Shown piece after piece: positions 1-32,095 of a DNA stretch of 32,095 nt. Below the pieces are notes generated by a model, which did no database searches, was not told the origin of the DNA, and saw only the letters and a program-made list of their open reading frames with translations. Position numbers and translations under genes: made by a program. The stretch covers positions 1 through 32,095 of IMG/VR virus record IMGVR_UViG_3300017963_000571; one strand, written 5' to 3'. This DNA comes from a virus. How positions within the stretch are numbered: position 1 is the stretch's first letter; each line of letters opens with the position of its first letter.

Positions 1-2814
1 GTCCTCAAGGTACATAACCAGGATGCGCCGGTATACGGACGAGTACGCAACGGTGGAGGCGTACATGGCCTGTGATGCAATGGAATCGTGTTGCATCTGG
101 GTGTTCGGCATGTTCAGGCCGCGCCAGAGGGAGGTCGCCTCGCTGGATCGCTTGGCTACTACTCCGGCGTTTCTGCTGGCTACGGACCCGGTCTTTACGA
201 TCTTGAAATCCAGATCCACCGCGTCCGAGTCCGGGGTCCCGTCCTGGAAGCCTGCCAGGGAGCCGAGGTTCGTCGACATGGGCACGAGTGGCCCGGCATA
301 GGCTCCCCCCTCTGACGTGGCCGAGGACGCCACGCCAGTCCACCAAGCGTCCTGGAGGATCAGGTACTGAACGGGGCCCCTGGCGTCGTCGTCGGAATCG
401 GCGGGGTCTGCCTCTGTGACGGCCTGGATCGAACCAAAGTCGACGGTTTCGACCCATCCGTCCCATGCGATGCCGGTCTGTGCGCGCGTCGCGGTGGCAC
501 TATTCGGGCCGTTTGGCCTGACTCGGAAAAAAGTCTGTGGGGCCGTGGTGTATCCGCTGGAATTTGCTCGGATAAACGGAGTGCAGTATCGACTGCCCAC
601 CGTGTAATCCTCCGCCCCGTTGTTACCGTAGGATTCTCCGCGAGTGTCTGAAAGAACGAACGTGTCTGATGCGTCAAGAGTGCTACCCGAGACAGCGTCC
701 CACTCCACCGATACAGACGAGTGCGTCAGAAGGTACGCCACGGTCGCAATCGATCCAGCCACGTAGGTTTTCACGGCCAGGGACCCGAATGTGGCCCCTT
801 GTGTGACACCATCTCCAGGTACGAGACTGGGCCCGACACGCCCGAACTGCGGAGCCTCCGCGGTGTTGTATGTGGCGAATAGCGCCGTTTTGGATGTGGT
901 GTAGGTCTTGCCCAGGTCGAATTCTGTATATGACCCAGTCGCTGTTTCCTGGACTAGTTCGTATACGTCTAAATCCCAGGCAGATCCCCACTGCACGATA
1001 TACGCGGTGAAACTGGCGTCCTCCATGTAGCTGGCCGAGGCCCCAACGCGCCGGACGGTGTATGTGTCGAGGCTGTCCCCGGCCACACGGCACAGAAGGC
1101 ACGTGGAGTCATAGTCCGCGGTTCCATTTGCCGAGTCGAGAGAGGCCCCGGCCCCCTGAAGCCCGGCCACGATCATTACCCGCTCCGGGTCTGTCCAGGA
1201 GGAACTAGCCGTGACCTCGGTCCCGTTCACGGACGATCCGCTGTTTGCCAGCGATCCGTCCGTGACGTCGATCAGCTTAAACCCGTGTTCTCCGCTTGAT
1301 CGGAGGCACTCCACCACGATCACGGCCCCCTCCCACTCATACGATCCGATGTCCGGCTTTGTAAGCTGGATCACATTTGATCCGCTGGATACAGCCAGCC
1401 CGCCCGTACCAAACGGATCGGCCGTGACACGGCACCCCATTTCCCTCGCGCTAGAGGTGGCCGCGTCTCCTCGCATACCGTTGAGGATCACGAAGTAATC
1501 CCGCTCGATATCATGCGGGAGTTCTATATCGTGGGTTGTGGTAGAGAAATCACCAGGGCCCACTTCAACCGTGGTTACCCGGAACACCGGCTCCGATCCG
1601 ACGTCGGTCTGGACAGCCCCGAAGTCCACCGACTGGACCCAGCCGGCCCATCCGTACGTGATCGTTCCGTCGTCCGCTCGCGTCAACTGGAGGGTGGTGG
1701 CATCCGTGTATCGGCACGAGGTCCAGATCTCCGGGAAATACGTGGACGAGGTGGTCCCGATCCCACCGTACGCGATCGGGAGTCTGGACCCGAGAACGGA
1801 GGTCAGATAGATCGAATCACTCGACCCGTACGCCTCGGACTGGCTCGGGCTGGGTACCGTGAAATCATACGTCCTGGACCCGGCCCCGATGGTCGCGCCG
1901 AACTGCCAGTCATTCGACAGGGACGGATGGGATAGGGCGTAGACCTCCGTAGATCGCGTTGTGGTGAACCATCCGCCCACCGCCACCGTCGACTCCGTGG
2001 AGTTCTCCGCAGCCCCATCACCCAGGGCAACCGAGATCGCGAGGTGGGACGCCCCCGATCCGGACCCCTGCGTGTATCCGACTGCCCAAAGCCATGTGTT
2101 GGCCCTCGTGACCGTGCGATCCAGTGCCCCGGTGTCGTACTCCCATGACGCATCAATGCCAGATCCACCAGCGTTCCCGGTCACGTTCACCCGCTGGACG
2201 TCCCACTCCCGGCCGAACTCCACCACATAGGTCGTGATCGTAGCGGCCTCACAGTCTGACGTGCCGTACCCGTACCGCTGGAAGTTCAGAGTCGCGGTGG
2301 AAGACGGGTAGATCCTCACCCCGAACGTGGTCTGATCCCCAGCCGCCGTCGCCGTTGCCGAGGAGATCCCGCCGCCACGCAACCCACCAAACAGGACCAC
2401 CGACTCGATACGATCCCACGCGGTCGAGGAGGTGTCTGTGGTGCTCTGAACGCCTCCGGCCGCGTTGTCGGCCAGATCTGTAGCCACCACGTCCAGGAGG
2501 CGGAATCCGGCACCAGTGGAGTCCCGGAGGCATTCCACGACGTGGAGCGCCCCAGCACGAACCCCGGACAGAGTCGGGCCGTCCACCTCGATCTGGATCT
2601 GGTTCCCGTCCGTGGTCGACAGGTCCCCGGTACCGTACGGGTCCGCCTTGACTCGCCACCCACCCACGGACGGCAGATTCGACGTGGAGCCGAATTCGCA
2701 CATCACGAAATAGTTCGCAGACAACGTCTTTTTTAGCTGGATCAGCGCGGTGGCGCCCGACCAGTCAGCATCGACGAGATCATAGGTGGTAACTCTGAAA
2801 ACGGGAGAACCCAT
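1..2814 (-). CDS. Large tail or adhesion protein with internal duplication, 3' end outside the window
   Basis: The frame from the ATG at 2814 is open for 938 codons to the window edge with no stop, so the gene is partial here. The start lies 3 nt after the tape-measure stop, which suggests translational coupling. The protein is rich in Thr, Ser, Gly and Val, as in beta-structured tail proteins. It holds two copies of a unit of about 405 residues. PVFRVTT occurs near residues 4 and 409, and a YFV(M/I) strand, a (K/T)ADP(Y/F)GTG motif, a VVECLR motif and a W(A/D)GWV(Q/E)(S/T)VDFG motif each recur at the same offset. Position directly after the tape measure suggests a distal tail, baseplate or receptor-binding role, which is inference. 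The frame joins the truncated frame at the right edge of the window if the molecule is circular, giving about 1082 residues. Confidence 0.85.
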   Translation of the reverse strand, partial: MGSPVFRVTTYDLVDADWSGATALIQLKKTLSANYFVMCEFGSTSNLPSVGGWRVKADPYGTGDLSTTDGNQIQIEVDGPTLSGVRAGALHVVECLRDSTGAGFRLLDVVATDLADNAAGGVQSTTDTSSTAWDRIESVVLFGGLRGGGISSATATAAGDQTTFGVRIYPSSTATLNFQRYGYGTSDCEAATITTYVVEFGREWDVQRVNVTGNAGGSGIDASWEYDTGALDRTVTRANTWLWAVGYTQGSGSGASHLAISVALGDGAAENSTESTVAVGGWFTTTRSTEVYALSHPSLSNDWQFGATIGAGSRTYDFTVPSPSQSEAYGSSDSIYLTSVLGSRLPIAYGGIGTTSSTYFPEIWTSCRYTDATTLQLTRADDGTITYGWAGWVQSVDFGAVQTDVGSEPVFRVTTVEVGPGDFSTTTHDIELPHDIERDYFVILNGMRGDAATSSAREMGCRVTADPFGTGGLAVSSGSNVIQLTKPDIGSYEWEGAVIVVECLRSSGEHGFKLIDVTDGSLANSGSSVNGTEVTASSSWTDPERVMIVAGLQGAGASLDSANGTADYDSTCLLCRVAGDSLDTYTVRRVGASASYMEDASFTAYIVQWGSAWDLDVYELVQETATGSYTEFDLGKTYTTSKTALFATYNTAEAPQFGRVGPSLVPGDGVTQGATFGSLAVKTYVAGSIATVAYLLTHSSVSVEWDAVSGSTLDASDTFVLSDTRGESYGNNGAEDYTVGSRYCTPFIRANSSGYTTAPQTFFRVRPNGPNSATATRAQTGIAWDGWVETVDFGSIQAVTEADPADSDDDARGPVQYLILQDAWWTGVASSATSEGGAYAGPLVPMSTNLGSLAGFQDGTPDSDAVDLDFKIVKTGSVASRNAGVVAKRSSEATSLWRGLNMPNTQMQHDSIASQAMYASTVAYSSVYRRILVMYLED

Positions 2815-2817
2815 GGA

Positions 2818-5800
2818 TCACTTGCCCCAGTAGCTGAAATTTCCAGGGTCGATTCCGACCTTCACGCCGGCCGCCCTGTTGATCATGTTCTGCACCCCGA
2901 CAGACTCCCCGGACTTGTTCGCGTGGACTACGGACCGATCCACGAGGACCCCGCCGAGGTATACCGCGATCGGGATCGTGGTGGGCCCGCCACCGTCTCC
3001 GGCTCCCTTGACCCCCGGCAACGCAGGCATAGCCCCGCCGACGGCTCGCGCCGGGTTCCTGTGCGCCGGGATGACCGCTTCGCCAGGATGGAGGAGCATT
3101 CGCATGGTAGCGGGGACGAACGAGATCCCAGAGAATGCGCTCCCGTCCTGCTCATCCTTATTCTTCTTTCCGCCGAAAATCTTTTTGAACAGACCAGAGA
3201 ATAGGTCTTTGATCGCGTCCCACACGGCCAGGAGGCCGTCCAGGATTGCGCGCCCAATCGCCGGAGCGAGCCTCCATAGTTCTTTCGGAAGCTCGACGAT
3301 CAGGGCCTCGACCAGCGCGATCACGATCTCCGGGATGGACGCGATCACGACTCCGAGGATCTCCGGCACCATGGCGATAATCGCCGGGAGCAGATCGGGG
3401 AGCATTTCCGCAAATGCCAGGATGACATCCGGCAATAGACCGATCATCGTGGTGATGATCACGGGTATTTTCTCCAGAATCGACTGGAGAATTTTGGGGA
3501 GCGCCTCGATCAGGGAGACGATGATCTTGGGCACCGCCTCCAGGACGGCCAGAATCAGGACGGGGACGATCTCGATCACGCCGTCCAGGAGCGCGGTGAT
3601 CAGGCCGGGGAGGGCCGTGAGTATTCCGTCGATGATCTGCGGGAGTGCGATGAGGAGCGCCTGGATCAGGCGCGGGAGTTCGTCGACAAGGGCCATGATC
3701 AGGCCGGGCAGTTCCGCCACGATCGCGTCGACCAGTCCGGGGAGAGCCTCAACAATCATCACCAGGGCGTCCACCACGGCCTGGAGAATCACCGGAGCCT
3801 GATCCGCGATGAACTGGATCACGTCCGGGATGATATCCACCACGGCCTGGACCAGGACCGGCAACTGGGCCACAAGCGCGTCGATCAGTTCGGGCAGCTT
3901 TTCGATGACCTTTTCCACCACGATGGGCAACGCGTCGATCAGTTGCGCCAGGAACTCCACGCCACCATCGACTAGATCTCCGACGGCTTGACCGATCCCC
4001 AGGCTCTGTGATACGTCGCCGCCCTTGCCCGTCGCCTTGCCTGCCGATCCAGCCAGTGGCGAGCCCGTCCCGGCCGTGGTCATGATCTCGCCCAGGCTAC
4101 CCATCGCACCGGTCAGACCTGTGATCTTCGCGAATATGCCCAGGACACCCTCCGCCAGATCTCGGAGCCCTTGCATGGCCTTACCCGCCACCTGTGCGGC
4201 CTTAGCGATCCCCTCGAATGCCTGCTTACCCTGCGAAAGCATACGAGCAAAGAACCCTTCCGACTTGCGGGATTCCTCACCGCGGAGCTTTGCGATCTCG
4301 CCCTCGTACCACTCCTCCACGATCAGACGTTCCTGGGCCGACACGTGCGCCAGATCCTTCTGGACCTCGACCCACTCCGCCTCCAGTTTCTCCAGGTCGG
4401 TCATGTTCTCCGTGACGATCCGGGTTCGGATCGCCGCCACCCGCTCGGACGCCTCGCGCTCGCGCTCCAGGCGCTCCTCCTGCTCCTGGACCAGATACTC
4501 CTGTTCCGCGTCCAGGGCGTCCTGGTGGCGCCGCTTGCCGTGCTCCTCGCGGATTTGACCGAGGAGGGCCTCCAGTTCCTCGCGGACCCGGGCCTCCTCG
4601 TCCGCGGACAGTTCCGCCTCCCGGATCTGCTTCTCGTACGTCTCCCGGGTCGTCCGGAGACGGGACTCCAGACGGACCCGCTCCTGCTCGTCCTCGTCCG
4701 CCCCCACCATGGCGATCGCGTCCGCCGCCTGGGCCCTGGCCGCCACGATACCGTCCAGGATCTCCTGGTACTTATCGGCCGCCTCGGTGAGCCCTTCGGC
4801 CAACCCGCCCATACCACCGGTATCGATCTCGTCGGACAGCCCCCTGGCCGCGTCGTGCGCAACCTGGAGGGACTCCGCCGCGTCCTCGTGGAGGCCGATC
4901 AGCCCCTCAAGCCGCTTGACCTCGTCCATGTCAGCCTTCGCCCTGGCGACCGACAGGGACTTTTCATCCCTGGCGATCGAGGTGGTCAACTGATCGATCC
5001 GCTTTGCGACCGCCTCCATACCCGCCGCGCCGCCCTCGGCCAGCGCATACTCCACAGTCTGGAGGTTCTCGCCGACCTTGACCAGCTTCCCAGACTCCCA
5101 CGCGGCCGCCGCGGTTACAGCATTCAGGTCCTTCAAGGCGTAATACTCGGCACGGAACGCGTCGGTCACACCCTCGCCGGCCTTCATGGCCTTGATCTGT
5201 TCGGCGTTGTGTTCCCTCGTGGACCGGAGGAGCGTGTACATCGCGCTCTCCAGGGTCCGCGTCCGGGTCTCCGTCATAAACGCCGCGCGCTCCTGCTGAT
5301 CCGCCAGGGCGTCCTGTGCCGCCTTTGCGGCCCACGCGCGCTTCGCCACGAGTGCCAGCCCCGCGGCCACCACAGCCAGCCCCGCGGCCAGGACAGACAG
5401 GCCGCCAGTAGCGCCAGCCAGGGCGGTGGCCAGCCCTGCAAACGAGAACTCCGCGGCCACGACGGCCGGGATGAGGACACCGGTCAGGAACGCGGCAAAC
5501 GTCATGGCCTGTTGTGTCGCCCAGATCGTGGCTAGCAGGATCGCAATCTCGTCCAGGTACGGGAGGACGGTCTCCAGGGCGGACGCGATCGTGGCGATTG
5601 CGCTGGACGCCTTGCCGAGTTCGACGATCCCGTCCGAGATCCGAACGGCCCACTCGTCGGAGTTCTCCCGGATCATGTCGGCCAGATTCTGGAGGGTAGC
5701 CCCGATCCCGTCGTCCAGATCGCCCTGGAGGAGCCCAAGTCTGGACCCGACATCCCGGAAAAGGTCACGCAGGGCCGAGAGGAGATCGGCCAGCGGCCCG

Positions 5801-6882
5801 CCGACGGAGTCGAAAACCGTAAGGAGAACCTCCTCAATCGCCGACTTCATTTCCAGGAATTTCCCCATGACGTTGTCCGTCATGGTCTCGTACATTGCGC
5901 CGGTAGTTCCGGCAGAATCGCGAAGCCCAGCCAGGAGGGTGTCGAACTTCTCGGACGACTCCCCGAACTGTTGCGAGAGCCGAGCCATGGAGCCACCGGC
6001 ACGACGCCCGAAGATCTCGAACGTGTCCTCCACCTCGACTCCGGCCTCCCCGAGCTTTCGGAGGACGCCGTCGAACCCCTGGAGTTTCGGGTTGATATCG
6101 TCGACCGTGAGCCCGTACTTATCCAGGGCTTTCGCGGCCTCGTCGGTCGGATTGATCGCCTGGGCCATGGCCATGCGGAACTGGGTTCCGGCCAGGGACG
6201 CGTCCAGGCCGAGGTCGCGGAACTGCGCAACGGCCGCGGAGGTCTCCTCGATCGACATCCCGAGCGCCGATCCAACGGTGCCAGCGAACTTCATCGCATC
6301 GGCCAGACCCTGGATATTGAACAGTGAGTTTGCCGTGACCTTGGCATACACGTCCGTGATCCGTTGGGCCTCGCTCGCGTCCAGGGAGAACTGGCGCATG
6401 GCCGAGGCTACGAGGGACGTGGCCGTGGCCATGTCGGTACCAGTCGCCGCCGCCAGCTTCAGGGAATGCTCCGTTGAAGCCATGATTTCGTCAGTAGTCA
6501 GGCCGGCGCGGGCGAGCATCTCCATGCCCTCGCCCACCTGGGTCGCAGTGAACAAGGTTGTCTGACCCAGTTCTCTGGCTTTGTCGGTCAATTTCTGGAA
6601 GTCGTCGCTCGCCTTGTCGATCCCGCGGACCGCTGCGACCTTGCTCATTTGCTGCTCGAAATTCGCACCGACGACCGCAGTAGCAGCCCCGAAAGCAGCC
6701 ACCGCCGCCGTAGCCACCTTGAACCCCATAGCTAGCGACTTGCCCGCAAAGTCGGCCGTCTTTTTCAGGACCCCGCCGAATTGCTTTGTGGATCGCTCGG
6801 ACTCTTTCAGGCCCTTACGATACTGCGAGTCCTCCAGGAGGAGCCTCACAAGCAAGGTTCCGATCGTCTGTTTCCCGGGCAT
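2818..6882 (-). CDS. Tail tape measure protein
   Basis: This 1354-residue protein is the longest complete gene in the tail module, as expected of the protein that sets tail length and is carried inside the tail tube. Residues of about 70-370 look like the TP901-type tape measure core: FEQQMSKVAAV, then a helical stretch with GLDASLAGTQFR and FGRRAGGSMARL. A hydrophobic Ala-rich segment lies near residues 440-515. A charged Glu/Arg coiled-coil region spans about 690-880. Residues of about 970-1215 form a long run of 11-residue repeats of the type LPxLIxALVxx. The start ATG has a GGAG site upstream. It follows the tail chaperone pair, the usual order in siphoviruses. Confidence 0.95.
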   Translation of the reverse strand: MPGKQTIGTLLVRLLLEDSQYRKGLKESERSTKQFGGVLKKTADFAGKSLAMGFKVATAAVAAFGAATAVVGANFEQQMSKVAAVRGIDKASDDFQKLTDKARELGQTTLFTATQVGEGMEMLARAGLTTDEIMASTEHSLKLAAATGTDMATATSLVASAMRQFSLDASEAQRITDVYAKVTANSLFNIQGLADAMKFAGTVGSALGMSIEETSAAVAQFRDLGLDASLAGTQFRMAMAQAINPTDEAAKALDKYGLTVDDINPKLQGFDGVLRKLGEAGVEVEDTFEIFGRRAGGSMARLSQQFGESSEKFDTLLAGLRDSAGTTGAMYETMTDNVMGKFLEMKSAIEEVLLTVFDSVGGPLADLLSALRDLFRDVGSRLGLLQGDLDDGIGATLQNLADMIRENSDEWAVRISDGIVELGKASSAIATIASALETVLPYLDEIAILLATIWATQQAMTFAAFLTGVLIPAVVAAEFSFAGLATALAGATGGLSVLAAGLAVVAAGLALVAKRAWAAKAAQDALADQQERAAFMTETRTRTLESAMYTLLRSTREHNAEQIKAMKAGEGVTDAFRAEYYALKDLNAVTAAAAWESGKLVKVGENLQTVEYALAEGGAAGMEAVAKRIDQLTTSIARDEKSLSVARAKADMDEVKRLEGLIGLHEDAAESLQVAHDAARGLSDEIDTGGMGGLAEGLTEAADKYQEILDGIVAARAQAADAIAMVGADEDEQERVRLESRLRTTRETYEKQIREAELSADEEARVREELEALLGQIREEHGKRRHQDALDAEQEYLVQEQEERLEREREASERVAAIRTRIVTENMTDLEKLEAEWVEVQKDLAHVSAQERLIVEEWYEGEIAKLRGEESRKSEGFFARMLSQGKQAFEGIAKAAQVAGKAMQGLRDLAEGVLGIFAKITGLTGAMGSLGEIMTTAGTGSPLAGSAGKATGKGGDVSQSLGIGQAVGDLVDGGVEFLAQLIDALPIVVEKVIEKLPELIDALVAQLPVLVQAVVDIIPDVIQFIADQAPVILQAVVDALVMIVEALPGLVDAIVAELPGLIMALVDELPRLIQALLIALPQIIDGILTALPGLITALLDGVIEIVPVLILAVLEAVPKIIVSLIEALPKILQSILEKIPVIITTMIGLLPDVILAFAEMLPDLLPAIIAMVPEILGVVIASIPEIVIALVEALIVELPKELWRLAPAIGRAILDGLLAVWDAIKDLFSGLFKKIFGGKKNKDEQDGSAFSGISFVPATMRMLLHPGEAVIPAHRNPARAVGGAMPALPGVKGAGDGGGPTTIPIAVYLGGVLVDRSVVHANKSGESVGVQNMINRAAGVKVGIDPGNFSYWGK

Positions 6883-6923
6883 AGGTCACTCCATGGGTTC
6901 AGTCTATCCCGTCCGGGACCCGG

Positions 6924-7253
6924 CTACAGTTCGATCTCCACTCCGGGGATCTGGCCCGCCATCGTTAGAATGCGAGCGTCCCGATCCTTCGCGCGCTTGA
7001 CCGCGTCCAGGTCGGTCCGGTCGATCTCGGTCGGCCCCATCTTGCGCGGGGCCTTGCGCGAGTTCGTCTCCACCGCCCCGGACGTGTACGTCCCGCCCAT
7101 AGCGCCAGCCAGAGGCGAGAACACCATGTCCAGGAGGCCGACCCAGTGGAGTCCGATGCACTCCGCCATAAGTCCAAGCTGGTCCCATGTGTAGCGGTCC
7201 AACACATCCGGACCGTGTCCGGACGCGAAAAGACCGCCTAGAACCCGCTTCAT
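6924..7253 (-). CDS. Tail assembly chaperone, downstream (T-like) frame
   Basis: This 109-residue frame sits between the upstream chaperone frame and the tape measure, the place of lambda gpT. Its ATG overlaps the upstream stop as ATGA. It lies in the -1 frame relative to the upstream gene, and that frame is open back to a CCCTTTC slippery heptamer at 7319-7313. It is therefore probably made mainly as a C-terminal extension of the upstream protein, about 297 residues in all. A YTWDQLGLMAE motif near the N-terminus resembles the W-x-x-x-Q-L stretch often seen in such extensions. Free initiation at the ATG is also possible. Function rests on position, overlap and frame rather than on a diagnostic domain. 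Confidence 0.8.
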   Translation of the reverse strand: MKRVLGGLFASGHGPDVLDRYTWDQLGLMAECIGLHWVGLLDMVFSPLAGAMGGTYTSGAVETNSRKAPRKMGPTEIDRTDLDAVKRAKDRDARILTMAGQIPGVEIEL

Positions 7254-7813
7254 TTCGTCGACGGAAGGAGGCGCCCCAGCGTCCGTCCCGCCTTCGCCAC
7301 CGCGCGGACGGCGAAAGGGACGACGCCCTCCACGAGATCCGCCGCGGAGAACACATCGCAGGGCCGGACCTCGGCCCCCTCGTCGAGATACTGGAGCACG
7401 TCCGCATCCTGACGGCCTCGCTCCACGGCCTCGCGAGCCGCACGGGGATGGGCCACCTTGAACGCGTCGGACAGGATCACCAGGACCCGCTCGTCCGCAC
7501 ACAGACGGATCAGCGCGTCGATCAGCGCGGCCACCTTGCCCTCGCTCGTGGACGCGTCGTCGATCATCACGGAGAGGCCCTCGCCGCCCTCCTGGACCAC
7601 GTCGCCGATCCCGCGGAGGACCTCCACCACCTCGCGCTCCACCGCGGCCGGGAGGTTCGAGCGAACGCGGTACACGTTGCCCATCACGTCCTCGATGTCG
7701 GAATCCTTCGGTGGGACCAGGGTTTCCAGGAGATCCTTCCAAGCCATGGCGTCCCGTGCCGTGAACTCCGTTTCCTCGATTGCCCCGGTCTCGGGCTGCT
7801 TTTCGTCTGACAT
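7250..7813 (-). CDS. Tail assembly chaperone, upstream (G-like) frame
   Basis: This 187-residue protein begins MSDEKQPETG at an ATG preceded by GGAGGAACC. The frame runs upstream to the lysin stop, but only this ATG has a good ribosome binding site. It is acidic at the N-terminus and mainly helical, without an enzymatic motif. Its position before the tape measure, its size and its overlap with a -1 frame match the gpG/gpGT tail chaperone pair, which coats the tape measure during tail assembly and is absent from the virion. The residues at the slip site are Pro166 and Phe167. The lysin gene separates it from the major tail protein, where the chaperones would usually follow directly. Confidence 0.8.
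   Translation of the reverse strand: MSDEKQPETGAIEETEFTARDAMAWKDLLETLVPPKDSDIEDVMGNVYRVRSNLPAAVEREVVEVLRGIGDVVQEGGEGLSVMIDDASTSEGKVAALIDALIRLCADERVLVILSDAFKVAHPRAAREAVERGRQDADVLQYLDEGAEVRPCDVFSAADLVEGVVPFAVRAVAKAGRTLGRLLPSTK
7313..7319 (-). promoter_or_regulatory. Candidate -1 programmed frameshift site, CCCTTTC
   Basis: Read on the minus strand, the upstream chaperone codons are GTC CCT TTC GCC, so the heptamer C_CCT_TTC has the X_XXY_YYZ phase for simultaneous -1 slippage to CCC TTT. The new frame is exactly that of the downstream chaperone gene and has no stop between the two. The site lies about 20 codons before the upstream stop, which is typical. No stimulatory structure was established. 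Confidence 0.65.
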
Positions 7814-7826
7814 GGTTCCTCCGTCT

Positions 7827-7877
7827 GGACCTCTGGGGCCTCTGCGACGTCGTGGTTTCGGGCCTCTCGGGCCTCTG
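7827..7877 (-). repeat. Short AGAGGCCC repeats ahead of the tail chaperone start
   Basis: On the minus strand AGAGGCCC occurs three times, followed by one AGAGGTCC, just upstream of the chaperone ribosome binding site. The rest of the 216-nt stretch between lysin and chaperone (7814-8029) has no clear gene. It is open in the frame shared by both neighbours but lacks a convincing start. Confidence 0.5.
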
Positions 7878-8029
7878 ATCACACGTAGCCCCGCCCTGAA
7901 GACCAGGGCAACCGCGAACCCCCACGGGAGACTCCGCAGGACGGCCGAGGAGGCCGCGCACGGCTCGGAGGTGTCTCGGCTCGTCCGGGCCCCCTCCGGC
8001 GCCTCGTGGGCGAGCCTCGCGAGAATCCG

Positions 8030-8815
8030 CTACCGGTACGGCCCGTCCGGGAGAGCGGCCAGGAACTCGTGGAGGCACCCACGCCCGATGTCAGGAGCGC
8101 CGGCCAGACCCAGCCCGGCCTCTGTCCGGGGGCCGAGGTAGCCGTCCACGTCTCCGACGTCGAACCCGGCCCGGTGGAGTTGCGCCTGTATCCATCGCGC
8201 GTCCGATCGTGGGAGCGTCGTGTTTCCCACGTCGAGGTTTGCACAGATCGCCGCCGTCTCGTACCCGTGGAGGTCCAGGACCTTCCGCCAGGGGCCGAGA
8301 TAGTCCAAGTGCCACGCCTCGGAGGCGTGTTCGTCGGGCTGTCGGATCACGGGCCGCCAGCCGAGTGGGACCGCGACGTCCCACAGGAGATCCAGCCGCC
8401 GCGAGGCTGGGGCCCGATCGAACCACAGGGCGTCCAGATCGATGTCGATCGCCCGGCCGGCGGAGTGAAACGTCCTCCCCGGACGGGCCACATAGTGGGG
8501 CTTCATCGTTGCGTGTTCGAACGCCGGATCATGGGTCGGAGGTTTTCCGGCGTGGAGCCAGTTCTCGTATCGGGTCCTCGCTGCCGCCTGGACCTCGGTG
8601 TCTCGGTGTAGTTCCGTGATCCGGAGGTCCCCGCCCTCGGCCGCCACGGCGTCAGACAGGGCCAGGAGAGCGGCCGCGGTGTCGGGGGTGGCAATGCCCC
8701 ATGAGAAGTGCGCCACGAGGTACAGAGACTCCCGAGGGCCGTCCGTTCCGACGCCTCCAGGGGCCCAGGACGACGTGATCGAGCGGTCGACTGTGACGAG
8801 TTCTGTACGACGCAA
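8030..8815 (-). CDS. Endolysin: M15-type peptidase with C-terminal peptidoglycan-binding domain
   Basis: A 261-residue protein. Residues 115-126 carry the M15 signature with His117 and Asp124 in HSAGRAID, and EAWHLD supplies Glu166 and His169. This is the zinc-peptidase (VanY, D-Ala-D-Ala carboxypeptidase or L-Ala-D-Glu endopeptidase) pattern. The C-terminus has a peptidoglycan-binding repeat with DGYLGPRTEAGL. The enzyme should cleave peptide stems of peptidoglycan during host lysis. I chose the TTG at 8815 because CGGAGGT stands 6 nt before it; the longer upstream frame lacks such a site. There is no signal peptide, so a holin would be needed; the two-TM peptide at 15592-15768 is a candidate. 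Its place between the major tail protein and the chaperones is unusual and would also allow a virion-associated role. Confidence 0.88.
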   Translation of the reverse strand: MRRTELVTVDRSITSSWAPGGVGTDGPRESLYLVAHFSWGIATPDTAAALLALSDAVAAEGGDLRITELHRDTEVQAAARTRYENWLHAGKPPTHDPAFEHATMKPHYVARPGRTFHSAGRAIDIDLDALWFDRAPASRRLDLLWDVAVPLGWRPVIRQPDEHASEAWHLDYLGPWRKVLDLHGYETAAICANLDVGNTTLPRSDARWIQAQLHRAGFDVGDVDGYLGPRTEAGLGLAGAPDIGRGCLHEFLAALPDGPYR

Positions 8816-8867
8816 GGGGGACCTCCGGTGTGGAGATCCCCCTATCGTGCCCCACGCTGGATCGCCG

Positions 8868-9419
8868 CTACTTGGTGCGGGCAACCTTCATGAGCGTTGC
8901 GGTGCTCGCGAGCGCGGCTCCGGCCCAGTCGGTGGCGACGCGCTGGGCCTTGAACGACATCGCGAACTGGTGTTCGTCGTGGGTGAACGGAAGCGGCACG
9001 TTGCCGTTGCTCACCGCCTGCCACACGTACACGTCGAGGGTGTGTCCGGTGACGGCCATCTGGTGCTGGATGTGGATCGCGACCTGCTTCGTGATCGGAT
9101 CGCCGCCGAACGTCAGGGTGTCCTCCCCGGCCCCCTCGGTGGTGTTGCCGGCTCCGAGCGCGTACGCGAGGTGGGTCACATCCCACTCGATCCCCGTGCA
9201 GTTGACGACCACGCCATGCTGCTGGTTGAACGTGTACACGATCTCCTTCGCGTTGCCCTGCATGATGTCCCGAGTGGTGTTCTCGGGCTCGACGGTGATC
9301 CCATCCTCGGTGATCCCGCCGACATCCACGGTCGGGGTGGTGCCGGCCGCGCCCATGAACAGGCGACCCGGGCCAAAGGAGAAGTTGTTCGTGGTATAGC
9401 TCGGGATGTTCAGGGGCAT
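8868..9419 (-). CDS. Major tail (tube) protein
   Basis: A 183-residue protein beginning MPLNIPSYTT with GAGGACGACC before the ATG. The early segment, with a glycine-rich start, VDVGGITEDGI, and NAKEIVYTFNQQHGVVV, is typical of tail tube proteins that present a beta-sandwich subunit for stacking hexamer rings. The C-terminal half contains a VPLPFTHDEHQF stretch and a final Ala-rich helix. Its size and its place after the tail terminator gene support the call. The leader contains a perfect palindrome and an ATTAACAC/GTGTTAAT element on opposite strands, as expected if this highly made protein has its own promoter. The exact family was not confirmed by search. Confidence 0.85.
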   Translation of the reverse strand: MPLNIPSYTTNNFSFGPGRLFMGAAGTTPTVDVGGITEDGITVEPENTTRDIMQGNAKEIVYTFNQQHGVVVNCTGIEWDVTHLAYALGAGNTTEGAGEDTLTFGGDPITKQVAIHIQHQMAVTGHTLDVYVWQAVSNGNVPLPFTHDEHQFAMSFKAQRVATDWAGAALASTATLMKVARTK

Positions 9420-9446
9420 GTGGTCGTCCTCTGTGGATCAGGGGTG

Positions 9447-9464
9447 GCCTCCACCCGTGGAGGC
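9447..9464 (-). promoter_or_regulatory. Palindromic hairpin in the major tail protein leader
   Basis: GCCTCCAC and GTGGAGGC form a perfect 8-bp stem with a 2-nt centre. It lies about 28 nt upstream of the major tail protein ATG and downstream of the GTGTTAAT element (9482-9489). It could stabilise the mRNA, bind a regulator or act as a weak terminator; there is no T-run after it. The remainder of 9420-9542 shows no gene. Confidence 0.5.
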
Positions 9465-9542
9465 TCGTACTTCACGCATGGATTAACACGAGGCCAACCC
9501 GACTCCACCCGGAACCCTGAACCAATGACACGAACTAGCGGA

Positions 9543-9923
9543 TCAATCCTGGTGAGTTACCTCGTTCATTTCTCCGCAATGCCGACACGGCGATTTGATG
9601 AATCCACCGGTTCCAAGGGCAATGTAGAGGATCTGTGCTTTGTACTTGATCCGGAGGATGTCCTGGGCCTCATCGTACAGGCCGATCCGGGCTCCGCACT
9701 TGGCACACAGCCAGGGCTGATCGAACGCCTGGATCTCGCGACCCTCGGAGTTCTCGTCCTCCGGTGGCGCCACCTGTTCGCCCATCTTGGACAGGAGGTA
9801 TCCGATCTGCTTTGCGTGGGCGTCCTGCTCCCGATCCATGGACTCGACGGTCCGACGCAACGGTCCGACGTGCTTCTCCAGGAGCGCGTCAATCTCGGCC
9901 GCTAGGGCTTCGTGGATTCCCAT
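9543..9923 (-). CDS. Small zinc-ribbon protein
   Basis: A 126-residue protein starting at the ATG that overlaps the previous stop as TGATG; a GTG one codon earlier is an alternative. Residues of about 1-60 form an acidic helix that may be a coiled coil. A zinc ribbon follows, with CAKCG near residue 74 and CRHCG near residue 113, about 40 residues apart. Its ILRIKYK and GGFIKSPC strands recall the Com-like ribbons found in many phages. The role is unknown: nucleic-acid binding or a structural tail function are both possible. It lies in a tight group with the second ribbon protein and the tail terminator. Confidence 0.75.
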   Translation of the reverse strand: MGIHEALAAEIDALLEKHVGPLRRTVESMDREQDAHAKQIGYLLSKMGEQVAPPEDENSEGREIQAFDQPWLCAKCGARIGLYDEAQDILRIKYKAQILYIALGTGGFIKSPCRHCGEMNEVTHQD

Positions 9924-10117
9924 CACGACGCCTTGACGCGGATCGTTGCGCTCGATCCACAGTGAGGACAGTCCACTCGGACCTCCCGGGTGGCCTTCCA
10001 GGCGTCACGCCTGGACAGTAGTTCCTCACCAGGGTCCAACGTCAGAACGTGCTTTGCGCACGATCCACAGAGGACGCGGGTCGATCTGGCGCTATCGGAG
10101 AGGGTGGACATATTCAT
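9923..10117 (-). CDS. Small zinc-ribbon protein, 64 residues
   Basis: The protein has CGSC near residue 17 and CPHCG near residue 50, a likely four-cysteine zinc site linked by a basic segment. The start ATG is only 4 nt past the tail terminator stop, and an AGGAT in that overlap can act as ribosome binding site; ATG three codons in is an alternative. It overlaps the next gene as TGATG, so the group appears translationally coupled. The function is not known. Confidence 0.7.
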   Translation of the reverse strand: MNMSTLSDSARSTRVLCGSCAKHVLTLDPGEELLSRRDAWKATREVRVDCPHCGSSATIRVKAS

Positions 10118-10121
10118 TCGG

Positions 10122-10565
10122 CTATCCTGCGGTCATCGAGATCCAGCGCCCGATGGTGAACCAAGCGCGGATCTGTTCGTTCCACCCGTCAGACGGCGAC
10201 CCCACCTGACGGATGTATCCAGCGGCTGTGATCACTCGCACGCCCCCGGAGGTGGTGGTATCAACCAGACGTTTCGCCTGGAGGAACTGATAGACCACAT
10301 CATAGATCTTATCAGCTTCCGCCTGACTTTCCGTGGAATACACGTACACGTCAAGCGGGATTCTCTGGAATCCACCCTCGTATCCACTTCGGCCCAGTCG
10401 GGGCCGCTCGATCACGAGGAACGGGGAGGTGGGCGTGCGATCCGGGTCCACGATGTGGGCCGTCCTGATCCGATCGCCCACCAGACTTGTGATCGACGAC
10501 TCTCGGATCAACACGTTGCGGACTAGCTGCTTGACGTCCGACACGGACACAACTGGAGTCGTCAC
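10122..10565 (-). CDS. Tail terminator (tail completion) protein
   Basis: A 147-residue protein starting at GTG after TAGGAGGCCACA. It shows the pattern of DUF3168-like tail terminators: an N-terminal helix (VKQLVRNVL), a central PFLVIERPR strand, a YEGGFQRIPLDVYVYS strand with DVYV, and a helix ADKIYDVVYQFLQ followed by a GVRVITAAGYI strand. Such proteins cap the growing tail tube and contact the neck. The location between the HK97 gp10-like neck protein and the major tail protein is the canonical place for this gene. The call rests on fold pattern and gene order. Confidence 0.8.
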   Translation of the reverse strand: MTTPVVSVSDVKQLVRNVLIRESSITSLVGDRIRTAHIVDPDRTPTSPFLVIERPRLGRSGYEGGFQRIPLDVYVYSTESQAEADKIYDVVYQFLQAKRLVDTTTSGGVRVITAAGYIRQVGSPSDGWNEQIRAWFTIGRWISMTAG

Positions 10566-10574
10566 TGTGGCCTC

Positions 10575-11177
10575 CTACCTGACACCATATGCCGCCCCGA
10601 GGCCGCCGCCACCCCCGCCGAGCGTCGGGGTCCCGGAACCGAATCTCACCCCGACCTTGGAGCGGAGCCCCTTACCCAGGGCCTTGACTACCGCCTGCAT
10701 GACCTTTGGGTCGTCCCGCTTTTCGATCGCTGCGTTCCAGATAAAGTCACGGGCAAACATGACTTTGGTTCCCTGGATCACATACTCTGCGTGCGGCGCG
10801 ATGTTCAGATCCACCCAGATATCATAGTGCATCCCGGCCCCGTCCTCGTGGTACACCCCCTTCAGGGCCTTGTGCAGATATTCGTTTGGGTCTTCCCCGC
10901 TTTTCTGGATATGTACCTGCCATGGGATACGGGTGTGGATCTTGATCCGTCCGTGCCGTTTTGCATACGGGTGATCCGGCCTGGGCTTCTTTGCGAGGTC
11001 GGCCAGGGTGTGGTCCCGGAGCCCGGCCCGCTTTTTGACGTGGCGATAGATGACTTTCCCCGCCGCTGTCAGGCCAGCGCGAGCCGCCGTCTTCAGGGCC
11101 ACACGAGTATTCGACAGCTTGATCAGGGTCATTTCGAACCCTGACGTTTTGACCTGGAACATTTGCGGCTGGGCCAC
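10575..11177 (-). CDS. HK97 gp10-like neck protein
   Basis: A 200-residue protein. I chose the GTG at 11177 because AGGGGGAGCC precedes it; the GTG at 11195 gives six more residues. The N-terminus has a helix with basic residues and KVIYRHVKKRAG. The segment APHAEYVIQGTKVMFARDF is the hallmark APHA-x-Y-V-x-x-G-T followed by an ARxF of HK97 gp10-like proteins. The C-terminus is a Gly-rich tail. This family forms part of the connector between head and tail. The stop is close to the tail terminator start. An insertion of about 40 residues, with YHEDGAGMHYD, lies before the core motif. Confidence 0.78.
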   Translation of the reverse strand: MAQPQMFQVKTSGFEMTLIKLSNTRVALKTAARAGLTAAGKVIYRHVKKRAGLRDHTLADLAKKPRPDHPYAKRHGRIKIHTRIPWQVHIQKSGEDPNEYLHKALKGVYHEDGAGMHYDIWVDLNIAPHAEYVIQGTKVMFARDFIWNAAIEKRDDPKVMQAVVKALGKGLRSKVGVRFGSGTPTLGGGGGGLGAAYGVR

Positions 11178-11247
11178 GGCTCCCCCTCGATCCACCGTAT
11201 CCCGGCCCGGAGACTCTCGCCTCCGAGCCGGAACCCATGCGGGGAGG

Positions 11248-14223
11248 TTACTCCGTGTCGGGCATGGCCGGGGGAGGGAACTCGGGCAGGGACGCCATAG
11301 CCTCGGGCTCCATGGTCGCGGGCCGCGTGATCCCAGCCGTCCCGAGAATCGGGAGCGGCGGAGCCGCCTCGTTCAGGAACTCGACAATCGCGTCCACGCG
11401 ATCGCGCTGGGGATGGCGTCCGAGCCGGTCCGCTGCGTCCTGCATGTGCGCCTGGGCCAGCCGCATGTGGAGGAGAGCCGCCTCGTGGTACGGGAGGAAC
11501 GCCGGGCCCGCGCACAGCATGGCACGCGAATAGCACTCCAGGGCCGTCATGTAACAGCCCTCATTCAGCCAGGAGAGGCCGAGGGAGGTCCACGCGCTCG
11601 CGTTGTGGGGGTCGTCCTGGAGTTCCAGTTCGATCAGACGACGATACCGCATGATCTTGGCCTCCATGGCGTCACGGTCTCGGGACAGGCCCGTGTTCGT
11701 GATCATGAACGGGGCCCGACGGATCACGGTCCCGAACCCCTGATCCACCAGGAACCGGGTGGCCTTGCCGAAACCCTCATGGACGCGGCCGGACATCCGC
11801 ATGATCCGGCGCTCGTCCAGCCGGGACATGCGGACGGACTCGGACTCGTTCGAGCCGCCGTCCGCGTACGTGTTCCGGAACGTGAAGATCCAGCCCCACG
11901 AGTCCGTGACCTCGGCCATTCTGCGGATCGCGTTGCCGGTGTTGCCGGACGGGAGGTGCTCGTCCGGGTCCAGGAAGAACGCCCACGAGACTCCGGGGGT
12001 GCCGTGAAGGGCGTCAAGCCCGGCGTTCCGAGCCTCCGCCATGTTGTCGTCCATCGGCTGGGCGACCCACTCCGCGCCGAAATGTTCCGCCATGCGGGCC
12101 ACCTCGATCGACGGGCCGGTCTCCGGCCAGTTCTCTTCGACCTCGGGGGACCACAGGTCCACCCGCGGGATCAGGGTGTCCCGGAGGTTTCCACCATGCC
12201 GGAGGGCCGTGGAGTACACCGCGCTCTGGGCTTCCTCGGTCCACTCGCCAGTCCACACGAGGACCATGCGGTCCATGAGGCAGAACACCGAGTCCAGCAT
12301 ACGGCCGAGGTCCTCCGCGCTCTCGCCCTCGTACATGAGGGCGTGGAATCCGATCCCGTTCTCCGGCAGGAACGCCGACATCACCTGATTCTCCTCATGG
12401 GTGATGTGGGCGTACGAGGTGCCTCCGACGAGGTTCGGGTTCGGGGTCGGGTCCTGCTCCCCATAGCGGGCCAGCTTGCGGAACCGGTCCTCCGCGCGCA
12501 TGTAGCCGAAGTGGCGGACACGGATACCGGCGTGTCGCTTGCAGATCCCATCCACCTGGGGGATGTTCCCGCAGTGGAGGCCGTTCTCTGTGCCGGCCAC
12601 GATGATCCGGCGTGCCTCGCGGTTGACGCGGTACAGTCTGAACCCCTGCATCCCGCCGCGGAACGAGCCCTGATCGCCCCAGGGCGGGGTAATGTTCATC
12701 CACCGATTGTTCGCCCAGTGGTTGACCCACGAGAAACCGAACGTCTGGACGAGCGGGTCCGGGTGACGGATCAGGCGGTCGAGGTGTTGGCGGGTCACCC
12801 GAGGCTCGGGGACCTCGTCGTGATCCATGGACAGGACCCAATCCGCGTCCATGTCCTCCTCCGCCATGCGGAGAACCTCGTTCCTCTCGTCTCGCTCGTT
12901 GAACTCGCCGGACCAGGATGCGACCTTGACCCTCGGGTTTCTGCTTCGCGGAGCCTGCCTGATCCACCGCCCGATCCAGGCCCGGAGGAGTCGTTCCTGG
13001 TCCTGTGGCCGCTTGCTCGCGTTGAGGACGAGGTCGACCACGTCCGGGGCGACACGCCCGGCTGGGAAGCCGGCTTGCCACTCTTCGCTGGACATCACCC
13101 CGGCCAGGGGTCCGGTCAGGAGGACGGAGATCCCATCCACGAGCCGGGACACGCCCACGATCGCCATGCGGAACAGGTCCAGATCGTGGGGCACATCGAA
13201 CCGCACCCGGTACGCGGCCACGATCCGATCGCCCTGGGCCTGGATCACTGGCCGCCAGACGTCATAGTACACACCGCGGTTGCGCATTCCACGCTGCATA
13301 TCGGGGAATTCCGCGTCGAACGTCTGGTGTCCGAGGTGACCCACGAACGCGTCCGCCGCGACCACTGCCCGCCACCCGGCGCGATCAGCGCGAGCGGCCA
13401 GATCGTTGTCCTCGTACCCTGCGATCTGGTATCGCTCATCGAACAGGCACCACGCGCCGTCACCGTCGACGAACGCCACATCCTCGATCATGTCGGCCAG
13501 GAACCCCTCGCAGAATCCGGAGAGGAACGTGGCAGAAATGACCTTGCCGGCGTAGTGTTCGGCCACCTCGGCGCCGAGCACGTCCGGGCCCACCTCCGCC
13601 ATGCGCTGGGCAAACTCCGGACCGAGGTTCTGGATACCGGCCGCGAGGTTCGACACTGGGCCGACGAGGCCGGGGCGTCCGTAGTCCGACATCCTCCGGA
13701 CGGGTCGGTGGCCGTCCGGGTCCGGAGTCTCGGACCACTCGCGGACGGTGTCGGACTCCAGGGCCGCGATCATGCGGATCAGCCACCCATCGGTCACGTG
13801 GAGATCATCGTTGAAGATCACGGACAAGGTCGGGAGCCCGTACCCGTCCGGGGGGAGGGTGGCGGGCCCGCCTCGGCCGCCGTGGTACACAACCTCCCCG
13901 TCCTCGGACAATCCCTCGGGGTCCATGATCGCGACGCGGAGACCGCGATTGATCGCGCCACCGAACCCACACGGTCCGGGGTGGCGGTAGATGGTCAGGT
14001 GAGACCCCTCGGGGGCCCCACGCTCCCAGAGGAACTGGAGGGAGGAGATCGACTCCTCCGCGTGCTCCTCCCGCAACGGGTTGACGGACGCCACGATGTG
14101 GAGCCGGAGGCCATCGTTCCGCTTCATGAGCAGATCAAAGGCCGGGAGTAGGACATTCGGGTTCGCAACGGTCGGGATGATCACGAGGACATCGTGGCTA
14201 TCATCGCGTGGCAGACTGGACAA
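11248..14223 (-). CDS. Multidomain glycosyltransferase: three GT-A-like modules and a TPR-like tail
   Basis: A 991-residue protein. I start it at TTG 14223 because GAGGAGGT lies 5 nt upstream; the frame further upstream is non-coding leader. Module 1 (about 10-300) looks like a GT2 enzyme: VLVIIPTV strand, FNDDLHVTDGW near 137 (acidic metal site), and GYEDNDLAARADRAGW near 268. Module 2 (about 430-560) has FNERDERNEV near 441 and MDHDEV near 465. Module 3 (about 720-820) has DDNMAEARNAG near 727, DPDEH near 753 and GRVHEG near 811, like GT2 enzymes of the SunS or WaaE type. Residues of about 850-930 resemble TPR helices. It likely transfers sugars made by the dehydrogenase and epimerase upstream to a virion or cell-surface acceptor. 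The acceptor is unknown. It sits between head closure and neck genes. Confidence 0.85.
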   Translation of the reverse strand: MSSLPRDDSHDVLVIIPTVANPNVLLPAFDLLMKRNDGLRLHIVASVNPLREEHAEESISSLQFLWERGAPEGSHLTIYRHPGPCGFGGAINRGLRVAIMDPEGLSEDGEVVYHGGRGGPATLPPDGYGLPTLSVIFNDDLHVTDGWLIRMIAALESDTVREWSETPDPDGHRPVRRMSDYGRPGLVGPVSNLAAGIQNLGPEFAQRMAEVGPDVLGAEVAEHYAGKVISATFLSGFCEGFLADMIEDVAFVDGDGAWCLFDERYQIAGYEDNDLAARADRAGWRAVVAADAFVGHLGHQTFDAEFPDMQRGMRNRGVYYDVWRPVIQAQGDRIVAAYRVRFDVPHDLDLFRMAIVGVSRLVDGISVLLTGPLAGVMSSEEWQAGFPAGRVAPDVVDLVLNASKRPQDQERLLRAWIGRWIRQAPRSRNPRVKVASWSGEFNERDERNEVLRMAEEDMDADWVLSMDHDEVPEPRVTRQHLDRLIRHPDPLVQTFGFSWVNHWANNRWMNITPPWGDQGSFRGGMQGFRLYRVNREARRIIVAGTENGLHCGNIPQVDGICKRHAGIRVRHFGYMRAEDRFRKLARYGEQDPTPNPNLVGGTSYAHITHEENQVMSAFLPENGIGFHALMYEGESAEDLGRMLDSVFCLMDRMVLVWTGEWTEEAQSAVYSTALRHGGNLRDTLIPRVDLWSPEVEENWPETGPSIEVARMAEHFGAEWVAQPMDDNMAEARNAGLDALHGTPGVSWAFFLDPDEHLPSGNTGNAIRRMAEVTDSWGWIFTFRNTYADGGSNESESVRMSRLDERRIMRMSGRVHEGFGKATRFLVDQGFGTVIRRAPFMITNTGLSRDRDAMEAKIMRYRRLIELELQDDPHNASAWTSLGLSWLNEGCYMTALECYSRAMLCAGPAFLPYHEAALLHMRLAQAHMQDAADRLGRHPQRDRVDAIVEFLNEAAPPLPILGTAGITRPATMEPEAMASLPEFPPPAMPDTE

Positions 14224-14237
14224 TCGGTACCTCCTCG

Positions 14238-14252
14238 CCCCCGTACCGGGGG
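14238..14252 (-). promoter_or_regulatory. C5/G5 hairpin next to the glycosyltransferase ribosome binding site
   Basis: On the minus strand CCCCC-GGTAC-GGGGG precedes the ribosome binding site and TTG start. An almost identical element precedes the epimerase (19745-19763): in both, the hairpin is followed at once by GAGGAGGT. A GTACCAC element on the plus strand (CGTGGTAC on the minus strand, 14264-14270) lies upstream and may be part of a promoter. Confidence 0.6.
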
Positions 14253-14295
14253 CCTGGGGTTCTGTACCACGCCGGAAGCCCCGAGGCACCTCGGC

Positions 14296-14377
14296 CCGAT
14301 ACCTCAACTTTTTTTTGACTTTGGAGTGGACTGGAGTGGCGATCGACCTCACGTCGAGCCGATACCTCACTTTTTTT
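14296..14377. repeat. Two direct copies of CCGATACCTCA(A)C plus a T-tract
   Basis: CCGATACCTCAAC followed by eight T lies at 14296-14316, and CCGATACCTCAC followed by seven T at 14359-14377. They lie between the divergent glycosyltransferase gene and the plus-strand promoter, so they could be operators or upstream elements for either side. The second T-tract is 65 nt from the plus-strand -35 box, as is the T-tract before the RNA promoter near 29.9 kb. The stretch 14224-14493 contains no gene. Confidence 0.6.
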
Positions 14378-14441
14378 CGGCTGTGAGTCCGCTGTGGTGG
14401 CGGCCTCGCGCGGCTTCGGTCAGAAAGTTTGGATTCTGGGT

Positions 14442-14469
14442 TTGACTTTCCTACGGGGTGCGGTATCTT
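14442..14469 (+). promoter_or_regulatory. Sigma70-like promoter, copy 1 of a duplicated element
   Basis: TTGACT, a 16-nt spacer and TATCTT, followed by GATGGTGCCAC. A near copy occurs at 29964-29991. The element faces the small plus-strand gene at 14494. Confidence 0.8.
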
Positions 14470-14493
14470 GATGGTGCCACACAGGAGAACAAC

Positions 14494-14796
14494 ATGAACC
14501 GCGCCGAAGCAGCCACCGCCTACCGAGCCGCCCGCAACGATTACAACGCAGCCGTCGAAGAGACCGGGATTAGCCACGGTGATTTTGACGCTAGGGTCCG
14601 CGAGCGTGTCCGTGACCTCTACGATGAGGGCCGGGCCGGGGCCGAGTTCACTCCTGCACAGTGGGTCGAGGCCGCCCTCGATTTCCTTTGTACCTACCTC
14701 ACCGGCTGGACGGTTCGGAACAGCCTGGACAACGGTGTCGGGGATTATCAGTACGAAATGGAGAGTCGCATGGCCGGGATCGACGGATGGACTTGA
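14494..14796 (+). CDS. Small acidic protein of unknown function, the only plus-strand gene
   Basis: A 100-residue protein, starting MNRAEAATAY at an ATG with AGGAGA a few bases upstream. It follows a consensus-like promoter and is followed by a rho-independent terminator, making a complete one-gene transcription unit opposite to all other genes. The sequence is helical and acidic, with an N-terminal helix rich in Ala and Arg, a central charged stretch (DARVRERVRDLYDE), and a Trp-rich C-terminus. No domain is recognised. Its own strong promoter suggests early or constitutive expression, for example host takeover, superinfection control or a regulator of the adjacent glycosyltransferase. These roles are guesses. 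Confidence 0.85.
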   Translation: MNRAEAATAYRAARNDYNAAVEETGISHGDFDARVRERVRDLYDEGRAGAEFTPAQWVEAALDFLCTYLTGWTVRNSLDNGVGDYQYEMESRMAGIDGWT

Positions 14797-14821
14797 TCCT
14801 CTAAAAACCAAGCGCGCACAG

Positions 14822-14850
14822 GGGCGGCTCTCGGGCCGCCCTTTGTCGTT
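14822..14850 (+). terminator. Rho-independent terminator of the small plus-strand gene
   Basis: GGGCGGC, a 6-nt loop and GCCGCCC form a 7-bp G+C stem followed by TTTGTCGTT. It begins 26 nt after the stop of the plus-strand gene. It would shield the minus-strand head-closure gene from antisense transcription. Confidence 0.85.
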
Positions 14851-14910
14851 CCAGTGCCAGCGGTCGTCCGGGAGGGCCTCGTCCTGTGTGGGGCCGTCTC
14901 GCCCGTCCGG

Positions 14911-15549
14911 CTACTCGATCGGTCTGGCTACCCGCTTCGCCATGATCCGCCAGTGCGAGGTGTACATGGCCCGCTCCTCGGTCACGGACTGGACCTCGTA
15001 CACGTCCCCCGTCCGGTCGTCCTGGATACGGTCCCCCTGCCTCGGGAGCCACGTGTCCTCATACTGGACCAGGAAGCGGACGGTGTCGGCCTCCATGGCC
15101 TCGGGGCGGTGTGCGGTCCAGATCCTCTCCGTGGCCCCACCTCTGGGGTCGTATGCGATCGGGAACCCGGGGCCCTTGAGGGCGTACAGGATCGGATAGG
15201 GGGAACCGTCCCTGGCGATCGCTTTCGCCTCGATGGTCGGTCGAGTCTTCACCCACTCGATCCCGGAGGAGTCAACCTCGGAGACATAGTCGAACAGTTT
15301 ACTCGTCACCTGGAACCCGTTCCCGTCGAACGTAAGGGTTTCCGTGTCGCCATTGGCCTGGGGGGTATTCCCCGTGACCACGACGTAGCCGGTAACGGAG
15401 GCCCCGTCGTACACCCTGACCTGAACCGCGGACGCTCCAGTGTACGGTCGATCTGGGGTGTGTTCGTCCCCGGCCGACACTGGGTCCAGGACATACGACG
15501 TTGCGCGCTTCCAGGTCGTGAGCATGTTCGCAATGGGGATGATCGACAC
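14911..15549 (-). CDS. Head closure (stopper) protein candidate
   Basis: A 212-residue protein starting at GTG 15549 with GGAGGCGTCC upstream. The C-terminal segment, with LPRQGDRIQDDRTGDVYEVQ and a WRIMAKRV strand, looks like the small beta-barrel of head-tail joining proteins (SPP1 gp16-like or Phage_H_T_join type), where a GDRI..G..YEV motif recurs. The N-terminus has a helix and a MLTTWKRATSYV stretch. It is longer than the usual 100-130 residues, with a middle part that looks like an insertion. Gene order adaptor, closure, neck, tail terminator is conserved if one ignores the sugar genes inserted on both sides. The assignment is from motif and order only. Confidence 0.6.
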   Translation of the reverse strand: MSIIPIANMLTTWKRATSYVLDPVSAGDEHTPDRPYTGASAVQVRVYDGASVTGYVVVTGNTPQANGDTETLTFDGNGFQVTSKLFDYVSEVDSSGIEWVKTRPTIEAKAIARDGSPYPILYALKGPGFPIAYDPRGGATERIWTAHRPEAMEADTVRFLVQYEDTWLPRQGDRIQDDRTGDVYEVQSVTEERAMYTSHWRIMAKRVARPIE

Positions 15550-15591
15550 GGACGCCTCCGGGGACAGCCTATCCCGTCGGAGGCCCCGGGA

Positions 15592-15768
15592 CTACCTCCG
15601 GCATCGCTCCAGGACCGTCTCCGTCCCGCGAGCCTGGACGGCAAGCCACGACAGGAGGGCCGCCAGGATGACGCCGCACAGAAGTTGGCCCTCGGGTGCC
15701 TCGAACGTAACGAGTCCGGCGGACAGGGTGAGCGTTGCGAGCGCGTAAGCGCCGATCACGGGTCGCAT
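15592..15768 (-). CDS. Two-TM small membrane protein, possible holin
   Basis: A 58-residue protein with GGAGGGACACC before its ATG. Hydrophobic segments at about residues 4-20 and 28-46 flank a short acidic turn (FEAPEGQ), and the C-terminus is basic (RGTETVLERCRR). Size, two membrane spans and a charged tail fit a holin, and no other holin candidate is seen in the window. It is far from the lysin gene, so the role is only suggested. A GTTAC element lies 23 nt before the start, so it may have its own promoter. Confidence 0.65.
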   Translation of the reverse strand: MRPVIGAYALATLTLSAGLVTFEAPEGQLLCGVILAALLSWLAVQARGTETVLERCRR

Positions 15769-15802
15769 GTGGTGTCCCTCCGGGCCGGTTGTAACCCCGG
15801 AC

Positions 15803-16321
15803 TCACGAGGTCGCATCCTCGGGGGCCACCTTGGGCTCCTCCGTGGAGGACTTGACCGGCTCCACGGGGCTCCCGTCCAGGCGCACGGGCTTGGCCTCAT
15901 CGGCCTTGACGGCCCCGAGGACCTGACGAACCACCGCAAGGGACAGCGCGGAGGGCTCGTTCGTCGCCTCCAGGAGCCACAGGTCTCCGGGGGCCGTCAC
16001 GAACACGCGGGCTCCGTGCTCGTCCAGGTCTCGGGCGACTTTGCCGCGCGGGGCCTTCGGCACGACCACGATCCGGATCGGATCTGGCATGGAGCGGACG
16101 GTATCCACGAGGCCGGAGCCCGCCACCTCGCACGCCACGACCGCGACACCGCCGCGCCGCCATGTGGCCACGTTGCCCGGCTTGTCTGGGGCCACGACAT
16201 CCGCCGAAGACCATCGAGACCGTTCGGCCCCCTGAACGGTAGCCAGGACGTCCGCTCGGAACAGGGTGTCCAGGCCGGGGGTGTTCATGCTGTAAGCGAG
16301 TCCGATCAGGATCTTGGACAT
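15803..16321 (-). CDS. Unknown protein in the sugar cassette
   Basis: A 172-residue protein with GGGGAGGAGGCACT before the ATG and a GTATCAC (plus strand) element 20 nt upstream of the start. It opens MSKILIGLAYSMNTPG. Alternating hydrophobic strands (VAVVACEV, RIVVVPKA, ARVFVTAPG) suggest a Rossmann-like alpha/beta fold of about 120 residues. The C-terminal 35 residues are an acidic and Pro-rich tail. No catalytic motif is seen. Its position after the SGNH and dehydrogenase genes suggests a link with carbohydrate work, but it is set apart from them by a strong hairpin. Confidence 0.75.
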   Translation of the reverse strand: MSKILIGLAYSMNTPGLDTLFRADVLATVQGAERSRWSSADVVAPDKPGNVATWRRGGVAVVACEVAGSGLVDTVRSMPDPIRIVVVPKAPRGKVARDLDEHGARVFVTAPGDLWLLEATNEPSALSLAVVRQVLGAVKADEAKPVRLDGSPVEPVKSSTEEPKVAPEDATS

Positions 16322-16359
16322 AGTGCCTCCTCCCCGGGACGTATCACGCGGAAGCACTA

Positions 16360-16391
16360 GGCGCCCGGCCTCCACCGCGAGACCGGGCGCC
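16360..16391 (-). terminator. Strong hairpin after the sugar gene operon
   Basis: GGCGCCCGG and CCGGGCGCC form a perfect 9-bp stem around a 14-nt loop. It lies downstream of the epimerase-dehydrogenase-SGNH operon and before the unknown gene. There is no clear T-run on either side, so it could be a rho-independent-like pause, a mRNA stabiliser or an operator. Confidence 0.55.
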
Positions 16392-16477
16392 GTTCTGCCG
16401 AGGATCGCCTGTGAGGCGTCCTGGAGGCCGAGACGGCTCACGGGGCGTCCGTGGCGTCGCGGCCTCACAGGGCCGTC

Positions 16478-17026
16478 CTACGGAGCGAGAGGAGCGCCAC
16501 CCAAGGCCATTGCCACACGATCAGCGATCCATGCGTACCCGTCCGGGGAGGGGAACACACCGTCCGCCAGGAGCCCCTCCGGCATGTCGTGGAGCCGGAC
16601 GATCCCGACGTCCCAGGCGTCCGCCATGGCCGCCACTGCGGGGGACACACGACGGACCCAGCGGCGGGAGGAGTGTCGGTACCCAGGGACCTCGGTGTGT
16701 CCGATTGGGGTCGGAGTACACACCAGGATCTCCGCGTCAGGAGCCAGGGCCGACACGGTCCCGACCGCCTGCTCCAGGAGGGCCACGAACTCGGACGGCG
16801 GGGTCCCGCTACCCCGGGCGTCCTCGGTCCCAACCTGGAGGATCGCGGTGGTGACGCTGGACCAGTCCACGCGGCGGGTCTCATGGACGACCTCGCGGAG
16901 GTTCAGGTCCGGACGCGCCCAGTTCTGGACCGTCCAGGTACCACGCCCGAGCGCCCATAGGTGGTCCGGCCAGCCGCGCGTGGAGCGCAACCCGTAGCAG
17001 ACGGAGCCACCCAGGCAGACGATCAC
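16478..17026 (-). CDS. SGNH-hydrolase-like protein lacking the catalytic His
   Basis: A 182-residue protein starting at GTG 17026, which overlaps the dehydrogenase stop as GTGA, with GGGAGGGCG upstream. The SGNH fold is suggested by VCLGGSVC near the N-terminus (nucleophile Ser8), GTED at 66-69 in the place of the G-x-N-D block, and DGVFPSPDGY at 155-164 in the place of DGxHP. The usual catalytic His is Phe158. It may be a degenerate esterase, bind carbohydrate without hydrolysis, or use another residue. In phages, SGNH proteins often deacylate surface glycans; here the coupling to sugar nucleotide genes suggests acyl-sugar metabolism. No signal peptide is present. Confidence 0.7.
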   Translation of the reverse strand: MIVCLGGSVCYGLRSTRGWPDHLWALGRGTWTVQNWARPDLNLREVVHETRRVDWSSVTTAILQVGTEDARGSGTPPSEFVALLEQAVGTVSALAPDAEILVCTPTPIGHTEVPGYRHSSRRWVRRVSPAVAAMADAWDVGIVRLHDMPEGLLADGVFPSPDGYAWIADRVAMALGGAPLAP

Positions 17027-18417
17027 GACGCCCTCCCGAGGCCGAAGCCGCGGTAGTCCAGGCCGTACAGGCCGGCCGCGTACGGGCTCCACATGCGCCG
17101 AGTATCCAGCACCACGCGCGGGTCCTCCATCACCGATGCGACCCACCGGAGATCCGCGCCGGCCACTTCCTCCCACGCCGTCCCGAGGACCAGCACGTGG
17201 GCGCCCTCGACCGCTTCGTGGACGTCAGCACATCGCACCTTGACGCCGAGGCCGTCCGCGTACGAAACCAGGGCCTCCTCCTCGGGAGGGGTTCCGGTGG
17301 GGTCGTACAGAACGATCTCCATGTTGTCCAGGTCACACGTGGACCTGACCATGGACCAGACGAACTCCATCGGGGGGCTTTCTCGCGTGTCATTCGTGCC
17401 GGGCTTGAACGTCAAACCCAACACCGCGACTTTCACGCTAGCGTCGATGAGCGGCGGGCGGGACATGGTGTCCCAGAACTGGCTGATCGCCCAGTTCTTT
17501 GCCTCCTCGTTCGACACGATAGCGCCGGACAGGGAGGGGACCGAGATCCCGCGGTCCACGGCCATGGACACCAGGGCCTGGACGTCCTTCGGGAAACACG
17601 ACCCGCCCCACCCGCCTCCAGGGGACAGGTATTGCGAGCCGATCCGGGGGTCCTCCCCGGCCAGCCGGGCCACCGCCACCGCGTCCGCCCCGACCGACGC
17701 GCACACCCGCGCGAGGTCATTTAGCGCGGACAGGCGTGCGGCCAGAAGGCAGTTTGATGCGTACTTTGTCGTCTCCGCGTTCTCCAGGGTGGTGAGGTGC
17801 TGACGGTTGAACGGGGCCATGGCCGCCTGGACGAGGTGGACGGCCGTAAGAGACCCGCATGTCGGTGCACCGATCACGACGCGCGACGGGTCCCGCGCGT
17901 CCGCCAGGGCCGTCCCCTCCGCCAGGAACTCGGGGGAGTGGTACAGGTCGGACCAGTCCGCGCCCCACTTGTCCCGGAGGCCCTCCAGGAGCCGCCGACA
18001 CGTACCCGGGAGCACCGTCGACTTGATCACGATCGCCCGCTGATCCGGCGCGTGATCTCCGATCGCGTTGCGCCAGTCCTCGACAGCCCCGACTAGGGCC
18101 GTATCGTTCTGGTGCCCGCCGTCCGTCGGAGTCCCGACACACACGATCGTGACGTCCGCCGCCGCCAGGGCGTCCACAGCCACCGGATCGCCCCGGAGGT
18201 ACACGTCCAGGGAGCCCTTCGCCCCGAGGCCGATCCCGAGGTGGATGTCCACCAGGGCCTCCTCCAGGCCGTCCTCGTACAGGAGGGGACGCTGTTCCCG
18301 GAGGGCTCGCGCTCGCTCCTCGTCCGCCTCGATCACGCTCACCTCGTGGCCGCGCTCCGCGAGCACAACAGCCGTGGGCGTTCCGACGAACCCCGCGCCG
18401 ATGATCGCGACTTTCAC
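17023..18417 (-). CDS. UDP-glucose 6-dehydrogenase-like enzyme
   Basis: A 464-residue protein, the usual size for the family. It should oxidise UDP-glucose to UDP-glucuronate with two NAD+. Visible are the dinucleotide-binding GAGFVG at residues 7-12, a VCVGTPTD strand, KSTVLPGT, SPEFLAEGTA, an ENAETTKYASN helix, and GGSCFPKD with the catalytic Cys at about 274. The C-terminal domain has LGLTFKPGTNDTRESP. FPKD points to UDP-glucose rather than GDP-mannose dehydrogenase; a UDP-HexNAc substrate cannot be excluded. The start is GTG 18417, overlapping the epimerase stop as GTGA; the SGNH gene overlaps its own stop. The three genes form one coupled operon. Confidence 0.92.
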   Translation of the reverse strand: MKVAIIGAGFVGTPTAVVLAERGHEVSVIEADEERARALREQRPLLYEDGLEEALVDIHLGIGLGAKGSLDVYLRGDPVAVDALAAADVTIVCVGTPTDGGHQNDTALVGAVEDWRNAIGDHAPDQRAIVIKSTVLPGTCRRLLEGLRDKWGADWSDLYHSPEFLAEGTALADARDPSRVVIGAPTCGSLTAVHLVQAAMAPFNRQHLTTLENAETTKYASNCLLAARLSALNDLARVCASVGADAVAVARLAGEDPRIGSQYLSPGGGWGGSCFPKDVQALVSMAVDRGISVPSLSGAIVSNEEAKNWAISQFWDTMSRPPLIDASVKVAVLGLTFKPGTNDTRESPPMEFVWSMVRSTCDLDNMEIVLYDPTGTPPEEEALVSYADGLGVKVRCADVHEAVEGAHVLVLGTAWEEVAGADLRWVASVMEDPRVVLDTRRMWSPYAAGLYGLDYRGFGLGRAS

Positions 18418-19733
18418 TGGGCACCCCCGAGGAGGCCGGCCGCGTGGAGTTCCGCGTGGGCCTTGTTGAGGGTGGTCTCGTCCTCGTCCTGCTGGTCTCG
18501 GACCCAGTCGACGAGGTCCGCGATTCCGTCCGCCAGGACCACCTCCGGCTCCCACCCGAGGGCCCGCAGCTTGGACGCGTCCGCGTAGCAGTGCCGGATG
18601 TCGCCGGAGCGCCACTCGCCCGTGATCGACATCGGGGGCTCCTCGTCGTCCCCGAGGTCCATGAGGTGGCGGCCGATTGCGGCCGCGACCTCGCGGATCG
18701 TGGTCGGCTTGCCGGTCCCGACGTTGTACGCCTCGCCCGGCTCCCCGTCCTCCAGGATCGCCAGGATTGCGGACGCGACGTCCCGCACGTGGATGAAGTC
18801 GCGGCACTGCTCCCCGTCCTCGTACACGATCGGCACCGAGCCGGACAGGTAACGGGCCGAGAAGATAGCCCCGACACCGGTGTACGGGTTCGACAGGGCC
18901 TGACGCGGGCCGTACGTGTTGAACAGCCGGCCGACCCGGACGTCCAGGCCGCGGACCTGACCGATCAGGAGGGACAGTTCCTCCTGTTGCGCCTTGCTCC
19001 AGGCGTACACGGACGCCGGCCAGAAGTCGGACGCCTCCGTGATCCCGATCGGTCGGAGCCCGCTCGCCCACGCGTCACGAGTCACGGCCTCGAACCACCC
19101 TCCGGACATGTCGTCCTCGTCGCGAGAGGCGCCGCGGAGGGTCCAGCCTTCCCCCTGGACGTCCTCCCCGTACAGGCCCTCCCCGTACGAGGACATCGAT
19201 CCGGCCACGAACACCCGGTCCACGAGCCGGTCCGGGAGGGCCTCCACGCGCTCGCGGAGGAGCCGGTCCGCCTCGGTCGCGCGGGCCTCCGCTGCCTCCT
19301 GGGTCTCGCCCTCCAGGGGCGACACGTCCAGGGGCTCCCAGTTCGCCAGTTCCCGCTCGCGGTCGCGTACCAGCCCGTTGTGGGCCAGGATCGCGTCCAG
19401 GAGGGCCGCGGTTCCGGTGACGTTGCAGGACACGTAGGGGGCCGGCATGGTGTCCCCCTGGGCTACTCCGACGCGAGCCGCGAGGTGGATCACGGTATCC
19501 GGCCGGAACTCGGCCAGGGCCGCCAGGACCGCGTGGACGTCGCGGACGTCTCCGAACCACGTCTCCAGGCCCTCGGTGTCCGGGTCCTGGTAGTCCGGCC
19601 ACGCCGGAGTCAGCGGATGGACCTGGGCCAGGAGACAGTCGAACGACATCACCTGACACCCGCGCTCCAGGAGAGCGTCAACCACGTGCGAACCGATGAA
19701 CCCAGCGCCACCGGTAACGAGAACTCGTTCCAT
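18414..19733 (-). CDS. NAD-dependent sugar epimerase, dTDP-L-rhamnose 4-epimerase-like
   Basis: A 439-residue extended SDR enzyme. The Rossmann motif TGGAGFIGS is at 7-15, the catalytic pair is Tyr243 and Lys247 in YAWSK, and Ser179 lies in VAGSMSSYGEG. NTYGPRQALSNPYTGV, CRDFIHV, YNVGTGKPTTI and GDIRHC follow in order. The MS-x-YGEG and NPYTGV motifs resemble WbiB-type dTDP-L-rhamnose 4-epimerases, which make dTDP-6-deoxy-L-talose; a UDP-glucuronate epimerase or decarboxylase role is the alternative and would use the next enzyme's product. It is longer than typical (about 330-370) owing to an acidic insert at about 120-170. A hairpin leader and GAGGAGGT precede the ATG. Confidence 0.88.
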   Translation of the reverse strand: MERVLVTGGAGFIGSHVVDALLERGCQVMSFDCLLAQVHPLTPAWPDYQDPDTEGLETWFGDVRDVHAVLAALAEFRPDTVIHLAARVGVAQGDTMPAPYVSCNVTGTAALLDAILAHNGLVRDRERELANWEPLDVSPLEGETQEAAEARATEADRLLRERVEALPDRLVDRVFVAGSMSSYGEGLYGEDVQGEGWTLRGASRDEDDMSGGWFEAVTRDAWASGLRPIGITEASDFWPASVYAWSKAQQEELSLLIGQVRGLDVRVGRLFNTYGPRQALSNPYTGVGAIFSARYLSGSVPIVYEDGEQCRDFIHVRDVASAILAILEDGEPGEAYNVGTGKPTTIREVAAAIGRHLMDLGDDEEPPMSITGEWRSGDIRHCYADASKLRALGWEPEVVLADGIADLVDWVRDQQDEDETTLNKAHAELHAAGLLGGAQ

Positions 19734-19744
19734 CGAACCTCCTC

Positions 19745-19763
19745 ACCCCCATTCACCGGGGGT
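19745..19763 (-). promoter_or_regulatory. C5/G5 hairpin next to the epimerase ribosome binding site
   Basis: ACCCCC-GGTGAAT-GGGGGT on the minus strand is followed by GAGGAGGT and the ATG. It matches the glycosyltransferase leader at 14238-14252. A GTAACAC element on the plus strand at 19775-19781 lies upstream, at nearly the same distance from the start (about 42 nt) as in the other copy. Confidence 0.6.
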
Positions 19764-19801
19764 CTGTGGAGGTGGTAACACGAGAGCCCTCGGAACGCAG
19801 G

Positions 19802-19832
19802 AAGCCCCCTCCGATGTGCGCGGAGGGGGCTT
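19802..19832 (-). terminator. 12-bp perfect hairpin after the MazG-like gene
   Basis: AAGCCCCCTCCG and CGGAGGGGGCTT pair perfectly across a 7-nt loop, 44 nt downstream of the MazG-like stop and upstream of the epimerase leader. It lacks a T-run, but its length and place fit a terminator or processing signal that separates the two transcription units. Confidence 0.65.
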
Positions 19833-19875
19833 CGGTGTGGGTGGGGCCGTCCACCCGACCGGTCGGGTTGTAGCG

Positions 19876-20199
19876 TCAGGCCAGCTTTCCGCCGTGCCGG
19901 TACGGGCGGCTCCGGTTGTACGCCAGCTTCTCGGCCACGGCTTGCTCCAGGTCCCACCCGTGCCGGCCGCACAGGTCGCCGATCCGGATCAGGACGTCCG
20001 CCAGTTCCGCCGTGATCCCCTCGGGCTTCCCGCTCGCGTCATAGTACAGGGGCGGGTCCCCGTCCCGGTGGCACTCCAGGGCCTCGGAGACCTCGGAGTG
20101 AACCAGGGCCAGGGCCTCGGGGATGCCTCGCTCCTCCTCCTACCAGCCTTTATCTAGGGCCGTCTCGTGGGCTTCATACTGCATTTCACTGATCCGCAT
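19876..20199 (-). pseudogene. MazG-like nucleotide pyrophosphohydrolase interrupted by an in-frame amber codon
   Basis: The frame from ATG 20199, after GAGGAGCGGAC, encodes 19 residues (MRISEMQYEA to KGW), then TAG at 20142-20140, then 87 more codons without a stop. The parts together look like a MazG-like protein: an HETALDKGW helix, then IPEALALVHSEVSEALE with the E-x-x-E-x-x-x metal site, and AELADVLIRIGDL with E-x-x-D. Related proteins often have Trp-Trp at this spot, so TGG to TAG is the simplest change. No ATG or GTG follows at a useful place, but GAGGAGGAG lies just after the TAG. It may be a nonsense mutation, a sequencing error, or a suppressed gene. MazG enzymes hydrolyse (d)NTPs or alarmones. 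Confidence 0.75.
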
Positions 20200-20239
20200 G
20201 TCCGCTCCTCGGGTTGCATGTCCGGGGGGTTGTAACGGA

Positions 20240-20827
20240 TTAGGGGTGGAACGCGGTCTCGAACGAGGACAGGATCGTGGACACCTCGACGGGCCACTCC
20301 TCCTCGGAATAGGTCACCCGGTAGGACGTGTGGCCTTCGGCCTTGACTCCGGCCGCCTTGCCGCGACGGAACGCCGACGTGGCCAGCATGTCCGCCGCGC
20401 GGCGGAGTCGGTTTACGCCGTCCGTGTCCGAGGCCCAGCCGTACGCGTAGCAGATCTGAACGTCGTCCAGGCCGGTGCTCCAGTACGCATAAGCCGTCCG
20501 GGACCCCACGGTCCCCTGGAGTAGTCGCACGAGGCCGGACTCCGGGTCGAAGCGATAGCCGGACGCTGGAACCGAGGTGTCGGAGTTCGTGACGGCCACG
20601 ATGGACGAGATCGGGGTGTGCTTGAGGTACACGTCCGACTGGCTGTCCTGGTACACGTTGGGGTATTCCGTGACCGTCAGGAGCCCGAACCCACCGGACT
20701 GTCCGATCCGCCCGAAAACCTCATCGTTCGCGTAGTCCACACATGCCGAGATCGCCGCGTCGTGGAACGTGACCCCGGCCGCGATCCCGAGCATGGATCT
20801 GACGCGGGTGAGGGTGGTCAGGGACAT
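20240..20827 (-). CDS. Head-tail connector adaptor protein (gp6-like)
   Basis: A 195-residue protein whose ATG follows CGGAGGTTCAC. The N-terminal helices (LTRVRSMLGI, DAAISACVDYANDEVFGRIG) and the YPNVYQDSQSDVYLKHTPISSI segment, followed by a short beta section and a C-terminal ADMLATSAFRR helix, fit the gp6/gp15-like adaptor that forms the first ring below the portal. In the family the phrase LKxxPIxSIxxV is common, as here. It is next in order after the capsid gene, with one small gene between. The sugar cassette begins directly after it. Confidence 0.82.
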   Translation of the reverse strand: MSLTTLTRVRSMLGIAAGVTFHDAAISACVDYANDEVFGRIGQSGGFGLLTVTEYPNVYQDSQSDVYLKHTPISSIVAVTNSDTSVPASGYRFDPESGLVRLLQGTVGSRTAYAYWSTGLDDVQICYAYGWASDTDGVNRLRRAADMLATSAFRRGKAAGVKAEGHTSYRVTYSEEEWPVEVSTILSSFETAFHP

Positions 20828-20853
20828 GTGAACCTCCGATCACGGGTCGCGGA

Positions 20854-21276
20854 TCAGTCCGCCGCCTCATCACCCTCGGGGGCGTGTTGGCCTCGGGGAC
20901 GGCTCGACCCTGGATCTACAGTAGCCACCTCATCCACCGCGAGCCCGTCCAGTACCTCGACAGGGTTCGGTCCGTCCGGCATACCCAGGCGCTCGAACCA
21001 CCGGGCCGTGATGTCGTGCCATCCGAGTGCGATGCACCGATCCCGGAGGTGGCGATCCACCACGAACACCATGTTGACGTCCCGATTCTCCTCGCTCGGA
21101 GCGTTCACGCCGTTCTTCCTCGGGAGATCCCAATCCTCCGGCCACGGAACCACTACAGACTTTTTCGTCTCGCCGTAGTTCGCCGCGAGGTACGTCTGGG
21201 TCCGCGGCCAGTCCCAACGGGCCAGGACATAGCGGTACGACTTGATCGACGGGACCTTTCTTCGGATATCGGGCAT
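20854..21276 (-). CDS. Unknown protein between capsid and adaptor
   Basis: A 140-residue protein, starting MPDIRRKVPSIK at an ATG with CCGGAGGAGGCAAC upstream. It is rich in Trp and Arg in the first half (YVLARWDWPRTQTYLA) and ends in an acidic and disordered tail. The position between the capsid and adaptor genes is where many phages carry a small head-related or capsid accessory protein, for example a decoration or an auxiliary packaging protein. No domain is recognised. A GTAACAC element on the plus strand (GTGTTAC on the minus strand, 21297-21303) is 21 nt before the start, and a capsid-gene terminator lies just upstream. Confidence 0.75.
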   Translation of the reverse strand: MPDIRRKVPSIKSYRYVLARWDWPRTQTYLAANYGETKKSVVVPWPEDWDLPRKNGVNAPSEENRDVNMVFVVDRHLRDRCIALGWHDITARWFERLGMPDGPNPVEVLDGLAVDEVATVDPGSSRPRGQHAPEGDEAAD

Positions 21277-21321
21277 GTTGCCTCCTCCGGTTTCGTGTAA
21301 CACGGTGGAGAGTACCAGCCA

Positions 21322-21360
21322 CAAACACAAGGGCCCGCCGCGCATTCAGCGGGCGGGCCC
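21322..21360 (-). terminator. Rho-independent terminator after the major capsid gene
   Basis: On the minus strand GGGCCCGCC and GGCGGGCCC form a perfect 9-bp G+C stem around a 12-nt loop and are followed by TTGTGTTTGT. It starts 25 nt after the capsid stop. It would limit expression of the connector genes relative to the capsid. Confidence 0.85.
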
Positions 21361-21384
21361 GTCGGTGGATCGGGGGCTGTCGGG

Positions 21385-22371
21385 CTAGGACAGACCGCCC
21401 AGAATCGTGGCCCCGAGGGTGTTGTCGAGCACCAGGGTGATGTCCTGGTACATGTCCACCTCGTCGTACTGGCTCGACTTCTTGGCGAGCGGGGCGACCG
21501 TCATCGGGGTGAGTTCGCTGTAGAACACATACTGGGTGTTCACGAAGATCAGCGCGGTGGTGGCGCCACCGGAGAACGCGGTGATCTTGGGCGCGGAGCC
21601 GTTCCACACGAGGACGTCCGGGATACCGGTCGACTCGATCACGGGAATGCCCTGGTACGAGGCGACCACGAATCCGCCATCGATCTCGTACCCCTCCTTC
21701 AGGAACCTCTGCTGGGCCTGGAGGGCGTTGTTCAGGAGCCGGTGGCCCTTGAAGGAGCCGTAGATCCGCATGGACGCCTTGTTCGCGGAGCCCTTGACCT
21801 TCTGGATCGCCTGATCGGCCTTGTCGAGGTAGACCGAATCGCCCGCCGTCGCGGTGGTGTTCGCGATGGTCTGGCCGGAGACGGCGCTCACGAGGGTGAG
21901 AAGGCCGTTGATCTGGTTCGCGTTGGACCCGCTGTCACCGATCACGGACGCGGACTCCAGGACGTTCGCGAAATCCTCGGCCTTGCCGACGAGTTCCGTC
22001 GCCATGACGTCACCGTAGGACCGGCCGGTGGCGATCAGCTTGCGGGTGATCTTGACCCGGCCCAGGAGGGTCCGGTACGCGAACTTCGTCTGGGTGTACC
22101 CACCCTCCGAGTCCTTGGGCTCCGTCACGTCGTCGGTCCAGGCGGCGCCCGTGGTCGCTGCGGTCCGGCGCTGGGCATAGAACCCGTCGCCAGATCCACC
22201 GCGACGCGGGAGCGTGCTCTGGACGCCGAGGTGGCGATTGGTGATCATCTGGACCACCTTCGAGATCGTGGTCTGGAGGAGCACGGAGCCCGCTCCCGTC
22301 ACGTTCAGCGAGCGGTTGAAGGCCGCGCGCTGTTCGGCGTTCGCCCCGCCAAGCCAGTTGACCTGATTCAT
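21385..22371 (-). CDS. Major capsid protein, HK97 fold
   Basis: A 328-residue protein with GGGAGACAAC before the ATG. It shows the usual layout of the fold: an N-terminal arm, then TKFAYRTLLGRVKITRKLIATG (E-loop end and spine helix region), a spine helix with GKAEDFANVLESASVIGDSGS, and a P-domain with YQGIPVIESTGIP near 250. The C-terminal part has TPMTVAPLAK and a QDITLVLDNT strand. It follows the protease-scaffold gene and is followed by a strong terminator, as expected of the most abundant virion protein. It lacks a long N-terminal delta domain, consistent with a separate scaffold in the upstream gene. Confidence 0.93.
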   Translation of the reverse strand: MNQVNWLGGANAEQRAAFNRSLNVTGAGSVLLQTTISKVVQMITNRHLGVQSTLPRRGGSGDGFYAQRRTAATTGAAWTDDVTEPKDSEGGYTQTKFAYRTLLGRVKITRKLIATGRSYGDVMATELVGKAEDFANVLESASVIGDSGSNANQINGLLTLVSAVSGQTIANTTATAGDSVYLDKADQAIQKVKGSANKASMRIYGSFKGHRLLNNALQAQQRFLKEGYEIDGGFVVASYQGIPVIESTGIPDVLVWNGSAPKITAFSGGATTALIFVNTQYVFYSELTPMTVAPLAKKSSQYDEVDMYQDITLVLDNTLGATILGGLS

Positions 22372-22414
22372 GTTGTCTCCCTGTCAGTTCCTGAAGTTTG
22401 TTGCGGGGTTCGGA

Positions 22415-23044
22415 CTAGGCGGAGGCCCGCCAGCCGGTGTCGAAGTTGCCGATCAGGCCGTCGAGTTCCGCGGCCCGGCAGATCTGCCGGAGGGTCTCGT
22501 CGGCGCGAGCACAGGCGGCGCGGGCCTTGTGGCCGTCCTCGCCGCGAGCGTGCCGGATGTCGAGGGTGAGATCCGGGAGGTTGCGGTTCACGGTGGCGCA
22601 GAGGACCTGGGTGGTGTCGCCGTCGGACTGGGCGCGCTTGACCAGACCCTGGATCTGGGTCTGGGCGTCGGGGCCGTGCCCGAGGGCCGGAGCGACCATC
22701 GCACCGCGACCCACGCGGGAGTCGTCGGTGAGGGCGGCCAGGGCCGCGTCACGAGCGGCGTTCCGGGCCTCCAGGGCCTCGATCTTGGCTCGGAGGGTGT
22801 CGGCTTCGTCGTCGGCCACCGGCTCGGGGGTCGGCTCGGGGGTGGGGAGACTCGCGACAACGGCGGCCGCGACGCGCTCCACCAGGGCGTCCTCGTCGAT
22901 CGTGGCGGAAGCCTCGATCTCGGGGGTGGCCTCGGGGGCCTCGGGGACCTCGCGGCTCTCCAGGGCGTCCAGCCGCTCGGCCGCGCGCTCCTGACCTGCC
23001 TTGATATCACCCAGGATCTCCAGGATCTTCTCGTTGTCGGGCAT
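22415..23044 (-). CDS. Nested scaffold protein, internal start in the protease gene
   Basis: An in-frame ATG at 23044 is preceded by AACAGGAGCGACGAC, giving AGGAG seven bases from the start. The product of 209 residues covers the coiled-coil, acidic-linker and C-terminal helical region, which is the scaffold part of the larger protein. Lambda C and Nu3 show this nested arrangement. A separate product is inference from the ribosome binding site and the domain border. Confidence 0.6.
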   Translation of the reverse strand: MPDNEKILEILGDIKAGQERAAERLDALESREVPEAPEATPEIEASATIDEDALVERVAAAVVASLPTPEPTPEPVADDEADTLRAKIEALEARNAARDAALAALTDDSRVGRGAMVAPALGHGPDAQTQIQGLVKRAQSDGDTTQVLCATVNRNLPDLTLDIRHARGEDGHKARAACARADETLRQICRAAELDGLIGNFDTGWRASA

Positions 23045-24055
23045 GTCGTCGCTCCTGTTGCCCGGGTCGGTCCCCGGATCGGTTTCGTCGTGGTCAAAAT
23101 GACCGTTCACGGGTTCTGTGTCAAGTGAGGCGGAGGCCGGAACCTCCACAGGGTTCGCGCCCTCCCCCCTAGTGTTCTGGGGTTCCGCGCCAGATTCGGG
23201 CTCCACTTCGGGCTCCTCGGATCTGTCACCTCCGGACTCGTCGGAGACGTCGTCCGTTACGGGTCCCTCGGGCATGGCCGGGGGGGGAGTGGTCAGGTCG
23301 GACCTGGATTCCATCACCGCGTCGAACGCGGATCGGAGGACCTTGAGTCCGGTGGAGTCCGGGTTCGACGGGCGCCGGACGGCCGCGACGTGGTCCAGGA
23401 GGACCTGTTCCACGATGATCCTGGAGATCTCGCCGTCCTCATCCGTGATGTATCGGACCTCCAGGAACCAGCCGCCGATCGACAGGCCGATAGGCTGGCC
23501 CTTGTCCAGGCGCTCCACGAGCCGCTCCGCCCACTCGTCGTCCTCGTACAGATCCGCCTTGACGTCCAGGGCGAATCCGCGCTCCTCGGGGTCGGCCGGG
23601 TTCACAACCTCGGCACTCCGGAGGACGGATTCGACGGTCCGGCCGATCTCATCGCTCCAGTCCAGCGGATCGAACATGCCACCCTTGCCCCAATGGCCTC
23701 GGGTGAACGAAACGCCACGCTGGAACTGGACGGCCATATCCTCCAGGTTGTCGGCGCTCATCTCGGTCCCGTACGAGTCCACGGAGGTGGACGAGGCGGT
23801 TCCGGTCACGGAGGCCGCGGAGGCGCGCTCTCCGTCAGATCCACCGGAGTCGTCCCCCCTGGATTCGCGAGGGAACAGGCTCGGATCGGAGCGGAACTCT
23901 ACCGGGAGGTAGAACGGGATCGCCCCCGGATCGCATCGGACCACATGGACGCGGGAACCGTCCTCCAGGACCTCGTCAGGCTCACGATCCAGGGCCGCGG
24001 ACACTAGATTCTCCAGGGCCGCCCTGGCTTCCTTTGACGCTGCGAACAGATCCAT
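22415..24055 (-). CDS. Prohead protease fused to scaffold
   Basis: A 546-residue protein starting at ATG 24055 with GGAG upstream. Residues of about 95-250 resemble an HK97 (U35/S78) prohead protease: VSFTRGHWG, an ADLYEDDEWAERLVERLDKG helix, GLSIGGWF, and DHVAAVRRPSNPDS near the end of the domain, where a SLV-x-x-P-A-N-P type motif is usual. An acidic, Pro- and Ser-rich linker of about 90 residues follows. The final 209 residues start with helical, charged sequence (MPDNEKILEILGDIKAGQE) and look like scaffold. An internal start at 23044 could give scaffold alone. The gene lies between portal and capsid as in many siphoviruses. The protease would mature the capsid and digest the scaffold. Confidence 0.82.
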   Translation of the reverse strand: MDLFAASKEARAALENLVSAALDREPDEVLEDGSRVHVVRCDPGAIPFYLPVEFRSDPSLFPRESRGDDSGGSDGERASAASVTGTASSTSVDSYGTEMSADNLEDMAVQFQRGVSFTRGHWGKGGMFDPLDWSDEIGRTVESVLRSAEVVNPADPEERGFALDVKADLYEDDEWAERLVERLDKGQPIGLSIGGWFLEVRYITDEDGEISRIIVEQVLLDHVAAVRRPSNPDSTGLKVLRSAFDAVMESRSDLTTPPPAMPEGPVTDDVSDESGGDRSEEPEVEPESGAEPQNTRGEGANPVEVPASASLDTEPVNGHFDHDETDPGTDPGNRSDDMPDNEKILEILGDIKAGQERAAERLDALESREVPEAPEATPEIEASATIDEDALVERVAAAVVASLPTPEPTPEPVADDEADTLRAKIEALEARNAARDAALAALTDDSRVGRGAMVAPALGHGPDAQTQIQGLVKRAQSDGDTTQVLCATVNRNLPDLTLDIRHARGEDGHKARAACARADETLRQICRAAELDGLIGNFDTGWRASA

Positions 24056-24138
24056 GCCTGACTCCGCCGTGTAGTTCTGACGGATCAGATAGCCCGGACC
24101 CGGGTTGCGAGTCAATGGGAAGCCGAGGTGTAACCCCG

Positions 24139-26616
24139 TCAGGCCGCCGTGTTCGACAGGGACACCGCAGTCCCACCCTTGACCTCGGCCTCCGTCCAGA
24201 ACACGAGGACGCAACGACACCGGCCGCCGCACTCGGTAGCCCCGCCCGGCTCCGTCGGGAGGGAGGGCAGCGGCACGATCCCGCGCGATCCGAGATCGCC
24301 ACAAGTCGGGCACATGACGAAGTCACCCACGGAGACCCACTCGACCATCCACACGGTGGGCTGGGGCTTTCCGTCCTCGTCGACCTGCGATCCACCCTCG
24401 CCCATTCCGGACAGAAGGGAGGCATTCCCGAGTTCGACCAGCTTGCCGGACCAGTTGTCGATCCGATGCTCATTCCGGCCGAACACCTTATCCACAGCCG
24501 CGAGCAGGGCCAGGGCCTCGAACTCCTCCTCCCCGTACTGGCGCGTGATCATGTTGTGGTCATCACTGCCGCGGATCGAAGCGCCGATCAGGGCCGCGAT
24601 CTGTGCGCGGAGGGTGCCGATCAGACCCTTCCCCTCGGTGAGGTAGGACATCGCCCGATCGTGGTACAGGTCCGCCCTGACTCGCCAGTCGTCGACCACC
24701 GCTAGCCCATTGAAGCTGGACGCAGCGTCCCGGCCGATCCTGGCCGCGTCTCGATACAGTGGCTCCGTCGCGGCGCTCCATTGGTGCTCCAGGCGGTCCA
24801 GGATCACGGCCACGGCACGGGACAGGGCCGCGCCCTCGGTGGCGTCCAGGACCCCATCCGCGAGGTACGTCTGGAACTCGGTGGACACGTCGATCCGGGC
24901 ACGACGGTACAGGGGCGACACGGCACGACGGTACGAGATCACGGAGTCCCCGAGGCGTCGGAGATCCAGCGTCCGATATCCCTCGAACCGCCCTCCAGGT
25001 TGCCAGTCCGAGGGGAGGAGCGAGGAGTCCCCGCGGTACACTCCGTGCGGCTCGTGGCCACATGAACACGCCGGAGGTCTCCGGTGCCGGAGTACCACAC
25101 CGGTACGGCGTCGACCCCTCCCCGGACGGGCTCGGTCCGCGTCCGCCTCCCCGGGGGCCTCCTCACCCTCGTCGGGTGTGCCCGCCTCCGGGTCCGTGGC
25201 CCCGCCGTCCTCGTCCGGATCGGAGTCGTCTCCGCCGTCCTCGTCATCAGTAGTCTCGTCCTCTGGTTCGGGCTCGTCCTCCTCGGGCATGGTGACCGTG
25301 GTGAGGGGCACATACGATCCGCCTTGCTTGATCAGGGGGATGTCCCCGCCCTCCACCAGGGGGCGGCCCCGCTTGGATCGGAGTTCGTTCGGAGACAGCC
25401 CGGCGCGGTCGAAGTCGATCGCGTCCACGTCCGCGTCGACCTTGCGATCCTCGGGTCCCTGGGCTTTCTCCAGATCGAACTGGAACTCCACGAGCGCGGA
25501 CAGGGCCGAATCGCCAACCACGAGCGGGAGCAGCCGCATGTTGAACATCGCCTGTAGAAGCTCAAGAATGGGCCGGAGGAGGCCGCTGTCCTGCGCGTCG
25601 ACCTGGACTTGCGCCGTGGCCCTCGGGGTGGCTTCCGTGTCGCCCATCGACACGGGCTTGACTCCGAACAGACGCCACACGGTGCGCCGGGTATCGTGTA
25701 CCAGTTCCTTCATGTCCAGGTCTTTCGGCGTGTGCCGGAATTGGACCCACTCCGCTCCAAGCCCCTTCGGGTTGTTGGTAGTCAGAACCCGGAGTTTGTG
25801 GTCGGCGCCACGCATGTTGCGGAGCCCCTCCACCGCCTTGGTTGCAGCCGGGCCGCCGATACCAGCCAGGAGCAGGACACCCGGAGCGATCTCGTCCGCG
25901 TCGTACGCGAGCATGAGGTGTTTCGACGCCCGCAATAGCGTGATGATCTCGTTCAGGATCGTTTCGATCAGCGGGGTACCACCAGGGGCGAGCGTGTTCG
26001 GGAAGAGGTTGAGGTACAGGACTCGGTCTTTGTCCAGGAAGATCGTCTCTCCGTTGACCTCCTGGCGATACCCCAGGACGCGCTGGCGACGATCCACCAC
26101 GGGCTCCACGGTGCCACCCGGAAGCGTCACCACCTCCTCCAGTTCACCGGCCGATGAAAGCACGTTTTCACCGGCCAAGGCGTCATAAATCAGGAGGTCT
26201 CGAACCAGCTTCGAGATAAGGGTCTGCCACGTTTCCCCGTCCTCATTCGGCGCCGACAGGAATCGACGAGTCTCCTCGGACACATCCTCGGCCAGTTCGT
26301 ACTGTGGATCTTCAGATTCGACCGACGGGATCACATCCCAGTCCCACGTCGAGATCTCGCGCGTGATTGCGTCGATCGAGGCACGGACGTCCGGACACTG
26401 CCGATACACCGCCCACAGTTCCTCATCGGTCAGGAGTCGACCGTTCGCGGCCGTATTGACTCCGGCCACGAGTTCCTGGCCGGACACGTTCGGGCCCGTG
26501 TAGATCCCCTGACGCTCGCGGTGAGACATGCCTCCGAGTTGTACCTCCCCGAACGCCGCATAGTCAGCAGACGCCAGGGCCGCCTGGACAACGGGGGGAC
26601 CGACATAGGCACGCAT
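24139..26616 (-). CDS. Portal protein with fused MuF-like head morphogenesis domain
   Basis: An 825-residue protein starting at ATG 26616 after GGAGGTTCC. Residues of about 30-480 are a portal: DVRASIDAITREISTWDWDV helix, a VLYLNLFPNTLAPGGTPLIE stretch, then a MGDTEATPRATAQVQVDA segment and a C-terminal wing. A linker of about 60 residues is strongly acidic (Glu, Asp, Pro). The last 330 residues carry helices with conserved Arg and the MuF-type end MCPTCGDLG, then CGGRCRCVLVF, with two metal-binding cysteine pairs near residues 770 and 800. Portals form the dodecameric DNA gate, and MuF (SPP1 gp7-like) proteins act in head assembly or ejection. Fusion of the two is less common than adjacent genes. 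Confidence 0.88.
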   Translation of the reverse strand: MRAYVGPPVVQAALASADYAAFGEVQLGGMSHRERQGIYTGPNVSGQELVAGVNTAANGRLLTDEELWAVYRQCPDVRASIDAITREISTWDWDVIPSVESEDPQYELAEDVSEETRRFLSAPNEDGETWQTLISKLVRDLLIYDALAGENVLSSAGELEEVVTLPGGTVEPVVDRRQRVLGYRQEVNGETIFLDKDRVLYLNLFPNTLAPGGTPLIETILNEIITLLRASKHLMLAYDADEIAPGVLLLAGIGGPAATKAVEGLRNMRGADHKLRVLTTNNPKGLGAEWVQFRHTPKDLDMKELVHDTRRTVWRLFGVKPVSMGDTEATPRATAQVQVDAQDSGLLRPILELLQAMFNMRLLPLVVGDSALSALVEFQFDLEKAQGPEDRKVDADVDAIDFDRAGLSPNELRSKRGRPLVEGGDIPLIKQGGSYVPLTTVTMPEEDEPEPEDETTDDEDGGDDSDPDEDGGATDPEAGTPDEGEEAPGEADADRARPGRGRRRTGVVLRHRRPPACSCGHEPHGVYRGDSSLLPSDWQPGGRFEGYRTLDLRRLGDSVISYRRAVSPLYRRARIDVSTEFQTYLADGVLDATEGAALSRAVAVILDRLEHQWSAATEPLYRDAARIGRDAASSFNGLAVVDDWRVRADLYHDRAMSYLTEGKGLIGTLRAQIAALIGASIRGSDDHNMITRQYGEEEFEALALLAAVDKVFGRNEHRIDNWSGKLVELGNASLLSGMGEGGSQVDEDGKPQPTVWMVEWVSVGDFVMCPTCGDLGSRGIVPLPSLPTEPGGATECGGRCRCVLVFWTEAEVKGGTAVSLSNTAA

Positions 26617-26680
26617 GGAACCTCCAGTGGGCACACGGTATCACGGGACCCAACTTCACGCCCCGCGTAACCGGGCCGGC

Positions 26681-28405
26681 CTACTCCCAGTAGGCTCCGG
26701 ATCTATCGTGGATCTCCTGTGCGACCCTGGAGTACGCGTCCGCGTGCCGGTAGTGATCGGGGTCCGTCCCTTCCTCCCACACGAACCGCTGGGACTTTTC
26801 GTTCAAAACCCGCACAGGGGCCCTCATTTGCTCGCGGAACCCGAGTACCGTCGATGCGTCCGACGCGAGCCGTCGGGTCCGGTTCTCCAATTCAGCCAGA
26901 CACGTATCGAGAAGCTGGGTTCTATCTACCTGGACCACCTGTTCCTCGTACTTCAGGGTGAGCCCGAACGCGTCCGCGCCCACCTTGCCCTGGCCCACGT
27001 ACTCGCACAGCCATACCTGACACTCGCCGTTTTCGATGAAATGGTCCCGGACCTCCTTTGCTTTCCGCGTTTCTGGCCGAGCGTCGATCACCATGACGTC
27101 CACGTGATACCGGTCCTGGATGTCATACAGATCCTCGAAGTTCAGGACCGCGCCGATCCATATGTTCTCCCTGACATATCCCTCTCCGGTCTCGTCGAGT
27201 TCCAGCCGATCCACGAACACATTGATCACGGACCCGACGTCCACGCCCATCACCAGGGTGTGATCTTCGTACTCGTGACTCCCGTTGTGATCCAGGGGGC
27301 GCTGGCCCTCCATGGCCCGATCCAGGATTAGGTCCGTTACCCTGGACCCAGCGGAGGCATAGGGCCATCCGAGGTTTCCTGCCCAGAACGCCTCCAGGCG
27401 CCGCGGATCACCTTGCGCCAGAACCCACTCCGAGAAGATCGCCCGGATCGGTTGCGGGTCGCGATTCGAGGACAACACGTCCAGGCGGGACATGTGGAAC
27501 GTTTCGGACATCCGATCCGGATACGAGGAGACCCACACCCCGCCGTCCGCCCGGCGCTCGAATGGCAGATCGCACCCGGAGCACACCGGCCGGAGATCTC
27601 CGGCCCCGGGGTCCTTCAGGCGCTCCGTGTCGCGAGGCAGCCACACCCCGCCGTCACCCTGAAATGCGAAGTGGGTGAACCAGTCGAGATATTGCTTTCT
27701 ACCGCATCTCTCGCACTGGTGATACCACCGAGCCTGGGTCCCCTCTTTCCACATGCGCTGAACGCCGCGCCCTGGAATTCTCGGGTTTGAAACCTTGATC
27801 ACCTGCGGGTGGGCCGACTCTTTGACGCGGTCGCCGATTTTCGCGATATTCCCGAGGTCGCACGCGTCGTACTCGTCCACGATCGCGAGGTCCGCCGAGA
27901 ACTCCAGGAAGTCGGATTCTGTATTCGACCCCAGAAACAGGATAGACCCGTTCCGCCCGAATCTTTTTCTCTTCAGGTTGCCTTTCGATCCACCCGAGGC
28001 GTCCAGCCCTCGCTCCCCGCCAGGGAGCCGGGCTCGGTACGCTGGCGTCCGGAGGAGGAGCGGGTCCACGCGATCCGCCACGAACCGCTCGCACGTTTTG
28101 TACTGGGGCAGCACGTAAGCACAGATCCGGTCCTCCCACCCGGCCTGATACAGGACAAGCTGGATCAGGAGTTCGGACAGGCCGGTCTGGACGCCCTTGC
28201 AGAACACAGCGTCCCGGATCGTGGGCATTGCGTGGTATAGGTGGATCAGGTACGGCTTGTCCGCAAAAGACATAGGTTGTCCGCGCTTATTCGTGTGATG
28301 AACGCGGGACAGACCCAGGAGCGGATAGCCCTGGTGGAGGCTCTGGCACAGTGAGGAGTGCGCCTCGCGCGGTCCCACCTCGCGGGTCTCGTTGTCGTCC
28401 GCCAT
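26681..28405 (-). CDS. terL: Terminase large subunit
   Basis: A 574-residue ATPase-nuclease for DNA packaging. The ATPase region shows the Q-x-G-x-S/T-E Walker A variant near 69-79 (CKGVQTGLSE) and the Walker B VDEYDA near 176-181. A zinc pair of CxxC motifs lies at 231-234 (CERC) and 275-278 (CSGC), recalling GpA-type terminases. The nuclease part has GVDVGS near 387-392, a VMVIDAR strand with Asp441, and HADAYSRV near the C-terminus, together supplying acidic residues for metal binding. The start at ATG 28405 gives a normal N-terminal helix; it lacks a strong ribosome binding site, and ATG 28273 (MSFADKPY) is an alternative. No small terminase is recognised upstream. Confidence 0.93.
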   Translation of the reverse strand: MADDNETREVGPREAHSSLCQSLHQGYPLLGLSRVHHTNKRGQPMSFADKPYLIHLYHAMPTIRDAVFCKGVQTGLSELLIQLVLYQAGWEDRICAYVLPQYKTCERFVADRVDPLLLRTPAYRARLPGGERGLDASGGSKGNLKRKRFGRNGSILFLGSNTESDFLEFSADLAIVDEYDACDLGNIAKIGDRVKESAHPQVIKVSNPRIPGRGVQRMWKEGTQARWYHQCERCGRKQYLDWFTHFAFQGDGGVWLPRDTERLKDPGAGDLRPVCSGCDLPFERRADGGVWVSSYPDRMSETFHMSRLDVLSSNRDPQPIRAIFSEWVLAQGDPRRLEAFWAGNLGWPYASAGSRVTDLILDRAMEGQRPLDHNGSHEYEDHTLVMGVDVGSVINVFVDRLELDETGEGYVRENIWIGAVLNFEDLYDIQDRYHVDVMVIDARPETRKAKEVRDHFIENGECQVWLCEYVGQGKVGADAFGLTLKYEEQVVQVDRTQLLDTCLAELENRTRRLASDASTVLGFREQMRAPVRVLNEKSQRFVWEEGTDPDHYRHADAYSRVAQEIHDRSGAYWE

Positions 28406-28431
28406 GCGGACAGGGTATCTCGTGGAGGTGT

Positions 28432-28692
28432 CTAGCGCCCGTCAGGCCCGCGAGGATTGCCCACGAGGGCTCCGGCCGCTCCAGACGGCTTCCGGCCCGC
28501 CCTGACCCTGTGCGGCTCCACAGATAGACCTCCGACCCCGAGGAGGGCGGCCCGTCCGGGAGGGAGGAGGACGCCCTGGACTACCCCACCCGAGTCCTCG
28601 ATCGTGATCGAGGTCCCCTCCAGGAACACGAGCCGGAGATAGCGGGCCGGGGCCGCGTGGAAATCGGACACCCTGACTCTGATCTCTGCCAT
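28432..28692 (-). CDS. Phd/YefM-like antitoxin
   Basis: An 86-residue protein whose ATG overlaps the upstream stop as TGATG and is preceded by GAGGAGGGAG. Its first half follows the Phd/YefM pattern: RVRVSDFHAAPARYLRLVF, then a Gly/Thr turn, ITIEDSGGVVQGVLLPP, which matches a V-S-x-F-R-x-x-x-x-x-Y-L helix, then G-x-x-I-x-I-x-x-x-G and a V-L-x-P strand. The C-terminus is short, basic and disordered. No toxin gene is seen next to it. A lone antitoxin could neutralise a host toxin or act as DNA-binding regulator. The genes upstream overlap or are closely spaced, suggesting co-transcription. Confidence 0.72.
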   Translation of the reverse strand: MAEIRVRVSDFHAAPARYLRLVFLEGTSITIEDSGGVVQGVLLPPGRAALLGVGGLSVEPHRVRAGRKPSGAAGALVGNPRGPDGR

Positions 28693-28928
28693 CACTCCCT
28701 CCTCACTCGTCCTGTTCTGGTCACCGCGCCGCCCTTCCTGCGACGGGGGCCGAGCCACCACTCTCTGGCGCACGCGTCGGAGCACGCCTCGATGGAGATC
28801 CCATCGACCTCCACCGGTTCGGCTCCGATGTGCGCAAGGTGCCGGACCTGGACGCCTCCGATCGGATCGTCCTGGACTCGGTACGTGTATCTGGCCGGGC
28901 CGTTACAGCATATGCAGCGCGGAACCAT
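28692..28928 (-). CDS. Small cysteine-rich protein
   Basis: A 78-residue protein starting at ATG 28928 with GGAGGAGCC upstream. The sequence CICCNG near residues 5-8 and CSDAC near 49-53 give a C-x-x-C plus C-x-x-x-C set, consistent with a single zinc site. The C-terminus is basic (RRRKGG and RVRRE). It could bind nucleic acid. It overlaps the antitoxin gene, so both are likely made from one mRNA. A GTTAC element 27 nt before the start suggests its own promoter. The long open frame extending upstream lacks a ribosome binding site. Confidence 0.7.
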   Translation of the reverse strand: MVPRCICCNGPARYTYRVQDDPIGGVQVRHLAHIGAEPVEVDGISIEACSDACAREWWLGPRRRKGGAVTRTGRVRRE

Positions 28929-28980
28929 GGCTCCTCCGTGTGGCTGCACATGTTGTAACGCGGAGCCAGGGAGGCCCCGG

Positions 28981-29496
28981 TCACGCCTGACCCACCGACC
29001 CCTCGGGCAGGAACCAGGAGTCTCCGTGGGCGACCACCCCGGGCTCCATGTCGTCGGCCATCTGGCGGATAGCCTCGGGGAGTTCCACGGTCTTCCACTC
29101 TGGATACATGCCTCGGGCAATGCCGATCGCGGTGAGGAGGGTCTCCCGGAGGGATGGTTCCTCCAGGACGGGCCTCGTATCGAGGTGGATCATGATCGGC
29201 GCGGCCGACAATCCATCCAGTACCCGAGAATTCAGGACGGGGCCCGCTAGGTGGCGCTCCGTAGTCGACAGGAACGCGTCCCACTGCGGGACTCCGTTAA
29301 TCACACCGATCGCGACCCAGCGACGAGGAGCCGCAAACAGCCACGCCCCCGAGACTTGGCCCCCGATCACTAACGCGTCCGGCACGGGGTCTTCACATAC
29401 GGCCACCGCCCCGCCCATGTTCAACATGATCCGGGACGCCTCCACCCCATCGCGATCATCAATTAGGGCGAGGTCCCACCCGTCGGCCGGGATCAT
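28981..29496 (-). CDS. Unknown 171-residue protein
   Basis: Starts MIPADGWDLALID at an ATG that overlaps the previous stop as ATGA, with GGGGGGAGG upstream. Alternating hydrophobic strands (ALIDDRD, AVAVCEDP, ALVIGGQVSG, VAIGVINGV, APIMIHL) and a C-terminal helix with RETLLTAIGIA suggest a compact alpha/beta fold. No motif assigns a function. It is coupled to the gene before it, so the two may form a complex. It precedes the packaging genes, where phages often keep small regulators or packaging accessories. Confidence 0.7.
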   Translation of the reverse strand: MIPADGWDLALIDDRDGVEASRIMLNMGGAVAVCEDPVPDALVIGGQVSGAWLFAAPRRWVAIGVINGVPQWDAFLSTTERHLAGPVLNSRVLDGLSAAPIMIHLDTRPVLEEPSLRETLLTAIGIARGMYPEWKTVELPEAIRQMADDMEPGVVAHGDSWFLPEGSVGQA

Positions 29497-29837
29497 CGCC
29501 TCCCCCCGGACAGGTCGGGGAACTCGATCTGGGTCGTCTCCGGGACCGGTTCGCGCCCGAGCAGGTACACGACGTCCCACCGATGGCCGTCCTCCAGGAG
29601 TGTGCGGACGCGGAGCCCGATGCCATGAATCACGACCCGCCCGGTGAGGCTCGCGCGAGCCTGAGCCAGGAGAGCCTCCAGGGTTTCCACATCCAAGAAC
29701 AGCCGCCGATCGGCCGGGTCTTTCGGCCCTCCGATCTCGATGTCCCGCACCGTCGATCGGCCCGGCTCGTGTAGGATTGCGCGCTCCACCTGACGGTCGG
29801 ACAGCGCGGACAGCGGCAGAAGGGGCCTATCGCCCAT
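29493..29837 (-). CDS. Unknown 114-residue protein, first gene of the minus operon after the RNA gene
   Basis: I start it at ATG 29837, preceded by AGGAGGTGATC, almost a full anti-SD match; an ATG two codons earlier overlaps that site. The sequence has an N-terminal helix (SALSDRQVERAILHE), then a beta-rich core with DIEIGGP, FLDVETLEALLAQAR and VVIHGIGLRVRTL. No domain is recognised. It overlaps the next gene as ATGA. A GTTAC element lies 21 nt before the ATG. In many phages a small DNA-binding terminase subunit sits near here, but there is no helix-turn-helix to support that. Confidence 0.7.
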   Translation of the reverse strand: MGDRPLLPLSALSDRQVERAILHEPGRSTVRDIEIGGPKDPADRRLFLDVETLEALLAQARASLTGRVVIHGIGLRVRTLLEDGHRWDVVYLLGREPVPETTQIEFPDLSGGRR

Positions 29838-29906
29838 GATCACCTCCTGGACCCCTTGTAACGGCCACGCCGCAAACCAAGCGGGCCCAAACTTTTTTCC
29901 CGACGT

Positions 29907-29929
29907 GAATCAGCCACCATGGCCGATTC
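29907..29929. promoter_or_regulatory. Operator-like inverted repeat
   Basis: GAATCAGCC and GGCCGATTC are inverted with one mismatch around ACCAT. It lies 35 nt upstream of the plus-strand -35 box and about 70 nt from the minus-strand gene, so a regulator bound here could affect both directions. Confidence 0.4.
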
Positions 29930-29963
29930 ATGCCGGGTACGAGAAAAAGATTCGATCTAGGGT

Positions 29964-29991
29964 TTGACGGTAACCCGGAATCGGCTATCTT
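29964..29991 (+). promoter_or_regulatory. Sigma70-like promoter, copy 2 of the duplicated element
   Basis: TTGACG, a 16-nt spacer and TATCTT, then GAGGGTGCCAC. It matches the promoter at 14442-14469 and lies about 46 nt before the tRNA-like RNA. Confidence 0.8.
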
Positions 29992-30036
29992 GAGGGTGCC
30001 ACGCCGGAACGGTCACTGACAACGCGATACGACAAT

Positions 30037-30273
30037 GGTAGCGGAACCTGGAGGTCCAGGGTGCCTAGCAGCACGATCGAGTAATCGACCGAGACCCCCT
30101 CCGCAAGTCCACCGGACGAACCCGCGAGTGGCCACCGCCCAGGCAGCGGCCCCGCATGAGAGCCTTGCGAGGCTCCGTCCCGGGCCGCACCGCGGCGCTC
30201 GGAGCCGGGCCGGACGGATGAGGGGAGGAGGGAAGTCGGATACAAGGTTGGGGTTCGAGTCCCCCCGCTACCG
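30037..30273 (+). ncRNA. Structured RNA with tRNA-like ends (tmRNA-like or intron-containing tRNA candidate)
   Basis: GGTAGCGG at 30037-30044 and CCGCTACC at 30265-30272 are perfectly complementary, like an acceptor stem. Just before the 3' strand is a T-arm: GGGG, the canonical loop TTCGAGT at 30254-30260, then CCCC. Between them lie further hairpins, including GAGCCT-TGCG-AGGCTC at 30160-30175, CGTCC/GGACG around 30176-30216, and CCTGG-AGGT-CCAGG next to the 5' strand. No CCA is encoded. The overall plan (about 237 nt, no normal D or anticodon arm) fits tmRNA best, but the third pair is U-A rather than G-U, so alanine charging is not supported and no tag reading frame is convincing. A promoter precedes it. 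Confidence 0.55.
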
Positions 30274-30288
30274 CTCGCGCTCGCGTCG

Positions 30289-30888
30289 CTAGGCCGGGGG
30301 AGTCCAGCCGTCCAGTGTGATCAGCTTGTATCCTGGTTTCAGGTCGAAACTTCCCGCCGTGATGAAGTTGGGCGCGTACACGTACAGGATCAGATACGAG
30401 ATCGTTTTGAGCAGTCCATCCTGTGACAGGACGCGATCCTGCTGGACGTTGCTACTGTCCAGGATGGCTGCGATATTTGTGCAGTTCACCGAGTATCCGC
30501 GGGACTTGATCTGCCCATAGAACTCGTCGTCCGCGCCCTGGTATGCGGTCGCCACCCCGGTAGTCAACGCGGCCCATGTGCCTCCGACGTCCTGTCGAAT
30601 TCCGGCCCACTTGACCGTTCCGTCGGAGAACTCGAACCCCAGACCGCAATCACACTGGCCGAACCCGCCGCCGATCAGGGAGGACAAAATCTCCATGCGG
30701 ACCAGCATATCCCACGGGAGATTCTGATCGAACCCGTCCGGAAGGGGCATCCTGAACAGGGCCGCTCCGGTCGTGGCCCCGGTCAGCGTGAACCGATACC
30801 CGCCCGTTATGACGGCCACCGATGACAGGACCCCGTTCGGGTCCAGGGGGGACATTGCGGTGGGATCGAATACATCGAACGTGGTCAT
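30289..30888 (-). CDS. Probable tail-associated structural protein
   Basis: A 199-residue protein with ATG overlapping the previous stop as ATGA. It opens MTTFDVFDPTAMSP, is rich in beta-strand residues, Gly and Thr, and ends in YAPNFITAGSFDLKPGYK. No transmembrane or enzymatic motif is visible. The pattern and the coupling to the next upstream gene point to a virion surface, fibre or tip component. The gene ends 16 nt from the 3' end of the convergent RNA gene, and I see no terminator between them. Function is not proved. Confidence 0.7.
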   Translation of the reverse strand: MTTFDVFDPTAMSPLDPNGVLSSVAVITGGYRFTLTGATTGAALFRMPLPDGFDQNLPWDMLVRMEILSSLIGGGFGQCDCGLGFEFSDGTVKWAGIRQDVGGTWAALTTGVATAYQGADDEFYGQIKSRGYSVNCTNIAAILDSSNVQQDRVLSQDGLLKTISYLILYVYAPNFITAGSFDLKPGYKLITLDGWTPPA

Positions 30889-31652
30889 GGCAGATCCATA
30901 GATTCGAGAGAAAGCGCGTAAACGAGCAGGTCTTTTAGCTTGAACGTCTGGCCAGACGCTCCGGTCCCCTTGCTGATGATCGCGATCCCAACGAATTCGA
31001 AGTCCCCGACCAGGGACCCGATCGCATTAAACGCCAGGGTCGCCGCTCTTGGATCGGCTGTGTTCTGCCTGTACACCAGGAGGTCCACGCTATTCCCGGT
31101 GGCGTCAATCGTCGTTATGGTTCCGCCGAGATACGGGTTCGAGGCGTACAGTGCATTCTGGTGCCCCGACACCGTACCGCCCACCTCTGTTACGTCCTGG
31201 GTGTATGTGGCGAACGTCGGATCGCGGCGCCACCCGATCCCGGCGTGGTCGCTGGCGCTGTCATTGCATTTGACTACGATACAGATCGAGACGGAATCAT
31301 CGTCTCCGTACAGGACCTCCGTCAGCATGGACTTGATGATTGTAGGCTTTGTAAGGTCGATAGAGCCACCGTCGGCCGTCACGATATCGATCGGATACAG
31401 AACAGTCCCGGACGTGGAGCCATCCACCACGATCACATAGTCTGATCCGGAAAGGGCCCAGTCTGTGGTGATGATCGCCACATCGCCCTGCTTCGTCAGG
31501 GTAGTGGGGTCCACCAGTTGCCACGCCGTGGATAGAGTGTCCCCGGCCGACACCCCATCACCCTGGATCGAGGCATACTCCGACAGGGCCACCCCTTGCC
31601 ATTCCTCAAGCCCGCTAGTCAGAGAACCCTGGATCTCCTCTTTGTCAGCCAT
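30885..31652 (-). CDS. Probable tail-associated structural protein
   Basis: A 255-residue protein. I start it at ATG 31652 (MADKEEIQGS), 8 nt after the upstream stop, with a run of seven G upstream as ribosome binding site; the longer frame lies inside the previous gene. The sequence is rich in Thr, Ser, Gly and Asp with regular hydrophobic strands (DYVIVVDGST, VSICIVVKC, FVGIAIISKG), typical of beta-structured tail or fibre proteins. The overlap with the next gene means both are made together. No known domain is recognised. Confidence 0.7.
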   Translation of the reverse strand: MADKEEIQGSLTSGLEEWQGVALSEYASIQGDGVSAGDTLSTAWQLVDPTTLTKQGDVAIITTDWALSGSDYVIVVDGSTSGTVLYPIDIVTADGGSIDLTKPTIIKSMLTEVLYGDDDSVSICIVVKCNDSASDHAGIGWRRDPTFATYTQDVTEVGGTVSGHQNALYASNPYLGGTITTIDATGNSVDLLVYRQNTADPRAATLAFNAIGSLVGDFEFVGIAIISKGTGASGQTFKLKDLLVYALSLESMDLP

Positions 31653-31660
31653 GACCCCCC

Positions 31661-32095
31661 CTATGACGTGGACAGCTTGGACCACATGGTGTCCTGGAAC
31701 ATCCAGATCTCACCCGTATCCGGGAGGCACTGGCATACGATCCGGCTGTATTCACCAGAACCCGCAGCCGGAGGCACAGTATCAGCGAGTCCCGTGGTGG
31801 CCGACACGTACAGGAACCCCCCCGCGCTCCAGTTCGTTACACCCGCGGAGGTGGAAAGACGCTTCCCGGGTCCGACGAACACGCCAGACACGGCCGGATC
31901 GTGCCCGAGAGGGAACCCCGCGAGTCCAGCCGTACGCTCCTCGAACAGGGAACACGCCTCCACCCAGTCCCCGCTCGTGGTGTTCAAAACGTGGAGCGCG
32001 CCCGTCAGGAGACCGGAGCCGCCACCCTCGTACGTGACCGTCCCCCGGCCGCTGTTCGAGATCGCCTCCAGTAGATCGATCACTCTCTGGGTCCA
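31661..32095 (-). CDS. C-terminal part of a tail protein, 5' end outside the window
   Basis: The frame is open for 144 residues from the window edge to TAG at 31663-31661. A GTG at 32083 is possible, but no ribosome binding site precedes it, so the frame is probably truncated. The sequence (RVIDLLEAISNSG, GLLTGALHVLNTTSG, GGFLYVSATTG) is the end of a beta-rich tail protein. Its reading frame starts on the last base and would continue in frame from the large protein at 1-2814 if the ends are joined. Confidence 0.7.
   Translation of the reverse strand, partial: WTQRVIDLLEAISNSGRGTVTYEGGGSGLLTGALHVLNTTSGDWVEACSLFEERTAGLAGFPLGHDPAVSGVFVGPGKRLSTSAGVTNWSAGGFLYVSATTGLADTVPPAAGSGEYSRIVCQCLPDTGEIWMFQDTMWSKLSTS

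Follow-up and report, generated by a model that had tools for sequence, protein, structure and literature searches.

An acceptor/T branch divided 8/4, together with the signs of serine identity, is the mark of the allo-tRNAs of environmental bacteria (PMC7609411). These RNAs, described in 8/4 and 9/3 forms (Mukai et al. 2017), have been reviewed along with irregular, non-translating forms from soil metatranscriptomes, and both 8/4 branches with Ser identity and translation-inactive forms are known from metagenomes (PMC7609411). SerRS recognises G73 and the long extra arm without regard to the anticodon, and in tRNASec the D-arm has a stem of 6 bp closed by a loop of 4 nt (PMC7609411). With regard to processing, RNase P holds the acceptor/T stack in a clamp and cuts RNAs with such a stack, non-tRNA substrates included, and the CCA enzyme likewise measures this stack (PMC4919913); known RNase P substrates include the phage M3 and C4 RNAs (PMC11143913). 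The tRNAs encoded by phages are usually given one of two explanations, help with decoding or replacement of tRNAs that host defences have destroyed (PMC11555353).

In the stretch of DNA from an uncultured phage analysed here (an IMG/VR virus record of 32,095 bases, referred to as the window), nearly all recognisable genes lie on the minus strand, and those recognised there encode terminase, portal, protease, capsid, tape measure and sugar-modifying enzymes. A 237-nt RNA gene candidate occupies the plus strand at 30037-30273, in a 445-nt gap bordered by a minus-strand ORF ending at 30289 and a minus-strand ORF starting at 29843. The elements named in a preliminary description of this DNA (8-bp end pairing, TTCGAGT T-loop, inner hairpins and promoter) were all present at this locus, and its proposed extent was kept with one correction: the acceptor stem itself stops at 30272, which leaves G30273 unpaired as the discriminator. 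The following features were distinguished:

29964-29991, plus strand: sigma-70-like promoter TTGACG-16-TATCTT, the sole promoter-like site in 28400-32095
29998-30036, plus strand: predicted 5' leader, placed from the anatomy
30037-30044, plus strand: 5' strand of the acceptor stem, GGUAGCGG, exact complement of 30265-30272, pairing probability ~1
30045-30046, plus strand: linker AA, two nt, equivalent to tRNA positions 8-9, by direct reading
30047-30060, plus strand: D-arm-like hairpin CCUGG-AGGU-CCAGG, 5 bp with a 4-nt loop containing GG, pairing probability 0.99-1.0
30061-30074, plus strand: hairpin GUGC-CUAGCA-GCAC at the anticodon-arm position, 4 bp with a 6-nt loop, pairing probability 0.99-1.0
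30075-30249, plus strand: giant extra arm of 175 nt at the variable-arm position, a GC-rich branched stem in the MFE structure
30250-30264, plus strand: T-arm GGGG-UUCGAGU-CCCC with a 4-bp stem
30265-30272, plus strand: 3' strand of the acceptor stem, CCGCUACC, directly adjoining the T-arm
30273, plus strand: unpaired discriminator G73, followed by CUC

The acceptor and T stems form an uninterrupted 12-bp branch, which is split 8+4, as opposed to the usual 7+5, since C65 can pair with G8 but not with U49. G1-C72 and G2-C71 are features of serine tRNAs; both pairs are found here and give, together with G73, a serine-type acceptor, after which CCA is not encoded. The acceptor sequence GGUAGCG/CGCUACC with G73 is identical to that of an Actinomyces tRNA-Ser. 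The D-arm-like hairpin begins exactly 2 nt past the acceptor, which is the spacing of a tRNA, and with its 5-bp stem and AGGU loop its nearest likeness is the D-arm of tRNASec. The CUAGCA loop at the anticodon position contains neither U33 nor a proper anticodon, and the hairpin at 30061-30074 is unusable for decoding. Elbow-forming nucleotides are present in both loops (GG in the D-loop, UUCGA in the T-loop), and the order of a cloverleaf is complete, running from the acceptor through the D-arm, the anticodon-position hairpin and an insert at the extra-arm position to the T-arm. Pairing probabilities of the acceptor, D, anticodon-position and T helices were 0.96-1.0, and that of the extra-arm base (30075-30249) was only ~0.5; the exact fold of this large arm is unreliable because of the high GC content of the locus (70.5%). 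This structure is established by sequence and statistics. The 8/4 branch, the tRNASec-like D-arm, the serine-type acceptor with G73 and the placement of the insert at the extra-arm position are additions to the preliminary description, and overall we regard the locus as a candidate for a genuine, unusual tRNA-like RNA gene.

The candidate has the 12-bp acceptor/T stack and a D-arm with a GG loop, as expected of a tRNA, and it lacks an anticodon arm of 5 bp with a 7-nt loop and U33 and was not recognised by tRNA models. The 8/4 acceptor branch with G73 of an allo-tRNA is likewise present, and a decoding anticodon arm is missing. As for tmRNA, position 3 is a U paired to A70 where a G3-U70 pair is expected, and no covariance-model match with a tag frame was obtained. 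The candidate is outside the tRNA, tmRNA and allo-tRNA families as defined, because one defining feature of each fails, and is tRNA-like at its ends and elbow. This bears out the earlier view that the RNA resembles a tRNA without being a normal one or a tmRNA, and that it lacks both a G3-U70 pair and an encoded CCA.

The likeness to allo-tRNAs comprises the 12-bp acceptor branch (8+4), G73, a long extra arm and an environmental source, and some allo-tRNAs are also inactive in translation; allo-tRNAs have, however, a normal anticodon arm and an ordinary class II extra arm, whereas the candidate has a degenerate anticodon arm and an extra arm of 175 nt. The abstract of the original allo-tRNA paper of 2017 reportedly mentions phages too. 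With bacterial tRNASec the candidate shares the 8-bp acceptor, a D-arm with a 4-nt loop containing GG, G73 and a long extra arm, but it differs from the 8/5 branch, 6-bp D-stem and decoding anticodon arm of that tRNA and has no Rfam match. Like tmRNA, it has tRNA-like ends around a long non-tRNA insert; unlike tmRNA, it has a true D-arm, no G3-U70 pair, no tag reading frame and no model match, and in the absence of G3-U70 its identity is not that of a tmRNA. In common with the phi80 M3 RNA and the P1/P7 C4 antisense RNA, it is a phage-encoded small RNA for which RNase P processing is expected for the same structural reason, whereas, in contrast to these, it matches no Rfam family and its tRNA likeness goes far beyond the needs of RNase P.

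The candidate is a solitary gene, outside any tRNA cluster as judged by ARAGORN. Two ORFs overlap it, at 30035-30292 on the plus strand and at 29985-30245 on the minus strand; a protein-coding reading of either was rejected by codon statistics (log-odds of -0.52 and -0.16, respectively, in comparison with about +0.3 for the terminase), and GC by codon position was flat in both. The promoter at 29964-29991 is weak evidence when taken alone, since 0.6 such sites are expected in 28400-32095 by shuffling, and a search for a terminator just downstream of the candidate returned none. Transcription from this promoter would start near 29998. In a fold of 29997-30310, ACGCGA of the leader (30022-30027) can pair with UCGCGU of the trailer (30281-30286). 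The acceptor/T stack of an RNase P-type substrate is present in the sequence, and the RNA is, by analogy, probably matured by this enzyme, which would gauge the length of the 12-bp branch starting at the elbow and cleave at U30036/G30037; a cut at this site is expected because RNase P cleaves RNAs with such a stack. Trimming of the 3' end would then leave G73, to which the host CCA enzyme would add CCA.

With moderate confidence, we read the locus as encoding a functional, phage-encoded, non-decoding tRNA mimic built on an 8/4 serine/selenocysteine-type scaffold. In its favour are the uniqueness of the structure in the window, the D-arm at tRNA spacing, the near-certain pairing of the main helices, the same-strand promoter, the acceptor shared with an Actinomyces tRNA-Ser, the non-coding character of both overlapping ORFs, the known 8/4 RNAs and RNase P substrates, and a second phage RNA of similar build in contigs L016 and L023; against it count the partial match to a serine-tRNA covariance model, the missing terminator, the high GC content and the small number of near-identical contigs. 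Other readings were weighed against this mimic, and the relatives of the candidate bear on the first of them. The RNA was found in three contigs of one virus, namely the window and two others, which are 99.6-99.9% identical. No base differences were observed among them at 29801-30381, and nine differing sites were present in the following 1.7 kb, a sample too small to speak of conservation. A nucleotide search of phage records returned nothing, and related loci sought via a neighbouring protein and the terminase led to the same virus only. A decaying phage tRNA, that is, an 8/4 Ser/Sec-type gene that has lost its anticodon arm, acquired an insertion in its extra arm and has no present function, would be in keeping with the many irregular tRNA genes of phage tRNA regions and with the degenerate hairpin at the anticodon position. 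It is harder to square with perfect acceptor, D and T helices and a good promoter, with a solitary gene away from any tRNA cluster and with an RNA that is unchanged among three contigs differing elsewhere, tiny as this sample is; we consider decay unlikely, although it is the alternative that fares best.

A fold arisen by chance in GC-rich intergenic DNA, from which no RNA is made, was addressed by a descriptor scan that combined a T-loop TTCRANY, a T-stem of 4 or 5 bp and a contiguous, exact 8- or 7-bp acceptor partner at most 320 nt upstream. The window gave a single match (30037-30272), and 150 dinucleotide-preserving shuffles of it gave none; 3 chance matches turned up across 8.8 Mb of shuffled viral DNA, so that ~0.01 would be expected in 32 kb. 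Hairpins of 5 bp with a GG loop start 1-3 nt past a given position at 1.7% of positions, and exactly 2 nt past it at 0.5%. As a product of these separate rates, the chance of finding the branch and the D-like hairpin together is roughly 1e-4. Folding, one of the checks proposed in the preliminary description, was favourable for 30035-30275 (MFE of -121.9 kcal/mol, z = -3.0); another, covariance models, was negative for Rfam tmRNA and group I. A GC content of 70%, the overall z of only -0.5 for the precursor fold (29997-30310) and the restriction of the relatives to three near-identical contigs would suit an accidental structure, but UUCGAGU, a D-loop with GG and a 12-bp branch in the right order do not, given their combined chance of ~1e-4, and we hold this reading to be highly improbable.

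Still less credit can be given to an attachment site, in which the 3' end of a host tRNA gene would have been copied for integration and the 5' pairing would be fortuitous. Other viral matches to the T-arm pattern look like such sites, for example a tmRNA 3' end in contig L012. Here, however, copying would account for the T-arm and not for a full 5' acceptor strand and a D-arm at tRNA spacing; no integrase turned up among those window proteins that were searched, nor was one apparent in the ORFs listed for the 3.9 kb outside the window (L003). Moreover, a scan of ~85,000 prokaryote genomes with the 3' end found one tRNA, this Actinomyces tRNA-Ser(CGA), with the same acceptor (GGUAGCG/CGCUACC plus G73), and its T-loop differs from that of the candidate; no other tRNA 3' end in these genomes was identical.

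A tRNA gene interrupted by an unknown kind of intron, which splicing would turn into a decoding tRNA, has a still slimmer chance. The large insert within otherwise tRNA-like ends is what such a gene would show, and inserts of ~50 nt do occur in other phage tRNAs of the loci compared. Nevertheless, none of the excisions of an internal stretch left an anticodon arm of 5 bp and 7 nt with U33 when the D- and T-arms were kept as found, so that exons joining into a canonical tRNA were lacking, and the D-arm is itself not an ordinary one. ARAGORN at default scores, with its intron and tmRNA modes included, gave no match at the locus, and Rfam, at gathering and up to E 10, returned chance matches only, with no group I/II intron among them. 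The self-splicing intron considered in the preliminary description is not supported on these grounds, as no splice restores a 5-bp/7-nt anticodon arm.

Hardly credible is a true class II tRNA that decodes in spite of its abnormal anticodon arm and has merely an enlarged extra arm. The cloverleaf order and the serine-type acceptor speak for it, and against it stand the 6-nt CUAGCA loop on its 4-bp stem, with no U33 and no proper anticodon, and the behaviour of a serine-tRNA covariance model built here, which aligned the 3' half only (13.2 bits, E 0.28) and missed the true 5' half. A link to translation of an amber-interrupted gene had also been suggested and finds no support; the same-frame TAGs lie between apparently ordinary neighbouring ORFs, no convincing interrupted gene was seen, and the CUA within the CUAGCA loop is not readable as a usual anticodon because U33 is missing. 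Least probable of all is the reduced tmRNA proposed earlier, for which the long insert enclosed by tRNA-like ends would argue, and which is not supported given the lack of G3-U70, of a recognisable tag frame, of an Rfam tmRNA match to E 10 and of an ARAGORN tmRNA, and given the real D hairpin.

Returning to the functional, non-decoding tRNA mimic, its product would be a stable RNA that appears as a class II tRNA to tRNA-binding proteins and is unusable for ribosomal decoding. It could occupy such proteins, SerRS being the first candidate because this enzyme depends on G73 and a long extra arm and not on the anticodon, and the giant arm would be the effector part. Its most likely use would come during infection, when it might serve as a decoy or otherwise counter host functions that target tRNAs, or act as a stable regulatory RNA whose ends are made by tRNA processing. 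Since phages deploy ordinary tRNAs against tRNA-targeting defences (PMC11555353), a decoy would be the most natural guess; a regulatory role in which tRNA-like ends confer stability is equally possible, and any specific role is put forward with less confidence than the mimic itself. A non-decoding RNA that keeps the features measured by tRNA-binding proteins would suggest that phages use the tRNA shape for decoy or regulatory purposes. It would also mark a blind spot of tRNA finders, which reported nothing at this locus.

Scans of viral contigs with T-arm, D-arm and acceptor-variant patterns revealed no homologue of the candidate, and other irregular tRNA-like RNAs turned up. A second RNA that ARAGORN does not report is carried by L016 and L023, two contigs with this sequence in common; its acceptor is an exact 8 bp, its branch is 8/4 and its insert measures 112 nt. 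Shorter irregular RNAs include those of L093 (117 nt) and L067 (90 nt, tRNASec-like); none of these has evident sequence homology to the window RNA. These findings suggest, without proving it, that tRNA-like RNAs misfitting tRNA models recur in phages. As a tentative extension, possible if somewhat doubtful, tailed phages may encode recurrent non-decoding tRNA mimics that combine an acceptor/T branch and elbow with a 70-200-nt effector arm, lack an anticodon arm, and may be charged or bound by SerRS or act as decoys for tRNA-cleaving defences. If so, the window RNA and the unrelated L016/L023 RNA would be two examples. The 12-bp branches in L009, L133, L134 and L209 were not counted, as they are probably parts of neighbouring genes joined together, or chance.

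The same scans yielded several observations on other loci. The 90-nt RNA at L067:604-693 (minus strand) is an 8/4 tRNA whose D-loop has 4 nt and whose anticodon loop reads CUUCAA; this phage-borne gene of tRNASec-like form went unreported by ARAGORN. Further phage tRNA genes missed by this program were found at L225:3690-3806 and 3979-4096 (plus strand), L232:1424-1541 and 1045-1162 (minus strand), L244:1236-1353 and 857-974 (minus strand) and L197:676-792 (minus strand); they carry inserts of ~45-50 nt near the anticodon arm with a common hairpin and a motif like GGUUAUCU..AGAUACGGACAGCAAUU, and apparently form a family of small introns or insertions in tRNA genes. Phage tRNAs at L091:90-227 and 610-738 (minus strand) and L164:5802-5929 (minus strand) have tens of extra nucleotides between acceptor and D-loop, reminiscent of the five-stem junction of irregular allo-tRNAs. 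At L012:7462-7481, a tmRNA 3' end lies right after an apparent integrase C-terminus, a typical attachment site.

With regard to the rest of the window, a host search via the terminase in Actinobacteria genomes gave weak matches only, the best at 31% identity. A block of sugar-modifying genes stands amid the structural genes at 11248-19733 and contains a two-domain glycosyltransferase, a UDP-glucose/GDP-mannose dehydrogenase and an NAD-dependent epimerase; in this mostly minus-strand region, a plausible plus-strand ORF for a 112-aa protein is located at 14458-14796. Finally, a near-perfect inverted repeat with arms of ~18 bp (CCCGaCgTGAATCaGCCA / TGGCcGATTCAtGcCGGG) lies at 29899-29938, upstream of the minus-strand ORF at 29843; it has no T-run in terminator position on either strand and is possibly an operator.
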